64,000 nt of DNA, from NCBI RefSeq assembly GCF_014189855.1, contig NZ_BJFN01000001.1, positions 1 through 64,000 on the forward strand, in the 5' to 3' direction. Source of the stretch: Buttiauxella sp. A111. Lineage in GTDB: Bacteria > Pseudomonadota > Gammaproteobacteria > Enterobacterales > Enterobacteriaceae. Position 1 is the stretch's first letter. Each line of letters begins with the position of its first letter. Positions 1 to 64,000 of the stretch are shown here, piece after piece. Under the pieces are notes generated by a model. That model was not told the DNA's origin and did no database searches. It saw only the letters and a program-made list of their open reading frames with translations. A program made the translations under genes and the position numbers.

Positions 1-2
1 GC

Positions 3-1484
3 ACCCTGTATGTGGGCGCGCAGAATGAAAGCGGTGCGGCACAAACCTTTACCGTCGGTCAGGACCTGGTGAACAACGGTACGGTGAATATCGCTCACGG
101 CAGCGTGGCGGGTAACGTACTGAATGTTAACGGGAACTACACCGGTAACGACGGTCTGATTAACTTCAACACCGTGCTAGGCGACGACAACTCCGTCACC
201 GACAAACTGGTCGTTTCGGGTAACACCGCAGGCACCACTAACGTCAGCGTGACTAACGCAGGCGGCACCGGTGCGCAGACCCTGAACGGCATTGAGCTTA
301 TCAGTGTGGGTGGCCAGTCTGACGGTGAATTTAAACAGAAAGGGCGTATTGTGGCCGGTGCTTATGACTACGCGCTGGTGCGTGGTGAAGGTGGTAACAA
401 CGCCAACTGGTACCTGACCAATGCCGCGGATCCGATTACGCCAGTCGACCCGGTAGATCCAGTCAACCCAACAGATCCGACTGAGCCAAACGATCCAGAG
501 AAGCCTGAGCAGATTATTCGCCCGGAAGCCGCGGTATATGGTGCGAACCTTGCAGCGGCTAACACCCTGTTTAATATGACGCTGCACGACCGTCTGGGGG
601 AAACTCACTATGTTGATGCGTTCACAGGCCAGGAGCACGTCACCAGTTTGTGGCTCCGTCAGGTTGGTGGGCACAACCGCTCTCATGACAGCAGTGGGCA
701 GAATAAAACCCAGGCGAATCGCTATGTGGCCCAATTGGGTGGCGATATTGCTCAGTGGAGCAGTGATGGCACCGATCGTTTCCATGTCGGTATCATGGGT
801 GGTTATGCCAATCAAAGCAGCCATACCCGGAACCATATCAATGGCTACAAGGCTGATGGCAGCGTGGAAGGCTACAGCACCGGGTTATACGGTACCTGGT
901 TCCAGGACAACGAAGCGAAAACAGGCGCTTATGTTGACAGCTGGGCACTGTATAACTGGTTTGATAACGAAGTCAGCGGGCAGGATATCGCCTCTGAATC
1001 TTATGAGTCAAAAGGTGTGACCGCTTCTGTAGAGACAGGCTATACGTGGAAACTGGGTGAGAGGAATGAGCGCGAAAGCTACTACATTCAACCTCAAGCG
1101 CAGGTCACCTGGATGGGTGTTACCAGTGACGACCACAAAGAAGCCAACGGAACCAACGTCCGCGCTGAAGGCGAAAATAATATTCAGACGCGACTGGGTG
1201 TCCGTGCCTTCATCAAAGGGCACAGCAAATTGGATGAAGGGAAAGAACGGTCCTTTGAACCCTTTGTTGAAGCAAACTGGATCCATAATACGGAAGAGTT
1301 TGGTGCCAGCCTGGATGGTGTCAGCGTTTACCAGGACGGAACCCGTGACATTGGTGAACTGAAGGTGGGTGTGGAAGCTAAACTCAGCAAGAGCACCAAT
1401 TTGTGGGGAAATGTCGCCCAGCAAGTGGGTGGCGAAGGTTACAGCGATACCCAGGCAACAGTTGGCTTCAAAATGAGTTTCTAA
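3..1484 (+). CDS. Autotransporter (type Va secretion), 3' part only
   Basis: The reading frame is open to the left edge, so only the C-terminal ~493 residues are visible and the GTG at 12 is not a real start. The first ~130 residues are Gly/Asn/Thr/Val-rich and look like the last rungs of a beta-helical passenger. An acidic, proline-rich spacer of about 25 residues follows (bases ~439-510) with repeated PVDP/PTDP/PNDP units, and then a ~310-residue beta-barrel translocator. The protein ends in the aromatic MSF, typical of BAM-assembled outer-membrane proteins. The family secretes its passenger across the outer membrane through the C-terminal barrel, usually for adhesion, aggregation or proteolysis; the visible part does not say which. 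A strong terminator follows, so it is the last gene of its unit. Confidence 0.9.
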   Translation, partial: TLYVGAQNESGAAQTFTVGQDLVNNGTVNIAHGSVAGNVLNVNGNYTGNDGLINFNTVLGDDNSVTDKLVVSGNTAGTTNVSVTNAGGTGAQTLNGIELISVGGQSDGEFKQKGRIVAGAYDYALVRGEGGNNANWYLTNAADPITPVDPVDPVNPTDPTEPNDPEKPEQIIRPEAAVYGANLAAANTLFNMTLHDRLGETHYVDAFTGQEHVTSLWLRQVGGHNRSHDSSGQNKTQANRYVAQLGGDIAQWSSDGTDRFHVGIMGGYANQSSHTRNHINGYKADGSVEGYSTGLYGTWFQDNEAKTGAYVDSWALYNWFDNEVSGQDIASESYESKGVTASVETGYTWKLGERNERESYYIQPQAQVTWMGVTSDDHKEANGTNVRAEGENNIQTRLGVRAFIKGHSKLDEGKERSFEPFVEANWIHNTEEFGASLDGVSVYQDGTRDIGELKVGVEAKLSKSTNLWGNVAQQVGGEGYSDTQATVGFKMSF

Positions 1485-1515
1485 TTTCTTAGCCAATTTT
1501 CTGTTTTAATAACAG

Positions 1516-1552
1516 AAATGGCCCTGGTGATTTATAGCCAGGGCCAATTTTT
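1516..1552 (+). terminator. Rho-independent terminator of the autotransporter
   Basis: A perfect 9-bp stem (1519-1527 with 1538-1546, TGGCCCTGG/CCAGGGCCA) with a 10-nt loop is preceded by AAA and followed by a run of T. It lies 35 bases after the autotransporter stop codon. Confidence 0.85.
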
Positions 1553-1676
1553 AAATTCATGGAGTGTAACTGACCAAACTAATAACCCTGGCACAAGAGG
1601 CACAGGAGTATTCCTTACTGCCGATTTTTATTAATTATTTACTGACTTAGAAATATATTTATATTGGAAATTAAAA

Positions 1677-2192
1677 ATGAAACTCATTAGAAATATCGCT
1701 TTATCAGCAATGATTTTACTTTCTGCAGTGGCTTGTAAAGATGATTCACCTCAGGGCACAAAAGTGCAGGATGGTGCTGCTTATATTACCATGCCTGAAG
1801 GCTATGCTAAAATGAGCGATAAATTACTCAAAACTAAATTCCCACAGCAAACGCCAAAGGAAGGATATGCAACTGCTGATACAACATCATCATTTGTATT
1901 TACGCTGACAGACAATAACGTGTCTGAAGAAGGTTTAGGCACACTCAAAGATATGATGAAAGTCCAATTTGATGATTTTGACCCTGAGATTACTGAAACT
2001 GTCATCGATGGCCGAAAATCTATCGTTATTAAAGTCACGACGCCTGCAAGCGATGGTGAAGTTAATAATATTATGTTGTTCACCAGCATTGATGGGAAAA
2101 TGTTTCTCGCATCCTTTAACTGCATGAGCAAGGATAAAGAGAAATTTTATTCACAGGGTGAAAAAGCAATGATGTCTATCAAGTGGGGTTGA
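1677..2192 (+). CDS. Predicted lipoprotein of unknown function
   Basis: A 171-residue protein whose N-terminus is a lipoprotein signal: two basic residues, a hydrophobic stretch, and a lipobox SAVAC with Cys20 as the likely lipidated residue. The next residues are KDDS; Asp at +3 rather than +2 does not give a clear Lol-avoidance signal, so the target membrane is uncertain. The mature part is a mixed alpha/beta domain with no motif I recognise; its length and layout loosely recall DcrB-like lipoproteins, but I cannot claim that. A GGAA is placed as ribosome binding site before the ATG. The gene and its upstream region are visibly AT-rich compared with neighbours, and it stands alone between two hairpins, which fits an acquired single gene. 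Confidence 0.75.
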   Translation: MKLIRNIALSAMILLSAVACKDDSPQGTKVQDGAAYITMPEGYAKMSDKLLKTKFPQQTPKEGYATADTTSSFVFTLTDNNVSEEGLGTLKDMMKVQFDDFDPEITETVIDGRKSIVIKVTTPASDGEVNNIMLFTSIDGKMFLASFNCMSKDKEKFYSQGEKAMMSIKWG

Positions 2193-2273
2193 TGTCTCTA
2201 CTACAATTCATAAAATCATTGATTCCTGGCCTGAAAACGATAGGGTAGCGATACGAAAAGTAAGGAGAAAATT

Positions 2274-2507
2274 ATGGCGCATCTTGAAGACGTTACAGCT
2301 CGCGTAGACGCGGCGATTAGCGAAAATGTCATTGAGCATATGAATCAGTTGCTGATTGTATTGAGCGACGATGCTGAACTGAATCGAGAAGATCGTTTCA
2401 CCCAGCAGCAACGTTTGCGCATCGCTATCGCGCAAAAAGGTCATCATCACAAAGCGGAAGCCGAGCAACGCCGTGATGATTTAACCAAAGGCGGCACAAT
2501 TATTTAA
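2274..2507 (+). CDS. ydcY: YdcY family small protein (DUF2526)
   Basis: A 77-residue acidic, helical protein that matches my recollection of E. coli YdcY nearly residue for residue and in exact length. Shared parts include the start MAHLEDVTARVDAA, the central LLIVLSDDAEL, the RQQR-type basic stretch and the end LTKGGTI. There is no signal peptide or membrane segment, so it should be cytoplasmic. Its function is not known in any organism that I am aware of. An AAGGAG ribosome binding site lies just before the ATG. The gene is monocistronic: it is 81 bases after the lipoprotein stop and is followed by a GC-rich hairpin facing a convergent gene. Confidence 0.9.
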   Translation: MAHLEDVTARVDAAISENVIEHMNQLLIVLSDDAELNREDRFTQQQRLRIAIAQKGHHHKAEAEQRRDDLTKGGTII

Positions 2508-2515
2508 GCAATAAT

Positions 2516-2535
2516 GCCGGGCGGCTCCGCCCGGC
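2516..2535. terminator. GC-rich hairpin between convergent genes
   Basis: A 9-bp inverted repeat (GCCGGGCGG/CCGCCCGGC) with almost no loop, REP-like in style, lies between the ydcY stop (2507) and the stop of the convergent pseudouridine synthase (2556). It probably acts as a bidirectional terminator or mRNA-end stabiliser. There is no long T tract. Confidence 0.55.
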
Positions 2536-2555
2536 ACCGTAATAATATCTTCAAG

Positions 2556-3254
2556 TCAAAACGGGCTGGTATTACACGCTTTGACCCATTCTTCGCTAAC
2601 AGGATGCACAAAGTGCAGCTCACTGGCGTGTAGCATCAGCCGTGGAGTTTGTTCGGTTCCTGGCAACAAACGACCGCCATACAGATCGCAGCCCAAAATA
2701 GGGTGGCCCAACTGCTGACAGTGGATGCGGAGTTGATGAGTACGTCCGGTTTCAGGGGTGAGCTGTACCCGCGTCAATGGCAGTAACGTCCCGTCTTCCA
2801 ACTCGTGATAAAAGCGCTCAACGACCTGATAGCCGGAGCGAGCGGGCTTACCGTTGATTGCGCAAATCGACATCAGCGGGAACAGCGCCGGGTCTTTGGC
2901 AATCGCGGCATCTATCACCCCTTCGTTGTCGTCAAGATGTCCGCAGAGCAGTGCGCTGTACACTTTAGTCACTGCGCGCTGGCTGAACTGTTGGCAAAGG
3001 GCTGCATTGATCGCTTTATTACGGGCAATCACCATCAGGCCGGAAGTGCCAAAATCAAGCCGGTGGACCAGGGTGCAGCCGGGGAATATCTGCACCAGCC
3101 GATGATGCACCGAATCTAGGTTTTGCGGGTTTTTCCCCGAGAGGCTGAGTAACCCGGCGGGTTTATTAACAAGCACCAGGTGATCGTCCTGATAAAGAAT
3201 CTCGATCAGGTCTCGGCACGGTGGGGCGATAAAGGTATCGATAATCGAAGACAT
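2556..3254 (-). CDS. RluA-family pseudouridine synthase
   Basis: A 232-residue enzyme of the RluA branch of pseudouridine synthases, which isomerise specific uridines in rRNA or tRNA. It carries the family signature HRLDFGTSG with the catalytic aspartate at Asp67. Other RluA features are the preceding YQDDHLVLVNKPAGLLS block, the ETGRTHQLRIH motif and a GHPILGCDLYGG segment. Length is close to E. coli RluA (219 aa), but the sequence is too divergent to be the orthologue; it looks like one of the extra RluA-like enzymes scattered in Enterobacterales. There is no S4 domain. The target base cannot be deduced. It is convergent with ydcY and divergent from the phosphotransferase-like gene at 3421. 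Confidence 0.85.
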   Translation of the reverse strand: MSSIIDTFIAPPCRDLIEILYQDDHLVLVNKPAGLLSLSGKNPQNLDSVHHRLVQIFPGCTLVHRLDFGTSGLMVIARNKAINAALCQQFSQRAVTKVYSALLCGHLDDNEGVIDAAIAKDPALFPLMSICAINGKPARSGYQVVERFYHELEDGTLLPLTRVQLTPETGRTHQLRIHCQQLGHPILGCDLYGGRLLPGTEQTPRLMLHASELHFVHPVSEEWVKACNTSPF

Positions 3255-3420
3255 CAGGCAACCCGGATTCAGAATGGGAGCGGATGATAACGAATTTTAG
3301 GCCGACTGACGAATCGGGCTATTGGTCTGCTGGGCGCTGAATCGTCAGCATGGCTTCCAATCCGCGCTACACTCTAACGCTGAAATAAAAACCAACCCGC
3401 TAATTCTAAAGGGATAATGT

Positions 3421-4209
3421 ATGTCTACTCGGGAATTATCCAAAATGGGCATAGCCACAGTGGCGCTTAATGTTGATGACGGGGGTCATCGGGTTATCGA
3501 CAAATTTCCTGTCGGCGACGTTGAGTTCGCTTTTTATCAACACACTGCTGATGAGTTTAATCAGGAAGGGATCTCCACTCCACAGCTGATATCTGCCGAT
3601 CCCACCCTGCGCAAGTTAAGACTGGAATATATCCCCAATCCGGTTGATCAGAGTGCTGTGGCAGGAGATGACGTATTGGCGATACTGGGGCGCTTACATC
3701 GCTATCCTGCAAATTTTGAATGGCGTTACCACCACCATTCATGGGCAGAGTCAGCGCTTGAAAAATCGCTCATTCTTTTGGTGTTACCGGACAAAACCGC
3801 GCAACAGTTACGACGCTTTCAACGCTGTAGTCATGTCCTGTTTTATAACCAATGTCTGGTTTCTGGCGATAGCAATGCTGGCAACTGGGGAAAAAGAGAT
3901 AACGGCGATTTAGTGCTTTTCGACTGGGAAAGGTTCGGAACCGGGAGCCCAGCGATTGACCTGGCCCCACTCGTAAAGGGAATGGGAAGTAAGGAAACAT
4001 TTATCGACCTTGCAGAACGCTATTGTCGTATTTCTTGTCAATACAAGCTCAATGATTTAGCGAGAGAAATCGCCATTGCCAAAGCATGGATTGTTACTGA
4101 GGTGATTACACTGCTTGATGAGCGACAAAAGACTGCCTTTCCGATTTATCTCAAGTGGTACAGGGAAAATCTTCCTGACTGGTTAGATAACACCGTAAAA
4201 ATGCTTTGA
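3421..4209 (+). CDS. Aminoglycoside-phosphotransferase/choline-kinase-like protein
   Basis: A 262-residue protein with the C-terminal half of the APH/choline-kinase fold. The catalytic loop reads SGDSNAGNW (about residues 148-156), followed by LVLFDWERFGTGSPAIDLAPL, which holds the metal-binding FDWE equivalent of the kinase DFG motif and the family's DLA segment. The usual Brenner-type HGDxxxxN has Ser in place of His, while Asp and Asn are kept, so activity is possible but not certain. A nucleotide-binding lysine in the N-lobe is not obvious. These enzymes phosphorylate small alcohols, amines or drugs; nothing here gives the substrate. It is not one of the known resistance APH enzymes as far as I can tell. 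It starts after GGGATAATGT and is followed by an NTF2-like gene on the same strand. Confidence 0.7.
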   Translation: MSTRELSKMGIATVALNVDDGGHRVIDKFPVGDVEFAFYQHTADEFNQEGISTPQLISADPTLRKLRLEYIPNPVDQSAVAGDDVLAILGRLHRYPANFEWRYHHHSWAESALEKSLILLVLPDKTAQQLRRFQRCSHVLFYNQCLVSGDSNAGNWGKRDNGDLVLFDWERFGTGSPAIDLAPLVKGMGSKETFIDLAERYCRISCQYKLNDLAREIAIAKAWIVTEVITLLDERQKTAFPIYLKWYRENLPDWLDNTVKML

Positions 4210-4346
4210 ATTGACTCAATCAAAATGCATAGGTGTTTGGGAGACAGGTGAGAGCCAAAAGCAAAAAGTCATAAAATTTAGTAGCTATACAAATGCGCTG
4301 AGTTGTTATGTTAATACGGGGTCGTCACTTAAAAAGGGAAATGTTC

Positions 4347-4751
4347 ATGCACTCACATCCGCTACGCCAGATCATTGAATCGTGTGACAAGGCGATCTCT
4401 GCCAGGGACTTTGACTCTCTGATGGAGCATTATTCTGAAGATGCTGCTCTGGTGGTTAAGCCAGGCATGATTGTTAAAGGTAAAGATAATATCCGTAAAG
4501 CCTTCATTGCCATCTCTGATTATTTCCAGGATCAACTTACCGTAGAACAAGGGGATATGCAGGTTATAGAAGGTGGCGGCACCGCTCTTGTTATCATGGA
4601 AACAGTCCTTCGCTTTCCGGAGGATCTGCGTGGAGATACTGAAATAACACGTCGTGCAACCTATGTATTCCGAAAGGAAATGAATGGTCGCTGGATTTGT
4701 ACAATCGACAATTCTTATGGTACTTCGCTTTTGGATACTGAGGCGGTCTAA
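4347..4751 (+). CDS. SnoaL/DUF4440-type NTF2-like protein
   Basis: A 134-residue single-domain protein with the pattern of the NTF2-like fold. A first helix holds IIESCDKAISARDFDSLMEHY, then comes SEDAALVVKPG, a glycine-rich turn GKDNIRKAF, and three long beta strands ending in WICTIDNSYG. Such proteins act as small isomerases, cyclases or polyketide-modifying enzymes, or simply as ligand-binding domains, and many are annotated as DUF4440 or 'ketosteroid isomerase-like'. I chose the ATG at 4347 because AAGGGA lies about 7 bases upstream; the ATG at 4341 would be too close to it. It lies 137 bases after the phosphotransferase-like gene, so co-transcription is possible but unproven. Confidence 0.65.
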   Translation: MHSHPLRQIIESCDKAISARDFDSLMEHYSEDAALVVKPGMIVKGKDNIRKAFIAISDYFQDQLTVEQGDMQVIEGGGTALVIMETVLRFPEDLRGDTEITRRATYVFRKEMNGRWICTIDNSYGTSLLDTEAV

Positions 4752-4943
4752 ATCGACGTTAAAAGCATGACAGTTTGAATGTCAGATTTTCGCTTTGAAC
4801 TTAATTTTATTTCGGGCACTTACTGGAAACGGGCCAATAATTTGTGAACTCCGATCAACTAAAATACACATGCAGATGTGTACAAGAACTAAATCAGGCC
4901 GGATATATTATCTAATCATGACCTCCTCCATATGGAGCATCAA

Positions 4944-5213
4944 ATGCCAGATTACTGTTTTTATAAAAAAGGTAAGCAAATCGTTGTACTTGAAAGATCA
5001 GACGTGGACGAAGCCTCTCAACTCACGGCTCAGGGTTATGAAAAGCAATTTGAAGAGGTCAGCGCCACTGATGAAAAACACGCGCTTGCCCGTTTTGCTG
5101 ATATCCGCAGGGAAAAATGCATAGATCACCATAACTTCTTTGCCGGTGCAGGATCGCTGCCTTTGATCGGAGTTCTGACGGCAGCTGCTAATTATCTATT
5201 TCGGAAAAAATAG
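4944..5213 (+). CDS. 89-residue predicted tail-anchored protein, copy A
   Basis: A small protein I do not recognise from any named family. The N-terminus has a DYCFYKKGK motif, followed by ~55 charged residues predicted helical and rich in Asp/Glu/Lys, and a C-terminal hydrophobic stretch (about residues 66-85) ending in FRKK. That is the layout of a tail-anchored inner-membrane protein with a cytoplasmic head. I take the ATG at 4944 because GGAG sits 6 bases upstream; the ATG at 4932 has no clear site. The protein at 61513-61782 has exactly the same length, the same YxFYxK start, a G(Y/F)xK motif and the same C-terminal membrane anchor, so the two look like distant paralogues. Confidence 0.6.
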   Translation: MPDYCFYKKGKQIVVLERSDVDEASQLTAQGYEKQFEEVSATDEKHALARFADIRREKCIDHHNFFAGAGSLPLIGVLTAAANYLFRKK

Positions 5214-5375
5214 CCGAGGCATAAATGCCGTTTAGGATGGCAGCGGAACCGGTTTCGCTCCTCGTTAGTATTTGCTCTGTGCCAGAAGCTGACATGACAA
5301 ATAATGTAGAAACGGTTGTTTAGGGTGTTCATTGATGGAAAACGAATAAGAAAAAGGATTCTTGCGAAAAGAACA

Positions 5376-5398
5376 GACCGGGCGATATGCACCCGGCC
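5376..5398 (-). terminator. Hairpin after the M14 peptidase gene
   Basis: On the minus strand, just past the stop codon at 5406, CCGGG pairs with CCCGG across a 9-nt loop, followed by a T-rich stretch (CTGTTCTTTT). It is a modest intrinsic terminator candidate. The remaining ~160 bases back to the small gene at 5213 show nothing I can name. Confidence 0.5.
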
Positions 5399-5405
5399 TA
5401 ATGAA

Positions 5406-6323
5406 TCAGTTTGATAAAGCGAATTCAATCGCTCGGCGGACAGTGACAATCTGCGCCCTGATACATTCCTCAGGAGAGGTTGCTGCGCTGTCGGGATAAA
5501 CTTCTGTTGTCGTCGTAAAGGGGGCGTCAGTCATCGTCGCGCATAAATGGTATGCGTTATTGTCATATTCAACAATACCGTGGCTCGCCACCGGGTAACC
5601 AAACATATAGCCTTCATCATCTGAAGGTGCAATATGTGTCACTTCTTCGACAGCGGAAATGATTGCACGCTGGAAGTCCAGTCTTGAGTTCTGCTCGTCA
5701 CTGACCAGGTAAAAGCCATCAGGGATAGTCCCTGGTACAAACTCAATCCCGTCTCTGGCGGCCAGAGCAGGGCGGTACTCATTTTCGTCCGAATCCGTCG
5801 TTTCATGTAAATCGACGTGCACGATAAACCGAGCTTTCAGTGAAGAGATGAACGCCATCAATGCCAGGGATTCTTCCGCTTTCCCTTCAGGGTAAAATTG
5901 CCTGTTAGGGTCGACAGCATCGTAGTTCCACCGCGCAATACGTTCATATGCCCAAGGGCTGACACAAGGGGCAACCAGCAGATTGACTTTACCCGCATAC
6001 TCATTCTGACATTCCGATAAAAAGCCCAGTGCTCCCATAACACCGCTGGTTTCGTAACCGTGAACACCACCGGTAATGAGTGCGACAGGCAGATTATCGT
6101 CCCAGTTTTGTGATTTAACCGCCATCAATGGGTAAATATCTTCGTCGTAACGCAATTCGCCATACTGAACGATCTCATAGCGGTGTTTAAGCTTATGGAG
6201 CACGTCCAGGACATCATTCTTATAGAATCTGTAACGTGTCTGATTCTGTCGCCACTGTTGCTTTTCAAGTTCGGTCCAGGGTTGCCCTGGTGTACCTATT
6301 GGATAAAACTGATTCGTTGTCAT
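5406..6323 (-). CDS. M14-family zinc carboxypeptidase / deacylase
   Basis: A 305-residue protein with the full M14 set. GGVHGYETSG gives zinc ligands His88 and Glu91, DPNRQF gives the substrate-binding Asn140-Arg141 pair, HVDLHE gives the third ligand (His169 or His173), and TTTEVYP supplies a catalytic glutamate near 274. There is no signal peptide, so it should be cytoplasmic, like succinylglutamate desuccinylase/aspartoacylase-type M14 enzymes rather than secreted digestive carboxypeptidases. The family removes C-terminal amino acids or hydrolyses N-acyl amino acids; the substrate is not evident. It is transcribed alone and divergently from arsR, with a 238-base gap that holds the ars operator. 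Confidence 0.8.
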   Translation of the reverse strand: MTTNQFYPIGTPGQPWTELEKQQWRQNQTRYRFYKNDVLDVLHKLKHRYEIVQYGELRYDEDIYPLMAVKSQNWDDNLPVALITGGVHGYETSGVMGALGFLSECQNEYAGKVNLLVAPCVSPWAYERIARWNYDAVDPNRQFYPEGKAEESLALMAFISSLKARFIVHVDLHETTDSDENEYRPALAARDGIEFVPGTIPDGFYLVSDEQNSRLDFQRAIISAVEEVTHIAPSDDEGYMFGYPVASHGIVEYDNNAYHLCATMTDAPFTTTTEVYPDSAATSPEECIRAQIVTVRRAIEFALSN

Positions 6324-6513
6324 ATTTCACTCAAAGGAATAAAAAATTAATTTCAGGGGCGCAAGCGTCCTGGTCCCCAGATAGACAATATTATACTAAG
6401 CGAAATTGCCAGCATTACCTTCAATAGATGTTGTCGTCGTTTCCCTTGAATGTTTCTGGCACAACCCCTGTTTAACTTTTCCCCCTTCAAAGAATCCGAT
6501 GATTTCAAACTTA

Positions 6514-6537
6514 ACACATATGATTTATCATATGTGT
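6514..6537 (+). promoter_or_regulatory. ArsR-type operator upstream of arsR
   Basis: A perfect 24-nt dyad: ten-base arms ACACATATGA and TCATATGTGT around TTTA. It contains a -10-like TATGAT (6519-6524), so repressor binding would occlude the promoter. It ends 24 bases before the arsR start. ArsR-family repressors bind such ATA-N-TAT dyads and release them when As(III)/Sb(III) binds. I see no clear -35 hexamer. Confidence 0.75.
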
Positions 6538-6561
6538 GTACCAGGTGCATCGGAGAGACAA

Positions 6562-6882
6562 ATGCTACAACCTGTTCAACTTTTCAAAATCCTGTCGGAT
6601 GAAACACGGCTGGCTATCATCATGCTTCTCAGAGAGTCGGGAGAGCTATGCGTCTGTGATATCTGTGGGGCCACCTCAGAATCACAGCCTAAAATATCCC
6701 GGCACATGGCTATTTTACGCGAGGCTGGACTGGTTCTTGATCGTCGGGAAGGGAAGTGGATTCACTATCGTCTGTCTCCACACATGCCAGCCTGGGCTGC
6801 AGAAACGATCACCACAGCCTGGTTGTGTATGCGGGAAGAGGTTCGCGTGTGGCTGGCACAATCAGCCTGTACGTCATGCTAG
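6562..6882 (+). CDS. arsR: ArsR arsenical resistance operon repressor
   Basis: A 106-residue winged-helix repressor very similar to E. coli ArsR. The metalloid site ELCVCDIC is intact, with Cys30, Cys32 and Cys35 as the As(III)/Sb(III) ligands. The recognition helix region ESQPKISRHMAILREAGLV and the wing DRREGKWIHYRLSPHMPAW follow. Binding of As(III) makes the dimer leave its operator and opens arsRBC. The start is the ATG at 6562, preceded by GGAGA; a longer upstream reading frame to 6406 would run through the operator and is not translated. The last residues CTSC add two more cysteines, in the region where other ArsR proteins also vary. It is first gene of arsRBC. Confidence 0.93.
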   Translation: MLQPVQLFKILSDETRLAIIMLLRESGELCVCDICGATSESQPKISRHMAILREAGLVLDRREGKWIHYRLSPHMPAWAAETITTAWLCMREEVRVWLAQSACTSC

Positions 6883-6892
6883 TTTAAACAAA

Positions 6893-6914
6893 ACACATAC
6901 ACGTAATCATATGT
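6893..6914 (+). promoter_or_regulatory. Degenerate second ArsR-like dyad between arsR and arsB
   Basis: ACACATA (6893-6899) and TCATATGT (6907-6914) repeat the half-sites of the perfect operator at 6514-6537, with slightly shorter total length and imperfect arms. It could be a secondary repressor site or a remnant. It lies directly upstream of the arsB ribosome binding site. Confidence 0.4.
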
Positions 6915-6927
6915 AATGGAGTCTGAG

Positions 6928-8217
6928 ATGTTATTGGCAGGGAGTATTTTCTTACTGACGCTAATTCTGGTCATCTGGCAGCCCAGGGGGCTTAGCATTG
7001 GCTGGAGCGCGAGTATTGGCGCAGTGCTGGCTCTGGGGTTCGGTGTCATCCACATCGAGGATATTCCGGTTGTCTGGAATATAGTCTGGAACGCGACAGC
7101 GACATTTATCGCCGTGATTATTATCAGCCTGCTGCTCGATGAGTCAGGTTTCTTTGAATGGGCCGCACTGCATGTTTCTCGCTGGGGTAACGGGCGAGGG
7201 CGCCTACTGTTTACCTGGATTGTGTTGCTGGGTGCAGCAGTTGCTGCGCTATTTGCCAACGACGGTGCCGCGCTGATCCTGACGCCGATTGTGATTGCCA
7301 TGCTACTCGCACTGGGGTTCAGCAAAGGTACTACGCTTGCCTTTGTCATGGCGGCAGGATTTATCGCCGATACCGCCAGCCTGCCGCTTATCGTTTCCAA
7401 CCTGGTAAATATCGTTTCCGCTGACTTCTTCCAGCTTGGTTTTACTGACTATGCTTCAGTCATGATCCCCGTCGATATTGCTGCTATTGCAGCAACACTG
7501 GCTATGCTGCATCTCTTCTTTCGCCGGGATATTCCGACGACATATGACGTTTCGCTGCTGAAAGCGCCGGTTAGTGCAATTAAAGATCCGGCAACATTCA
7601 GGGCGGGCTGGATTGTTCTTTTGTTGCTTCTCGCCGGTTTCTTCATCATTGAGCCTCTGGGGATCCCAGTCAGTGCGATTGCTGCCGTTGGCGCAGTTAT
7701 ACTCTTTGCAGTGGCGAAAAAGGGCCATGCCATTAATACCGGGAAAGTGTTGCGCGGTGCGCCATGGCAAATCGTCATTTTTTCGCTTGGGATGTATCTG
7801 GTGGTATACGGTCTGCGCAATGCAGGGCTCACGGAATATCTTTCATATCTACTGAACCAATTGGCAGATAAGGGATTATGGGCTGCGACGTTTGGTACCG
7901 GCTTCCTGACCGCATTTCTGTCGTCTGTCATGAACAATATGCCTACGGTACTGATTGGCGCATTGTCGATTGAAGGGAGCACGGCTTCTGGCGTTGTCAG
8001 AGAGGCAATGATTTACGCCAATGTGATTGGCTGCGACTTAGGTCCCAAAATAACCCCAATTGGTAGCCTGGCGACATTACTGTGGTTGCATGTACTTTCA
8101 CAGAAAAATATGACGATCACCTGGGGATATTATTTCCGCACCGGCGTGATCATGACTCTGCCTGTTCTGTTTGTCACTCTGGCCGCGCTGGCGTTGCGGC
8201 TCTCTGTCACTTTGTAA
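6928..8217 (+). CDS. arsB: ArsB arsenite/antimonite efflux permease
   Basis: A 429-residue membrane protein, exactly the length of E. coli ArsB and almost identical over long stretches (for example [20 protein letters not shown] and [16 protein letters not shown], and near the end [12 protein letters not shown] and [15 protein letters not shown]). It is an inner-membrane transporter with about twelve spans that expels As(OH)3 and Sb(OH)3 driven by proton motive force. ArsA would couple it to ATP, but no arsA is present here. The start at 6928 (MLLAG) matches E. coli and has GGAG at 6918-6921; the in-frame ATG at 6916 would overlap that site. It is 45 bases after arsR and 12 bases before arsC. 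Confidence 0.95.
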
Positions 8218-8229
8218 TGAGATATTGAT

Positions 8230-8655
8230 ATGAGCAACATAACTATTTATCACAACCCAGCCTGCGGCACTTCACGTAACACGCTGGAGTTGATTCGCAA
8301 TAGCGGCAATGAACCGACAATTATTTATTATCTCGATACTCCACCGTCTCACGATGAACTGCTCAAACTGATTGCAGATATGGGGATTTCGGTGCGGGCG
8401 TTGTTGCGTAAGAACGTTGAACCTTACGAGCAGCTCGGTCTTGCTGATGGGGATTTTACTGACGAGCAACTGATTGAATTTATGCTTCAGCATCCAATTC
8501 TGATTAATCGTCCCATCGTTGTGACCCCACTGGGCACCCGCTTGTGTCGCCCTTCAGAAATTGTGCTGGATATCTTGCCAGAGCCACAAAAAGGGGCATT
8601 CGTGAAGGAAGACGGTGAAAAAGTTATTGATGAAGCAGGGAAGCCAATTAAATAA
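8230..8655 (+). CDS. arsC: ArsC glutaredoxin-dependent arsenate reductase
   Basis: A 141-residue enzyme of the plasmid R773/E. coli type that reduces arsenate to arsenite for export by ArsB. The catalytic cysteine is Cys12 in HNPACGTSR. The three arginines that form the anion site in this family, Arg60, Arg94 and Arg107, are all present. It uses glutathione and glutaredoxin as reductants and has a thioredoxin-like fold. It lies 12 bases downstream of arsB and is the last gene of arsRBC. A perfect 11-bp inverted repeat (8685-8712) follows before the next operon's promoter. Confidence 0.95.
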   Translation: MSNITIYHNPACGTSRNTLELIRNSGNEPTIIYYLDTPPSHDELLKLIADMGISVRALLRKNVEPYEQLGLADGDFTDEQLIEFMLQHPILINRPIVVTPLGTRLCRPSEIVLDILPEPQKGAFVKEDGEKVIDEAGKPIK

Positions 8656-8684
8656 CGGCGTTGGGAAATAAATCTGTTTCAGAG

Positions 8685-8712
8685 AGGGGTAATTCTTTAG
8701 GGAATTACCCCT
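8685..8712. terminator. Perfect 11-bp inverted repeat after arsC
   Basis: Arms AGGGGTAATTC and GAATTACCCCT flank a 6-nt loop. There is no T tract, so it may be a weak terminator or a protein site. It directly abuts the NtrC-like half-site of the urea operon control region. Confidence 0.5.
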
Positions 8713-8720
8713 TGCACCAT
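8713..8720 (+). promoter_or_regulatory. NtrC-like half-site of the urea operon
   Basis: TGCACCAT matches one half of the NtrC enhancer consensus (TGCACCA-N3-TGGTGCA); the second half is not conserved. It lies about 133 bases upstream of the start site predicted from the sigma-54 promoter at 8823-8838, within the usual range for NtrC enhancers. Confidence 0.4.
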
Positions 8721-8803
8721 AATAATTAAACAAAGTGGCGTTACGCGCTTAAATAGTGCGAAATAAGATAAGAAAATATTATATCTTCTATTATCTTTAG
8801 GAA

Positions 8804-8816
8804 TAACAATAAATTA
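8804..8816 (+). promoter_or_regulatory. IHF-like site
   Basis: TAACAATAAATTA matches the IHF consensus WATCAANNNNTTR at all fixed positions but one. It is centred about 39 bases upstream of the predicted start, between the NtrC-like half-site and the sigma-54 promoter, where DNA bending would help an enhancer-bound activator reach the polymerase. Confidence 0.35.
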
Positions 8817-8822
8817 AATAAC

Positions 8823-8838
8823 TGGCATGGTAAATGCT
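8823..8838 (+). promoter_or_regulatory. Sigma-54 promoter of the urea operon
   Basis: TGGCATGGTAAATGCT has GG (8824-8825) and GC (8836-8837) separated by exactly 10 bases, matching the -24/-12 sigma-54 consensus TGGCACG-N4-TTGCW closely. Transcription would start near 8849. This makes the in-frame ATG at 8834 unusable and fixes the first gene's start at 8879. Confidence 0.7.
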
Positions 8839-8878
8839 TTATCCCTCTCATCATGTATACCAGATGGGATGCGAGTTT

Positions 8879-10675
8879 ATGCCAGTATCAACTTTGTCTG
8901 AATGGGTCACCCATTACCGCCAGCAACCACAACAACTTGTGGCGGCATATCAGCAATTAGATGCAGATTTATCTCGTGACGATAACGCCTGGATTTATAT
9001 CGCATCGCATGACGAAATCTATGCGCAATTAACCACAATTTTTCAGGCGATTAATTCAGGCGAAAAACAAGCGAGCGACTTTGCTTTATTAGGTGTTCCC
9101 TTTGCGGCGAAAGACAATATTGATGTTGCCGGAATGCCAACCAGCGCGGGGTGTCCTGCTTTTACGTATCAACCGGGTAAAGACGCAACCGTCATTGCCC
9201 GTCTGAAAGCCGCAGGTGCGATTGTCGTGGGTAAAACTAACCTCGATCAATTTGCCACCGGGCTTGTTGGCACGCGTTCACCCTTTGGCGCAGTCAAAAA
9301 CACCTTCAATCCTGAGTATGTTAGCGGTGGCTCAAGTTCGGGTTCAGCCTCGGTGGTGGCTCGTGGGCTGGTTTGTTTCTCGCTGGGAACGGATACCGCA
9401 GGCTCCGGGCGCGTACCGGCGGGTTTTAACAATCTTGTTGGCCTGAAACCGACCAAAGGCTGGGTTTCCACCACGGGAGTGGTTCCCGCTTGCCGCCTGA
9501 ATGACTGCGTATCGGTATTCGCATTAACCGTTGAGGATGCGGAAACCGTTGTGGCCGTAGCGGGTGGTTACGATCCACAAGATCCCTATTCACGCACTAA
9601 CCCACAGACGGCTCCGGCGCGTTTTAGCGAAAAACCGCGATTTGCCGTTCCCGATACGCTTGAGTTTTTTGGTGATAGCCAAAGTCAGGTGGCATTCGTC
9701 AAAACGCTGGGACGTTTACAACAGCAAGGTGTGGAACTGGTATCGATTGATTTTAGTGCCTTCAACCAGCTCGCTGAGCAGTTGTATAACGGCGCTTGGG
9801 TGGCTGAGCGCACCGTGGCGATAGGGGATATTTTTAAAAACCAGCCGGAAGCCATGGACCCGACCGTGCGCGGTATTGTGGCAAATGGCCTGAACTACAC
9901 AGCGTGCGACGCCTGGCAGGCGGAATATACTCGCGCTGAACTGGCACAAAAAATTAATGACCAGTTGCGTGAGTTCGATGCGCTCCTGGTGCCGACTTCA
10001 CCGACGATTCATACCCTGGCTGAGATGGCCCAGCACCCCGTGCGATATAACTCGCAATTTGGCACTTACACCAACTTCACTAATCTGGCCGATCTCTGCG
10101 CACTTGCATTACCGGGTGATTTCCGTAATGACGGCTTACCCGCTGGCATCACGCTTATCGCCCCTGCATGGCACGACCAGGCACTGAGCCATTTCGGCAA
10201 AAGCTGGCAGCAGGCGCTGAACCTACAGTTGGGTGCGACCGGCAAAACCCTTTCTGTGAGCAACACCGCAAAAGCTTCAACAAATCACGTTCGCGTTGCG
10301 GTCGTAGGCGCACACCTGCGCGAAATGCCGCTTAACCACCAGCTCACCACGCGAAATGCGGTGTTTATCGAAGAAACCCGCACCGCTGACCATTACCGCC
10401 TTTATGCATTAGCCAACACCCAACCACCAAAGCCGGGCCTTGTGCGTCACGCCGAAGGGCAGCCGATTGCGGTCGAACTGTGGGATATCCCCCTGGCGCG
10501 GTTTGGTGAGTTTGTTGCGGAAATCCCTGCACCGCTTGGGATCGGCACGTTGATGCTTGAAAACGGTGCGAGCGTGAAGGGGTTTATTTGCGAACCCGCA
10601 GCACTACTGGACGCCACGGATATCACCGCGTGGGGCGGCTGGAAAGCCTGGCTTGCCCGTCACCACAGCGCCTGA
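8879..10675 (+). CDS. atzF: Allophanate hydrolase
   Basis: A 598-residue amidase-signature enzyme with a C-terminal extension (about residues 460-598), the architecture of allophanate hydrolases. The Ser-cisSer-Lys triad can be read: Lys78 in AAKDNIDVAG, Ser152 in GGSSSGSA and nucleophile Ser176 in GTDTAGSGRVPAG. It hydrolyses allophanate to two ammonia and two CO2, the second step of ATP-dependent urea breakdown; the C-terminal domain in known enzymes decarboxylates the intermediate. The start is set at ATG 8879 because the predicted transcript begins near 8849. It is first in an operon; the urea carboxylase gene starts 9 bases after its stop. E. coli K-12 has no equivalent. Confidence 0.92.
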   Translation: MPVSTLSEWVTHYRQQPQQLVAAYQQLDADLSRDDNAWIYIASHDEIYAQLTTIFQAINSGEKQASDFALLGVPFAAKDNIDVAGMPTSAGCPAFTYQPGKDATVIARLKAAGAIVVGKTNLDQFATGLVGTRSPFGAVKNTFNPEYVSGGSSSGSASVVARGLVCFSLGTDTAGSGRVPAGFNNLVGLKPTKGWVSTTGVVPACRLNDCVSVFALTVEDAETVVAVAGGYDPQDPYSRTNPQTAPARFSEKPRFAVPDTLEFFGDSQSQVAFVKTLGRLQQQGVELVSIDFSAFNQLAEQLYNGAWVAERTVAIGDIFKNQPEAMDPTVRGIVANGLNYTACDAWQAEYTRAELAQKINDQLREFDALLVPTSPTIHTLAEMAQHPVRYNSQFGTYTNFTNLADLCALALPGDFRNDGLPAGITLIAPAWHDQALSHFGKSWQQALNLQLGATGKTLSVSNTAKASTNHVRVAVVGAHLREMPLNHQLTTRNAVFIEETRTADHYRLYALANTQPPKPGLVRHAEGQPIAVELWDIPLARFGEFVAEIPAPLGIGTLMLENGASVKGFICEPAALLDATDITAWGGWKAWLARHHSA

Positions 10676-10684
10676 GGAGGAATT

Positions 10685-13600
10685 ATGTTGAGCTCGGTAT
10701 TGATAGCAAATCGCGGTGAAATCGCCGTTCGCGCCATTAAAACGTTGAAGAAAATGGGCATCGCAAGCGTAGCGGTTTATTCCGAACCGGACGCCAACGC
10801 TCAGCATGTGGTGAATGCCGACACCGCCATCGCGCTAGGTGGCGAAAAGGCGGCGGAAAGCTATCTCGACATCGAAAAGATTATTGCAGCAGCAAAAGCC
10901 AGCGGCGCACAGGCGATATTTCCAGGCTACGGGTTTTTATCTGAACGCGCCGAGTTTGCGCAAGCCTGTGAGGACAATGGCCTGGTTTTCATCGGGCCGA
11001 CCGCCGAGCAAATTCGCGATTTTGGCCTGAAACATCGCGCACGCGAACTGGCGTTTAAAGCCGATGTGCCGATGACGCCGGGCACTGGCCTGTTGCAGAC
11101 GCTCAAAGAGGCGCAGCTCGCGGCGGCGGAAATCGGTTATCCAGTGATGCTGAAAACTACTGCGGGCGGCGGGGGAATTGGCTTAACGCGCTGCGAAGAC
11201 GAAGCGAGTTTAGTGGATGCTTGGTCGAGCGTAAAACGCATGGGGCAACAGTTTTTCAGCGATGATGGCGTGTTTATCGAGCGTTTTGTCGATCGCGCCC
11301 GTCATCTCGAAGTCCAAATTTTTGGCGATGGTAAAGGCAATGTGGTGGCGTTAGGGGAACGCGATTGTTCACTGCAACGCCGCAACCAGAAAGTCGTTGA
11401 AGAAACTCCGGCACCCAACTTGCCGCAGGCCACGCGCGAAGCGATTCATGCTGCTGCGGTTGCGCTCGGCGAATCGGTGAATTATCGCAGCGCGGGAACG
11501 GTTGAGTTTATTTACGATGCCGCGCGTGACGCTTTCTATTTCCTTGAAGTGAATACCCGGTTGCAGGTTGAGCATCCGGTGACTGAAATGGTCACCGGGC
11601 TGGATCTTATCGAGTGCATGGTGAATGTTGCCTCGGGCGTGACCCCTGACTGGCAGCGTATGGTGCAACCGCCGAAAGGCGCATCCATTGAAGTGCGCAT
11701 TTATGCTGAAGATGCGCTGAAAAACTTCCAGCCGAGTCCTGGCGTGTTGACGGATGTGTTCTTCCCGGACGATGTTCGCGTCGATGGTTGGGTGACGACC
11801 GGCAGCGAAGTCAGCGCATTCTACGATCCGTTGATCGCCAAAGTGATCGTTTATGGCGAAGACCGCCAGCAGGCGTTAAGTCAACTGAACACGGCACTGG
11901 CGGCCACGCGTTTGCACGGTATCGCCACCAATCTGGATTACCTGCGTCAAATCGTACAGCTGGCGGAATTTAAAGCCGGAGTCATGTGGACGCGCTTGCT
12001 GGACAACGTTGTCTATCAGGCGCATGCCATTGAGGTGCTGGACCCCGGAACCTGGAGTAGCGTGCAGGATAGCCCTGGCCGCTTGGGTTACTGGGACATT
12101 GGCGTGCCGCCCTCCGGCCCAATGGACGATTTTGCCTTCCGCCTGGCAAACCGCATTGTCGGCAACCATCCGTCAGCCGCCGGGCTTGAATTTACTCTGC
12201 AAGGGCCGACACTTCGTTTCCACAGTGACGCGATTATCGCTTTAACCGGGGCCGATTGCCCGGCGACACTTGATGATGAGGCGGTTGCGAACTGGCAGCC
12301 GATTATCGTTAAAGCGGGGCAGACACTGACGCTGGGGCGTGCGACTTCCGGTTGCCGTACCTATCTGGCGGTGCGTAACGGCTTTGATGTGCCGATTTAT
12401 CTCGGCAGTCGTTCGACGTTTGCTCTCGGGCAGTTTGGTGGCCATGCAGGACGAACGTTGCGAGTAGCGGATGTGCTGGCGATTTCCCAACCTTGTTTAC
12501 CAGCCTGCACCACACCGGCACCGATTTCGTTGCCGCAAACGCCAGAGCCTGCGGTTATCCCGCAATATAGCGATGTCTGGGAAATTGGCGTGTTGTACGG
12601 GCCGCACGGCGCGCCGGACTTCTTCACTCCCGAATCCATGCAGACTTTTTTTGATGCCGAGTGGCAGGTTCACTACAACTCAAACCGCCTTGGTGTACGT
12701 CTGGTTGGCCCGAAACCGCAGTGGACACGCGCTGACGGCGGCGAAGCTGGGCTGCATCCTTCGAACGTTCACGACTGCGAATACGCGATTGGTGCGGTGA
12801 ATTTTACCGGCGATTTCCCCGTGATCCTGACGTGCGATGGCCCCAGCCTGGGCGGGTTCGTTTGCCCGGTGACGATCGCCAAAGCGGAGCTTTGGAAAGT
12901 CGGGCAGGTGAAACCTGGGGACCGAATTCGTTTCCATGCGATTACGTTTGAACACGCGCAGTCGCTGGAAATAGCCCAGGACGTGGCGGTGACTAATTTG
13001 CTGCACGTTCTGACGTTGCCGGATTTGCATCCGTCAATTACGCCTGGGACCACTTCAAGTGCGGCAATCCTCGCAGAATTAGCCACGGCTGGCGGTTTGC
13101 CCGCCGTGGTTTATCGCCAGGCGGGTGATAACTACGTGCTGATTGAGTACGGCGACAATGTGCTGGATTTGGCCCTGCGCCTGCGGATTTATCTGCTGAT
13201 GGAGGCTATCAAAAAGAGCGCCGTGTCGGGCATTGAAGAGCTTTCCCCTGGTGTGCGTTCGCTTCAGGTACGTTACGACAGCCAGCATATTTCGCAGGCG
13301 CAGTTGCTGACGTTATTGCTGAGCCTGGAAAAGCAGTTGGGGGATGTCACCCAACTCAAAATCCCATCGCGCATTGTCCATCTGCCGATGGCATTTGAAG
13401 ACAGCGCCACGCTTGCCGCCGTTGAACGTTACAAAGAAACGGTTCGCGCCGATGCGCCGTGGTTGCCGAATAACGTCGATTTCATTCAACGCACCAATGG
13501 GTTAGCCAACCGCGACGAAGTAAAACGGATCATCTTCGACGCTAGCTATTTGATTCTCGGGTTGGGTGATGTCTATCTCGGCGCGCCATGCGCTGTGCCT

Positions 13601-14305
13601 CTTGACCCGCGCCACCGTTTACTCAGCTCTAAATACAACCCCGCCCGAACCTGGACTGCGGAAGGCACCGTCGGCATTGGCGGTATGTACATGTGCATCT
13701 ACGGCATGGATTCACCCGGTGGATACCAGTTAGTCGGGCGCACGCTGCCGATCTGGAACACTTTCCTCAAGAACGATCAGTTTGGTGATGAACCCTGGCT
13801 GCTGAAGTTCTTCGATCAGGTGCGTTTCTATCCGGTGACAGAAGAGGAGCTAACCGAGTTCCGCTGCGCCTTCCGCGAAGGACGTGCGCAGGTTCACGTT
13901 GAAGAAGTTGAGTTCGATTTCGCCGAATACCAGCAGTTCCTCATTGATAACACCGATGACATCGCGGACTTCCGCGTCCGTCAGAAACGGGCGTTTGACA
14001 GCGAAGTAGCGCACTGGAAAGAGCAGGAAAGTGCTGCCGTTGAGAGCGCGATGCTTGCGGAACAAGAGGTGATTGACGATCAGGAAGGCCATCTGGTGAG
14101 TGCCGATCTGAACGGCAATATCTGGAAGATTCTTGTTGAACCAGGACAAGTCGTGAAGCAGGGCGAGCCGCTGATTGTGGTGGAAGCCATGAAGATGGAG
14201 CTGATGGTCGCGGCACCCTGCGACGGCACCGTTATCCGCATCAGTTGCCAACAGGGTCGTCCGGTTGGGCCAGGTGATGCGTTGTTGTGGTTGGACGCGG
14301 TGTGA
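10685..14305 (+). CDS. uca: Urea carboxylase (biotin-dependent)
   Basis: A 1206-residue multidomain enzyme that carboxylates urea to allophanate using ATP and bicarbonate. An N-terminal biotin carboxylase (residues 1 to ~445) carries the glycine-rich ATP-grasp loop TAGGGGIGLTR and the LEVNTRLQVEHPVTE motif. The middle is the KipA/KipI-like carboxyltransferase pair, including GVPPSGPMDD and HPSNVHDCEYAIGAVNFTGD. A C-terminal biotin carrier domain has EAMKMEL with biotinyl-Lys1170. GAGGA precedes the ATG. Some 'urea carboxylases' are guanidine carboxylases. Here the linked urea importer, and the absence of genes for the carboxyguanidine deiminase CgdAB, favour urea, but the carboxyltransferase specificity residue should be checked. 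Confidence 0.93.
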   Translation: MLSSVLIANRGEIAVRAIKTLKKMGIASVAVYSEPDANAQHVVNADTAIALGGEKAAESYLDIEKIIAAAKASGAQAIFPGYGFLSERAEFAQACEDNGLVFIGPTAEQIRDFGLKHRARELAFKADVPMTPGTGLLQTLKEAQLAAAEIGYPVMLKTTAGGGGIGLTRCEDEASLVDAWSSVKRMGQQFFSDDGVFIERFVDRARHLEVQIFGDGKGNVVALGERDCSLQRRNQKVVEETPAPNLPQATREAIHAAAVALGESVNYRSAGTVEFIYDAARDAFYFLEVNTRLQVEHPVTEMVTGLDLIECMVNVASGVTPDWQRMVQPPKGASIEVRIYAEDALKNFQPSPGVLTDVFFPDDVRVDGWVTTGSEVSAFYDPLIAKVIVYGEDRQQALSQLNTALAATRLHGIATNLDYLRQIVQLAEFKAGVMWTRLLDNVVYQAHAIEVLDPGTWSSVQDSPGRLGYWDIGVPPSGPMDDFAFRLANRIVGNHPSAAGLEFTLQGPTLRFHSDAIIALTGADCPATLDDEAVANWQPIIVKAGQTLTLGRATSGCRTYLAVRNGFDVPIYLGSRSTFALGQFGGHAGRTLRVADVLAISQPCLPACTTPAPISLPQTPEPAVIPQYSDVWEIGVLYGPHGAPDFFTPESMQTFFDAEWQVHYNSNRLGVRLVGPKPQWTRADGGEAGLHPSNVHDCEYAIGAVNFTGDFPVILTCDGPSLGGFVCPVTIAKAELWKVGQVKPGDRIRFHAITFEHAQSLEIAQDVAVTNLLHVLTLPDLHPSITPGTTSSAAILAELATAGGLPAVVYRQAGDNYVLIEYGDNVLDLALRLRIYLLMEAIKKSAVSGIEELSPGVRSLQVRYDSQHISQAQLLTLLLSLEKQLGDVTQLKIPSRIVHLPMAFEDSATLAAVERYKETVRADAPWLPNNVDFIQRTNGLANRDEVKRIIFDASYLILGLGDVYLGAPCAVPLDPRHRLLSSKYNPARTWTAEGTVGIGGMYMCIYGMDSPGGYQLVGRTLPIWNTFLKNDQFGDEPWLLKFFDQVRFYPVTEEELTEFRCAFREGRAQVHVEEVEFDFAEYQQFLIDNTDDIADFRVRQKRAFDSEVAHWKEQESAAVESAMLAEQEVIDDQEGHLVSADLNGNIWKILVEPGQVVKQGEPLIVVEAMKMELMVAAPCDGTVIRISCQQGRPVGPGDALLWLDAV

Positions 14306-14340
14306 AAGCCGTCAAACTTAATACTCTGGGAGTGAAACAT

Positions 14341-15612
14341 ATGCAACGTCGTACTTTCATTAAAGTTTTTGCGCTGTCCGCATCTGTAATCAGCATGGGT
14401 TTGGCTTTCAATGCGCAGGCCGCCGACACGATTAAAGTGGGCATCATGCACTCGCTGTCCGGCACCATGGCTATCTCTGAAACGCCGCTCAAAGATGTGG
14501 CGTTGATGACTATCGCTGACATTAACGCCAAAGGCGGTGTATTGGGGAAACAGCTTGAACCGGTGGTGGTTGACCCAGCCTCTAACTGGCCGCTGTTTGC
14601 TGAAAAAGCACGCCAGTTATTAAGCCAGGATAAAGCGGCAGTGGTGTTCGGCTGTTGGACTTCGGTATCGCGCAAATCGGTGTTGCCGGTATTTGAAGAG
14701 CTGAACGGGCTGTTGTTCTATCCGGTGCAATACGAAGGCGAAGAGATGTCGCCAAACGTGTTCTATACCGGGGCAGCACCTAATCAGCAGGCAATCCCGG
14801 CGGTGGAATACCTGATGAGCGAAGACGGCGGGGCGGCGAAACGCTACTTCCTGTTGGGCACGGATTACGTTTATCCGCGCACCACCAACAAAATCCTGCG
14901 AGCGTTCCTGCATTCCAAAGGGGTGCAGGATAAAGATATCGAAGAAGTTTATACCCCGTTTGGGTACAGCGATTACCAGACCATCGTTTCCAATATCAAG
15001 AAGTTCTCCGCAGGCGGTAAAACAGCGGTGATATCAACCATCAATGGCGATTCCAACGTGCCTTTCTACAAGGAGCTGGCAAACCAGGGCCTGAAAGCAA
15101 CCGATGTGCCGGTGGTGGCGTTCTCAGTGGGTGAAGAAGAGTTACGCGGCATCGATACCAAACCGTTAGTCGGCAACCTGGCGGCATGGAACTACTTCGA
15201 GTCGGTCGAAAACCCAACCAACAAAGCGTTTGTCGCCGAGTGGAAGGCGTATGCCAAAGCGCACAAGCTGCCGAATGCTGACACGGTGGTGACTAATGAC
15301 CCAATGGAAGCGACGTATGTCGGGATTCATATGTGGGCGCAAGCGGTGGAAAAAGCCGGAACTACGGACGTCGACAAAGTCCGCGCGGCGATGGCAGGGC
15401 AAACCTTCAAAGCTCCGTCTGGCTTTACGTTGACCATGGATGCCACCAACCACCATCTGCATAAACCGGTGATGATTGGCGAAATCGAAGGTAACGGTCA
15501 GTTCAATGTGGTGTGGCAGACCGATGCACCGGTCCGCGCGCAGCCATGGAGCCCGTTCATTACAGGCAACGACAAGAAGTCGCAAGAGCCGGTGAAAATG
15601 GCGAGTAATTAA
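14341..15612 (+). CDS. urtA: UrtA urea ABC transporter substrate-binding protein
   Basis: A 423-residue periplasmic binding protein of the branched-chain amino acid/urea (LivJ/UrtA) class. The N-terminus reads MQRRTFIKVFALSAS followed by NAQA-ADT. The RRTFIK core resembles a Tat signal, as many UrtA proteins carry, though a Sec route is possible. Features of UrtA include HSLSGTMAISETPLKD, VVFGCWTSVSRKSVLPVFEE and LFYPVQYEGEE, which line the urea pocket in this family. The start is the ATG at 14341, 35 bases after the urea carboxylase stop, with GGGAG upstream. It delivers urea to UrtBC. It is separated from urtB by a 138-base spacer containing GC-rich hairpins, which may set UrtA levels above the other subunits. 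Confidence 0.93.
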   Translation: MQRRTFIKVFALSASVISMGLAFNAQAADTIKVGIMHSLSGTMAISETPLKDVALMTIADINAKGGVLGKQLEPVVVDPASNWPLFAEKARQLLSQDKAAVVFGCWTSVSRKSVLPVFEELNGLLFYPVQYEGEEMSPNVFYTGAAPNQQAIPAVEYLMSEDGGAAKRYFLLGTDYVYPRTTNKILRAFLHSKGVQDKDIEEVYTPFGYSDYQTIVSNIKKFSAGGKTAVISTINGDSNVPFYKELANQGLKATDVPVVAFSVGEEELRGIDTKPLVGNLAAWNYFESVENPTNKAFVAEWKAYAKAHKLPNADTVVTNDPMEATYVGIHMWAQAVEKAGTTDVDKVRAAMAGQTFKAPSGFTLTMDATNHHLHKPVMIGEIEGNGQFNVVWQTDAPVRAQPWSPFITGNDKKSQEPVKMASN

Positions 15613-15633
15613 GTTCGCATTGACTCGATCGAT

Positions 15634-15724
15634 CCCCTCTCCCTTGAGGGAGAGGGTTAGGGTGAGGGGGAAATATTAGGCGCGGGTCGCCCTCACCCCG
15701 GCCCTCTCCCCCAGGAGAGGGGGA
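15634..15724. repeat. GC-rich hairpin repeat between urtA and urtB
   Basis: Two inverted modules built from CCCCTCTCCC, GGGAGAGGG and GGGTGAGGG face each other, so local hairpins or one long stem (GGGAGAGGGTTAGGGTGAGG with a CCCTCACCCC...CCCTCTCCC arm) can form. The same words recur at 19195-19366 in this operon. It resembles an intergenic palindromic repeat common in Enterobacteriaceae and probably acts at mRNA level (3' protection of urtA or partial termination). Confidence 0.7.
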
Positions 15725-15750
15725 AGTCAATGAAACCAAAGGAGACGCCC

Positions 15751-17316
15751 ATGAAACTTGCACGCTGGCTGTTTTTCATCACCTGGCTGCTGCCGTTTTT
15801 CGCACGCGCCGGAGAGGCTGAAGATTTTGCGGCGGCAAACCGCACGCAGCAGGCCAAACTGCTGCAAAGCTGGGCGATAGCACCGGATGCAAAGCGCCTC
15901 CCATTGCTTAGCTCGCTTGCGCAAGAAAACCTGGTGATTGACTCACAGCATCATGCTTTTTTGCAAAATGGCACGACGCTGACGCCGCTGGGTGAAGTAA
16001 AGACGCCCATGGGTGACGTGAAGAAGATCCGTCTGACTAACCGTCTGCGCATTCTGGCAGGCAGCGCACTCGCCAGTCACCAACTGATAAGTGACAACGT
16101 CACTCAGCGTTTACAAGCAGCTCAGGCGTTACAGCGCGATGCACAGCCTGATCTCCTGCCGCGTTTAGAACAAAGGCTTAACGTCGAACGAAACGACGAG
16201 GTGCGCACGGCTTTAGAAGGTGCGATTGCCCGTCTCCAGCTCGCAAGCCTTGATGCCAACGTGCGCCTGAATGCGGTGGAGTTACTGAGTCATTCAACGG
16301 ATCCCGATACCCAGGCGCTGTTAAAACCGCTGACCGACGCGCAATCCGAACCCGATGCACAGGTGCGCAAAGCCGCCACCGAAGGGCTGCAAAAAATCCA
16401 GCATCGTTTAATGCTGGGCGAGATCCTCGGGCAGGCATTTATGGGGATTTCGCTAGGGTCAATTTTGCTGCTAGCCGCACTGGGCCTTGCGATAACCTAC
16501 GGTTTACTCGGTGTTATCAATATGGCGCATGGCGAAATGTTGATGTTGGGAGCGTATTCCGCATGGCTGGTGCAAACCGCATTCCAGCAGTACGCCCCGG
16601 CGTGGCTAACGATATACCCGATTGTGGCGCTGCCCGTCGCATTTGCGATGACTGCGGGGATCGGCATGGCGCTTGAGCGCACGGTGATTCGCCATCTTTA
16701 TGGTCGCCCACTGGAAACGCTGCTGGCAACCTGGGGTATCAGCCTGATGCTTATCCAGATAGTGCGCATGATCTTTGGCGCGCAAAACATGGAGGTGGCG
16801 AATCCCTCGTGGCTTTCCGGTGGCGTGCAGGTATTGCCGAACCTGATTTTGCCGTGGAATCGACTGGTAGTCATTGGGTTTGTGATGCTGGTGTTGCTGT
16901 TTACCTGGCTGTTGCTGAATAAAACCCGTCTGGGTATGAATGTTCGAGCCGTTACGCAAAACCGCGCAATGGCCGCCTGTTGTGGTGTACCAACCGGACG
17001 CGTGGATATGCTGGCGTTTGGCCTTGGTTCCGGGATTGCCGGGCTTGGCGGCGTGGCGCTTTCCCAACTCGGCAACGTCGGGCCGGAACTTGGGCAAGGC
17101 TACATCATTGATTCGTTCCTCGTGGTGGTGCTGGGCGGCGTCGGGCAACTGGCGGGCATGGTCGCTGCGGCCTTCGGATTGGGTATCTTTAACAAAATAC
17201 TGGAACCGCAAATTGGTGCGGTGCTGGGCAAAATCCTCATCCTTGTGCTGATCATTCTGTTTATCCAGAAGCGGCCTCAAGGCCTGTTCGCCCTGAAAGG
17301 GAGGGTTATCGACTGA
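15751..17316 (+). CDS. urtB: UrtB urea ABC transporter permease
   Basis: A 521-residue LivH-type permease. A signal peptide (KLARWLFFITWLLPFFARAG) and a ~210-residue helical periplasmic region, with alpha-helical repeat character around NVRLNAVELLSHSTD and QVRKAATEGLQKI, precede the membrane domain (about residues 235-521). The membrane domain carries the LivH hallmarks GLAITYGLLGVINMAHGE and the final QKRPQGLFALKGR. The N-terminal extension is typical of UrtB and absent from LivH. I start at 15751, which has AAAGGAG 6-7 bases upstream, not at 15730, which lies before that site. The stop overlaps the urtC start by one base (TGATG), implying translational coupling. Confidence 0.92.
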   Translation: MKLARWLFFITWLLPFFARAGEAEDFAAANRTQQAKLLQSWAIAPDAKRLPLLSSLAQENLVIDSQHHAFLQNGTTLTPLGEVKTPMGDVKKIRLTNRLRILAGSALASHQLISDNVTQRLQAAQALQRDAQPDLLPRLEQRLNVERNDEVRTALEGAIARLQLASLDANVRLNAVELLSHSTDPDTQALLKPLTDAQSEPDAQVRKAATEGLQKIQHRLMLGEILGQAFMGISLGSILLLAALGLAITYGLLGVINMAHGEMLMLGAYSAWLVQTAFQQYAPAWLTIYPIVALPVAFAMTAGIGMALERTVIRHLYGRPLETLLATWGISLMLIQIVRMIFGAQNMEVANPSWLSGGVQVLPNLILPWNRLVVIGFVMLVLLFTWLLLNKTRLGMNVRAVTQNRAMAACCGVPTGRVDMLAFGLGSGIAGLGGVALSQLGNVGPELGQGYIIDSFLVVVLGGVGQLAGMVAAAFGLGIFNKILEPQIGAVLGKILILVLIILFIQKRPQGLFALKGRVID

Positions 17317-18389
17317 TGAGCCAGCCGCTGACGTTAACCCTGACCCGCAAAGCGCCGCGAATATCAGCCGTGCTGGGGTCGCTAATTGTGGTGTTGATGC
17401 TGACATTGCCCTTTCTGACGCTACTGCCCGCCAGCCATCCGCTGAGTCTTTCGACTTACACGCTGACGTTGGTCGGCAAAATTTTATGCTACGCGGTGGT
17501 CGCCATTGCGCTGGATTTGGTGTGGGGATATGCCGGTTTGCTTTCTCTCGGCCACGGTATTTTCTTCGCCCTCGGCGGTTATGCGATGGGCATGTACCTG
17601 ATGCGGCAGGCCGCAGGTGACGGGCTACCCGCGTTTATGTCGTTTCTTTCCTGGAATCAACTGCCGTGGTTTTGGTGGGGCACTCAGCATTTTGCCTGGG
17701 CGCTGGCGTTGATTGTGCTGGTGCCGGGAATACTGGCGTTAGTGTTCGGTTTCTTCGCTTTCCGCTCAAAAATCAAAGGGGTTTATTTCTCGATTATGAC
17801 CCAGGCGTTGACCTACGCCGGAATGCTGCTGTTCTTTCGTAACGAAACGGGCTTTGGCGGTAATAACGGGTTTACCGGATTTACCACGCTGCTGGGTATG
17901 CCAATTACTGCGACGAGCACACGCATTGGCTTGTTTATTGCCACGGTTTTATTGCTGATCGCAAGCCTGGGGATTGGGTTTGCACTGGCGCGCAGCAAGT
18001 TTGGCCGTGTGCTAACCGCCGTGCGCGATGCAGAAAACCGGCTGGTGTTCTGCGGTTACGATCCGCGTGGTTTCAAGCTGCTGGTGTGGACGTTATCCGC
18101 CGTGCTGTGCGGCCTGGCAGGGGCGTTATATGTGCCGCAGGTGGGCATTATCAACCCTGGCGAAATGTCACCGACCAACTCCATCGAAGCGGCAATCTGG
18201 GTGGCACTGGGCGGGCGCGGCACGTTGATCGGCCCGATCCTCGGTGCGGGTTTAGTTAACGGCGCGAAAAGCTACTTCACCATGGCGGTGCCGGAGTACT
18301 GGCAGCTATTTCTGGGGCTGATATTTATCGTCGTTACGCTGTTTTTGCCGCGCGGCGTGATTGGTCTGCTGCGTAAGGGAGAAAAATAA
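17316..18389 (+). CDS. urtC: UrtC urea ABC transporter permease
   Basis: A 357-residue LivM-type permease, partner of UrtB in the inner-membrane channel. About nine to ten hydrophobic segments are visible. Family motifs include LDLVWGYAGLLSLGHGIFFA, the FRSKIKGVYFSIMTQALTYA stretch, NNGFTGFTTLLG, and the ending LFLPRGVIGLLRKGEK. LivM proteins and UrtC share this layout; position between urtB and urtD makes the assignment secure. The start codon overlaps the urtB stop and its own TAA overlaps the urtD ATG by one base, so the three cistrons are tightly coupled. Confidence 0.92.
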   Translation: MSQPLTLTLTRKAPRISAVLGSLIVVLMLTLPFLTLLPASHPLSLSTYTLTLVGKILCYAVVAIALDLVWGYAGLLSLGHGIFFALGGYAMGMYLMRQAAGDGLPAFMSFLSWNQLPWFWWGTQHFAWALALIVLVPGILALVFGFFAFRSKIKGVYFSIMTQALTYAGMLLFFRNETGFGGNNGFTGFTTLLGMPITATSTRIGLFIATVLLLIASLGIGFALARSKFGRVLTAVRDAENRLVFCGYDPRGFKLLVWTLSAVLCGLAGALYVPQVGIINPGEMSPTNSIEAAIWVALGGRGTLIGPILGAGLVNGAKSYFTMAVPEYWQLFLGLIFIVVTLFLPRGVIGLLRKGEK

Positions 18390-19186
18390 TGCAACCCGGC
18401 GAGCCGCTTTTTACCCGGCAGCATGAAGCAGACCGTTATCGTGACCAAACCGATCCGGTACTGATGCTGGAAAACATTAATGTCAGTTTTGATGGCTTCA
18501 AGGCGCTAACGGATTTGTCGCTCAATATCGGCGTCGGTGAACTTCGCTGTGTGATTGGCCCGAATGGAGCCGGGAAAACCACGCTGATGGATGTGATTAC
18601 CGGCAAAACCAGGCCGCAAAGCGGCAGGGCGTTTTATGATCAATCGACCGACCTTATGCGTCTGGAACCCGCTGAGATCGCCAAACGCGGCATTGGGCGA
18701 AAATTCCAGAAACCCACGGTTTTTGAGGCGCTGACGGTGTTCGAGAATCTGGAAATTGCGCAGAAAGCGGATAAATCCGTGTGGGCGAGCCTGCGGGCAA
18801 AACTCAATTCCGAACAGCGCGACCGCATTGATGAAATGCTGATGACGTTACGGCTGGGTTCCGAACGTCATCGCAAAGCCGGTTTGCTTTCACACGGGCA
18901 AAAACAGTTTCTGGAAATCGGTATGTTGCTGGTCCAGGAGCCGCATTTACTGTTGCTGGATGAACCGGCGGCTGGGATGACGGATGCGGAAACGGAGTAT
19001 ACCGCCGAGCTGTTTCGCGGCCTGGCAGGCAAGCATTCGTTGATGGTGGTGGAACACGATATGGGTTTTGTGGAAACCATTGCCGACCACGTGACGGTGC
19101 TGCATCAGGGGCAGGTGCTGGCGCAAGGATCGCTGCGTGAAGTGCAGGCCAATGAGCAGGTGATTGAGGTTTATCTGGGGCGTTAA
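18389..19186 (+). CDS. urtD: UrtD urea ABC transporter ATPase
   Basis: A 265-residue LivG-type ATPase. Walker A is GPNGAGKTT, the Q-loop region is GRKFQKPTVFEALTVFENLE, the signature is LLSHGQKQFLE and Walker B is LLLLDEPAAGM, with the switch histidine in VVEHDMGFVE. The signature reads SHGQK rather than SGGQ, as is usual in UrtD/LivG proteins, so this is not a defect. It powers urea uptake with UrtE. It overlaps the urtC stop by one base. A 184-base spacer with several hairpin repeats separates it from urtE. Confidence 0.92.
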   Translation: MQPGEPLFTRQHEADRYRDQTDPVLMLENINVSFDGFKALTDLSLNIGVGELRCVIGPNGAGKTTLMDVITGKTRPQSGRAFYDQSTDLMRLEPAEIAKRGIGRKFQKPTVFEALTVFENLEIAQKADKSVWASLRAKLNSEQRDRIDEMLMTLRLGSERHRKAGLLSHGQKQFLEIGMLLVQEPHLLLLDEPAAGMTDAETEYTAELFRGLAGKHSLMVVEHDMGFVETIADHVTVLHQGQVLAQGSLREVQANEQVIEVYLGR

Positions 19187-19194
19187 TTTTATCG

Positions 19195-19366
19195 GTGAGG
19201 GAGTTGATGCCCTCACCCTAACCCTCTCCCACAGGAGAGGGAACCGATCTAGTTATTTTCCGCTCTCTCGCAGGAGAGGAAACTGATTTATTTCCCCTTC
19301 TCTCACAAGAGAGGGAACCGATCTATTTTCCCCCTCGCCCTCAGGGAGAGGGCCGGGGTGAGGGTG
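19195..19366. repeat. Tandem hairpin repeats between urtD and urtE
   Basis: Four hairpin modules follow one another: CCCTCTCCC/GAGAGGG, CTCTC/GAGAG, TCTCTC/GAGAGG and CCCTC/GAGGG. The linker GAACCGATCTA appears twice exactly and once as a variant (about 40-base unit), so this is a true tandem array of a short palindromic element. The outermost words CCCTCACCCTAACCC and GGGCCGGGGTGAGGG match the element between urtA and urtB. The last module supplies the GAGGG used as ribosome binding site for urtE at 19371. Confidence 0.75.
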
Positions 19367-19370
19367 GCTT

Positions 19371-20069
19371 ATGCTGCAAGTCAACGATCTAAATCAATAC
19401 TACGGTGGCAGCCATATTCTGCGCAGTGTCTCCTTTGACGCCAAAATCGGCGAAGTCACCTGCCTGCTGGGGCGCAACGGGGTTGGCAAAAGCACTTTAC
19501 TGAAATGCCTGATGGGGCTGATCCCGGCAAAATCAGGCAGTGTGAACTGGCAGCAAAACAACATCACCAACCGCAAACCCCACCAGCGGGTACAGGCGGG
19601 GATTGCGTATGTTCCGCAAGGTCGCGAGATATTCCCGCGTCTGACGGTGGAAGAAAACTTGCTGATGGGGCTTTCACGGTTTTCCGGGCGGGAGGCTAAG
19701 TCGGTGCCGGAGGAAATCTATCAGCTTTTCCCGGTGCTAAAAGAGATGAAACAACGACGCGGTGGCGATCTCTCCGGTGGACAGCAACAGCAACTGGCGA
19801 TTGGCCGGGCGCTGGCCTGTAAACCGCAATTATTGATTCTGGATGAGCCAACCGAAGGCATTCAACCTTCGGTGATTAAGGAGATCGGTCAGGTTATTGG
19901 TCAATTAGCCGCGAAGGGGGATATGGCAATTTTGTTGGTTGAACAGTTTTACGATTTTGCCGCTGATCTTGCCGACAACTATTTAGTGATGTCTCGGGGT
20001 TCGATCATTCAGCGTGGTGCCGGAGCCGATATGGAAACGGATGGGGTGAGGGGGCTGGTAGCGATTTAA
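19371..20069 (+). CDS. urtE: UrtE urea ABC transporter ATPase
   Basis: A 232-residue LivF-type ATPase completing the UrtABCDE importer. It begins MLQVNDLNQYYGGSHIL, as UrtE proteins do. Walker A is GRNGVGKST, the signature is LSGGQQQQLAIGRAL and Walker B is LLILDEPTEGIQPS, with LLVEQFYDF holding the conserved VEQ in place of a switch histidine, normal in LivF/UrtE. The ATG at 19371 uses a ribosome binding site formed by the end of the preceding repeat array. It is the last gene of the urea operon; no urease or nickel genes follow, so imported urea is probably used by the upstream carboxylase/hydrolase pair. Confidence 0.92.
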   Translation: MLQVNDLNQYYGGSHILRSVSFDAKIGEVTCLLGRNGVGKSTLLKCLMGLIPAKSGSVNWQQNNITNRKPHQRVQAGIAYVPQGREIFPRLTVEENLLMGLSRFSGREAKSVPEEIYQLFPVLKEMKQRRGGDLSGGQQQQLAIGRALACKPQLLILDEPTEGIQPSVIKEIGQVIGQLAAKGDMAILLVEQFYDFAADLADNYLVMSRGSIIQRGAGADMETDGVRGLVAI

Positions 20070-20174
20070 GCCGAAAGTGGTCTACTAAAAGAGACACATT
20101 ATGGCCCTTTTGGTGAGCCCATTAGTTGTTTATATTCAGGTAACTTATTGCTATTGCGCCCATGGAGGCCTGAA

Positions 20175-21353
20175 TTGACTGGCATAACAAATGAATTTCA
20201 GCAACCGATCGGCAATGCACTACCAGGCTGGCAACCTTGTCCGCGTCCTGAACGCATCGTTTTGCAAGGGAAATACTGTCATCTCGAACCGCTAACCCAT
20301 AACCATGCAGATTCTTTATGGGCCGCGTGGAGCACAGCGGAGGACGATCGCGGCTGGACGTACTTGAACGTTGGGCCGTTTGATGGGCAACAACAATTTG
20401 TTGATTTTATTGATACCATCGCGCGCAGTCACGACCCGCTGCACTATGCGGTTATCGACGAATTGACGGGTAAGGCGGTCGGCACATTAGCATTAATGCG
20501 CATCGACCCGGCAAACGGCGTGGTTGAAGTCGGTTTCGTCATGTATTCCCCTTGGTTACAACGCACCGTACAGGCAACAGAAGCTCATTTTCTGCTGATG
20601 AAATATGCTTTTGGGCTGGGATATCGTCGCTATGAGTGGAAATGCGACAGCCTGAATGCGCCGTCGCGCCATGCGGCAATTCGCCTCGGATTCCGTTATG
20701 AAGGGTTGTTCCGCCAGGCCGTTGTGTATAAGCAGCGTACTCGTGATACCGCGTGGTTTTCGATTCTTGATAGCGAGTGGCCAACGATAGAGCAGGCATT
20801 TGAACGCTGGCTTTCCGTTGAAAACATGCCTGATGGCGCGCAGAAGCTGGGCTTGTCGCAGATTCGTGAGAACCTGGTGTCCGTGCGGGCTCCCACAACC
20901 AGACAAACAGTGCAGGTAAGAGCACTGGATGCGAGTGATTACGCGGCGTGGAGGGTTTTATGGCAAGGGTATTTATCGTTCTACAACACCCAACTGAGCG
21001 ATGAACTAAGTCAGCTAACCTGGCAACGAATGTGCGATCCTGCCGAGCCGATGTTTGCGTTGGGGGCGTTTGATGAACAGGGTAAAATGCTTGGATTTAC
21101 CCATATGGTTTACCACCGTGGGACCTGGTCGGCAGACGATCATTGCTATCTTGAGGATCTGTTTACCGCCCCAGAATCACGCGGCAAAGGTGTTGGACGC
21201 GCGCTGATTGAAGCGGTGTATCAGCATGCTCAGGCGAGAGGTTCTCAACGGGTGTACTGGCATACTCATGAAACCAATGCGGCGGGCCAGGCGTTATACG
21301 ACAAGTTAGCGGATAAGTCTGGGTTTATTCAGTATCAGAAAGACGTGAAATAG
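20175..21353 (+). CDS. Fused double GNAT acetyltransferase
   Basis: A 392-residue protein made of two acetyltransferase domains. The N-terminal half (about 30-215) is RimJ/RimL-like, with HLEPLTHNHADSLW, VGTLALMRIDPANGVVEVGFVMYSPWLQ and NAPSRHAAIRLGFRYEG. The C-terminal half (about 245-392) is a separate GNAT with DLFTAPESRGKGVGRALIEAVY (the acetyl-CoA loop RGKGVG) and NAAGQALYDKLADKSGF. The first domain may modify N-termini or small amines; the second resembles small-molecule acetyltransferases. I assign the TTG at 20175 as start because GGAGG lies 6 bases upstream. It is alone between the urea operon and convergent ydeE. Confidence 0.8.
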   Translation: MTGITNEFQQPIGNALPGWQPCPRPERIVLQGKYCHLEPLTHNHADSLWAAWSTAEDDRGWTYLNVGPFDGQQQFVDFIDTIARSHDPLHYAVIDELTGKAVGTLALMRIDPANGVVEVGFVMYSPWLQRTVQATEAHFLLMKYAFGLGYRRYEWKCDSLNAPSRHAAIRLGFRYEGLFRQAVVYKQRTRDTAWFSILDSEWPTIEQAFERWLSVENMPDGAQKLGLSQIRENLVSVRAPTTRQTVQVRALDASDYAAWRVLWQGYLSFYNTQLSDELSQLTWQRMCDPAEPMFALGAFDEQGKMLGFTHMVYHRGTWSADDHCYLEDLFTAPESRGKGVGRALIEAVYQHAQARGSQRVYWHTHETNAAGQALYDKLADKSGFIQYQKDVK

Positions 21354-21361
21354 TATTGTCG

Positions 21362-21387
21362 GGTGGATTCGCGTCGCGACATCCACC
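21362..21387. repeat. REP-like palindrome between convergent genes
   Basis: GGTGGAT (21362-21368) pairs with ATCCACC (21381-21387), with an inner TCGCG/CGCGA stem. A relative with the same outer words lies at 54957-54989. It lies between the stops of the GNAT gene and ydeE and may serve as a bidirectional terminator. Confidence 0.6.
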
Positions 21388-21398
21388 ACGATATCCAG

Positions 21399-22598
21399 CT
21401 AGGCCATAACCCGTTGCGGTTTTACGGCAATCCCTTTCACAACCATGAGATACGCCAGCAAAATCGCCACCATCAGCACCACAAAAAGCATAAATGGCGG
21501 CATCCAGGTCAACATTAACCCCGTGAAAAGCGGGTTACATGCACCGCCTAACCACCCCAGTTGCTGCGCGGAGAAGTAGCTCGCTTTCAGTCCTGGCGGT
21601 GCGATGTTATCGACCAGCATATATTCGCCCGGTGCGAAGATAAGCTCGCCAATGGTAAACACCGCAGCCGATAACCCCCACAAAAGCAGGTTGTCGCCCG
21701 AAATCATAAAGCCTGCCAGTCCAGCCATAAAAAATAGCGTGCCGTAAAACATCAGCTTTTGGATGTTGTCCGGGCGAATGCGTTTGCCGACCATATACTG
21801 GAAAACCACCACTACAAACGCGTTGACCGGAAGTACTACGCCGACCACTTTTTGAGCCAAATCTGAATCTGAGATAGCAATGGCATATTGTGATAAACAG
21901 GCGGCAAAAGAGCCAAAAACTAATGAGCCAAGAAATGCCGATAAGGTGAAATACATTAGCGCCTTATCTTTGAGCATCAGGCTCGGAGAAAGCCTGGTGC
22001 TGCTTTGCTGTATTTCACTTACCGGAACGCTGTGTACATAACGGCTAATGACGATAAACGGAATGATCGCCGTCAGGCCGGATAACCAGAATGGCAGGTT
22101 CGTGCTGTAGAGTACGGCCAGCGTGCCAATCGGTGGGCCAACCGTCCAACCGATATTGGCAAAGGTATAATTGAGAGAGAAGATTTTTGGTTTCTGGTGA
22201 GTTTCCAGCGTATCGGCGAAATAGCCTTTTAGCACGGTCGCAAAGACCGAATAAGCGCAGTTAATGAGCGAGTAAAACACCACCACCAAAATGGCATTAC
22301 CGACCAGGGGGATGGCCACAAATCCACCCAGGAAAATAATAATCGCCAGCAGCATGCATTTTTTCTTATCGAACTTATCTGCCAGGATGCCAAACCATAA
22401 ACTGAAAACGACCCCAGTGGTGAGCGCAATGGTCAACGCCATACCAATTTCGGTGAGTGGCATGTTGTAGTTGCGGGAAAGGTAAATGGTCATGAAGGGG
22501 AGCGTCAGCCCACGTCCTACCGTAAGCAACAGGGAGGAGAGCAGTAACACGCTGATGGAGAGATGTTTGCCTGAAAATCGCGATGCTAAAGAAACCAT
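21399..22598 (-). CDS. ydeE: YdeE family MFS efflux transporter
   Basis: A 399-residue twelve-span major facilitator protein matching E. coli YdeE (395 aa) along its length: GRGLTLPFMTIYLSR, the motif A variant FGILADKFDKKKCM, NCAYSVFATVLKGYFAD and ELIFAPGEYMLVD. YdeE in E. coli is a putative exporter linked to dipeptide and drug efflux; the natural substrate here is unknown. It is divergent from eamA with a 189-base gap, as both genes are neighbours near the mar locus in E. coli. In that gap I see AT-rich promoter-like sequence but no operator I can name. Confidence 0.88.
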   Translation of the reverse strand: MVSLASRFSGKHLSISVLLLSSLLLTVGRGLTLPFMTIYLSRNYNMPLTEIGMALTIALTTGVVFSLWFGILADKFDKKKCMLLAIIIFLGGFVAIPLVGNAILVVVFYSLINCAYSVFATVLKGYFADTLETHQKPKIFSLNYTFANIGWTVGPPIGTLAVLYSTNLPFWLSGLTAIIPFIVISRYVHSVPVSEIQQSSTRLSPSLMLKDKALMYFTLSAFLGSLVFGSFAACLSQYAIAISDSDLAQKVVGVVLPVNAFVVVVFQYMVGKRIRPDNIQKLMFYGTLFFMAGLAGFMISGDNLLLWGLSAAVFTIGELIFAPGEYMLVDNIAPPGLKASYFSAQQLGWLGGACNPLFTGLMLTWMPPFMLFVVLMVAILLAYLMVVKGIAVKPQRVMA

Positions 22599-22787
22599 TT
22601 TATCGTTTGTTTTTATTAATGATTAATCGGGGGAACTCAGATTTACCATGAAGATTTGGCAAAGTATAGATGCAGTTTTTAAGGTGTTGCTTTCTGTACT
22701 GAAGCTTAAATGTGTCATCTGTATCTATTCACGCTGCTGATTTAGCTTTAAGTTTTAACAAAAATGCAATAACAACAGGGGAAGCAA

Positions 22788-23681
22788 ATGACGCGTAAAG
22801 ATGGACTGCTGGCGATGCTCGTCGTCGTGGTGTGGGGGCTGAATTTTGTCGTGATTAAAATGGGGTTGCATAATATGCCGCCGTTGTTGTTGGCTGGTCT
22901 GCGCTTCCTGCTGGTTGCGTTCCCCGCATTACTGTTTGTCGCTCGTCCGAAAATTCCCTTTCGCTTACTTGCCGCTTACGGGCTGACGATAAGCTTTGGG
23001 CAGTTTGCGTTTTTGTTTAGTGCCATTAAGTTTGGCATGCCCGCAGGCCTTGCTTCGCTGGTGCTTCAGGCGCAGGCATTCTTCACCATTATTCTGGGGG
23101 CGTGCGTCTTTAAAGAACGTCTGCAAGGAAAGCAATTAGCGGGAATTACCCTTGCCGTTATCGGAGTGCTGGTACTGATTGAAGGTAGTCTTGGTGGGCA
23201 GCATGTGGCGTTGCTCGGCTTTATGCTGACGCTAGCCGCGGCGTTCAGTTGGGCGTGCGGCAATATCTTCAATAAGAAAATTATGCAGTTAGAAGCGCGT
23301 CCGCCGATTATGTCTTTGGTGGTGTGGAGTGCTTTAATCCCTGTGCTGCCATTCTTTGCCGCCAGTCTCTTATTCGATGGCCCATCTTTGATGTGGCAAA
23401 GCCTGATTGCCATTGATATGACGACTATGTTGTCGTTGGTCTATCTGGCGTTTGTGGCAACGATTGTGGGCTATGGGATTTGGGGAAGTTTGCTGGGACG
23501 ATACGAAACCTGGCGTGTTGCGCCGCTATCGTTACTGGTGCCAGTGGTTGGGATGGCGAGTGCCGCATGGCTTTTGGACGAAACGCTTTCTCTGACACAG
23601 CTAGCGGGGGCGTTGCTGATTATGGGCGGTTTGTATATTAACGTCTTTGGTTTGCGGGTACGCAGGACGGTGGTGAGTTAA
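22788..23681 (+). CDS. eamA: EamA O-acetylserine/cysteine exporter
   Basis: A 297-residue protein of ten predicted membrane spans made of two EamA (DMT) repeats, essentially the same as E. coli EamA/YdeD (299 aa). Shared stretches include VVVVWGLNFVVIKMGLHNMP, FGMPAGLASLVLQAQAFFTI, GFMLTLAAAFSWACGNIFNKK and GRYETWRVAPLSLLVPVVG. It exports O-acetylserine and cysteine pathway metabolites from the cytoplasm. AGGGGAAG precedes the ATG. It ends in a strong bidirectional hairpin shared with convergent marB. Confidence 0.93.
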   Translation: MTRKDGLLAMLVVVVWGLNFVVIKMGLHNMPPLLLAGLRFLLVAFPALLFVARPKIPFRLLAAYGLTISFGQFAFLFSAIKFGMPAGLASLVLQAQAFFTIILGACVFKERLQGKQLAGITLAVIGVLVLIEGSLGGQHVALLGFMLTLAAAFSWACGNIFNKKIMQLEARPPIMSLVVWSALIPVLPFFAASLLFDGPSLMWQSLIAIDMTTMLSLVYLAFVATIVGYGIWGSLLGRYETWRVAPLSLLVPVVGMASAAWLLDETLSLTQLAGALLIMGGLYINVFGLRVRRTVVS

Positions 23682-23685
23682 TTCT

Positions 23686-23711
23686 GGCGGGATCGGTGAG
23701 AAGATCCCGCC
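23686..23711. terminator. Bidirectional terminator between eamA and marB
   Basis: Perfect 9-bp stem GGCGGGATC/GATCCCGCC with an 8-nt loop, located 4 bases after the eamA stop and 10 bases before the marB stop on the other strand. No long T run on either side. Confidence 0.65.
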
Positions 23712-23721
23712 GCAGCGATGA

Positions 23722-23931
23722 TCAGTTGCTGTTATTTTGATAGTAGGGCGTACCCAGCCATTCAGACTTTTCACCTATCATGTGGCCGTTGTCGCCAGAG
23801 TTGTCAGCGGCTGGGATAATCATGTTGCCTTGATTAGCTTGCGTGGCACTGAATGGGCTCGATTGCTCTGCCAGAGCATTAGCGGAGGCCAGAATCAACA
23901 GCAGGCTCGCGCTCGAGATAAAACGTTTCAT
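23722..23931 (-). CDS. marB: MarB, periplasmic protein of the mar operon
   Basis: A 69-residue secreted protein with a signal peptide (cleavage near ANALA-EQ). It matches E. coli MarB (72 aa) in position, length and its C-terminal pattern HMIGEKSEWLGTPYYQ, while the middle is poorly conserved. In E. coli MarB lowers marA transcription by an unclear indirect mechanism. It lies 52 bases after marA in the marRAB order. Confidence 0.88.
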   Translation of the reverse strand: MKRFISSASLLLILASANALAEQSSPFSATQANQGNMIIPAADNSGDNGHMIGEKSEWLGTPYYQNNSN

Positions 23932-23983
23932 AAATCCTCGGTGCCTGAATCAACAGGCCGTTGCATAGCATTTGTTAATAATA

Positions 23984-24358
23984 TTAATGATTTAGCGGAT
24001 GAATATACTTTCCTTCACCACCTGAACACGCAACGCGGAATCGATGAGGTGGTACAGAAAAATAATTCTTGAACGTGCGGGTGAGTGTCTGTTGTGACTC
24101 AAACCCGTATTGTTCTGCTAAATAGAGAATCGGCTCGTCACTTTGTTTCAGTTTGAGAGCGATCTCGGTCAATTTGCGATTGCGGATGTATTGGCCTAAT
24201 GAATGGCCGGTTTCTTTTTTAAACATCCTTTGCAGGTGCCACTTTGAGTAGCCTGAACGCTGCGAAACCTTCTCAAGCGAAAGAGGGTTTTCCAGGTTCT
24301 CTTCTATCCAGTCCAAAATACTTTGAATTGTTACTGAATCATTGTTCCGTCTGGACAT
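23984..24358 (-). CDS. marA: MarA multiple antibiotic resistance activator
   Basis: A 124-residue AraC/XylS-type activator composed only of the two helix-turn-helix DNA-binding units. It is nearly identical to E. coli Mar[41 protein letters not shown], and the second HTH around [14 protein letters not shown]. It binds marboxes to activate efflux (acrAB-tolC), micF and stress genes and its own operon. The C-terminus ends PLNH, a few residues shorter than in E. coli. It starts 14 bases after the marR stop, so it is co-transcribed with marR. Confidence 0.95.
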
Positions 24359-24372
24359 GGTTTCACCACTTA

Positions 24373-24813
24373 TCAGGTTTGCGGCAAGACTTTTGTCAGG
24401 AGTTGATAAAGCATATCCACTTCGTCTGCCTTTAGGTTTTTAGTCAGTTCTTGATGCAGGTTTTGTCCCACCAACTGGTGGCATTTCTCACACAACGTTT
24501 TCCCTTCGGGAGTCAGCCGTATCAGTACGCCACGTTTATCATTGGGATTCGGTAAGCGTTCGACCCATCCTTTACATAACAGGCGGTCTAACATGCGCGT
24601 TAGCGCGCCGAGGTCGACTGACAACGCTTTTTTCAGTTCCACTGGTTGTACACATGCTTCGCAATAAATAGTGCATAACACCTTAAATTGCGTAGCAGTA
24701 ATATCCAGCGGGGAGAGATGCTCGTTTAGCAGGCGGTCTTTATGCTGGTTAACCATGTGGATCAGTCTTCCGAGGGGAATAACTTCGTTAAACAGATCGT
24801 TTGTATTTTTCAC
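24373..24813 (-). CDS. marR: MarR repressor of the mar operon
   Basis: A 146-residue winged-helix repressor very close to E. coli MarR (144 aa). The DNA-binding part [31 protein letters not shown] is conserved. All six cysteines of E. coli MarR are present at the same numbers: 47, 51, 54, 80, 108 and 111, including Cys80, which is oxidised by copper to release the repressor. It binds phenolic ligands such as salicylate. The start is a GTG (24811-24813), as in E. coli, and its ribosome binding region overlaps the second MarR operator site. First gene of marRAB. Confidence 0.95.
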
Positions 24814-24817
24814 TATG

Positions 24818-24878
24818 ATTGCCCAGGCAAGTATATTTAATCACGGTGGATATTATTGCTCAGGCAAGCATAAGTCAA
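24818..24878 (-). promoter_or_regulatory. marO: marRAB promoter with two MarR sites
   Basis: On the minus strand a -35 TTGACT (24873-24878) and -10 TAATAT (24850-24855) are 17 bases apart. Two MarR dyads of the TTGCC(T)-GGGCAA type lie at 24855-24870 (site I, in the spacer) and 24818-24832 (site II, next to the marR start). The arrangement is the same as in E. coli marO. Confidence 0.85.
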
Positions 24879-24891
24879 CGTGATGAGTCGG

Positions 24892-24911
24892 TGATGCCAC
24901 AAATTGCTAAA
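24892..24911. promoter_or_regulatory. Marbox upstream of marRAB
   Basis: GATGCCACAAATTGCTAAAA closely matches the E. coli marbox (GATGCCAC...GCTAAA) and sits just upstream of the marRAB -35 element. It is the expected autoactivation site for MarA, SoxS and Rob, and lies in the 198-base region shared with divergent marC. Confidence 0.8.
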
Positions 24912-25011
24912 ACGGTTCAGTTTTAACATTAAGACGCATCCTTTAACGAAAGTCGCCAGGGTTGGCTGCTATACTCAGCAACGCATAAGCAACCGACGTT
25001 AAGGACTAAAG

Positions 25012-25683
25012 ATGGTGGAGTTAGTTAAGGCCGTAGGGTTGGGGCTGGTGGTATTGTTGCCGCTAGCTAACCCATTGACTACGGTAGCATTGTTCCTTGG
25101 TCTCGCCGGAGATATGAACAAAAAGGCCCGTGATAAAACTGCGTTAATGGCGTCAGTCAACGTATTCATTATCATGATGGTCGCGTATTACGCAGGTCAG
25201 GTTGTGATGAATACCTTTGGTATTTCCATACCTGGCTTGCGTATTGCGGGTGGGCTGATTGTTGCCTTCATTGGTTTCCGCATGTTGTTCCCACAACAAA
25301 AAGCGCATGAATCACTGGAAGCAAACACCAAAGCCCAGGAGATGGAAGAAGAACCGGATACCAACATTGCCTTTGTACCTCTCGCCATGCCAAGCACTGC
25401 GGGGCCAGGTACCATAGCAATGATTATCAGTTCGTCGTCGACCATTGAACACGGTGTCGATTTTGCCAATTGGGTTGTGCTGGTGGCCCCACCAATTATT
25501 TTTGCCCTGGTGGGGATAATCTTGTGGGGAAGTTTACGCAGTTCTGGCGCGATTATGCGGATGGTGGGCAAAAGCGGCATTGAAGCTATTTCCCGCCTGA
25601 TGGGGTTCTTGCTGGTTTGTATGGGCGTGCAGTTTATTATTAACGGCATACTGGAAATTATTACTCATTTCCCAGCCAGTTAA
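25012..25683 (+). CDS. marC: MarC family inner-membrane protein
   Basis: A 223-residue protein with six predicted membrane spans, strongly matching E. coli MarC (221 aa): [68 protein letters not shown] and the ending [13 protein letters not shown]. Despite its name it is not needed for multiple antibiotic resistance in E. coli and its function is unknown. It is divergent from marRAB over the marO region. Convergent with sotB, with a perfect 9-bp hairpin between them. Confidence 0.93.
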
Positions 25684-25706
25684 TCAGACGTCTACGTAAG
25701 GAAAGG

Positions 25707-25738
25707 GATGTCGGGTGAGCGTTGCGCCGCCCGACATC
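25707..25738. terminator. Bidirectional hairpin between marC and sotB
   Basis: GATGTCGGG (25707-25715) pairs perfectly with CCCGACATC (25730-25738) across a GC-rich loop. It sits between the convergent stops of marC and sotB. REP-like in composition. Confidence 0.6.
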
Positions 25739-25744
25739 GCTACA

Positions 25745-26941
25745 TTAACTGTGCTGCGGCTTTTCTTCTAACGATACCGGCCAGCGGCGGAAGATTAACA
25801 CCGAGCCGATAAGCGCAACCAGTGCAGGAACCGCACCGACCAGACCGATGCTGGACATATCAAAATGCAAACTCACCTGATTACCCACCAACGCCCCCGC
25901 ACCAATCCCGATATTAAAAATCCCCGAGAATAACGCCATTGATACATCGGTTGCGTCAGGTGCCAGCGCCAGCACTTTAACCTGCATGCCGAGGGTGATG
26001 ACCATTATCGCGACACCCCAGAACAGGCATAACAACGTGAGGTAAGCGGTGCTTTGTGCGGCAGGCAACAGCAACGCAAGGCACAGCACTAATAAACCGA
26101 CAGAGCCACTGACGAGCGTGGATGAGTGCCGATTCCCCAATTTACCAAACATCACGCTGCCAATAATCCCCGCGCCCCCCAGGACCAACAGCAGGAAGGT
26201 AGCCATATTGGCGCTCAATCCGGCCACGGTTTGCACAAACGGCTCAATGTAACTGTAAGCGGTGTAATGTGCGGTAACGACCACCGCAACCAATGCGTAT
26301 AAGCTGACTAACGCGGGTCGCTTGAACAGCAGCGGCAAACTTTTTAGCGAACCTGAATGCTCGCTGGGTAATTTAGGCAGCAGTTTCATCACACAGAACA
26401 GCGTGATGGCCGCGATAACGCCAATGGCGAAGAAGGTGGTGCGCCAGCCGAAATACTGCCCGACAATACGCCCAAGCGGCAAACCCAGTACCATCGCAAG
26501 CGCTGTGCCGGTGGCAATCAAACTCAGCGCCTGCGCTTTTTTGCCTGCGGGTGCCATACGAATCGCCAGCGACGCGGTAATCGACCAGAAAATCGCGTGG
26601 GCAAATGCGATACCGATGCGGCTAATCACCAACACGGTAAAACTCCAGGCCACAAAAGAGAGTACGTGGCTTGCGATAAACAAGATAAAAATGCTGATTA
26701 ATAGCCGCTTTCGTTCGACCTGGCTGGTCAAGAGCATAAAGGGCAGGGACATCAGCGCCACTACCCAGGCGTAGATAGTCAGCATGATCCCGACTTGCGC
26801 TGTTTGCATGCCAAAACTATCGGCGATGTCTGACAGCAAACCGACTGGGACAAATTCCGTGGTGTTAAAAATAAAGGCCGCGACAGCGAGCGTAACGACG
26901 CGTAACCACGCCGTTTTGCGTGATACGTTGCTTATGGTCAT
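25745..26941 (-). CDS. sotB: SotB sugar efflux transporter
   Basis: A 398-residue MFS exporter of the DHA1 type, the counterpart of E. coli SotB/YdeA (396 aa), which exports arabinose and other sugars and is the neighbour of marC there too. Recognisable segments are [61 protein letters not shown] and [17 protein letters not shown]. Twelve hydrophobic spans are seen. The gene starts at ATG 26941; the 173 bases upstream to ygfS hold an AT-rich stretch and the ygfS terminator. It marks the left boundary of the purine island. Confidence 0.92.
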
Positions 26942-27084
26942 AAATGGGTTTCGCGCTGGTCAGTAAAAGTATGGAGAGGAGGCGATCATAAAACCATCGA
27001 TCCGGGTGTACAACCGGTATTGTGATTTATATCTCGTTTTTTGTGCTGATATCGTATGAAAGGCCGTTGTTAATTCAGGGGGAA

Positions 27085-27109
27085 TACGGGGCAGATGCAC
27101 CGCCCCGTA
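27085..27109 (-). terminator. Terminator after ygfS
   Basis: TACGGGGC (27085-27092) and GCCCCGTA (27102-27109) form a perfect 8-bp stem with a 9-nt loop six bases past the ygfS stop on the minus strand. The following bases (TTCCCCC) give no real T tract. Confidence 0.55.
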
Positions 27110-27114
27110 ATACT

Positions 27115-27585
27115 TTAAACAGCGTGGCGTTTTTGTATGGAGAGTTGCTCTAATCTCTCTGGCGTCATAATGCTAAGGGCATCGGTCGGGCAAACGCTCA
27201 CACAAGCTGGGCCTTGAGGGTCATGCTGGCACATATCACATTTTAATAGCGCGATTTTTTGTGGCGCTACCGCTTCCCCAACCACATCTACGGCACCGAA
27301 CGGGCAGGCCATAATGCAACTTTTGCACCCGATGCACAGTGCTTCATCCGCTGCAATTATCCCATTTCGCTTACTCAGCGCTCCGGTAGGACAGGCGCTT
27401 GCGCAGGGCGCACTTTCGCACTGGTGACATACGGCAGGGGAACTGATGTCACTCGTTTTGTAAACGCGCAGGCGGGGAGAAAAATCTTTGTGCGCGTCGG
27501 ACTGATGGTTAACCGCACAGCTAACTTCACACGTGCGGCAGCCGATACAGCGCTGTGTCTCAACATGAATGTAAGCTGTTTTCAT
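27115..27585 (-). CDS. ygfS: YgfS-like 4Fe-4S ferredoxin subunit
   Basis: A 156-residue electron-transfer protein with four cysteine clusters typical of the HydN/YgfS/DmsB-type ferredoxins: CIGCRTCEVSC, CHQCESAPCASACP, CIGCKSCIMACP and CDMCQHDPQGPACVSVCP. These bind four [4Fe-4S] clusters. There is no signal peptide, so it is cytoplasmic. Its start overlaps the ygfT stop by 4 bases (ATGA), so it is translationally coupled to ygfT, and the pair likely forms one redox complex. In E. coli the equivalent pair lies in the purine/urate cluster near xdhD and uacT. Confidence 0.87.
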   Translation of the reverse strand: MKTAYIHVETQRCIGCRTCEVSCAVNHQSDAHKDFSPRLRVYKTSDISSPAVCHQCESAPCASACPTGALSKRNGIIAADEALCIGCKSCIMACPFGAVDVVGEAVAPQKIALLKCDMCQHDPQGPACVSVCPTDALSIMTPERLEQLSIQKRHAV

Positions 27586-29528
27586 GATGCTGCCTTCGTC
27601 GCTTTCGCCTGCTCGCAGTCGAGCATATCAATAATATCCGTAGCAGCGCGGCGGCCATCGACCATTGCTGTTACCACCAGATCTGCACCGCGCACGGCAT
27701 CTCCTCCGGCAAAAACGCGTGGGTTTGTGGTCTGTCCTGGGTAGCGAGAGTTTACGCCTATGCGAATTTGTCCCCACTTATCGCATTCTACGTGGCCTTC
27801 TTTCAGCCATGGCATGGCATGAGCCTGGAAACCAAATGCGACAATGAGTGCATCGGCTTCAATAATAAACTCTGAGCCTTTGATGATTTTAGGGCGTCTG
27901 CGTCCACTGGCATCCATTTCGCCAAGTTCGGTCAGTAGCATTTCGATTCCCGCTACTGCCCCTTTTTTATCCAGCACGATGCGTTGCGGCTGGATGTTAA
28001 ACTGAAATTCCACGCCTTCTTCACGTGCATTTTTTACTTCTTTACGTGAGCCAGGCATATTGGCTTCATCACGCCGGTAGGCGCAAGTTACCGCTGTCGC
28101 GCCCTGACGCACGGCGGTTCGCAAGCAATCCATTGCCGTGTCTCCACCACCGAGCACCACCACGCGTTTGCCTTTGAGCGTAACAAACGGGTTTTCAGGA
28201 TCTTCGGCGATATTCATCACATTGCGGGTATTGGCTATCAAATAGGGCAACGCTTCTAGCACGCCTGTTGCATCCTCATTCTCAAGCCCTGCAATCATTG
28301 ACTGATAAGTGCCTGGGGCGATAAACACCGCGTCGTTTTCCTCAATCACCTGGCTGAAGCTGATATCCCGACCAATTTCACAGTTGAGCACGAACTCAAT
28401 GCCCATGCCGGTGAATATTTCTCTGCGCGTTGCTAACACTTGCTTATCAAGTTTGAAGGAGGGGATGCCAAACGTCAGCAGGCCGCCAATTTCTGGATGG
28501 CGATCGTAAACCACCGCTTTCACGCCGTGCCGCGCAAGTACGTCTGCGCAGGCTAATCCCGCCGGGCCCGCGCCAATGATTGCAACGCGTTCTGATCGCT
28601 GCCGAACACCGCTAAGATCCGGGCGCCAACCCGCCTTTAACGCGGTGTCAGTGATGTATTTCTCTATGCACCCAATGGTGACCGATCCGCTGTTGCCCTC
28701 AAGTGTGCAGGAACCCTCGCACAACCGGTCCTGTGGGCAAACGCGCCCACAAACTTCAGGTATGCTGCTGGTTCGGTGAGAAAGCTCCACGGCCTCGTTG
28801 ATACGCCCCTGTTTTGCCAGACGAATAAGTTCCGGGATGGCATTATGCAGAGGGCATGTCCAGCGGCAGTTGGCATGGTCGGCGCATTCCAGACAGCGCT
28901 CACCAGCCTGGCATGTTTGTTCCGGTTTAAAGGGCTGATAGATCTCCTGGAAATGGTGGCGTCGCTCGTTGGCCGGTAATTTATCCGGATCGCTTCTTTT
29001 TGGGCTGAGCAGCAGTTTGTCACGGCCGGTTTGCCGTGCCGCGCGCAGGCCTGGGAGTGTCTCTTGCTGCCGTTTGTGACGAATTTGAGTGAGCTGTTTC
29101 TGGGTGACAAGCTGCAAGGCATTAGTCGGGCAGACGTTGACACAGGCAGGGCCGCTGGCACTGTTTTTTTGTTCACATAAATCACATTTTTGGGCGATGG
29201 AATGGTCGTTGGTCGTTAGGCTTATCACGCCAAACGGGCACGCGAGGATGCAACTTTTACACCCGATACAGTGTTTCTCATCAAGAACGACATGATCATT
29301 TTGATAAACCAGCGCGGCGGTAGGGCAGCTCGCTACACATGGCGCATTATCACATTGATGGCACATAACGGCAGTTGACGCGCTACCCGTATTAACCACC
29401 GTGACGCGAGATTGCAGATGCTGCCCTGGCTCAGGGTAACGTTGTTCATTATGAGCCAACATGCAGGCTATTTCGCAAGATTTGCACCCAATACAATCAC
29501 AGGTATTCGCAATGACAAAACGGTTCAT
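27582..29528 (-). CDS. ygfT: YgfT/AegA-type iron-sulfur flavoprotein oxidoreductase
   Basis: A 648-residue fusion. Residues 1 to ~170 form a four-cluster ferredoxin domain (CIGCKSCEIAC, CHQCDNAPCVASCP, CIGCKSCILACP, CDLCEQ...CVNVCP). The rest is a glutamate-synthase small-subunit-like flavoprotein with its own N-terminal Fe-S segment (CLECADHANCRWTCP), FAD site AIIGAGPAGLACADVL and NAD(P)H site VVVLGGGDTAMDC. E. coli YgfT (also called UacF) and AegA are linked to formate-dependent anaerobic urate degradation. The start at 29528 (MNRFVIAN) has AGGA upstream; the longer frame to 29627 is not supported. It is divergent from the Mo hydroxylase gene. Confidence 0.9.
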   Translation of the reverse strand: MNRFVIANTCDCIGCKSCEIACMLAHNEQRYPEPGQHLQSRVTVVNTGSASTAVMCHQCDNAPCVASCPTAALVYQNDHVVLDEKHCIGCKSCILACPFGVISLTTNDHSIAQKCDLCEQKNSASGPACVNVCPTNALQLVTQKQLTQIRHKRQQETLPGLRAARQTGRDKLLLSPKRSDPDKLPANERRHHFQEIYQPFKPEQTCQAGERCLECADHANCRWTCPLHNAIPELIRLAKQGRINEAVELSHRTSSIPEVCGRVCPQDRLCEGSCTLEGNSGSVTIGCIEKYITDTALKAGWRPDLSGVRQRSERVAIIGAGPAGLACADVLARHGVKAVVYDRHPEIGGLLTFGIPSFKLDKQVLATRREIFTGMGIEFVLNCEIGRDISFSQVIEENDAVFIAPGTYQSMIAGLENEDATGVLEALPYLIANTRNVMNIAEDPENPFVTLKGKRVVVLGGGDTAMDCLRTAVRQGATAVTCAYRRDEANMPGSRKEVKNAREEGVEFQFNIQPQRIVLDKKGAVAGIEMLLTELGEMDASGRRRPKIIKGSEFIIEADALIVAFGFQAHAMPWLKEGHVECDKWGQIRIGVNSRYPGQTTNPRVFAGGDAVRGADLVVTAMVDGRRAATDIIDMLDCEQAKATKAAS

Positions 29529-29678
29529 GTTTTCTTCCTGATTTGCGTTTTGCCACGATGATGCAAAAAAGGTGCACAAAAAATTAAACAACCGAAAGTA
29601 AAAACGATAATGAGAGGTGCTTCGCAAAACTATATTTATTCACCTTTATTAATCGCCAGGTTTTACCACCTGCTTGAT

Positions 29679-29703
29679 GATAATTATCAGTTTGATAATT
29701 ATC
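29679..29703. promoter_or_regulatory. Tandem FNR-like boxes
   Basis: The 10-base palindrome GATAATTATC occurs twice, separated by AGTTT. The second copy extends to TTGATAATTATCTA, which fits the FNR consensus TTGAT-N4-ATCAA at 8 of 10 fixed positions; the first (ATGATAATTATCAG) also fits at 8 of 10. Centres are 15 bases apart. Confidence 0.5.
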
Positions 29704-29825
29704 TAATCCTCTGCATGCTATTTATTTAATGCCCACTGTATCGCCTGCGTGATTTCACAGTAGATGTTTTCAATTTTTGAATTCAGCTCGCAAAAATTAC
29801 TCGTGTTTTTATTTCTTACCTGTGC

Positions 29826-29841
29826 TGGCACAGCCTTTGCT
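29826..29841 (+). promoter_or_regulatory. Sigma-54 promoter of the Mo hydroxylase operon
   Basis: TGGCACAGCCTTTGCT has GG (29827-29828) and GC (29839-29840) separated by 10 bases, a near-perfect -24/-12 element. Start predicted near 29852, about 46 bases before the ATG at 29898. Confidence 0.8.
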
Positions 29842-29897
29842 TATTACTAACCGTTTAAGATACTCACATTAGTTCTATTCTTATTATGGAGAATGGT

Positions 29898-32800
29898 ATG
29901 GATACAACGCTGGTAGGCACTGAAGTCCCGCGCGTTGACGGTGTAGCAAAAGTCAAAGGAAGCGCTATTTACGGCGATGATATCGTCATGCAGGGTATGC
30001 TTTACGGGGTTTGTCGTTACGCGGATATTGCTGCGGGTCGCCTTGAAACTCTCGATATCAGTGAAGCACAAAAAATCCCCGGTGTGGTGTACATTGCCAC
30101 CGCTAAGGATGTCAAAGGTGTCGAAAAAATAGGCGTCATTATTCCAGACTACCCGCCGATTGCGAAAGATGAAATCGCCTTCCGAGGGGACGTGATTGCG
30201 ATTATTGCGGCTGAAACCTACGAGGCCGCATGCCTGGCGGCTGACAAAATCAGCGCAACCTACACGCAATACACCCCGATAACCGATCCACAAGAAGCCC
30301 TCGCACCGGGTGCACGGTTGATCCATTGCGACAGTGAAAGCAACGTTATCAATCGTCATCATACGGTAAAAGGTGATATTGACGCCGGGTTCGCTGCCTC
30401 TACACATATATTTGAACGTGAATATGAAGTCGGTTTTCAGGAGCACGCATATATAGAACCTGAATCGATCATCAGCTATTTAGATCCTAACGAACAAATT
30501 ATTACTATTGCAGGTTCTATTCAGAATGCGCACCGCGTTCGTGGCCTTGTCGCTAAATATCTTGGATTGCCGCAGTCTAAGGTTAACGTTAAGCGTTCCG
30601 TGCTGGGTGGTTCATTTGGCGGCAAGGATGATATTATCGATCATCTTGCCTGCCGTGCGGCATTATTAACTACTCTGACCGGGCGCCCGGTTAAATTCAC
30701 ATATAATCGCGAACAGTCTATGCGCGAAAGTTATAAGCGCCATCCTTATAAGATGAAATACAAAATAGGGTTGGATGACGATGCGCGTATTCAGGCGATA
30801 AAAATAGATATCATTGCGGATGGCGGCAGTTACGCAGGCCAAACTATTTTTGTGACCTGGCGGAGTTCAGTGCAGGCCGCAGGCCCTTATAATATCCCCA
30901 ACGTCAGGGTTGATGTCACAGGCGTCTATACCAACAACAATTACACTTCCGCATACCGTGGCTACGGTGCGCCGCAGGTCATTTTTGCCAACGAATCGCT
31001 GATGGATGAAGTGGCTGCCACCTTTAAAATTTCGCCGGTAGAACTTCGCCGTCGAAATGTGCTGAAGCAAAACGATACCAGCATGGCCGGGCAGGTCTTT
31101 AGCGAACACACCGTTTCTGCCGAAGAGGTACTGGACCGGGCGCTGAACAGTGCAGAGTTCTGTGCCAAACGGGATCACTACCAGCGTCTAAACGCCCAAA
31201 ACAATCCAGTAAAATACGGTATTGGCCTGGCTTTAAGCCACCGTGGTTGCTCTCTTGGCGCCGAAGGGCTGGATGCCTCATCCGCGCTGATTCAAATAAA
31301 CGCTGATTGTAGCCTTAACATCTCCACCTCTGTGTCAGAAAACGGCCAGGGGTTGCAAACGACCATGTCGTTGATTGCTGCTGAAGCCTTCGGTCTTCCG
31401 CTTGAACAAGTAATGTTTACCGATCCCGCGACGGCAATGATCGCCGATGGTGGCTCAACGGTTGCATCGCGCGGCACGCTGATGGGAGGGCAGGCAGTGC
31501 TGAGTGCTGCCAATAAGCTGAAGTGCAGAATGGTAAAGGTGGTCGGCAAAGCTTTAAATGCCAGCTCAGTGGATGAACTGAATTGGGAAAACGGTGAGGT
31601 CTATAACCGGCAGCAGCCGGACCTGCGTCTTTCATTTAATGATGTCGTTGGTAAAACCAAAGCTGCGGGCGAAAATCTTTCTGCCTATGGCTGGCACGTG
31701 GCCCCGGACATTCATTGGGATGAGCATAAAGGCTCCGGTAGCCCGTACTTCACTTGGGTCTACGGCTGCCAGATTGCAGATGTCGCAGTGGACACGCGCA
31801 CTGGCAAAATAACACTCAACCACATCACTGCGGTGCATGATGTAGGTAAAGTGATCAATCGCGTTGGCATTGAAGGGCAAGTCTACGGCGGCGTGGTTCA
31901 AGGGATGATTGGCTACGGCATGCTGGAAGATTTCAATATTGCCCATGGTGAAGTGAAATCTGAAAACTTTGATACCTACCTGCTGCCAACCATCAAAGAT
32001 GTTCCACCGATAACGGTTATTACCGTGGAAAACCACGATAAAGCCGGTCCTTATGGCGCGAAAGTGATTGGTGAGCCCGTGCTGGAACTGGGGGCGGCTG
32101 CGTTGAACAACGCGGTGAGCTTTGCACTGGATCGCTGGAATCGCCAGATCCCACTCACCCTTGAGCAAGTTCGCCTGGGCTACAACCTGAAAAAACCAGA
32201 GCGCCAAAGTGAACTTCAGGGCGAGCAAGGTGAGAAAAAACAAACGCTACGGCTCAACAATCTCACCGTCTGTACACCGTCTTCACTCAATGATGCCCTG
32301 CAAGCCATGCAAGAACCCGGCGCAATGGCGATTGCCGGGGGGACTGATCAACTGGTGCAGGCGAGGATGCAGGTCAGCAATCTTAAACTGGTGAATATTT
32401 CAGGCCTGAAAGAACTTAGCCAGATTGTAGAAGCTGACGGCGGCTTAGTGATTGGTGCTGCGGTCTGCTTTAGCGATCTTGTCGCCCATCCAGCCGTTCG
32501 CGAACGTTATCCCGTGCTGGTCACCGCCTGTCGCACTATAGGCTCGCTGCAATTGCGAAACCGCGCAACCATTGGAGGCAATATTGTCAATGCCGCACCA
32601 TGTGCGGACTCAGTGCCTCCGTTGATCATTCTGGATGCTGAGGTGGAGCTGCAATCCTCATCAGGAATTCGCTATCTACCGTTAAGTCACTTTATAGAAG
32701 CGGGTTATCGCACAAGTCTGCAACCTGGAGAATTGCTGACGCGGGTGCTCATTCCCAAACCACAGCCTGAAATTCAGCAGTATCGCTATCTGCAATTGGG

Positions 32801-33110
32801 GCGCCGAAACGCGCTGAACATTACTCGCCAGAGTTTGACTGGGCAATTCAGCCTGGATAGCCAAGGTAAGCTGGCGTTTTGCCGACTGGTGGATGGCGCG
32901 CTGTTCAGTAAGCCACAGCGGTTGTACGAAGTCGAAAATTGCCTCATGGGTAAAGTGCTTTCAGCACAGACCATCGAAGATGCGGCGGAAGCCCTTAATC
33001 AGAAGATGGAGGCTGCGATAGGCAAGCGTTGGTCAGCGGCATACAAAATGCCGGTCTATCTCGACATGTTCCGCCAGATGTTGGGCGAGTTGCTGAACGA
33101 AAGAAAGTGA
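29898..33110 (+). CDS. Molybdenum hydroxylase with fused Mo and FAD domains (xanthine dehydrogenase family)
   Basis: A 1070-residue protein. Residues 1 to ~750 are the molybdopterin-binding large subunit of xanthine dehydrogenase/aldehyde oxidase enzymes: PRVDGVAKVKGSAIYGDD, GGSFGGKDD, AYRGYGAPQ and GPYGAKVIGEP, the last near the catalytic glutamate (GEPVLELGAAA). After a charged linker, residues ~787-1070 are the FAD subunit, with AIAGGTDQLVQAR and TIGSLQLRNRATIGGNIVNAAPCADS. In E. coli XdhA/XdhB these are separate proteins. The likely reaction is hydroxylation of a purine such as hypoxanthine or xanthine to urate. The ATG at 29898 has GGAG 6 bases upstream. The [2Fe-2S] subunit follows 13 bases later. 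Confidence 0.88.
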   Translation: MDTTLVGTEVPRVDGVAKVKGSAIYGDDIVMQGMLYGVCRYADIAAGRLETLDISEAQKIPGVVYIATAKDVKGVEKIGVIIPDYPPIAKDEIAFRGDVIAIIAAETYEAACLAADKISATYTQYTPITDPQEALAPGARLIHCDSESNVINRHHTVKGDIDAGFAASTHIFEREYEVGFQEHAYIEPESIISYLDPNEQIITIAGSIQNAHRVRGLVAKYLGLPQSKVNVKRSVLGGSFGGKDDIIDHLACRAALLTTLTGRPVKFTYNREQSMRESYKRHPYKMKYKIGLDDDARIQAIKIDIIADGGSYAGQTIFVTWRSSVQAAGPYNIPNVRVDVTGVYTNNNYTSAYRGYGAPQVIFANESLMDEVAATFKISPVELRRRNVLKQNDTSMAGQVFSEHTVSAEEVLDRALNSAEFCAKRDHYQRLNAQNNPVKYGIGLALSHRGCSLGAEGLDASSALIQINADCSLNISTSVSENGQGLQTTMSLIAAEAFGLPLEQVMFTDPATAMIADGGSTVASRGTLMGGQAVLSAANKLKCRMVKVVGKALNASSVDELNWENGEVYNRQQPDLRLSFNDVVGKTKAAGENLSAYGWHVAPDIHWDEHKGSGSPYFTWVYGCQIADVAVDTRTGKITLNHITAVHDVGKVINRVGIEGQVYGGVVQGMIGYGMLEDFNIAHGEVKSENFDTYLLPTIKDVPPITVITVENHDKAGPYGAKVIGEPVLELGAAALNNAVSFALDRWNRQIPLTLEQVRLGYNLKKPERQSELQGEQGEKKQTLRLNNLTVCTPSSLNDALQAMQEPGAMAIAGGTDQLVQARMQVSNLKLVNISGLKELSQIVEADGGLVIGAAVCFSDLVAHPAVRERYPVLVTACRTIGSLQLRNRATIGGNIVNAAPCADSVPPLIILDAEVELQSSSGIRYLPLSHFIEAGYRTSLQPGELLTRVLIPKPQPEIQQYRYLQLGRRNALNITRQSLTGQFSLDSQGKLAFCRLVDGALFSKPQRLYEVENCLMGKVLSAQTIEDAAEALNQKMEAAIGKRWSAAYKMPVYLDMFRQMLGELLNERK

Positions 33111-33123
33111 GCAGGATAAAAAA

Positions 33124-33588
33124 ATGAAAACGATAGAGCTGAAAGTTAACGGTATCCGTGTGAGCCGTGAAGTGAGCGATAACCGCCGTTTAGTTGATTT
33201 TTTACGTGAGGATCTGCGTCTCACCGGCACCAAAGAAGGATGTTCGGTGGGTGAGTGTGGAGCCTGCACCATCATTATGAATGGTAAAGCCGTCTGTTCG
33301 TGTCTGGTGCTGGCGGTGCAGTGTGAGGGGGCTGAAATCTCGACCGTCGAAGCGCTACATCATGAACCTATAGGCTTAAAACTACAGAATGCCTTCGTAC
33401 GCCACGGGGGGACGCAGTGTGGATACTGCACCCCGGGAATACTGATGAGCAGCAAAGCGTTGCTCGACAGTAACCCTAATCCTTCAGACGATGAAATCTG
33501 TGAAGCGCTTGAAGGCAATCTGTGTCGCTGTACGGGTTACCACCCCGTGATTAAATCTATAAAAGCCGTCCTGAAGTCTGTTGGATAA
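33124..33588 (+). CDS. [2Fe-2S] subunit of the Mo hydroxylase
   Basis: A 154-residue small subunit with both clusters of the family. The plant-type ferredoxin domain has GCSVGECGACT with a further cysteine in the AVCSC segment. The helical C-terminal domain has QCGYCTPG and NLCRCTGYHP. It passes electrons from the Mo centre to FAD. It corresponds to E. coli XdhC (159 aa) in role. It begins 13 bases after the fused Mo/FAD gene with no promoter between, so the two form the enzyme together. A terminator-like hairpin follows, then mocA. Confidence 0.92.
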   Translation: MKTIELKVNGIRVSREVSDNRRLVDFLREDLRLTGTKEGCSVGECGACTIIMNGKAVCSCLVLAVQCEGAEISTVEALHHEPIGLKLQNAFVRHGGTQCGYCTPGILMSSKALLDSNPNPSDDEICEALEGNLCRCTGYHPVIKSIKAVLKSVG

Positions 33589-33594
33589 TTCATT

Positions 33595-33618
33595 GGCCCC
33601 GTTTCAGGGGCCTTTTTT
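33595..33618 (+). terminator. Intrinsic terminator between the [2Fe-2S] gene and mocA
   Basis: GGCCCC (33595-33600) and GGGGCC (33607-33612) with a 6-nt loop and six T. It is only 11 bases before the mocA start, so mocA is either expressed by readthrough at lower level or has its own weak promoter upstream. Confidence 0.75.
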
Positions 33619-33629
33619 CGAGGTGTGCG

Positions 33630-34226
33630 ATGGAAGACAAACCAGAGTGCGTTATGTTGGCGGCAGGGCTTTCGAGCAGAATGGGCGCGTGGAAAATGAT
33701 GCTCCCATGGGACGAGGGCACAGTACTGGATAGCGCGATTGAACACGCTCTAGGGTTTTGTGAACGAGTGATTCTGGTGACGGGCCATCGGGCGGATGAA
33801 CTTCATGTTCGTTATGGCAATCATCCCGGCGTGACACTGGCCTACAATCCCGATTTTCAGCAAGGAATGTTCTCTTCAGTGCAATGCGGAATCGCTCAGA
33901 CGCACGGACAACATTTTTTCCTGGCATTAGGTGATATGCCGACGATCAGTCCTGCGGTTTATGCCACGCTGTGGGAATCACGTGGGCCCTATTGCTGTGT
34001 GCCCGAATTTGCAAGTTACCGTGGCCATCCTGCGTTATTGCCGGGTTCTATGCGCGGAGCCATTCTCGCAACCCCAGCCAACGGGATGCTAAAGTCGTTA
34101 ATGCAAACTTTTGGTCGGCGGAGTATCGAGGTGGATGAACCGGCTATCCATGAAGATGTGGACACGCCGGTACAGTATCAAAAGCTTGCAGCCGAATGGT
34201 GCAAGCCAGAAAAAGTATACGGTTAG
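33630..34226 (+). CDS. mocA: MocA molybdenum cofactor cytidylyltransferase
   Basis: A 198-residue nucleotidyltransferase of the GlmU/MobA fold that joins CTP to Mo-molybdopterin to make the cytosine dinucleotide cofactor used by xanthine dehydrogenase-family enzymes. The signature [18 protein letters not shown] is near the N-terminus (residues ~9-26), with [10 protein letters not shown] carrying the metal-binding aspartate. It matches E. coli MocA/YgfJ (192 aa). CGAGGTG serves as ribosome binding site. It is convergent with the ygeV-type gene: the two stops overlap by 4 bases. Its presence beside the Mo hydroxylase supports an MCD-type cofactor. Confidence 0.92.
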
Positions 34227-36019
34227 AGGCTATTGCTTTTCGCATCCAGCGCTTCTAGCCCATATTTCTTAATTTTACGGTATAACGTGGCGATGCCGAT
34301 TCCCAACTCTTCGGCAATCAGGCGCTTGTTTGTTTGGCGAATCAACGCCTCTTCGATCAGCGTCTTTTCAATGGATTTCAGATTTGCACCATTACTGGCT
34401 GTATTTTCCTGGGTATGGGTATGAACAGGAAGCCTGACGGGAGCTGAGTGAAAAGAGGGGGGGAGCATCGCACGATCGATAACCGAGCCCGTAGGGACAA
34501 TATTGACCAAATACTCCATCAGGTTACTCAATTCGCGTACATTTCCAGGCCAGCGATAATGCAAAAATGCATTAATGACTTCCTCGCTAACGCCTGGGTA
34601 GGCCCGGCCAATACGTTGTGTGTGCAAATTAAGGAAAAAGTGCATTAGCATCTCTATATCACCCCGTCGTTCACGTAGGGGAGGTAAGGGAACCGGGATC
34701 ACATTCAGGCGGTAAAAGAGATCTTCACGGAACTGGCCATCCTCTATTTTTTGATCCAGTTTCTGATTGGTGGCGGAAATAACGCGAATATCAACTTTAA
34801 TATATTGACTGGAGCCTACAGGCTGTAGTTCGCGCGTTTCTAACACACGCAATAGCTTGGCCTGTAATATAAGTGGCATGTCGCCAATTTCATCCAGAAA
34901 TAATGTCCCACCGTTAGCGGACTGAATAAGGCCTATTTTCCCTCCCGGTGCGGCACCGGTAAATGCTCCTTTTGTGTAGCCAAACAACTCGCTTTCGAGC
35001 AGGTTTTCGGGAATGGCGGCGCAATTTATGGCAATAAAAGGATTTGCCTGACGTGGGCTTAGGCGATGAATTGCTCTGGCAACTACTTCTTTTCCCGTAC
35101 CACTCTCTCCTGTCACCATAATACTCGAAGGGCTATTCGCCACCTGAGTAATCAGGCGTTTTACTACCTGCATTTGGCATGAATCACCGATAACGTGTTC
35201 GATATTTGTTTCTTTGTTTTGTTCGTTTTCGTTGTCTTTAAGATGAGACTGGTGGAAAGCAAATAACAATAATCGGTGATTTTCAATAAGGTGAAGTTGG
35301 CAGGTGACGGTTTTATGGAGCTGGTTACATTGCAAGCGATACTGAACATAGTCGAATTCAGCATTTACAGAGCTAGTCAGGGGTTGTAGATCCATTTCCC
35401 GTCCAACCAGATGATCTTCTGTAATTGCCAGGTATTTCAGCGCATTTTCGTTACAGCGTACAACACGGTTTTTATCATCAAGAACGACCACCCCCTGATC
35501 CATTGCCATGATAAGCCTTGAGAAAAGGCGAGTATCGCTTTCGTTTATCACATTGGTTTTGGCCAGGTTATTGATAACCAATGTTGAAATATGCTTGATG
35601 TATTGGATAAACATCTGACTGTTATCACACAAACGTTGATGCTGATCCTGGTTGGTAGCAATCAGGCTAATGACCCCCAGACAGACATTGTCATGCAGAA
35701 CAGGAACGCCGATAAACGCCAGTTCATGGCAACCGTCGCGGCCTTTACACTCTGAACAAAGTGGGTCTAGTTTCGAGTGGAGAACCACTTTTTCTTTCCC
35801 GGTTTCAATAACGGAACGCAACAACTGGTTATTCGTTTCGGGAATTTCACCCAGCCCGCTGCCGTATATTCCTGTTCCGGCTACGCGAACGAAATGATTA
35901 TCAATAACCTCAACTTCCAGCAATAAAACCCGGTGTAATAATTGGGTGAAATGAGCCACCGTGGGCTGTACCCGCATTAATGTTCCCATGTTTTTATGGG
36001 CTGCTTTCTTCTCTGACAT
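34223..36019 (-). CDS. ygeV: YgeV-type sigma-54-dependent activator
   Basis: A 598-residue enhancer-binding protein. Residues ~10-165 are a GAF-like sensor with a cysteine group [12 protein letters not shown] that could hold a metal or cluster. A PAS domain follows (~180-285). The AAA+ domain (~285-520) has Walker A GESGTGKE near residue 300, GAFTGA (sigma-54 contact) near 350 and Walker [12 protein letters not shown]. The C-terminal Fis-type HTH includes [23 protein letters not shown]. It matches E. coli YgeV (UacR), linked to urate-responsive control. I choose ATG 36019; the extension to 36094 lacks support. It probably drives the three sigma-54 promoters of this island. Confidence 0.9.
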
Positions 36020-36238
36020 AAGTGATACCTGTATTTCAGGGTTGAACTCGTCACATTTCAGGTTCCGCCAGGGGAATCTGAACTTTTGATACATATCACA
36101 TTGAGAAACTTTTTTTATTTATCATTTTGAGCGGGTTTTTAAGCTCCATTACCACTGTGCTCCACCTTTAATTCATCATGTCTTCTACCATTCAGTTTTA
36201 TTTCTTCTCAATGAATCAGCAATTTCTTTGGATTACAT

Positions 36239-36287
36239 ATTAAAACTCGATCTTCTTCACATATTAAAACGGGTCGTTCATTAAAAC
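36239..36287 (+). promoter_or_regulatory. Three direct repeats, candidate YgeV activator sites
   Basis: ATTAAAAC occurs at 36239-36246, 36263-36270 and 36280-36287; the first two are extended as ACATATTAAAAC. Each is followed by a C/G-rich triplet (TCG, GGG, CCG). Spacing is 24 and 17 bases. They lie about 80 to 35 bases upstream of the predicted start, close for enhancers but well placed for a dedicated activator. Confidence 0.5.
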
Positions 36288-36293
36288 CCGAGA

Positions 36294-36310
36294 TTGGCAC
36301 GAATGTTGTT
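36294..36310 (+). promoter_or_regulatory. Sigma-54 promoter of ygeWXY-hyuA-yqeA
   Basis: TTGGCACGAATGTTGTT has a perfect -24 half (TTGGCACG, GG at 36296-36297) and a -12 half TTGTT in which the usual GC is GT (36308-36309), spaced 10 bases. Predicted start near 36320, about 57 bases before the ygeW ATG. Confidence 0.65.
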
Positions 36311-36376
36311 AGCTCTCTATCAGCGCCAGAATGCGGCGAAATTCGCACCTATTTTCAATCACAGAGGTCAAGTGTC

Positions 36377-37564
36377 ATGAACTCAATTGCAGGGTTAATT
36401 GAAACAATTAATGGACTACCGTCAGATCTTCACAGTAAAGATTTTCTACTTACCTGGGAGCAGAAACACAGCGAATTGCAGCAGGTGCTGAGCATTGCTG
36501 AGGCGCTGAAGGCTATGCGGGCAGAAAATATGGCGACCCGCGTGTTTCAAAGTGGCCTGGGGATTTCCGTTTTCCGTGATAACTCCACCAGAACGCGTTT
36601 CTCTTATGCCTCGGCGCTGAATTTGCTAGGCCTGGCGCAGCAAGACCTGGATGAGGGTAAATCTCAAATTGCTCACGGTGAAACGGTACGTGAAACCGCC
36701 AATATGATCTCCTTCTGCGCTGATGCCATCGGCATTCGTGACGACATGTATCTTGGCGCAGGCAATGCCTATATGCGCGAAGTGGGTGAAGCACTTGATG
36801 ATGGCTTTGCACAAGGCGTGCTGCCGCAGCGTCCGGCGCTGATCAACCTGCAATGCGACATTGACCATCCTACTCAGTCAATGGCGGATCTTGCCTGGCT
36901 GAAAGAGCATTTTGGTGGGTTAGATAAGCTCAAAGGCAAGAAAATCGCGATGACATGGGCGTATTCGCCTAGCTACGGCAAACCACTTTCAGTTCCTCAG
37001 GGCATTATCGGTCTGATGACTCGCTTCGGTATGGACGTCACCCTGGCTCACCCGGAAGGCTATGACCTGATACCCGACGTGCTGGACGTTGCGCGTAAGA
37101 ACGCAACTGAAAGCGGTGGTAGCTTCCGCCAGGTGAGTTCCATGGAAGAAGCCTTTAGCGGTGCGGATATCGTTTATCCCAAATCCTGGGCGCCATGGCA
37201 GGTCATGCAGACACGCACCGAGCTTCTGTATGCCAATGATGACCAGGGTCTTAAAGACCTCGAAAAATCGTGCCTGCAACAAAACGCTCTGCACAAAGGC
37301 TGGCACTGCACGGAAGAGCTAATGAAGCGTACGAAAGGGGGCAAGGCGCTGTATATGCACTGTCTGCCAGCAGACATTAGCAGCGTGTCCTGTGAGGCCG
37401 GCGAAGTAGAAGAAAGTGTGTTTGAACGCTATCGCATTGCCACTTACAAAGAGGCGAGCTGGAAGCCATACATCATCGCGGCCATGATTCTGGCAAGAAA
37501 ATACGCACGCCCTGGTGACGTTCTGGCGCAACTGTTGCGTGAAGCACAGCCACGAATCAAATAA
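36377..37564 (+). CDS. ygeW: YgeW knotted carbamoyltransferase
   Basis: A 395-residue carbamoyltransferase matching E. coli YgeW (396 aa) closely. The carbamoyl-phosphate loop SVFRDNSTRTRFSYASALNLLG (STRTR core) and the family's MHCLPAD motif are present, along with the knot-region sequence YSPSYGKPLSVPQG. The natural acceptor was long unknown; in the anaerobic urate/purine route it is thought to act on a ureido intermediate, feeding carbamoyl phosphate to the carbamate kinase encoded downstream. It is the first gene after the sigma-54 promoter and heads a five-gene unit. Confidence 0.94.
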   Translation: MNSIAGLIETINGLPSDLHSKDFLLTWEQKHSELQQVLSIAEALKAMRAENMATRVFQSGLGISVFRDNSTRTRFSYASALNLLGLAQQDLDEGKSQIAHGETVRETANMISFCADAIGIRDDMYLGAGNAYMREVGEALDDGFAQGVLPQRPALINLQCDIDHPTQSMADLAWLKEHFGGLDKLKGKKIAMTWAYSPSYGKPLSVPQGIIGLMTRFGMDVTLAHPEGYDLIPDVLDVARKNATESGGSFRQVSSMEEAFSGADIVYPKSWAPWQVMQTRTELLYANDDQGLKDLEKSCLQQNALHKGWHCTEELMKRTKGGKALYMHCLPADISSVSCEAGEVEESVFERYRIATYKEASWKPYIIAAMILARKYARPGDVLAQLLREAQPRIK

Positions 37565-37588
37565 TGCGACGATAACAAGGAGCACGAG

Positions 37589-38803
37589 ATGTCTCGGTTT
37601 TCGATTCCGATGAAGATTGCTGATAATTCCCGGTTTAACGGCGAAAGTATGGCGCTGTTTTCCCGTGAGCCTGCCTTGCAGGCTAAGGCTTTTCATCAGC
37701 AATTACCTGGTTATCAACCCACGCCCTTGCATTCGCTCAGTGGCTTTGCCAACCAGCTCGGCGTAGCGAACGTGTGGGTAAAAGACGAGTCCCAACGTTT
37801 CGGTTTGAACGCGTTCAAAATGCTAGGCGGAGCGTACGCCATCGCTCGCCTGTACTGCGAAAAATACCACCTCGACATTCAACACTTTTCTTTCGAAAAG
37901 TGCCGAAATGCCAAACAAGAAAAAATGACCTTTGCTACCACAACTGACGGTAACCACGGTCGTGGGGTGGCCTGGGCAGCAAAAGAGCTTGGCCAACATG
38001 CTGTGATTTACATGCCTAAGGGCTCTTCCCAGGAACGCGTCGATCACATCACCCGCCTGGGTGCTGAATGCATCGTCACTGACATGAACTATGACGATAC
38101 GGTACGTCTGACTATGCGTACTGCTGCCGAACACGGCTGGGAAGTCGTGCAGGACACTGCATGGGAAGGTTATACGCAGATCCCAACCTGGATCATGCAA
38201 GGTTACGCTACGCTTGCCGTCGAAGCGGTAGAGCAAATGCCTCAGCCCCCCACACATGTCTTTTTGCAGGCCGGTGTCGGGGCTATGGCGGCTGGGGTAT
38301 TAGGCTATCTGGTCGATGTGTATGGCGCGCAAGCGCTGCATAGCGTCATCGTAGAGCCCGAACGTGCCGATTGCATTTATCGTTCAGGATGTAGTGGAAC
38401 CCTAAGCGTAGTAGGCGGCGAAATGAACACCATTATGGCGGGACTGGCCTGCGGTGAGCCTAATCCACTCGGGTGGCCATTACTGCGCAACTGTTCACAC
38501 CAGTTCATCTCGTGCGACGACCGTGTAGCCGCTTTGGGCATGCGCGTTTTGGGTAATCCGCTTCTTGGTGATGCTGCAATCATCTCCGGAGAATCAGGCG
38601 CAGTCACTATGGGCGTATTGGCTGCGGTGATGTTCCACCCAGAAAAAAATAGCCTCATGCAACGACTCGGTCTCAATGAACAATCCCGCGTTCTGCTGAT
38701 TAGCACCGAAGGAGACACCGACGTTCAGCATTACCGGGAAGTCGTATGGGAAGGGAAACACAGTATCTCAGGTTGCAACAATCAGGAGCATCAAAATGAC
38801 TAA
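37589..38803 (+). CDS. ygeX: YgeX 2,3-diaminopropionate ammonia-lyase
   Basis: A 404-residue PLP fold-type II enzyme matching E. coli YgeX/DpaL (398 aa). The PLP lysine is Lys77 in [15 protein letters not shown]. Other landmarks are [32 protein letters not shown] and the glycine loop [13 protein letters not shown]. It splits 2,3-diaminopropionate to pyruvate and two ammonia. In the anaerobic urate pathway this yields carbon and nitrogen from purine-derived diaminopropionate. AAGGAG lies upstream. Its stop overlaps the ygeY start (ATG at 38796) by 8 bases. Confidence 0.94.
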
Positions 38804-40010
38804 AATTCCATTCAGTGACATCGTCGCGAAAGCCGAACATTACAAAGCTGATATGACCCGTTTTTTGCGCGATATGATTGCTATCCCAAGTGAAAGTTGT
38901 GATGAAAAACGCGTCGTTCACCGCATTAAAGAAGAAATGGAAAAGGTGGGCTTCGACAAAGTTGAAATTGACCCAATGGGCAATATCCTCGGTTATATCG
39001 GCCATGGGCCACACTTGATTGCCATGGATGCGCACATCGACACCGTTGGTATCGGCAATATCAAAAACTGGGACTTCGATCCGTACAAAGGGATGGAAGA
39101 TGACGAAATTATCGGCGGTCGAGGTTCATCAGACCAGGAAGGTGGAATGGCTTCCATGGTTTACGCCGGGAAAATCATTAAAGATCTGGGGCTGGAAGGC
39201 GACTACACCCTGTTGGTCACCGGGACCGTGCAGGAGGAAGACTGCGACGGTCTGTGCTGGCAGTACATTATTGAACAATCGAAAATTCGCCCGGAATTTG
39301 TCGTCAGTACCGAACCGACAGACTGCCAGATTTACCGCGGGCAACGCGGACGCATGGAGATTCGTGTTGATGTGCACGGGGTGAGCTGCCATGGTTCCGC
39401 ACCAGAGCGTGGCGACAACGCTATCTTCAAAATGGGGCCGATTCTTGGCGAGTTGCAGGAACTGAATAACCACCTTAAATACGACGACTTCCTCGGCAAA
39501 GGCACGCTCACGGTTTCAGAAATATTTTTCACCTCACCAAGTCGTTGCGCCGTTGCAGACAGCTGTGCCGTGTCCATTGACCGTCGCCTGACCTGGGGCG
39601 AAAGCTGGGAAAACGCGTTAGAAGAGATCCGCGCTCTGCCTGCCGTGAAGGCCGCGAAAGCCACCGTTAGCATGTACAACTACGAACGCCCGGCCTGGAC
39701 TGGCCTTGTCTATCCTACCGAATGCTATTTCCCAACCTGGAAAGTGGAAGAAGACCATATTACGGTCAAAACCCTCAGCCAGGCCTATCAGGGATTATTC
39801 AATAAAGATCCTGTGGTAGATAAATGGACCTTCTCGACGAATGGCGTTTCTATTATGGGCCGCCACGGCATTCCGGTTATTGGCTTCGGTCCAGGCAAAG
39901 AGCCAGAAGCGCATGCCCCGAATGAAAAAACCTGGAAAGCCCACCTGGTGACTTGTGCTGCCATGTACGCCGCGATTCCTCTGATGTATCTGGCCGAGCG
40001 TAAGCATTAA
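38796..40010 (+). CDS. ygeY: YgeY family M20 metallohydrolase
   Basis: A 404-residue M20-type amidohydrolase, the counterpart of E. coli YgeY (403 aa). Metal ligands can be seen in MDAHIDTVG and [16 protein letters not shown] holds the catalytic glutamates, and HAPNEKTW holds a C-terminal ligand histidine. The dimerisation segment with [15 protein letters not shown] is present. It hydrolyses a carbamoyl- or acyl-amino acid and, from its operon, probably acts between the carbamoyltransferase and the ammonia-lyase. Overlap with ygeX indicates coupled translation. Confidence 0.92.
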
Positions 40011-40024
40011 ACAAGAAGTGCCAT

Positions 40025-40047
40025 AGCGGGTGGGTTTCTCACCCGCT
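40025..40047 (+). terminator. Hairpin between ygeY and hyuA
   Basis: AGCGGGTG (40025-40032) pairs with CACCCGCT (40040-40047), loop of 7, followed by TTATGTTT. A weak terminator or mRNA-stabilising hairpin inside the operon; hyuA starts 31 bases further on without an evident promoter. Confidence 0.5.
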
Positions 40048-40077
40048 TTATGTTTATCCAACACGGCAGGGTTAAAG

Positions 40078-41469
40078 ATGAAATGCTTAATCCAGGGCGG
40101 GACCGTTGTAGATGAGTGGGGCGAGTATCGCCAGGATTTGCTGCTGGAAGATGGCAAGATAGCCAGGCGCGAAAGCCATATTACGCCTGACGATGACACA
40201 GAGATCATCGACGCCTCCGGTTGCCTGGTCATGCCCGGTGGCATTGACGTACATACCCATTTTAATATCGATGTCGGTCTGGCTCGCAGCTGCGATGATT
40301 TTTTTACCGGCACCCGTGCAGCCGCCTGCGGTGGGACCACCACCATTATCGATCACATGGGTTTTGGCCCCACAGGCTGTAGCCTTCATCATCAACTGGA
40401 AAAGTACCACGAGTACGCAGCAGGAAAAGCCGTCATTGATTATGCTTTTCATGGCGTTATCCAGCATATCGACGCGGATATTCTCAGTGAAATGGCCTCA
40501 ATGGTGGTGGATGAAGGCATCAGCAGCTTTAAAATTTATCTCACCTACCAGTACAAACTTGACGACACCGCCATCTTAAAAGCGCTCAGTGAACTGAAGC
40601 TCGTCGGCGCGCTGGTCACCGTTCATCCGGAAAATGATGCGGCCATTCGCTACCGTGTTGAGCAATTTGTGCAGGAAGGGAAAACACAAGCTATCTGGCA
40701 CGCCCGTAGTAGGCCAATTGCCTGCGAAACGGAGGCAATTTCGCGAGTCGTTCACCTTGCGCAACTGGCAGGAAACGCACCGCTTTATATTGTCCATCTG
40801 TCAAACGGTGCAGGGCTGGATGTATTGCGTGCTGCTCGCCATAAAGGGCAGCCTGTTTGGGTTGAAACCTGCCCACAATATCTCCTGCTGGATGAAGATG
40901 AATACCGCCAGCCGGATGCTCTGAAGTTTATTCTCAGCCCACCTTTGCGTGATAAAGCCCAGCAGAAACAGCTTTGGGAGGGGATTTTCGATGGAGCCAT
41001 CGACACTATCGCCACCGACCATTGCACCTTCCCATATTCCCAGCGCGTTGCGCTTTCCAACGGTAATTTCACTCGCTGTCCAAACGGTTTGCCCGGAGTT
41101 GAAAACCGTATGTCGCTGATGTTTACCGAGGGCGTTGCCACGGGTCGGATTACCCCGTCTCGTTTTGTCGAACTCTGTAGCAGCAACCCAGCCAAATTAT
41201 TTGGCCTGTGGCCGCAAAAAGGCTCACTTCAGGAGGGATCCGACGCGGACATCGTATTGTTTGACCCGAACAGGACCGGCATCGTTCGCCATGAATCCCT
41301 GCACGACAACGTGGATTACTCACCCTATGAAGGAATGGCATTGCGTGGCATTCCCGTCGTGACACTGTCACGCGGTAAGGTAGTGTGGTGCGACGGTGTG
41401 TTCACAGGTTATGCGGGGCATGGACGTTTTTTACATCGTAAGCCATTTACCACAAGGAATTTAAAATGA
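40078..41469 (+). CDS. hyuA: HyuA D-phenylhydantoinase-type cyclic amidohydrolase
   Basis: A 463-residue dihydropyrimidinase-family enzyme matching E. coli HyuA/YgeZ. The binuclear metal site has HTH in GGIDVHTHFN, the carboxylated lysine in SSFKIYLTYQ, further histidines in LVTVHPEN and PLYIVHLS, and the aspartate in IATDHCTFPY. It opens hydantoin-like rings; in this operon the likely substrate is a hydantoin-like or ring intermediate of urate breakdown. The start is the ATG at 40078 (MKCLIQGG); a longer frame from 40030 runs through the hairpin. Its stop overlaps the next gene by 4 bases. Confidence 0.92.
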   Translation: MKCLIQGGTVVDEWGEYRQDLLLEDGKIARRESHITPDDDTEIIDASGCLVMPGGIDVHTHFNIDVGLARSCDDFFTGTRAAACGGTTTIIDHMGFGPTGCSLHHQLEKYHEYAAGKAVIDYAFHGVIQHIDADILSEMASMVVDEGISSFKIYLTYQYKLDDTAILKALSELKLVGALVTVHPENDAAIRYRVEQFVQEGKTQAIWHARSRPIACETEAISRVVHLAQLAGNAPLYIVHLSNGAGLDVLRAARHKGQPVWVETCPQYLLLDEDEYRQPDALKFILSPPLRDKAQQKQLWEGIFDGAIDTIATDHCTFPYSQRVALSNGNFTRCPNGLPGVENRMSLMFTEGVATGRITPSRFVELCSSNPAKLFGLWPQKGSLQEGSDADIVLFDPNRTGIVRHESLHDNVDYSPYEGMALRGIPVVTLSRGKVVWCDGVFTGYAGHGRFLHRKPFTTRNLK

Positions 41470-42398
41470 AAAAGAGAATTGTACTGGCGCTGGGTGGCAA
41501 TGCCCTCGGTGAGGATCTACAGCAGCAGATGCACGCCGTCAAAATTACCGCAAAGGCGATTGTCGATTTGATTGCCCAGGGGCATGAACTGGTCATTACT
41601 CACGGGAACGGCCCACAGGTAGGTATGATTCATCAGGCTTTTGAAGCGGCGGCTTTTCAGCATGGAAGCCAGACATTACCCATGTCAGTGTGCGTGGCAC
41701 TAAGCCAGGGATACATCGGCTACGATCTGCAAAATGCTTTACGTGAAGAGTTGTTGAACAGATGTATCAACAAACCGGTGACCACGCTGATAACTCAGGT
41801 GCTGGTAGATAAACATGACCCGGCCTTTATTGAACCGAGCAAACCCATTGGCTCGTTCCACAGCAAAAGTGAAGCCGAGAAACTGATGGTGCAGGGCGTG
41901 GACGTTCGCGAAGATTCTGGTCGCGGATGGCGACGCGTTGTGGCCTCTCCGAAACCGAAGGATATTATCGAGAAAGATTCGGTGAAAGCGCTTCTGGATG
42001 CCGGTCACGTGGCGATTACCGTCGGCGGCGGTGGTATTCCGGTTGTCAGCCAGGGCAACCATTTAAAAGGTGCCAGCGCAGTCATTGATAAAGACTGGGC
42101 AAGCGCGGTTCTGGCTGAAATGATTGATGCCGATATGCTGATCATTCTGACTGCGGTGGAAAAAGTAGCCGTTAACTTTAATCGCCCTGACCAGAAGTGG
42201 CTGGACAACATTACCGTTGACGACGCTAAGCGTTATATCGAACAGGATCAGTTTGCGAAAGGGTCCATGTTGCCAAAAGTGGAAGCCGCTATGCACTTTT
42301 CCGCATCGGCCCCCGGGCGTGAAACGCTTATTACGCTTCTTGAAAAAGCCAGTGACGGGATTGCCGGTAAGACCGGCACCCGCTTGCGCAATATGTAG
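41466..42398 (+). CDS. yqeA: YqeA carbamate kinase
   Basis: A 310-residue amino-acid-kinase-fold enzyme of the carbamate kinase family, the same length as E. coli YqeA. Landmarks are VLALGGNALG, THGNGPQVGM, GRGWRRVVASPKPKDI, TVGGGGIPVV and KGSMLPKVEAA. It transfers phosphate from carbamoyl phosphate to ADP, making ATP, CO2 and ammonia, so it can harvest energy from the YgeW product. ATGA overlap with hyuA couples the two. Last gene of the ygeW unit; the XdhC-family gene is convergent 5 bases downstream. Confidence 0.92.
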   Translation: MKKRIVLALGGNALGEDLQQQMHAVKITAKAIVDLIAQGHELVITHGNGPQVGMIHQAFEAAAFQHGSQTLPMSVCVALSQGYIGYDLQNALREELLNRCINKPVTTLITQVLVDKHDPAFIEPSKPIGSFHSKSEAEKLMVQGVDVREDSGRGWRRVVASPKPKDIIEKDSVKALLDAGHVAITVGGGGIPVVSQGNHLKGASAVIDKDWASAVLAEMIDADMLIILTAVEKVAVNFNRPDQKWLDNITVDDAKRYIEQDQFAKGSMLPKVEAAMHFSASAPGRETLITLLEKASDGIAGKTGTRLRNM

Positions 42399-42403
42399 AT
42401 TGA

Positions 42404-43240
42404 TTACATGGCGACGCTGGTCGCCATTTTTACCTCATCAGCATGAATAGCCTCAGGCTTGCCAGACGCCATTTTTTTAGCCCCTTTTATGGCCAGCAAC
42501 AATTCTGCGAGCACACTGATCGCAATTTCTTGTGGCGTTTCGGCGCCAATATCTAACCCCACAGGCGAACGCAAACGCGCGATCTGCTCCTGCGCCACAC
42601 CTTCCTGCTGTAATTGTTGTTTAAAGTGATGCACTTTGCGGCTGCTGGCCAGCAGGCCAAGAAAACGGGCAGGGCGCGGTAATAATGCGTCGAGGGATTC
42701 TTTGTCCTGGTGATTGGTGGCGATAATCACCAGACTTTTATCATCCAGAGGCAGGTCAGATATCAAAGTGGTAAACGAATTTCCATAGATGCGATGACAG
42801 GCTGCTGGCATGTCAGGGTGATCAAGGCTCTCCTGCCAGGTATCCAGCACATGGACATCAAAATTCAGAGGTACTGCTGCCTGGGCTATCGCGCGGTTAA
42901 CATGGCCCCCGCCGACAAGTATCAACGACGGTCGCCTGGGATAAACCGCGATATGGACTGTCATCGCGCCACCACAGTCAGAACCTACGGCGTGCTCACC
43001 CTGTCGCGCCATTCTGCCTTGAAAAACGCAGGAACACTCGTCGGCCAGCGCCTGCCGCGTTCTATCCAGCACCAACCGTTCCATCATGCCGCCGCCAATA
43101 GTACCGATGGTTTCACCCGTTTCGGTGACCAGCATACTTGCCGAATGGCGTGGCGTGGAGCCTCTGGATTCAATAATGTGGATCAGCGCAAAACTGCGGT
43201 TTTTGTTTTCACAAAGGCATGCCTGCTGAAAAATACTCAT
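42404..43240 (-). CDS. XdhC-family Mo hydroxylase maturation factor
   Basis: A 278-residue protein with the two parts of the XdhC/CoxI family. An N-terminal domain has HIIESRGSTPRHSASMLV, TIGGGMMERLV and SDCGGAMTVHIAVYP. A C-terminal Rossmann domain has LILVGGGHVNRAIAQAA and LRSPVGLDIGAETPQEIAISVLAEL. These proteins bind molybdenum cofactor, assist its sulfuration and insert it into xanthine dehydrogenase-type enzymes. It is much shorter than E. coli YqeB (541 aa), which shares the family. The ATG at 43240 has GGGAG 5 bases upstream. It is unrelated to the [2Fe-2S] subunit also named XdhC in E. coli. Confidence 0.87.
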   Translation of the reverse strand: MSIFQQACLCENKNRSFALIHIIESRGSTPRHSASMLVTETGETIGTIGGGMMERLVLDRTRQALADECSCVFQGRMARQGEHAVGSDCGGAMTVHIAVYPRRPSLILVGGGHVNRAIAQAAVPLNFDVHVLDTWQESLDHPDMPAACHRIYGNSFTTLISDLPLDDKSLVIIATNHQDKESLDALLPRPARFLGLLASSRKVHHFKQQLQQEGVAQEQIARLRSPVGLDIGAETPQEIAISVLAELLLAIKGAKKMASGKPEAIHADEVKMATSVAM

Positions 43241-43550
43241 GACGACTCCCGTTTCAGAAACCATTTGTTTTCATTCATGCAATAACTATGCCCTGCAATA
43301 AATAGCGTTATTTCAGCGCGATGACTCTCTTAACGTCTCATTACGATAAAACATTTCTTAATTTGAAATTAAACGTTCGATAAATATCAAAGTGGCATTT
43401 GAATTTATGCCATATCCACCCAGTCATGCGATCCCCTTCACATATTCTGCACTGCGCGGCAAAGATGCTGCGCGGTGGCGCGGTTGTTGCTTCTGCTGTT
43501 GTAAAAAATGCCAGTAAGGCGAAAGGCCACATTATTAAGGAGCAATGACT
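43241..43550. promoter_or_regulatory. Divergent control region upstream of ygfK
   Basis: This 310-base region between the XdhC-family gene and ygfK has no gene. It holds a perfect palindrome TTAATTTGAAATTAA at 43358-43372, adjoining ACGTTCGAT, which loosely echoes the ATTAAAAC-TCGAT repeat upstream of ygeW. It also holds a sigma-54 promoter at 43476-43491. Confidence 0.5.
43476..43491 (+). promoter_or_regulatory. Sigma-54 promoter of ygfK-ssnA-permease
   Basis: TGGCGCGGTTGTTGCT has GG (43477-43478) and GC (43489-43490) separated by 10 bases and fits TGGCACG-N4-TTGCW at all but one conserved base. Predicted start near 43502; the ygfK ATG follows about 49 bases later. Confidence 0.75.
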
Positions 43551-46500
43551 ATGTGTGATATTATGCGTCCGATTCCCTTTAGCGAACTGCTACAGCGCGT
43601 GTTCGCCGAATATGAAGCGAATCGCTCTATTTTTGGCATCCCGGAAAGCGAGTTTTATCCACGCGATCCCCGTAAACAGCTCACTATTTTTGGTGAAACC
43701 TGTGACACCCCGGTCGGCCCCGCAGCCGGACCGCATACCCAACTTGCCCAGAATATCATCACCTCCTGGCTTACAGGCGGCAGTTTTATCGAATTGAAAA
43801 CCGTGCAAATTCTGGACAGGCTGGAGCTGGAAAAACCCTGTATTGATGCAGAAGACGAAGCCTTTAATACGGAGTGGTCGACGGAGTTCACGCTGCTAAA
43901 AGCCTGGGACGAATATGCCAAGGCGTGGTTTGCGCTGTGGCTGCTTGAAGAACTATTTTCCCCTCGTCATGGAATAAGAGGGCGCTCATTTATATTTAAC
44001 ATGAGCGTAGGCTATAACCTCGACGGTATTAAGCAGCCTGCGATGCAAAAATTTATCGACGAAATGATTGATGCCTCGAATAACGCCAAATTTGCATCTT
44101 ATCGTCAGCAGTTAAAAAATTTGCTCTCAAGCGATGCCTTTATTTCGCTGATGGGCCTGGAAGCGCGGCGCGAAGAATTAACGAAATTGCCTGAACGAAT
44201 TCCTGCCACGATGGTAAAAGGCGTCACGCTTTCTACGATGCACGGCTGCCCGCCGGACGAAATAGAATCGATATGCAGCTATATGCTGAACGAAAAGAAA
44301 TTACATACCTTCGTGAAACTTAACCCAACGCTATTGGGGTATTCACGTGTGCGCGAAATTCTGGACGGCTGTGGGTTTGATTATATCGGTCTGAAGGAAG
44401 AATCTTTCGCCCACGATCTTAAGCTCGATCAGGCGCTGGAAATGCTACAGCGTTTGATGGCGCAAGGGAAAACGGTGGGGCGCGAATTTGGCGTTAAACT
44501 CACTAACACACTGGGTACTATCAACCATAAAGGCCACCTGCCAGGTGAAGAGATGTATATGTCTGGCCGCGCCTTGTACCCTTTATCAATCAACGTGGCT
44601 GCGTTGCTCTCTAATGCTTTCCAGGGGCAGTTGCCTATATCTTATTCTGGTGGCGCCAGCCAGTTTAATATTGCCGATATCTTTGCTACTGGTATTCATC
44701 CCATCACGATGGCAACGGATCTGCTCAAACCGGGCGGCTATCTGCGTCTGGCGAAATGTGCGGAAATTCTGGCTACAGGAGACGGCTGGGAACGACACTC
44801 CGTTGATGTGGCAAAGCTCGAAAAACTTGCCGCAGATGCATTAACACAAAAATGGACGCAGAAAGAGTGGAAGAGTAAGGAGCAGATTAATGCGGGCGGG
44901 CCGCTTCCTTTAACCGATTGTTACGTCGCGCCTTGCGTTACCGCCTGTGCCATTCACCAGGACATCCCGGAGTATCTACGCCTTGCGGGTGAAGGTCGCT
45001 ACGCAGATGCACTTGAACTGATTTATCAACGCAATGCTCTGCCCGCCATTACCGGCCATATCTGCGACCACCAGTGCCAGTACAACTGCACGCGTCTTGA
45101 TTACGAAAACTCGCTGAACATTCGCGCCATTAAAGATCTGGTGGTGGCTAAAGGATCGGCTGAATACCGTAGTCGCTGGCATAAACCTGCCGGTTCCGGT
45201 GAAAAACACCCTGTTGCGGTGATTGGTGCTGGTCCTGCCGGGCTTGCTGCGGGTTATTTCCTCGCCCGTGCCGGCCATAAGGTGACACTTTTCGAGCGTG
45301 AGGCCAATGCCGGCGGCGTGGTGAAAAACATTGTTCCACAGTTCCGTATCCCGGAAGAGAAAATCTGCCACGATATCGATTTTGTTGCCGCCCATGGCGT
45401 GGAATTTGTCTTTAACTGTGAGCCAAATCTGACGGTTGAAAAACTCAAGGCGAAGGGTTTCCACTATGTTTGCATCGGGATTGGCGCGGAAAGCAACAAT
45501 GGCATCCCTCTGGAGGGTGATAGCCGTAATATTTATAAATCATTCGACTTCCTGCGCGCTTTTAACCAGGGCAAAGCACTGAACGTGGGGCGTCATGTGG
45601 CGGTTGTCGGGGCCGGGAATACGGCGATGGACTGCGCAAGGGCCGCTTTGCGTATTCCTGGTGTGGAAAGCGCCACCATTGTTTATCGTCGCAGCAAAAA
45701 TGAAATGCCGGCATGGCCTGAAGAGGTGGAGGAGGCCGTAGAGGAAGGCGTGCAGTTCCGTTTCCTTGCCAATCCGGAGCGCCTTGAAAATGGTCAATTG
45801 CAAGTCAGAGTGATGAAACTGGGCGAACCAGACGAAAAGGGCCGTCGTAAACCTGTTGCCACAGATCAAACCGAAATCCTGGCCGTGGATACGCTGATCT
45901 CCGCCATCGGCGAAAGCCCGAACTACACGCTGCTTTCTCGCATGGGCGTGCCTTTGGATGATAAAGGCTATCCGCGTCTTAATTCGCAAACGCTGGAAAC
46001 CACAGCGCCTGGAGTCTTCCTGATTGGTGATGTGCAAAGTGGACCGTTGTCTATCGTCTCCGCGATTGCCGGGGCGCGCAAAGCGACGGATGCCATTCTG
46101 GCACAAGAGAATATCCGTAGTGATAAAGGCGATAAACGCTGCCTGAATAACGATCCTGTTGCCACTTATGCACGTAAGGGGCGGGTCGCCGTTAAACAGA
46201 TTGAAGCTGACGCGGGTGATGCCTTTGCGCAACAAGAAGCGCAGCGTTGTCTGGAGTGCAACTATGTTTGCGCCAAATGCGTCGATGTTTGTCCTAATCG
46301 CGCCAACGTTTCCATTTCCATCCCCGGCTTTAAAGATCGTTTCCAGACGCTGCATCTGGATGCTTACTGCAACGAATGCGGCAACTGCTCACAGTTCTGC
46401 CCGTGGCAGGGCAAACCTTACAAAGACAAATTCACCATCTTCAGCCTGGAGAACGACTTCATTAACAGCACTAACTGCGGCTTCATGTGGCGCAACAACG

Positions 46501-46655
46501 AATGTCTGGTTCGCCACCAGCAGGAGATCTGGAATCTGTCTGTTGAGGCCGATGGCTCATTAAGCGATGTTCCTGCGGAACTTGCAGAAGTCAGCGCCAT
46601 TATCACCCACATCAAACAGCATCACAGCTATCTGCTGGGTAGCGTGGAGGAATAA
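43551..46655 (+). CDS. ygfK: YgfK iron-sulfur/flavin oxidoreductase
   Basis: A 1034-residue protein very similar to E. coli YgfK (1032 aa). Residues ~1-420 resemble dihydroorotate/dihydropyrimidine dehydrogenase barrels (FGETCDTPVGPAAGPHTQL, NPTLLGYSRVREILDGCGFD). Next come an Fe-S segment with CYVAPCVTACAIHQDIPEY and CDHQCQYNC, and a GltD-like flavoprotein with FAD site VAVIGAGPAGLAAGYFLA (~553) and NAD(P)H site VVGAGNTAMDCARAA. A C-terminal ferredoxin follows, with cysteine clusters at ~900-915 and ~940-950. It is probably a reductase of urate or a urate-derived intermediate in the anaerobic route. ATG 43551 lies 8 bases after AAGGAG; E. coli also begins at this residue. Confidence 0.92.
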   Translation: MCDIMRPIPFSELLQRVFAEYEANRSIFGIPESEFYPRDPRKQLTIFGETCDTPVGPAAGPHTQLAQNIITSWLTGGSFIELKTVQILDRLELEKPCIDAEDEAFNTEWSTEFTLLKAWDEYAKAWFALWLLEELFSPRHGIRGRSFIFNMSVGYNLDGIKQPAMQKFIDEMIDASNNAKFASYRQQLKNLLSSDAFISLMGLEARREELTKLPERIPATMVKGVTLSTMHGCPPDEIESICSYMLNEKKLHTFVKLNPTLLGYSRVREILDGCGFDYIGLKEESFAHDLKLDQALEMLQRLMAQGKTVGREFGVKLTNTLGTINHKGHLPGEEMYMSGRALYPLSINVAALLSNAFQGQLPISYSGGASQFNIADIFATGIHPITMATDLLKPGGYLRLAKCAEILATGDGWERHSVDVAKLEKLAADALTQKWTQKEWKSKEQINAGGPLPLTDCYVAPCVTACAIHQDIPEYLRLAGEGRYADALELIYQRNALPAITGHICDHQCQYNCTRLDYENSLNIRAIKDLVVAKGSAEYRSRWHKPAGSGEKHPVAVIGAGPAGLAAGYFLARAGHKVTLFEREANAGGVVKNIVPQFRIPEEKICHDIDFVAAHGVEFVFNCEPNLTVEKLKAKGFHYVCIGIGAESNNGIPLEGDSRNIYKSFDFLRAFNQGKALNVGRHVAVVGAGNTAMDCARAALRIPGVESATIVYRRSKNEMPAWPEEVEEAVEEGVQFRFLANPERLENGQLQVRVMKLGEPDEKGRRKPVATDQTEILAVDTLISAIGESPNYTLLSRMGVPLDDKGYPRLNSQTLETTAPGVFLIGDVQSGPLSIVSAIAGARKATDAILAQENIRSDKGDKRCLNNDPVATYARKGRVAVKQIEADAGDAFAQQEAQRCLECNYVCAKCVDVCPNRANVSISIPGFKDRFQTLHLDAYCNECGNCSQFCPWQGKPYKDKFTIFSLENDFINSTNCGFMWRNNECLVRHQQEIWNLSVEADGSLSDVPAELAEVSAIITHIKQHHSYLLGSVEE

Positions 46656-46657
46656 CT

Positions 46658-47983
46658 ATGTTAATTCTAAAGAATGCCACGGCAGTGCAGTTTGCCCCGG
46701 CAAGCGTGCTTGAAGGTGTTGATATTGCTGTTGAAGGTAGCCTGATTGTTGATGTGGGCAACAACCTTTCAGCCCGGTATCCGGCAGCGAAAAGCAAAGA
46801 AATGCACGGGCGCATCGTGATGCCTGGCCTGGTTTGCGCACACAATCACTTTTACTCGGGGCTGGCTCGCGGAATTATGGCGTCTATTGCGCCATGCCCG
46901 GACTTCATCTCAACGTTAAAAAACCTCTGGTGGCGGCTGGACCGCGCATTGGATGAGGAATCACTCTATTACAGCGGCGTAATCTGCTCGCTGGAAGCCA
47001 TTCGCCACGGTTGCAGTGCTGTTATCGACCACCATGCTTCACCGTGCGCAATCCAGGGATCTTTAAACATCCTGCGTAAAGGGTTTGTTGAGGCGGGATT
47101 GCGTGGCATGACCTGCTATGAAACCACCGATCGCAATGGTGGGCTGGATGAGTTGGAAAAAGGCGTGGAAGAGAACATTGCTTTTGCACAGCTTATCGAC
47201 CAGCAGAAAGTGGCATCTTCTGGCTCGTACCTTGTCGAGGCACATATCGGCGCACATGCGCCCTTTACGCTGCCGGATGCGGGCATGCAGATGCTGAAAG
47301 AGGCAGTCGATCAAACCGGGCGGGGGCTGCACATTCACGTGGCGGAAGACAGCTACGATGTTTCTCACTCCCATGATAAGTACGGTTGCGACCCCATCGT
47401 GCGACTGGATGAAGCCGGTTTAATCGGCAAGAAAACGCTTATCGCCCACGGGCTTTATCTCAGCGATACCGAAATCAATTTGCTGAATCAGCGCGGTGCG
47501 ACGCTTGCCCATAATGCGCGTTCGAATATGAACAACCATGTTGGGTACAACCGGCAACTCACCGCGTTGCAGCATGTGGCATTAGGCACAGATGGTATTG
47601 GTGCCGATATGTTTGAAGAGCTGAAATTTGCGTACTTTAAACATCGCGATGCCGGAGGGCCGCTGTGGCCTAATAGTTTCCTTGCCATGTTGTACCAGGG
47701 TAATTCCATCCTCGAAGAGAATTTCGGGGCTCGTTTCGGGAAGCTGGCTGCGGGTTATAAGGCTGACCTCACGATCCTGGATTACACCTCGCCAACGCCG
47801 CTACAGGCTGAAAACCTCGCCGGGCATTTTGCCTTTGCGCTCAACAGCAGCCACGTTGATAGCGTGATGGTGGAGGGAAAAATGGTGTACGAAGATAAAG
47901 CCTTCCCGCAAAGCGTGGAGAACCTTTATCGCGAAGCACGTAATAGTGCGCAAAAGCTGTGGGCAAGAATGGATAGCCTGTAA
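46658..47983 (+). CDS. ssnA: SsnA amidohydrolase
   Basis: A 441-residue metal-dependent amidohydrolase of the TRZ/ATZ type, matching E. coli SsnA. Metal ligands are visible in VCAHNHFYSGLARG, HIHVAEDSYD, IAHGLYLSDTE and ALGTDGIGADM. Relatives deaminate or hydrolyse N-heterocycles; SsnA is a component of the anaerobic urate gene set. It starts only 2 bases after the ygfK stop, so the two are coupled. An in-frame start for the permease gene follows within 20 bases. Confidence 0.92.
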   Translation: MLILKNATAVQFAPASVLEGVDIAVEGSLIVDVGNNLSARYPAAKSKEMHGRIVMPGLVCAHNHFYSGLARGIMASIAPCPDFISTLKNLWWRLDRALDEESLYYSGVICSLEAIRHGCSAVIDHHASPCAIQGSLNILRKGFVEAGLRGMTCYETTDRNGGLDELEKGVEENIAFAQLIDQQKVASSGSYLVEAHIGAHAPFTLPDAGMQMLKEAVDQTGRGLHIHVAEDSYDVSHSHDKYGCDPIVRLDEAGLIGKKTLIAHGLYLSDTEINLLNQRGATLAHNARSNMNNHVGYNRQLTALQHVALGTDGIGADMFEELKFAYFKHRDAGGPLWPNSFLAMLYQGNSILEENFGARFGKLAAGYKADLTILDYTSPTPLQAENLAGHFAFALNSSHVDSVMVEGKMVYEDKAFPQSVENLYREARNSAQKLWARMDSL

Positions 47984-48002
47984 GTCACACGGAGAGAACA
48001 TA

Positions 48003-49469
48003 ATGAACAGTTCTTCGCAATTGGCCGCCAGGCGGTCAGTCGAGCCAGTAGACGAGATTTTGCCGCTGGGGTTGATGATTATTTATGGCTTTCAGCATGT
48101 GCTGGTGATGTATGCCGGGGCGATTGCTGTGCCGCTTATCATCGGTAAAGCGGTAGGGTTTACCGATTCACAGATCATTTTATTGATCAGTACCGATCTG
48201 TGTATCTGTGGCTGCGGCACCATTTTGCAGTCAATCGGTATTGGTCGCTGGATTGGCAGCCGCTTGCCCATTATCCAGGGGTGTACCTTTGCAGCACTGA
48301 TCCCACTGAGTCTAATCGGGCAGCAGTATGGCATGGGGGGGATTTCCGGCGCGGTTATCGTGGCGGGGATTTTCACCATTCTGTGTGCTCCATGGATCAG
48401 CCGCCTGGTGCGGTTTTTCCCGAAAGTGGTGATGGGTACCATCGTCACGCTTATTGGCCTGTCGATTTTACCTGTAGCAGGTGGCTGGATAGGTGGCGGC
48501 AATACCCACGCTGCTGATTTTGGCAGTTGGGGCTCACTGGTGATGGCGGTCTTCACCCTGGTGGTGATTCTGGTTATCTACACTTTCTCAACGGGTATGC
48601 TGAAAAATATCGCGGTGCTGTTAGGTATTATCGTGGGCAGCCTGGTGTATGTCTGTATGGGTAAACTCACGCTTACCCCGCTTGATGACATCGGCTGGAT
48701 AACTTTTCCCACGGTTATGCGTTTTGCAAAACCAGAATTTCACCTTGTGCCTGCCGTACTGCTTTCGATGGTGATGATTGTGGTGATGGTAGAAACCATG
48801 TCTTCGATGATGGCGATGGGGGAAATCGTTGGGCGCAAAGCGGATAAAGACGTACTGAAACGTGGGCTTTATGCCACTGGCGCTGCAACCCTGGCTGCTG
48901 GTTTTTTCAATATGTTTCCCTATGCGGCTTTTGCCCAGAACGTCGGGCTGGTGAGTATGACAGGGGTACGTAGTCGCTTTATTGTCGGTGTGGCTGGCTG
49001 CATTCTGATCGTCATGGGGCTATTCCCGGTTCTGGCCGCGATGGTCGTTGCAGTTCCCAAGCCGGTGCTTGGCGGGGCTGGGATCGTGATGTTTGGTATG
49101 GTGGCCGTGGCGGGAATACGCACGCTGGGGCAGGTGGATTATCGCAACAATAATAACGGCATGGTTGTTGCGTTAACGCTGAGTATCGGGCTGCTGCCGG
49201 TGCTGGTTCCACAACTCTTCCAACATTTGCCCGAAGGCATTGGTATGTTCTTACACAGTGGCATCACCATTGGTACTGCGGTGGCGATTGTGGCCAACCT
49301 GGCACTTAACGGTGGGCGTCATCATGAACCGGTCTGTGACTGTAACGACAACGAGGTGGATAACACCACGACCGCTGCGCGTAGTGCGGCTATTCGCACG
49401 GTACGAGTCTGGTTGCTGGTCAGACGCGCAAGGCAAGAACGGGCAATGGGTATACAAAAAGGGCACTAA
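48003..49469 (+). CDS. NCS2 family purine (urate/xanthine) permease, UacT-like
   Basis: A 488-residue transporter with about 14 membrane helices. It fits the NCS2 family, nearer E. coli UacT (YgfU, urate) than XanP/XanQ: GFQHVLVMYAGAIAVPLIIG, MAMGEIVGRKADKDVLKRGL (the TM8 region with the key glutamate), FAQNVGLVSMTGVRSR and PVLGGAGIVMFGMVAVAGIR, ending VRVWLLVRR. It is a proton or sodium symporter in the inner membrane. The ATG at 48003 is preceded by GGAGA; the longer frame from 47946 overlaps ssnA. Third gene of the ygfK unit, so it probably supplies urate or xanthine to the pathway. Confidence 0.88.
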   Translation: MNSSSQLAARRSVEPVDEILPLGLMIIYGFQHVLVMYAGAIAVPLIIGKAVGFTDSQIILLISTDLCICGCGTILQSIGIGRWIGSRLPIIQGCTFAALIPLSLIGQQYGMGGISGAVIVAGIFTILCAPWISRLVRFFPKVVMGTIVTLIGLSILPVAGGWIGGGNTHAADFGSWGSLVMAVFTLVVILVIYTFSTGMLKNIAVLLGIIVGSLVYVCMGKLTLTPLDDIGWITFPTVMRFAKPEFHLVPAVLLSMVMIVVMVETMSSMMAMGEIVGRKADKDVLKRGLYATGAATLAAGFFNMFPYAAFAQNVGLVSMTGVRSRFIVGVAGCILIVMGLFPVLAAMVVAVPKPVLGGAGIVMFGMVAVAGIRTLGQVDYRNNNNGMVVALTLSIGLLPVLVPQLFQHLPEGIGMFLHSGITIGTAVAIVANLALNGGRHHEPVCDCNDNEVDNTTTAARSAAIRTVRVWLLVRRARQERAMGIQKGH

Positions 49470-49514
49470 CTACGCGGGGTTACGGGCATATATCTGCATC
49501 ACAAGCGCTGGCTC

Positions 49515-49523
49515 TGTTATACT
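49515..49523 (+). promoter_or_regulatory. Candidate extended -10 promoter of glsB
   Basis: TGTTATACT is an extended -10 (TGN plus TATACT) 34 bases before the glsB start. A matching -35 is weak. Confidence 0.4.
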
Positions 49524-49556
49524 CGCGGCGCTTGTTATTCCGTACAGGAGTCTGTG

Positions 49557-50483
49557 GTGCCCGTCTTTTTAAATAATCAATTGCTCGAAGATATTCTGGC
49601 GCAGGTTCGTCCACTCATTGGCCAGGGCAAAGTCGCTGATTACATTCCGGCGTTGGCTGAAATTCCTGGAAACAAACTGGGAATTTCAGTTTGTACGGTC
49701 AACGGCGACATGTTTAGCGCCGGGGATGCAGCAGAACGGTTCTCCATTCAATCCATTTCAAAAGTGCTGAGTCTGACGCTTGCCATGGCACGTTATGATG
49801 AACACGAAATCTGGGCGCGCGTGGGTAAAGAGCCTTCAGGGCAACCCTTCAATTCATTACTCCAGCTGGAACTTGAGCAAGGCAAACCCCGCAACCCGTT
49901 TATTAATGCCGGGGCACTGGTGGTGTGTGATATGTTGCAGACCCGCCTGAGTGCGCCGAAACAGCGAATGCTGGAAGTTGTGCGGGCCATCGCGGAACAA
50001 CCCGATCTGGCATACGACTCCCGCGTTGCGAAATCTGAGTTCGAACATTCGGCGCGCAATGCGGCCATCGCCTGGCTGATGAAATCATTTGGTAATTTTG
50101 ATAACGACGTCATTACCGTCCTGCAGAATTATTTCCACTATTGCGCACTGAAAATGAGCTGCAATGAACTGGCGAAAACCTTTCTTTTTCTGGCCAATCA
50201 GGGGCGCGCATTGCACCTTGATGCGCCAATTATCACGGCTCAACAAGCCAGACAAATCAATGCGCTGATGGTCACCAGCGGGATGTACGATGGTGCCGGT
50301 GAGTTTGCGTATCGGGTAGGAATGCCTGGCAAATCAGGGGTAGGGGGTGGCATTATCGCCATCGTTCCACAGGAAATGTCGATTGCAGTTTGGTGCCCAG
50401 AATTGGATGCATCGGGTAACTCGTTAGCTGGAACCGCCGCCCTCGAAATTCTGGCACAACGGATTGGACGCTCTATTTTTTAA
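49557..50483 (+). CDS. glsB: GlsB glutaminase
   Basis: A 308-residue beta-lactamase-fold glutaminase, same length as E. coli GlsB/YneH. The Ser-x-x-Lys pair is in [13 protein letters not shown], and [39 protein letters not shown] and [14 protein letters not shown] follow. It converts glutamine to glutamate and ammonia in the cytoplasm. Two GTG codons are adjacent (49554 and 49557); I take 49557 because AGGAG then lies 6 bases upstream and the length matches. In E. coli it neighbours sad/yneG and dgcF; here the purine island directly precedes it and yneG is absent. Confidence 0.93.
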
Positions 50484-50616
50484 ATTATTACGGATGCTGT
50501 GCATTAGCCTGGTTGGCCGCAGGTTGTACCAGATTTAATATGCTAAACTAGGTTTTATTTTTTGCACACATCCCGAATATCAATGTGTAAATTCTTTACG
50601 CAGTGCATGCATAATT

Positions 50617-52071
50617 ATGAGTCAGAACAGCATGTCTAATCAAAATTACATTAAGTTATTTTCGCCAGAAAAATATTTGTTAAACGCCGTTATTATATTT
50701 GCCATTACCACTTTGTTCTATTTTTTTGGTGCGTCACTTCGTCTGATTGACGAGCTGTCGCTGTTCTGGCCGCTCAACGCGGTGCTGGCGGCGGTGTTTG
50801 TACGCAATCCCTTCCTCAATCGGTCTGTGTATTATTTTGTTTGCTACAGCGCGATGGTGGTTTACGACGCTTTCACCACGCATTGGGGGTGGCAATCGGC
50901 GATAATAAACTTATCGAATATGGTATTTATTATTGTCGTTGCGCGATTATTACTGCGCTATTCCAGGACACAAGATGAAAGCAATTGGGCGCTCAATGCG
51001 TTTAATCTTTTTTATACCTGCTTGATTGGGTCAATTCTCAGTTCTTTATTAGGTTCAATAGGTTCCACTGGCCCATCGTCAGATTACCGTCAATTCCTTT
51101 CATTATTTACTGACTGGTTTGGCGAGCAATTTTCGACGGGTGTTTTGATGATGCCGTTCTTGCTGATGGCAACATGGCCGCAGTGGAAGACATTGCCCGA
51201 CTTCCATATATCTAAAATCTATCCACTATTGGGTGTTATCGTTTCGGTTCTCGCATCGGTAGCCATCGGTGGTGCTGGTAGCCTGGCGTTTCCGTTGCCT
51301 GCCCTTATCTGGTGTGCGATCCGTTATCCTTTGCCCGTGACCGCGTTAGTGACGTTATTAACCGGAGGGATAGAGATTATTTTACTGTCCAACTCCATTA
51401 TCGCTATTCACCCGAATAAACCGTTGGTGGTGAGCGAGATGTTCTCCGCACGTCTGGGGATTGCCACTATGGCGATTTGCCCGCTCATCGTTTCCGTCAG
51501 CGTGGATGCAATTAACCGGCTGATTAAACAGACCTCGCTGCGAGCCGATTATGACTATCTCACGGGGATTTACTCCCGTTCAGGTCTTTATGAAGCGCTG
51601 AAAAACAAAGCGCCACTGATGCATCAACCCGATCAAAAGCTCTGCGTCATGTTGCTGGATATTGATTACTTCAAACGTATAAATGATAACTATGGTCACG
51701 AATGTGGCGACATCGTGTTGGCCGCGTTTGCCAGGCGCTTATCGCAAACCGTGGGCAATGAAGGGCTGGTGGCGCGTCTTGGCGGCGAAGAATTTGTGGT
51801 GGCGTGTAGCACCCGCTCCGAAGAAGAGGGTTATGCCTTCGCCGAGCAAATCCGTAAGGATATTGAGCTCACGGCGTTTCGTTACCAGCAACAAACACTG
51901 TTTATCACCGTGAGTATTGGTCTTGCGGCAACCTCGACGGAAAACCAGACGCTGCTGGATACGTTTAACTCACAACTCGCGCAAGCCGATAAGTACCTGT
52001 ATTTGTCTAAGCGCAATGGGCGCAATCAGACCAGCATGGCGTCGCTTAACGAATGTGTCATCAAGATTTAG
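50617..52071 (+). CDS. dgcF: DgcF-like MASE1-GGDEF diguanylate cyclase
   Basis: A 484-residue membrane protein. Residues 1 to ~300 form a MASE1-type sensor with eight or so hydrophobic segments (for example LLNAVIIFAITTLFYFFGAS). Residues ~320-475 are a GGDEF domain with DYDYLTGIYSRSGLYEAL, DIDYFKRINDNYGHECGD and an active-site RLGGEEF near 386. The signature GGEEF is catalytically competent, so it should make cyclic-di-GMP. Placement between glsB and uxaB is as for E. coli dgcF (yneF). No clear ribosome binding site is seen before the ATG at 50617; an in-frame ATG at 50632 is an alternative. Confidence 0.85.
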   Translation: MSQNSMSNQNYIKLFSPEKYLLNAVIIFAITTLFYFFGASLRLIDELSLFWPLNAVLAAVFVRNPFLNRSVYYFVCYSAMVVYDAFTTHWGWQSAIINLSNMVFIIVVARLLLRYSRTQDESNWALNAFNLFYTCLIGSILSSLLGSIGSTGPSSDYRQFLSLFTDWFGEQFSTGVLMMPFLLMATWPQWKTLPDFHISKIYPLLGVIVSVLASVAIGGAGSLAFPLPALIWCAIRYPLPVTALVTLLTGGIEIILLSNSIIAIHPNKPLVVSEMFSARLGIATMAICPLIVSVSVDAINRLIKQTSLRADYDYLTGIYSRSGLYEALKNKAPLMHQPDQKLCVMLLDIDYFKRINDNYGHECGDIVLAAFARRLSQTVGNEGLVARLGGEEFVVACSTRSEEEGYAFAEQIRKDIELTAFRYQQQTLFITVSIGLAATSTENQTLLDTFNSQLAQADKYLYLSKRNGRNQTSMASLNECVIKI

Positions 52072-52084
52072 CCGATCTGGGCGA

Positions 52085-52120
52085 GAGTTGTTGTACCAAA
52101 AATAATTGGTATAACAACTC
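52085..52120. terminator. dgcF terminator overlapping an ExuR/UxuR-like operator
   Basis: A 15-bp inverted repeat (52085-52099 with 52106-52120, one mismatch, 6-nt loop) ends in TTGTTT and so can terminate dgcF. The same bases include AATTGGTATAACAACT, which resembles the ExuR/UxuR operator core ATTGGTATACCAAT expected upstream of uxaB. Confidence 0.65.
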
Positions 52121-52216
52121 TTGTTTGATCAAAACGGGGTTTCACTTCTTTGAGTTCTGATAGTTTGTTCAGGATATTTGTGGTCGTTCATCCTGTACAC
52201 ACCAAGGAACAACATA

Positions 52217-53668
52217 GTGAAAACACTTAATCGTCATGATTTCCCTGGCGCTCAATATCCAGAACGTATTATCCAGTTTGGTGAAGGCAACTTCCTGCGT
52301 GCTTTCATCGACTGGCAAGTCGATTTACTCAATGAACATACGGACTTAAATGCGGGTGTGGTTATCGTACGTCCGATAGACAGTGCATTCCCACCGTCGT
52401 TATCCACTCAGGATGGGCTTTACACTACGATTATCCGTGGCCTGAACGAGCAGGGCGAAGCGGTAAGCGACGCGCGTCTGATTCGTTCAGTGAATAGAGA
52501 AATCAACGTCTATCAAGAGTATGAAAGCTTCCTTAAACTGGCACATAACCCAGATATGCGTTTTGTGTTCTCCAACACCACCGAAGCGGGTATCAGCTAC
52601 CACGCGGGCGATAAATTTGAAGATGCGCCAGCAGTAAGCTATCCGGCAAAGTTGACCCGTTTACTGTTCGAACGTTTCAGCCACTTCAACGGTGCTGCTG
52701 ACAAAGGTTGGGTGATCATTCCTTGCGAACTCATCGACTATAACGGTGATGCGCTACAAGAACTTGTTCTGCGTTACGCGCAAGAATGGGAACTGCCAAC
52801 CGCCTTCACTCAATGGCTGAACGACGCCAACACATTCTGTTCAACGCTGGTAGACCGTATTGTTACGGGTTATCCGCGTGATGAAGCAGCCGATATCGAA
52901 AAATCTTTGGGTTACAAAGATAGCTTCCTTGCGGCAGCGGAACACTTCTACCTGTTCGTGATTCAAGGGCCGGCATCGCTTGCGCAAGAGTTGCGTCTGG
53001 ATAAATTCCCGCTGAACGTGCTGATTGTTGACGACATCAAACCGTATAAAGAACGTAAGGTTGCGATTCTGAACGGGGCTCATACCGCTCTGGTTCCGGT
53101 TGCGTATCTTGCTGGTTTAAACACCGTTGGCGAATCCATGAACGACGCTGAAGTTTGCGCCTTCGTAGAAAAAACCATTGCTGAAGAGATCATTCCGGTA
53201 CTGGATTTGCCGCGTGACGAATTGCAGTCGTTCGCCCAGGCAGTCACCAGCCGTTTCCAGAACCCGTATATTCAGCACCAGTTGCTGTCTATCGCGCTCA
53301 ACGGCATGACCAAGTTCCGCACCCGCATTCTGCCGCAACTGTTGGCGGGCCAGCAGGCGACTGGGACTTTGCCTCCGCGTCTGACTTTCGCCCTGGCGGC
53401 ACTGATTGCTTTCTATAAAGGTGAGCGTAACAACGAAAGCTATCCTTTACAGGATGATGAGCATTGGTTAGTGCGTTATAAGCAGTTGTGGACGGCACTT
53501 GGCGATAAGCAAATCACCGAACAACAACTGGTTGAAACCGTGTTAAGTGACAGCGATCATTGGGGCCAGGATTTGACACAGGTCGCAGGCCTGGTGGCTA
53601 AAGTGAGCGAAGATCTTAAGACCATTTTGAACCAGGGAATGCGCGCGGCTGTTGCTCGATACTGCTAA
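52217..53668 (+). CDS. uxaB: UxaB altronate oxidoreductase (tagaturonate reductase)
   Basis: A 483-residue polyol/mannitol-dehydrogenase-family enzyme, the same length as E. coli UxaB and very similar throughout. Landmarks are [21 protein letters not shown] (Rossmann start), [53 protein letters not shown] (catalytic Lys/His region) and [15 protein letters not shown]. It interconverts D-tagaturonate and D-altronate with NADH in galacturonate degradation. The start is a GTG at 52217 with AAGGA upstream; the longer frame from 52178 is unlikely. Regulation by ExuR/UxuR is suggested by the operator at 52085-52120. Confidence 0.95.
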
Positions 53669-53683
53669 GCGATTCGTAACAGA

Positions 53684-53716
53684 GTGCCTGTGGTTGTTGT
53701 ACACAGGCACTTTTTT
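53684..53716 (+). terminator. Terminator of uxaB
   Basis: GTGCCTGTG (53684-53692) pairs perfectly with CACAGGCAC (53702-53710), a 9-nt loop and six T follow. Confidence 0.85.
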
Positions 53717-53751
53717 AACTTTTAAAAAGTGACAACGTCACATTGAGTTGG

Positions 53752-54516
53752 CTATTTATCGTCACCCATAATGACTTTCATGGTTGCTTCGTCAGGCAGA
53801 CCCTGATGTTGTTGCAGGCGACCTTCCTTATTCAGGTAATAAATAGATGGGGTCGCACTACCACCCAGTTCGTCCATCAACGCCAGATTGGATTCCAGCG
53901 CTTTTGTGATGTCTGGCTTGATGGTCGCAGGAATGGCTAACGGCATTTTGCCCTTGCTGTTCTCATACTCGGCCAGCGTTTTAGCCGGATTTTCAGACAT
54001 CATTATCGCAGCAGCTTTCTGACCGCTGTCAGGGCGAAGCATCCCGACCATCAAAACGCGCAGTTGTACCTTACCGGAGTTCAGCCACGGCTGCGCATTT
54101 TGCCAAAACTGGGTGCAATACGGGCAGTAAGGATCGGCAAAGGCGTAAACAATCTGTGGGGCGTCAGCTTTGCCCGCCGCAATCCATTTATTCTTCTCGA
54201 GTTTTTGCCACATCTCTTTGGCCATCGGCGCATAGACCCATTTTTCTACCTGAGCATCACTGAGATTTTTGCCTGCGGCATCGACCAGATTACCCATGAT
54301 CGCGTGTTGTTTATCAGGCGTCAGGAACACGGTTGTGCCTTGTCCCTGAAATTGCATCACGTAACCCGGTAAATTCCCTGGGCCTTTAAATTCACCTTTC
54401 AGTTCAAATCCTTGCTGCTGTAAGGCGCTAATCGGTACAGGGATTTTTGCGTCCGCTGCCAGTAGCGAAGTACTGGTAAGCAGTGCAAGCGACAGAGTCC
54501 ATACGGCATGTTTCAT
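53752..54516 (-). CDS. dsbG: DsbG periplasmic thiol-disulfide isomerase/chaperone
   Basis: A 254-residue secreted protein: a signal peptide ends near LLA-ADA (residue ~20), then an N-terminal dimerisation domain and a thioredoxin-fold domain. The active site is FADPYCPYCTQFW with Cys131 and Cys134 (CPYC, as in E. coli DsbG CPYC). The cis-proline threonine appears in GGSATPSIYYL, again DsbG-type. It protects sulfenylated cysteines and isomerises disulfides, kept reduced by DsbD. It is about 6 residues longer than the E. coli protein. It is a single gene, convergent with uxaB, divergent from the VF530-family gene. Confidence 0.92.
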   Translation of the reverse strand: MKHAVWTLSLALLTSTSLLAADAKIPVPISALQQQGFELKGEFKGPGNLPGYVMQFQGQGTTVFLTPDKQHAIMGNLVDAAGKNLSDAQVEKWVYAPMAKEMWQKLEKNKWIAAGKADAPQIVYAFADPYCPYCTQFWQNAQPWLNSGKVQLRVLMVGMLRPDSGQKAAAIMMSENPAKTLAEYENSKGKMPLAIPATIKPDITKALESNLALMDELGGSATPSIYYLNKEGRLQQHQGLPDEATMKVIMGDDK

Positions 54517-54662
54517 TATGTCATCCTTATTATTATCTTGATGAATGTATGCTCGGGTAGGCTACATGTCGGACGCCCGGAAGGAAAGTTTCGGGTATAG
54601 AAAGATGAAAGGGCGTTATTTTGCTATCGTATGCGCAATTATTCAGATTCATTGGACGCATT

Positions 54663-54947
54663 ATGACCCACTCATCAAAAGACCCTCTGCATGGCATGAC
54701 ACTTGAAGCCATTGTGAATGCATTAGTTGCGCGTTTTGGATGGGAAGAACTGGCGAAACGGATCAATATCAATTGTTTTAAAAGTGACCCAAGCGTTAAA
54801 TCCAGCCTCAAGTTTCTCCGCCGCACCCCGTGGGCGCGTAAAGAGGTCGAAGACCTGTATATCGATATGATAGAGACAGCAAACGAGGTGACGAACGATG
54901 TGCCTGCTGACAGCCCGTGGGCAAACTGGCAGGGTAAAAAAGAGTAG
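54663..54947 (+). CDS. VF530-family DNA-binding protein
   Basis: A 94-residue protein of the VF530 (DUF2132) family, recognised by KDPLHGMTLEAIVNALVARFGWEELAKRI and SVKSSLKFLRRTPWARKEVEDLY. The fold, known from a Vibrio protein, is a small helical bundle proposed to bind DNA; the biological role is unknown. It is rich in Lys/Arg in the second half. The ATG at 54663 is preferred over 54621, which lies in the promoter region. Monocistronic; a perfect 11-bp hairpin follows. Confidence 0.8.
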   Translation: MTHSSKDPLHGMTLEAIVNALVARFGWEELAKRININCFKSDPSVKSSLKFLRRTPWARKEVEDLYIDMIETANEVTNDVPADSPWANWQGKKE

Positions 54948-54956
54948 CAGAGGCAG

Positions 54957-54989
54957 CCTGGGTGGATAAGCGAGGCTAATCCACCCAGG
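54957..54989. repeat. REP-like palindrome / bidirectional terminator
   Basis: CCTGGGTGGAT (54957-54967) pairs perfectly with ATCCACCCAGG (54979-54989). It shares the GGTGGAT...ATCCACC words with the element at 21362-21387 and lies between convergent genes. Confidence 0.65.
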
Positions 54990-55023
54990 GTATCGTGTTA
55001 TTATTTACGTGACAGTGTCACCA

Positions 55024-56223
55024 TCACACAAACGGTGCTAACGGATCTGCCGCGGCAAAGGCCACTTCTTTCTCGGCTTTTGGCGGGTAGATCAATTCGC
55101 TGGTGATAGCGATTTTAATTTTCTTCGCTTCTGCTCGCGTCGATTTAACCACTTGATCCCAACCTTCGGTATAAACCGCTCCCCAGCCACCCAAATCCAG
55201 GCAAGTCACATAATTCACCTGGCTGTAGGGTAATGGAGCCACTCCCAGCATGTCAGCGGCGACGTTGTTACCGACAAAACGCCCCAGCATAATCGCGTGC
55301 TGGCAGGTCATTAAAGCCGTATTGCCTTTTTCATCGGTGCGGGCATAAGCCACATCTCCGGTCGCGTAAATGTCCGGCTGGCCAACGACTTTTAAGCTCT
55401 GGTCAACGTGCAAACGTCCCTGTGCATCGCGTGTGGCAGGAATTTGAGCGGTAAGCGGGCTGGCCTGCACACCCATGGTCATAATCACCGTGTTTGAAGC
55501 AATAAAATCGCCGTTTTTAAATGTAACGCCGCGTTCGTCAATGGCTTCAATTTCGGCATTGAGCATCCATTCCACACCCAGTTCGTCACTTGCTTGTTTG
55601 ATGACATGGCACAATTCTTCGCTATAACGCCCACCGACGACCGGGCTGCGGTCAGCGATAACCACACGTATTGGCGCAGCATCCCCCAAAATTGCGCGTA
55701 AGCGTGCTGGTAATTCGGTTGCTAATTCAATGCCGGTGAACCCGCCGCCGCAAACGACCACGGTGTTGCGCGCTTCGCTGGCGGGTTGTTGTGCCAGCTG
55801 GTTGAGGTGTTTTTCCAGGCGAGCGGCGCTTTCCAGTTGGTCTACATCGAATGCGTGTTCTTTAGCGCCAGGGAAAATGGGGTTGATATGGCTGCCGGTC
55901 GCTAATACCAGCTTGTCGTAGTGAATGGCGTTCAGTTGATCTTGTGTTGTGTGGTACCAAACCTGTTTGCTGGCGACATCAATTTCACGCGCGGAACCGG
56001 CAATAAATTTCACCCCTGTTGCAGCAAACAGCGGCAGCAACGGGGCGGCAAAACTCTCTACTCCGGCTTCATAAAAACGCGGGCGAATACGCAATTCAGG
56101 CTGTGGAGCCAGCACGGTAATTTCAATATCACCACGATCGTGAAGATCCGTTAAGCGTGCCGCGCTCAATGCCGCCCACATTCCTGCAAACCCTGCGCCC
56201 AAGATAAGTACTTGCTGTTTCAT
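55024..56223 (-). CDS. NDH-2-like FAD/NAD(P) oxidoreductase
   Basis: A 399-residue two-dinucleotide-binding-domain flavoprotein. The FAD site is LILGAGFAGMWAALSA, the NAD(P)H site is VVVCGGGFTGIELATEL, and the second FAD motif is QPDIYATGDVAYAR. A TGS motif ATGSHINPIF follows the first domain. Type II NADH dehydrogenases have this layout, but this protein is shorter than E. coli Ndh (434 aa) and lacks an obvious C-terminal membrane-binding stretch, so it may be soluble and act on another acceptor. It is divergent from an Rrf2 regulator, with a shared operator between, suggesting redox-responsive control. Confidence 0.83.
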   Translation of the reverse strand: MKQQVLILGAGFAGMWAALSAARLTDLHDRGDIEITVLAPQPELRIRPRFYEAGVESFAAPLLPLFAATGVKFIAGSAREIDVASKQVWYHTTQDQLNAIHYDKLVLATGSHINPIFPGAKEHAFDVDQLESAARLEKHLNQLAQQPASEARNTVVVCGGGFTGIELATELPARLRAILGDAAPIRVVIADRSPVVGGRYSEELCHVIKQASDELGVEWMLNAEIEAIDERGVTFKNGDFIASNTVIMTMGVQASPLTAQIPATRDAQGRLHVDQSLKVVGQPDIYATGDVAYARTDEKGNTALMTCQHAIMLGRFVGNNVAADMLGVAPLPYSQVNYVTCLDLGGWGAVYTEGWDQVVKSTRAEAKKIKIAITSELIYPPKAEKEVAFAAADPLAPFV

Positions 56224-56258
56224 GCTTTATTGCTCCGATGTTTTGGAAGTGACGTGAT

Positions 56259-56293
56259 TTATTAACTGCGATCATATTGGTCGTAGTTAATAA
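56259..56293. promoter_or_regulatory. Operator between the flavoprotein and Rrf2 genes
   Basis: Thirteen-base arms TTATTAACTGCGA (56259-56271) and TCGTAGTTAATAA (56281-56293) are inverted with one mismatch around a 9-base centre. It lies 36 bases upstream of the flavoprotein start and is a likely Rrf2-protein site. Confidence 0.65.
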
Positions 56294-56449
56294 GATCAAT
56301 ACTTTTACGATGCGTGATAAATAAAAATCAATTAACCAATTGAATTTTATTTATATTTAAAAGTTCATTGAGAAAGAACGTGCGCGAGAATTGCTTCACG
56401 ATCGGGAAGGATTTATCATCTAACTAAGATTTAACTGGGCGGAGAAGTT

Positions 56450-56959
56450 ATGGCATTTTACAGTTCTGGCGTGGAGTACGGCATCCATAGCTTAATGTGT
56501 TTGGTTGATAGCAAAGGCGATGGCCGTGAGATGAGTGTGCGCGAAATCGCAGAATTGCAAAACGTACCGTATGACTATCTGGCCAAGATTTTTACCAAAC
56601 TGTCTAAAGCAAGCCTTGTGGAGAGTACCGAAGGAAAAGGCGGGGGATTTCGGCTGGCGAAACCGGCTGACCAGATTACCGTGCTGGATATCGTCGCCGC
56701 CATTGATGGCGAAAAATCGATTTTCGACTGCAAGGAAATCCGCCAACGCATGGCGATATTCGATGAACCAGCCCCCGCCTGGGCTTGCGAAGGAATATGC
56801 GGCGTGAGGCAAGTTATGCTGGTGGCTCAACAACGAATGGAAGAAGCGCTTGCGCAGCATACCGTGCTGGATTTAGCGCGGCGTATGTTCAGAAAAGCAC
56901 CGGAAGCATTGCCTATACAGATTGAAGAGTGGATTGGCCGTCGTCGAAATGATGCATGA
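56450..56959 (+). CDS. Rrf2-family iron-sulfur transcription regulator
   Basis: A 169-residue winged-helix regulator. The helix-turn-helix is in SVREIAELQNVPYDYLAKIFTKLSKASLVES and the wing in GKGGGFRLAKPADQITVLDIVAAIDG. The insertion that holds the cluster in IscR, NsrR and RsrR here has Cys94, Cys113 and Cys117, so an Fe-S cluster is likely although the spacing differs from IscR (92/98/104). The extended C-terminus (~130-169) is longer than in NsrR. It should sense redox, nitric oxide or iron status and control itself and the divergent NDH-2-like gene through the palindrome at 56259-56293. The exact paralogue is not identifiable. Confidence 0.82.
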   Translation: MAFYSSGVEYGIHSLMCLVDSKGDGREMSVREIAELQNVPYDYLAKIFTKLSKASLVESTEGKGGGFRLAKPADQITVLDIVAAIDGEKSIFDCKEIRQRMAIFDEPAPAWACEGICGVRQVMLVAQQRMEEALAQHTVLDLARRMFRKAPEALPIQIEEWIGRRRNDA

Positions 56960-56962
56960 CAA

Positions 56963-57967
56963 CTAGTTCGCCCGTCGCAGCAGAATAAACAGTACGAACA
57001 TACCGCCGACACCTGCGGTGATGATCCCAATCGGCAGCTCCTGGGGGGCGGTGAGCGTTCGGCTAAGGATATCCCCGGCAGACAGCAAAATTGCCCCCAG
57101 GACGCCCACCAGGGGTAACAATCTGCGATGCCGTACGCCAGAAAATGGCCGCGCCAGATGGGGCACCATCAACCCGACAAAACCGATAACACCAGTAAGC
57201 GAAACCAGGATTGCAGTGGCGATTGAGCAGCAAAGAAAGACTTCGGTTCGTAGGCGCAAAACGTTAATGCCTAACGATCCTGCCGTCTGTTCACCCGCCA
57301 GCAATCCATCCAAAGAACGCCAGCGTAACGAAATTAAGGTCGTCAGCATTAGCAGTGCGATGGCTGCAAAACCAAGATTATCCCAACGGGCCAATCCCAA
57401 TCCCCCCAGAGCCCAAAACAGCGCATTACTGGCCGCGCGTTGGTCACCGGAAAAAATCAGGTAGTTGGTAAGAGCCCCAAACAAAAATGACACGGCCAGG
57501 CCGCAGATAATCAGCTTTTCCGTTCCTTTATGTGACTGAGACATAAAGATTATCATCACGGCTGCCGCAGAGAGCATCCCGCCGACAAAGGCGGCGACAG
57601 GCATTGTCCAGGACCCGAGGCTGTCACCCAGGCGGGTGATCACCAGCACCACACCGGCAGAAGCCCCTGAAGATAAGCCAAACAAAAAAGGGTCAGCCAA
57701 ATCATTCCGCGTGGTGGTTTGTAGCAACGAACCTACTAACGCAAGGCCCGCTCCCGCCATCATTCCGAGTAGCGTGCGCGGCAAACGCAGCTCCAGCACG
57801 ATGCTTTTTATCATCGGCGAAACGTCTCCTGGTAGGACGTTCAGCGCGATCAGCACGTCGGAAAAAGAGAGCGGTACACTGCCTTTCGCAACGCTTGCCA
57901 GAGTCAGTCCCGCCAGTAAAAACGGGGCCACAAGCCACACCAGTAAAAAACGTTTATCGGCGATCAT
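56963..57967 (-). CDS. FecCD/BtuC-type ABC transporter permease
   Basis: A 334-residue permease with about nine to ten membrane spans. Family motifs are LRLPRTLLGMMAGAGLALVGSLLQ, DPFLFGLSSGASAGVV, GVIGFVGLMVPHLAR and the ending TAPQELPIGIITAGVGGMFVLFIL. This class imports ferric siderophores, haem, cobalamin or related chelates. Its start overlaps the substrate-binding protein stop by 4 bases (ATGA), so the two are coupled. It is convergent with the Rrf2 gene, 3 bases away. Confidence 0.9.
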   Translation of the reverse strand: MIADKRFLLVWLVAPFLLAGLTLASVAKGSVPLSFSDVLIALNVLPGDVSPMIKSIVLELRLPRTLLGMMAGAGLALVGSLLQTTTRNDLADPFLFGLSSGASAGVVLVITRLGDSLGSWTMPVAAFVGGMLSAAAVMIIFMSQSHKGTEKLIICGLAVSFLFGALTNYLIFSGDQRAASNALFWALGGLGLARWDNLGFAAIALLMLTTLISLRWRSLDGLLAGEQTAGSLGINVLRLRTEVFLCCSIATAILVSLTGVIGFVGLMVPHLARPFSGVRHRRLLPLVGVLGAILLSAGDILSRTLTAPQELPIGIITAGVGGMFVLFILLRRAN

Positions 57968-58926
57968 CCGTTAAACGCGTCCGGATAAAGTGCACGGGCA
58001 ATTTTTGTGATGGCGGTGATATTGGCCGGGCCGGGCGTCATCTCCTGATATTTAAGTCGCAGGTAACGGTGATGAAGCACCGCAGGGGTATTTTTCATTA
58101 ACGGATGCTGCTCGAGGAACCGTTCCAGGCCGTCCGCGCCGCCGTTAAAGTCAGACTGATAATCCATCAGAATGATGAATTCCGGCTGAGTTGCCGCGAC
58201 GCTTTCCCAGTTGGTGGTTGTCCAGCTTTTATCCAGCGTATCCATGACATTTTTACCACCTGCCGCTTCGATAATCGCGGTTGGCATAGCGTAAGCACCG
58301 CTGGTATACGGTTTATCTTCGCCTGAGTCGTAAAGGAAAACCCGCACCGGTTTCCGTCCTGCGGTTTTCTTATTGATATCGGCAACCTGCTTTTTCCAGC
58401 TATCCACCTGTTTGATCGCATCTTCTTCTTTGCCAAAGACTTTGCCCAGACGTTCCATATCGCCGTACAGCAAATCCATGTTGGCCCGTGCGCGATGGTT
58501 ATTAACGTGATTGCAGCTTTCGGTCAGAATAAGCGTTTTGATACCGAACTTTGCCAACGCCTGTGGCGTTACATCGCCGCGTAAACCGTAGTTCCAGCCG
58601 GAAAAAACCAGATCAGGCCTGGCGGCCAGCAGTGTTTCCATGGAGGGATATTTGGGCGCGAGTTCAGGGATGTTGCCCTGCAAACGGGTAAAGTCCGGGA
58701 TATTTTTGTACCAACCGGAAATGCCCGTAATGCCGACAATTTCAGGTTGCAGATGTAGCTCAAACGCCATCTCAGACATATTGATGTCATGAACGACCAT
58801 GCGTTTTGGGGCGGCGGTAAAGGTCAGCGGTTTTCCGCAGTTATCGACCGTTACCGGAAAACCGGAGGCACCGGCACGGAAGGTCATCGCGGCTAAGAGT
58901 GCCGCAACAAGCATTAATGTTTTCAT
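57964..58926 (-). CDS. ABC transporter periplasmic substrate-binding protein (BtuF/FecB type)
   Basis: A 320-residue type III binding protein with a signal peptide (first ~20 residues, cleavage near AGA-SG) and no lipobox cysteine, hence free in the periplasm. Two lobes joined by a long helix are suggested by RMVVHDINMSEMAFELHLQP, YPSMETLLAARPDLVFSGWNYGL and EFIILMDYQSD. It contains several Met, His and Trp residues near the predicted cleft (HDINMSEM, ISGWYK, ESCNHVNNHR), which could suit a metal chelate. The ligand (siderophore, cobalamin, haem or a metallophore) is not evident. GGAG lies upstream of the ATG. Preceded by a structured spacer. Confidence 0.87.
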   Translation of the reverse strand: MKTLMLVAALLAAMTFRAGASGFPVTVDNCGKPLTFTAAPKRMVVHDINMSEMAFELHLQPEIVGITGISGWYKNIPDFTRLQGNIPELAPKYPSMETLLAARPDLVFSGWNYGLRGDVTPQALAKFGIKTLILTESCNHVNNHRARANMDLLYGDMERLGKVFGKEEDAIKQVDSWKKQVADINKKTAGRKPVRVFLYDSGEDKPYTSGAYAMPTAIIEAAGGKNVMDTLDKSWTTTNWESVAATQPEFIILMDYQSDFNGGADGLERFLEQHPLMKNTPAVLHHRYLRLKYQEMTPGPANITAITKIARALYPDAFNG

Positions 58927-59097
58927 ACAAACTCCTGATTCGTGAGGTGTGGCTCCTCACTTACCGGCTCGCGACTTTCGCCAGAACGGTATCATCCGGT
59001 GGCGGAGAACTCCGTCCCCTTGAGACCGCCGCACCTTACAGGAATTGATAACGTGAATAGATCCGATCAGATCAATTAATGGTTAATTATTTGTATA
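58927..59097 (-). ncRNA. Structured spacer in ABC transporter operon, candidate riboswitch
   Basis: Read on the minus strand, the 171 bases between the ATPase stop and the binding-protein start can form several stems. They are GGCGG with CCGCC, ACCGG with CCGGT enclosing a short stem capped by a GAAA tetraloop (TGGC-GAAA-GTCG), and GTGAGG with CCTCAC directly upstream of the ribosome binding site. I cannot match it to the cobalamin riboswitch (its GCCACTG-type core and AGTCAGGAGACCTGCC box are absent) or to any class I remember well. It may instead be a terminator/attenuator. Confidence 0.4.
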
Positions 59098-59907
59098 TCA
59101 ATCAATTTCAGAGGGTAGCGCTTCAAAGATGCGCACTGTTTTGCCGTTTTTTGGGTGAATCACGTGCAGGCTTTGCATACCGAAAACTTTCTCAAGCCAG
59201 GGAGAATCCAACACCTCCGCAGGGGTACCACGGCAAACCAGACGGCCTGCATTCATCATGATCACCTGGTCGCAAAACGGTTGAATCAATTCAAGATCGT
59301 GCAATATCGCCACGGTGGTGATGTTTTTGCGCTTAACGAGGCTCAGTAACTGATGGCGGGCGAGCGGGTCGAGATGATTTGTCGGCTCATCGAGTAAGAG
59401 TAACGTCGGTTGTTGCGCCAGCACACGGGCAAAACCCGCGCGTTGTCGTTCGCCGCCGGATAATTTCCCCAGCGCCACCTGTTTCAGGTGAGCGATGCCG
59501 ACATCATGAATGGCATCGGCAATAACATCGTCATGTTCCGTTTTCGGGCGTTCGGCCTGCCACGGAATGCGCCCCAACGCCACATACTCATTTACCGTCA
59601 GTCGTAAATCAGCATTGTCATGTTGGGTTAGCAGCGCAACGCGACGCGCGCGTTCCATAGGCGTCATGGCGCGCAGCATTTTGCCCTGAAATACTATCTC
59701 ACCACAGGCAGGCTGCAACTCATTGATGATGAGCCGTAGGAGTGTCGATTTCCCACTGCCATTTGGACCGATAATCGAGACAAACTCTCCGGCGTAAACC
59801 TCAAAAGAGACGGCATCGACCTGCGGCGTTTTACCGGTAAAAAAGAGTGTGAGATCGCGAACTGATAGCATGTTTTCAGAGGTTGACGCATTCATTAGAC
59901 AAATCAT
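59098..59907 (-). CDS. ABC transporter ATPase (FecE/BtuD type)
   Basis: A 269-residue ATPase of the iron-chelate/vitamin B12 class. Walker A is GPNGSGKST, the Q-loop region is LTQHDNADLRLTVNEYVALG, the signature is LSGGERQRAGFARVL, Walker B is LLLLDEPTNHLD, and the switch histidine is in ILHDLELI. It pairs with the permease and binding protein encoded downstream, separated by the structured spacer at 58927-59097. There is no clear ribosome binding site before the ATG at 59907; ATG 59895 is an alternative start. Confidence 0.9.
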   Translation of the reverse strand: MICLMNASTSENMLSVRDLTLFFTGKTPQVDAVSFEVYAGEFVSIIGPNGSGKSTLLRLIINELQPACGEIVFQGKMLRAMTPMERARRVALLTQHDNADLRLTVNEYVALGRIPWQAERPKTEHDDVIADAIHDVGIAHLKQVALGKLSGGERQRAGFARVLAQQPTLLLLDEPTNHLDPLARHQLLSLVKRKNITTVAILHDLELIQPFCDQVIMMNAGRLVCRGTPAEVLDSPWLEKVFGMQSLHVIHPKNGKTVRIFEALPSEID

Positions 59908-59962
59908 TTACAGAATCAATGGTTCCCAGGATATCAAAATTTAAGTGAATTTTCTCATGCAC

Positions 59963-61150
59963 TCAGGCGGTCGCCTCCGTGGGTCTGCGTGTGCCCAACA
60001 TCACCAGAGGAATGGCTATCAAATAAACGGCTACGACTGAAAGCCAGATAGCGCCGGGCCACTGTTTCTGTACTGCAAAATAGAATGCAGAGAAGAACAG
60101 CGGGGCGATGATGGACGCGAGACTCACGGCGGAGGCCAGAACGCCCTGGAATTGCCCCTGACTTTGCGCATCGACTTGCCGGGTTGCCAGAGCCTGAAGC
60201 GCTGGCGTCCCTATGCCACCTAATGCAAATAGCGGCATAATTGCGAATACCATCCAGCTTTCACGTGCAAAGGCGATGCTAACCAGTGCAATGCAGGCGC
60301 AGCTGATCCCAACGAATACTGCACCCCGTTCACCAAATAACCTTGCCGCAGGGCCGGGCAGAAACACCTGAACCAGTGCCTGGCACAAACCAAATGCTCC
60401 AAGCGATAAACCTATCCAAAAACCATTCCAGCCAAAAGCATCAAAACCCCACAGCGCCCAGCAAATCCCGTATGCCTCACCTGTGGCACTGAGAATAAAG
60501 AACGTCAGCACCACCGGCATCAGTCCTTTCATGGAGCACACCCAGCGAAACGGGAGCAGAGGGTTAAGTGCTGAAAGATTCAGTTTCTTACGTTCAGGCT
60601 GATGGGACTCCGGCAAAACCAACAGCGCGAGCAGGAAATTAGCTCCGTTAAGTACCGCTGCTGCGATAAAGGGCAGACGGACCCAATAATCACCAAGCAT
60701 GCCTCCCAGAACTGGGCCGATGATAAAACCGATACCAAACATCGCGTTGAGTAGACCGAAATGCCGGGCTCGCTTGTCTGGCGTAGAGATATCGGTGAGA
60801 TAAGCGGTGGCGACGGAGATATTGGCGCTCGTCATTCCTGCAATGGCGCGCCCTACAAACAGTAATGCCAGATTGGGCGAGAAGGCGAGAAACACGTAAT
60901 TTACTGCCGCACCGCCAAGAGATAACAGCATGACGGGCCTGCGGCCAATACGGTCGCTGAGTGTGCCGAGCACAGGTGCAAACACGAACTGCATCACGGC
61001 ATACAAAGCAGTCAGCGTGCCGATATAAATAGCGACGTTCCCACTGTGCGTAATCTCTTTTAGCAGCGAAGGAAGAATCGGAAAGATTAGCCCAATGCCA
61101 ACCGCATCAAGGGCAATAGTCGTGAAAATAACGATAAGTGGTTTATTCAT
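59963..61150 (-). CDS. Tet(A)-like MFS exporter
   Basis: A 395-residue twelve-span transporter closest to the tetracycline-efflux branch of the DHA1 family: TTIALDAVGIGLIFPILPSLL, motif A GTLSDRIGRRPVML, FVGRAIAGMTSANISVATAYL and GFIIGPVLGGMLGDYW. Length equals that of Tet(A)-type pumps. No TetR gene is adjacent, so it is probably a chromosomal exporter that may or may not move tetracycline. The start at 61150 (MNKPLIVIF) has GGGAA upstream; an extension to 61225 is possible but runs into the control region. Confidence 0.8.
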   Translation of the reverse strand: MNKPLIVIFTTIALDAVGIGLIFPILPSLLKEITHSGNVAIYIGTLTALYAVMQFVFAPVLGTLSDRIGRRPVMLLSLGGAAVNYVFLAFSPNLALLFVGRAIAGMTSANISVATAYLTDISTPDKRARHFGLLNAMFGIGFIIGPVLGGMLGDYWVRLPFIAAAVLNGANFLLALLVLPESHQPERKKLNLSALNPLLPFRWVCSMKGLMPVVLTFFILSATGEAYGICWALWGFDAFGWNGFWIGLSLGAFGLCQALVQVFLPGPAARLFGERGAVFVGISCACIALVSIAFARESWMVFAIMPLFALGGIGTPALQALATRQVDAQSQGQFQGVLASAVSLASIIAPLFFSAFYFAVQKQWPGAIWLSVVAVYLIAIPLVMLGTRRPTEATA

Positions 61151-61512
61151 AAAGCGTTCCCGTCGGTAATCAGGTTGCGCACTAAGATGCTGAACCTGTG
61201 ACAAACCTGAAAAGTGTTCAGGCATTTAAGGACGCTGGTCGAAAATGGCGCGGAGCGCATTGTAGACGTGTGTGGCGACCACCGAGAGTGTAGTCAAATC
61301 GTGGCCGCTTTTTCGCGAGGTCGTCTTTATATCACACACGTCGACAAATTAAAGGTCCTCAATGACAATTAATCATGTGGGTTCTCGCTACTTTTTGACC
61401 GGGTTAAACCTTTTTACATGGCTGCGAGTTTATGGTGATAGTCAATTGATTCATATTGATAAACCAAGTCCTCCGCAGAATCTGTGGTGACTTCGCACTG
61501 AGGAGTAGATGC
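61151..61512. promoter_or_regulatory. Divergent region upstream of the Tet(A)-like gene
   Basis: This 362-base gap has no gene. It holds a perfect 10-bp inverted repeat GACGTGTGTG (61265-61274) and CACACACGTC (61333-61342), 58 bases apart, possibly two half-sites or one operator pair. No well-formed -35/-10 pair is seen. The right half is AT-rich and leads to the small-protein gene at 61513. Confidence 0.4.
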
Positions 61513-61782
61513 ATGGAAAAGTATGTTTTTTATGTTAAAGATGAAGCCACTAAAATTTTTGCCCGCAGCATGCTGTCAAAAGAGGAGATCAAAAAGTTAA
61601 AACAAGATGGCTTTAAAAAATACCCGCTGGAGTTTGAAGCTGAGAGCAAGCAGGAGGCCATCGATAAACTCAACGAGAACACCCGCGACAACATGGATGC
61701 CTTAGGGGGCTTTTCCGCCTCTGTCGTTTTTATATCAATCTTCGCATTCATCGTATTTGCGCTGATTTATCTTTTTAATTGA
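61513..61782 (+). CDS. 89-residue predicted tail-anchored protein, copy B
   Basis: A small protein I do not recognise. It opens with KYVFYVKDE, has ~55 charged residues with heptad-like Lys/Glu/Leu spacing, and ends in a strong membrane segment (about residues 66-87, SVVFISIFAFIVFALIYLFN). Like copy A at 4944-5213 it is exactly 89 residues, starts with Y-x-FY-x-K and carries a G(Y/F)-x-K motif near residue 33, followed by an acidic helix and a C-terminal anchor. GAGGAG and a 7-base spacer precede the ATG. It is the only gene in the interval between the Tet(A)-like gene and the lipoprotein. Confidence 0.6.
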   Translation: MEKYVFYVKDEATKIFARSMLSKEEIKKLKQDGFKKYPLEFEAESKQEAIDKLNENTRDNMDALGGFSASVVFISIFAFIVFALIYLFN

Positions 61783-62059
61783 TGTCCGGGCGGTTGAGAG
61801 TGCACAGGGATAAAAGCTAAACAATAAGAGTGGCTAATGATATTTGCTCAAAGAATATCCACGACTTCTGTTCATTGCGCTTAAACTTAAACAAAATTAA
61901 TCAACATTTAATTAATTTAAAATTAAACAAAAAAAGTGACTCATAGCACAAAAAAATTAACCAGAACCTCTGCTGTGTCATAACATCCGCCTCCTTAATT
62001 CGGAATTTAATCAATTTTGTTTGTTTAATCACCGATTGTTAACATGGGTTAGGATGCAC
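61783..62059. other. AT-rich intergenic region upstream of the lipoprotein
   Basis: This 277-base gap is very AT-rich, with repeated TTAATTAA/TTAAAATTAA-like words near 61895-61930. No conserved gene is visible. It probably carries the promoter of the lipoprotein at 62060, but no clear -35/-10 pair stands out. Confidence 0.4.
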
Positions 62060-62650
62060 ATGCAGTTTAAAAAAATACTTCTTATTGCCATTCTGGCAAT
62101 TGCCGGTTGTAGCGCTAAAGGCGATACCGCGAGTCAGCAACGTAACTCTATCCAACATATGCGTATTGATACGTTATCAAAGTTGTATCAAGCTCATCCT
62201 GAAGCGCGTAAACAAATCCTGAAATCTAAAGGCTACGCGGTATTCTCCGCCAACAGCAGTAAAATTCTGACATTTGGATTTGGCAGTGGTTACGGCGTTG
62301 TGAAGAATCACAAAACGGGCAAAGACACCTATATGAAAATGGCTCAGGCTGGAGCCGGTGTTGGTTTGGGCGTTAAGCAACTACGCACGATTCTGATTTT
62401 CAATGACAGCAAAGCGCTGAACGATTTTATCAAGAATGGCTATATTGTCGGCGCGGATGCGAATGCCGCAGCTAAATATGACAATCAAGGTTTGCCAGCC
62501 GTCAATGCTTCGGCGGGTGCTGTCGCACCAAGTTCGGTCGAGCTGCCTAAGCCGCTTTATTCCTACGAACTTACCGAAAAAGGCCTTGCTGCGCAGGCCA
62601 TGATTAATGGCTATAAATACTGGCCAGATGATGCGCTAAACGGTAAATAA
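62060..62650 (+). CDS. Ysc84/SYLF-like lipoprotein
   Basis: A 196-residue protein with a lipoprotein signal: MQFKKILLIAILAIAGC, lipobox IAGC with Cys17. Residues ~70-140 resemble the Ysc84/SYLF fold, with KGYAVFSANSSKILTFGFGSGYGVV, AGAGVGLGVKQLRTILIFND and the final LTEKGLAAQA. Such domains bind lipids in eukaryotes; bacterial members are of unknown function. The start at 62060 has AGGA 5 bases upstream, better than the ATGs at 62054 or 62021. A strong terminator follows. Confidence 0.75.
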   Translation: MQFKKILLIAILAIAGCSAKGDTASQQRNSIQHMRIDTLSKLYQAHPEARKQILKSKGYAVFSANSSKILTFGFGSGYGVVKNHKTGKDTYMKMAQAGAGVGLGVKQLRTILIFNDSKALNDFIKNGYIVGADANAAAKYDNQGLPAVNASAGAVAPSSVELPKPLYSYELTEKGLAAQAMINGYKYWPDDALNGK

Positions 62651-62660
62651 CACATTTTAA

Positions 62661-62687
62661 ACGGTGCCTTGTGCACCGTTTTTTTTA
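62661..62687 (+). terminator. Terminator of the Ysc84-like lipoprotein gene
   Basis: ACGGTGC (62661-62667) pairs with GCACCGT (62673-62679), 5-nt loop, followed by a run of T. Confidence 0.85.
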
Positions 62688-62790
62688 TGCTTTTTTTTTG
62701 TCCCTCTACACCCGGCTCATGATGTAAGGAAGTGTAAATGACTATTTCATTTGCTTATGTCAGTATTTAGCTTCGATTTTATTTGCTCAC

Positions 62791-62817
62791 TGGATTTCTC
62801 ATCAATATCACCGATAA
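62791..62817 (+). promoter_or_regulatory. Candidate FliA (sigma-28) promoter of the chemoreceptor gene
   Basis: ACCGATAA (62810-62817) matches the sigma-28 -10 consensus GCCGATAA at 7 of 8 bases. The -35 region TGGATTTC (62791-62798), spaced 11 bases, matches TAAAGTTT at only 4 of 8. It lies 36 bases before the start codon, as for flagellar-regulon chemoreceptors. Confidence 0.5.
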
Positions 62818-62853
62818 ATATAGGTACCCGTGAAATATGTTATAGGTTGAAGC

Positions 62854-64000
62854 ATGTTTAAAGATTACAGCGTAAGAACCGTGATTGTTGTTTGTACAGC
62901 AATATCAATTGCGTTAATGAATTTAATGGCTTTCTTGTTATTAGCAAATACTAACGTTTTACTTATGCTGAATGCGGTTGGAGTGGCTTTGCTTCTTATC
63001 TTGTGGGCTTACATGACTCGCTATCTTGTTAAACCGATTAACGAAGTTAAAAGAAATATCGATGAAATAAACACCGGAAATTTATCCATATCGATAGCCG
63101 AGTTCGGGAATAACTGTGCAGGAAAGTTAATTCCAGGCATAAACAGCCTGGCGAAAGAAATATCCAGTTTGGTGATAGATATAAGAAAGTCTTCAAATTC
63201 AGCCAGCGAGCTGTCCGGCACACTGGCGAATCAGAGTGCGGATCTCTCGGTAAAAACGGAACAACAATCGGCCATGTTGATGCAAACCGCAGCGAGCATG
63301 GAAGAGATCTCCGCAGGAACGAAGAGCAACGCAGAAAACACCCGTCAGCTAAACACCATCACCAGTGAAGCGCATAAGTCAGCAGGGCATGGCAGTGATT
63401 TAATGCAAAAACTCACTGAGAATATGGTGTCGATAACTGACTGCTCAAAAAAGATGACCGAGATTATTAGCATAATCGATGGGATCGCCTTCCAGACAAA
63501 TATCCTGGCTTTAAATGCCGCGGTCGAAGCGGCCAGAGCGGGAGAACACGGTAAAGGGTTTGCCGTGGTTGCGGGTGAGGTCAGAGTGTTAGCGAAAAAA
63601 AGCTCAGAGTCCGCTAAGAATATTAAGTCTTTAATTGAACAAACGAATATTAATGTGATGCAAGGCGCGAAGTTGGTTTCTGAAGCAGAAAAAAATATGC
63701 ACGATATTGTTTCTGGTTCAGACGATCTAAATCTGTTGATGGAACATATTTTCTTGTCGACGAATGAACAGGAGAAGGGGATCCAGCAAATTACCATCGC
63801 GCTGTCAGAGCTGGAAAAAGTCACCCACAGCAACGCAGCAGTGGTTGTCGAACTGGCTCACTCTTCTGATGTGCTTAAAGACCAGGTGGTTGAGTTGCAA
63901 AAAAGAACCAACAACTTACGTCTGGGTGATGAAGAGCGTGTGGTCACTTCTGTCGTATCACGAGCCGTTCGCACTAAGCCGTTAAAGCAGGCAGAAGAAG
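62854..64000 (+). CDS. Methyl-accepting chemotaxis protein, 3' end beyond the window
   Basis: The frame runs open to the window end (382 codons visible). Two hydrophobic helices (about residues 9-32 and 35-56) are almost directly adjacent, so there is practically no periplasmic sensing domain. A HAMP-like region starts at [21 protein letters not shown]. The signalling domain includes the highly conserved tip [24 protein letters not shown] and [17 protein letters not shown], with glutamine/glutamate methylation-type positions such as [11 protein letters not shown]. It can couple to CheW and CheA. Ligands must be sensed at the membrane or from the cytoplasm. It is close to its C-terminus at the window edge; a CheR-binding tail is not visible. 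Confidence 0.9.

Follow-up and report, generated by a model that had tools for sequence, protein, structure and literature searches.

In the animal xanthine dehydrogenase (XDH), the domains follow the order FeS-FAD-Mo, and the canonical bacterial XDH consists of an FeS-FAD chain and a Mo chain. 4-Hydroxybenzoyl-CoA reductase (HcrABC) is a member of the same Mo hydroxylase family that works reductively. The three proteins of Escherichia coli XdhABC are encoded in the order xdhA-xdhB-xdhC, i.e. Mo-FAD-FeS. The enzymology of reductive urate degradation has been worked out only recently, in 2025, with E. coli XdhD-YgfM performing the conversion of urate to yanthine (PMC12507026). According to a commentary (PMC12990295), Clostridium sporogenes XdhAC is a urate reductase, by this description catalyzing the same reaction that is proposed below for a fused Mo hydroxylase, and obtaining an active first enzyme is named as a critical requirement.

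The window, that is, the entire 64,000-nucleotide stretch of Buttiauxella sp. A111 DNA that was analyzed, carries such a fused hydroxylase gene within the following neighborhood.

27115..27585, minus strand: YgfS-like ferredoxin-type protein
27582..29627, minus strand: AegA-type iron-sulfur flavoprotein (NF009408, 1006.8 bits, cut-off 1003)
29826..29841, plus strand: perfect match to the consensus of sigma-54 promoters, TGGCACNNNNNTTGCW, 5' of the fusion gene
29898..33110, plus strand: fused Mo-FAD hydroxylase
33124..33588, plus strand: [2Fe-2S] subunit (Pfam Fer2, Fer2_2), separate open reading frame, 154 amino acids
33630..34226, plus strand: MocA-like molybdenum cofactor cytidylyltransferase (TIGR03310, 166.9 bits, below the cut-off of 186.45)
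34223..36094, minus strand: YgeV-like sigma-54-dependent activator (53% identical to E. coli YgeV)
36377..37564, plus strand: YgeW carbamoyltransferase
37589..38803, plus strand: YgeX/DpaL diaminopropionate ammonia-lyase
38796..40010, plus strand: YgeY hydrolase
40030..41469, plus strand: HyuA hydantoinase
41466..42398, plus strand: YqeA carbamate kinase
42404..43264, minus strand: XdhC-like insertion factor corresponding to the N-terminal half of YqeB, without the TIGR03309 selenium-marker half
43545..46655, plus strand: YgfK yanthine reductase homologue (TIGR03315, 1557 bits, cut-off 835)
46658..47983, plus strand: SsnA aminohydrolase
47946..49469, plus strand: NCS2-family purine permease (43% identical to UacT)

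The AegA-type frame is likely to start internally, at about 29528. The fused gene occupies an open reading frame of 1074 codons without internal stops (29886-33110, plus strand), and translation probably starts at 29898, yielding 1070 amino acids, because GGAG is located six bases upstream (29888-29891) and the annotated start of a homologue on a Salmonella plasmid falls on the matching residue. All the components of the molybdenum hydroxylase (xanthine oxidase) superfamily, namely, Mo-binding domains, FAD domains and the [2Fe-2S] subunit, are present, with every Pfam match in the two proteins except Fer2_3 scoring above the cut-off. In the 1074-codon numbering, Ald_Xan_dh_C (25-128), MoCoBD_1 (148-392) and MoCoBD_2 (419-707) are followed by FAD_binding_5 (793-959) and CO_deh_flav_C (990-1068); in the 1070-residue form, this corresponds to Mo domains at ~21-755, a linker at ~753-787 and FAD domains at ~789-1064. 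The intact frame and the domain search thus bear out the original prediction of an N-terminal Mo subunit joined to a C-terminal FAD subunit, with a separate [2Fe-2S] protein. The AlphaFold model of the fusion is of moderate quality (mean pLDDT of 74.5, below 50 in the linker, 757-791), and the Mo-domain fold matches, for example, 1fo4 (Z 34.0, rmsd 3.4, 673 residues).

The survey of other genomes that had been proposed as a check recovered the same fusion, as an open reading frame of at least 1000 amino acids, in 64 of the 75 related loci (74 among the matches listed and the one on the Salmonella plasmid). The fusion-bearing Enterobacterales among the matches listed include Klebsiella, Raoultella, Serratia, Kosakonia, Erwinia and others. 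All 64 fused proteins contain the linker motif LKKPxRQSE. A sequencing error at the junction is excluded because the orthologues carry the same fused frame with this shared motif. Five close relatives are broken or end at a contig edge: the breaks in L082, L096 and L106 fall away from the Mo/FAD junction, L098 ends at its contig edge, and in L104, where several adjacent genes are broken as well, a gap spans the junction. The remaining six loci, L110-L115, are remote and unfused. As to a copy of the fusion in E. coli, the 20 listed of 5,125 matches in a near-mode DNA search cover ygeW only, and a diverged copy could escape such a search.

The Mo-FAD order is what would be expected from the joining of adjacent xdhA and xdhB genes. 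The closest unfused relative in the tree, L111 (Hydrothermota MAG; support 99/96, at a point where long branches meet), also encodes Mo, FAD and FeS proteins in this order. By itself, then, such an architecture does not point to a new substrate, and the fusion order was rejected as a sign of one. In L111, as in the window, the hydroxylase genes belong to a cluster, there with PreA, SsnA and YgeY, but the Mo (758 amino acids) and FAD (288 amino acids) genes are separate, and the identity to the fusion over the Mo part is 43%. The Anaerolineae relatives (L112, L113 and L115) are not used as support because, apart from hydroxylase subunits, nothing from the E. coli urate set had a match (E 1e-20) in the flanking stretches examined.

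The fusion nevertheless is probably a distinct purine hydroxylase, so that the conclusion of the original prediction is likely to stand whereas the reason given for it, the unusual architecture, does not. Judging by sequence comparison, the distinctness follows from the separate clade, the lack of an NCBIfam model at its cut-off, invariant pocket residues of its own and the replacement of XdhD-YgfM in the urate cluster. The scores of the fused protein are 431.0 bits with the E. coli-type XdhA model (NF007426, curated score 916), 438.3 with the canonical XDH large subunit (TIGR02965, 849.5), 248.3 with XdhD (TIGR03313, 1101.9; the FeS domain is absent from the chain) and 431.6 with the HcrA model (TIGR03194, 994.55), each below the curated score. 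In the tree (midpoint-rooted, with several long branches meeting, including at the L111 join), the fusion forms a clade of its own, apart from XdhA, XdhD and canonical XDH, which rules out orthology with XdhA or XdhD. The identity to XdhABC is ~29%, compared with ~26-28% to XdhD. Like XdhD-YgfM, the fusion is the Mo hydroxylase of a cluster for reductive urate degradation that also encodes YgfK and SsnA, and it has FAD and [2Fe-2S] partners, but in XdhD, FeS and Mo are fused and FAD is separate, whereas in the window protein, Mo and FAD are fused and FeS is separate.

The cluster in the window comprises ygeWXY, hyuA, yqeA, ygfK, ssnA, the permease and aegA (YgfK, SsnA, HyuA, YgeW, YgeY and YgeX all score above the curated cut-offs), whereas xdhABC, xdhD-ygfM and yqeC are missing, as is the half of yqeB with the selenium marker. 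A search of the window genome for TIGR03313 at E 1e-100 gave no match, and so no XdhD as the first enzyme. Genome searches drew on 50 of the 74 loci (remote loci, loci that are broken or cut, the majority of the MAGs and a part of the near relatives were left out); with L054 and L076 outside the sample and five genomes added, these make 53 entries, or 52 distinct genomes once L091, apparently the same genome as G031 (equal contig and position), is dropped. YgfK is present in all 53 entries (52 distinct genomes), 37 of these entries lack XdhD, and the fusion is the sole match to the XDH model at E 1e-60 in 22 of the 52 genomes, Raoultella terrigena NBRC 14941 (L045 in G062) among them, with the caveat that absences from genomes reached through loci may reflect assembly gaps. 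Among 392 sampled members of the window's family, 69 genomes encode YgfK, with the fusion found in 46 and XdhD in 36; 68 of the 69 have at least one of the two (32 the fusion only, 22 XdhD only and 14 both), and in the single genome with neither, ygfK is truncated. One YgfK genome of the order-level sample (G253) has neither enzyme.

This replacement pattern is consistent with the fusion being a predicted urate-to-yanthine (2,8-dioxopurine) reductase of the anaerobic urate pathway that substitutes for XdhD-YgfM, a reading that we consider moderately likely. As to the substrate, direction and electron path, we infer that NADH, or an AegA/formate-linked donor, would reduce the FAD of the fusion, with electrons moving through the [2Fe-2S] centers to the Mo cofactor, where urate would be dehydroxylated at C6 to yanthine by the hydroxylase working in the reductive direction; YgfK and SsnA of the cluster would then process the yanthine.

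The main rival, which appears unlikely, is that the fusion is the xanthine dehydrogenase of the cluster, converting (hypo)xanthine to urate in the role of XdhABC, with urate dehydroxylated by an unrecognized enzyme or this step bypassed. The gene sits not at the position of xdhD but at that of E. coli xdhABC, and the order Mo-FAD-FeS before ygeV-ygeW is the same, albeit with three proteins in E. coli. The top family scores belong to XDH models (468 bits vs 248 for XdhD). The active site points in the same direction: similar to canonical and mammalian XDH in the Mo-domain fold, the fusion has Arg326 as in true XDH, Asp248 at the position of the XDH glutamate and, in 65 of 65 fusions, Glu730, the catalytic glutamate (bovine 1261), so that the Gln/Asp/Arg/catalytic Glu set resembles the XDH pocket and differs from XdhD, whose Glu606-containing insertion is missing; E. 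coli XdhA has Gln/Ala in place of Asp248/Arg326. Against an XDH role, the fusion is orthologous neither to XdhA nor to canonical XDH, 32 YgfK clusters would be left without a known first enzyme, and a separate canonical-type XDH (judged by an open frame of ~790-915 amino acids that matches at 30-32%; fragments in G483, possibly of this type, are left out of the count) is encoded in 11 of the 32 fusion-only genomes, where xanthine oxidation is thus already covered.

The loop at the Phe1009/Thr1010 position of mammalian XDH is GAEG in the fusion (Leu, Ile or Met, and Gly, at the two sites), with Glu460 in 65 of 65 proteins, and differs from XdhA, XdhD and canonical XDH. Together with the 14 of 69 genomes that have both the fusion and XdhD, each with a further XdhA-sized match (confirmed as XdhA for G011 only) and in which the fusion either has a further role or is superfluous, this loop would fit an enzyme acting on another purine or analogue (e.g. 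hypoxanthine, adenine or 8-oxopurines) and side-feeding the cluster. That seems improbable given that the rest of the cluster is that of urate and that, again, the fusion-only genomes would have no known first enzyme.

The predicted urate reductase would be selenium-independent in the window's subclade, whereas the E. coli enzyme for this step is apparently linked to selenium. Neither TIGR03309, the marker of selenium-dependent Mo hydroxylases, nor TIGR03172 was detected in any of the 31 searched genomes of this subclade, the window genome included; SelD is below the cut-off in 10 of the 31 and is encoded in the window genome. Outside the subclade, five genomes with the fusion retain YqeB/YqeC and lack XdhD, so that the fusion may be selenium-dependent there. 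A separate suggestion, that all FdhF proteins of these clusters are selenium-free, was rejected: codon 140 is TGA in 16 loci near the fusion (15 read as codons, L104 from the translation only) and Cys in 9, with the match stopping short of this codon in two further loci.

The fusion gene is preceded by the sigma-54-type site and the ygeV-like activator gene is adjacent. Sites scoring at least 10 of 11 are found upstream of the fusion in 37 of 64 loci, which are related rather than independent, vs 3 of 660 control regions. The score is at most 8 in the Vibrio, Photobacterium, Aliivibrio and Shewanella loci as well as in L052, L091 and L102 of the window's subclade. The count over the whole window is not significant (6 observed vs 3.7 expected, with 6 reached in 14 of 100 shuffles), so that only position and conservation across loci carry weight.

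No paper on this Mo-FAD fusion was found in the open-access literature, covered mostly at the level of titles and abstract openings, and the word 'fused' is absent from PMC12507026. In the 2025 survey, every PF01315 homologue was counted, so that the fusion would not be set apart. A doubtful extension is that one fusion replaces both XdhABC and XdhD-YgfM, oxidizing xanthine at C8 to urate and reducing urate at C6 to yanthine, without selenium; xanthine would then be isomerized to yanthine at zero net redox cost. The genomes divide exactly into those that have the selenium markers and those that lack them, which offers a natural pair for testing the proposed selenium factors on these hydroxylases. 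If the fusion is indeed the urate reductase, surveys based on XdhD orthology would miss it, and many Enterobacterales would run the first step of urate reduction with a different enzyme, one that is selenium-independent in a large subclade.

The open frame of the fusion and the element in front of it lie in the window as follows:

29826–29841, exact match to the sigma-54 consensus site, upstream of the fusion gene
29886–33110, fusion ORF, 1074-amino-acid form, no stop inside the frame

Judging from the sequence, the start is more likely at 29898 (GGAG 6 bases upstream), which gives 1070 amino acids. The Pfam domain search bears out the original prediction of a single Mo–FAD chain, with Mo domains at residues 25–707 and FAD domains at 793–1068 (1074-residue numbering), and of a [2Fe-2S] subunit encoded by its own gene, apart from the fusion ORF. 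In the predicted structure, residues ~10–759 match solved Mo subunits and residues 788–1074 a solved FAD subunit, with a low-confidence linker at 757–791. Sigma-54 sites with one mismatch precede ygeW and ygfK in the window, and scores of at least 10 of 11 are found in 37 of the 64 regions upstream of fusions compared with 3 of the 660 control regions.

The urate region of E. coli also contains xdhABC, full-length yqeB, yqeC, ygfM and xdhD, whereas the window's cluster lacks all of these, and the position of xdhABC is occupied by the fusion and the FeS gene. The XdhC-like gene of the cluster matches the N-terminal half of E. coli YqeB; the half absent from it (residues 271–526) is covered by TIGR03309, Haft and Self's selenium marker (PMC2276186). 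About 13 kb away from the cluster, the window encodes a urea amidolyase (allophanate hydrolase and urea carboxylase, 8834–14305) followed by a branched-chain amino acid transport-type permease (15730–17316). In E. coli, XdhD-YgfM uses NADH to reduce urate to yanthine, and xanthine is oxidized by XdhABC (PMC12507026). The YgfK clusters that lack XdhD need another source of yanthine, and, by inference from gene content, the fusion is the candidate that fits.

In the window's family, 392 genomes were sampled, and YgfK is matched at E 1e-200 in 69 of them (above the cut-off in 68); the fusion is present in 46 of these and XdhD in 36. Both enzymes occur in 14 of the 69, the fusion without XdhD in 32, XdhD without the fusion in 22, and one genome has neither. 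Within this set the fusion and XdhD are negatively associated (Fisher p ~1e-7, with kinship ignored), and a tally of the 37 genera with YgfK genomes gives 21 with the fusion only, 6 with XdhD only, 4 with both and 6 mixed. In the sole genome with neither (G601), the ygfK match is truncated and contains a stop. Of the 46 fusion copies, three (those of G582, G657 and G621) are broken or incomplete, and another is split across two contigs (G483). Beyond the family, five more YgfK genomes have XdhD; in another, G253, neither XdhD nor the fusion was matched, and at the locus G253:C1:2348064-2355944 a different Mo hydroxylase, an 895-amino-acid open frame ~3 kb from ygfK, may represent a third way of carrying out the pathway's first step.

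The 26 sampled fusions form a single clade (100/100) separate from XdhA and XdhD; the next to join is an unfused Hydrothermota enzyme (99/96, with a long-branch warning), whose gene neighbours include PreA, SsnA and YgeY. Seven residues are invariant in all 65 fusions compared. Aligned to bovine XDH, Gln213 corresponds to Gln767, Asp248 to Glu802, Trp325 to Glu879, Arg326 to Arg880, Gly458 to Thr1010, Glu460 to the second residue after Thr1010 and Glu730 to Glu1261. Where the fusions have Asp248, the XdhA and XdhD sequences compared carry Gln, and in place of Arg326 they carry Ala or Asn. That the fusion is itself a xanthine dehydrogenase seems rather unlikely, but this reading stays alive because the pocket is XDH-like and the gene sits at the genome position of xdhABC. 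Less likely still, one fused enzyme may carry out both xanthine oxidation and urate reduction.

Gene content was also searched in the fusion-bearing set (53 handles, 52 genomes). YgfK is found in 53/53 handles, YqeC in 21/53 and XdhD in 16/53; canonical XDH is above the cut-off in 19/52 genomes, and in 22/52 the fusion is the sole XDH-model match at E 1e-60. The selenium markers TIGR03309 and TIGR03172 occur in the identical 21 genomes, with fusions at most 63% identical to the window's; both are absent from the other 31 of the 52, with fusions at least 66% identical. In the tree, the marker-free fusions make up one supported branch of 13 (99/100), of which the marker search covered 12 (all but locus L054). 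SelD is above the cut-off in 42/52 genomes, including the window's own and 21/21 with the markers; none was above the cut-off in 10 of the 31 marker-free genomes, all ten of which have full-length YgfK and canonical XDH. Outside the window's subclade, the fusion may be selenium-dependent in five genomes because they retain the markers without XdhD. Genomes G077, G079, G081, G082 and G099 keep YqeB/YqeC, yet the fusion is their sole XDH-model match at E 1e-60. Codon 140 of the fdhF gene next to the fusion (L025, L031, L033 and further loci from the range L043 to L104) is TGA (Sec) in certain lineages, and loci of the Erwinia, Pantoea and Rahnella types have Cys there.

Two peptide patterns, scanned against a collection of 84,980 species, yielded at least 74 loci, mainly from Enterobacterales; the others come from Vibrionaceae, from Shewanella and from two Rhodoferax MAGs, and six are remote. 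Among the matches listed, 63 of the 74 have a fused ORF of at least 1000 amino acids. In the Elusimicrobia MAG locus L110, the Mo gene contains an in-frame TGA (2232–2234) at the first Gly of the GGSFGGK of its relatives, reflecting error, decay or recoding. A fused ORF of at least 1000 amino acids is also encoded by a Salmonella enterica plasmid that is conjugative and of the IncF group; its locus L025 (CP053580.1, 11423–54635) comprises a fusion-type urate cluster with fdhF. CP054717.1 is a second Salmonella plasmid with the fusion. The closest fusion to the window's, among the matches listed, is that of Cedecea sulfonylureivorans (87%). The fusion is absent from all ten other genomes of the window's genus searched (G001–G010), one of which, G005, has XdhD. 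Because congeners lack the fusion, G005 has XdhD and the nearest copy is in Cedecea, the fusion gene may be prone to transfer or to loss, and, given the gene content of the ten congeners, the window's cluster may come from outside the genus.
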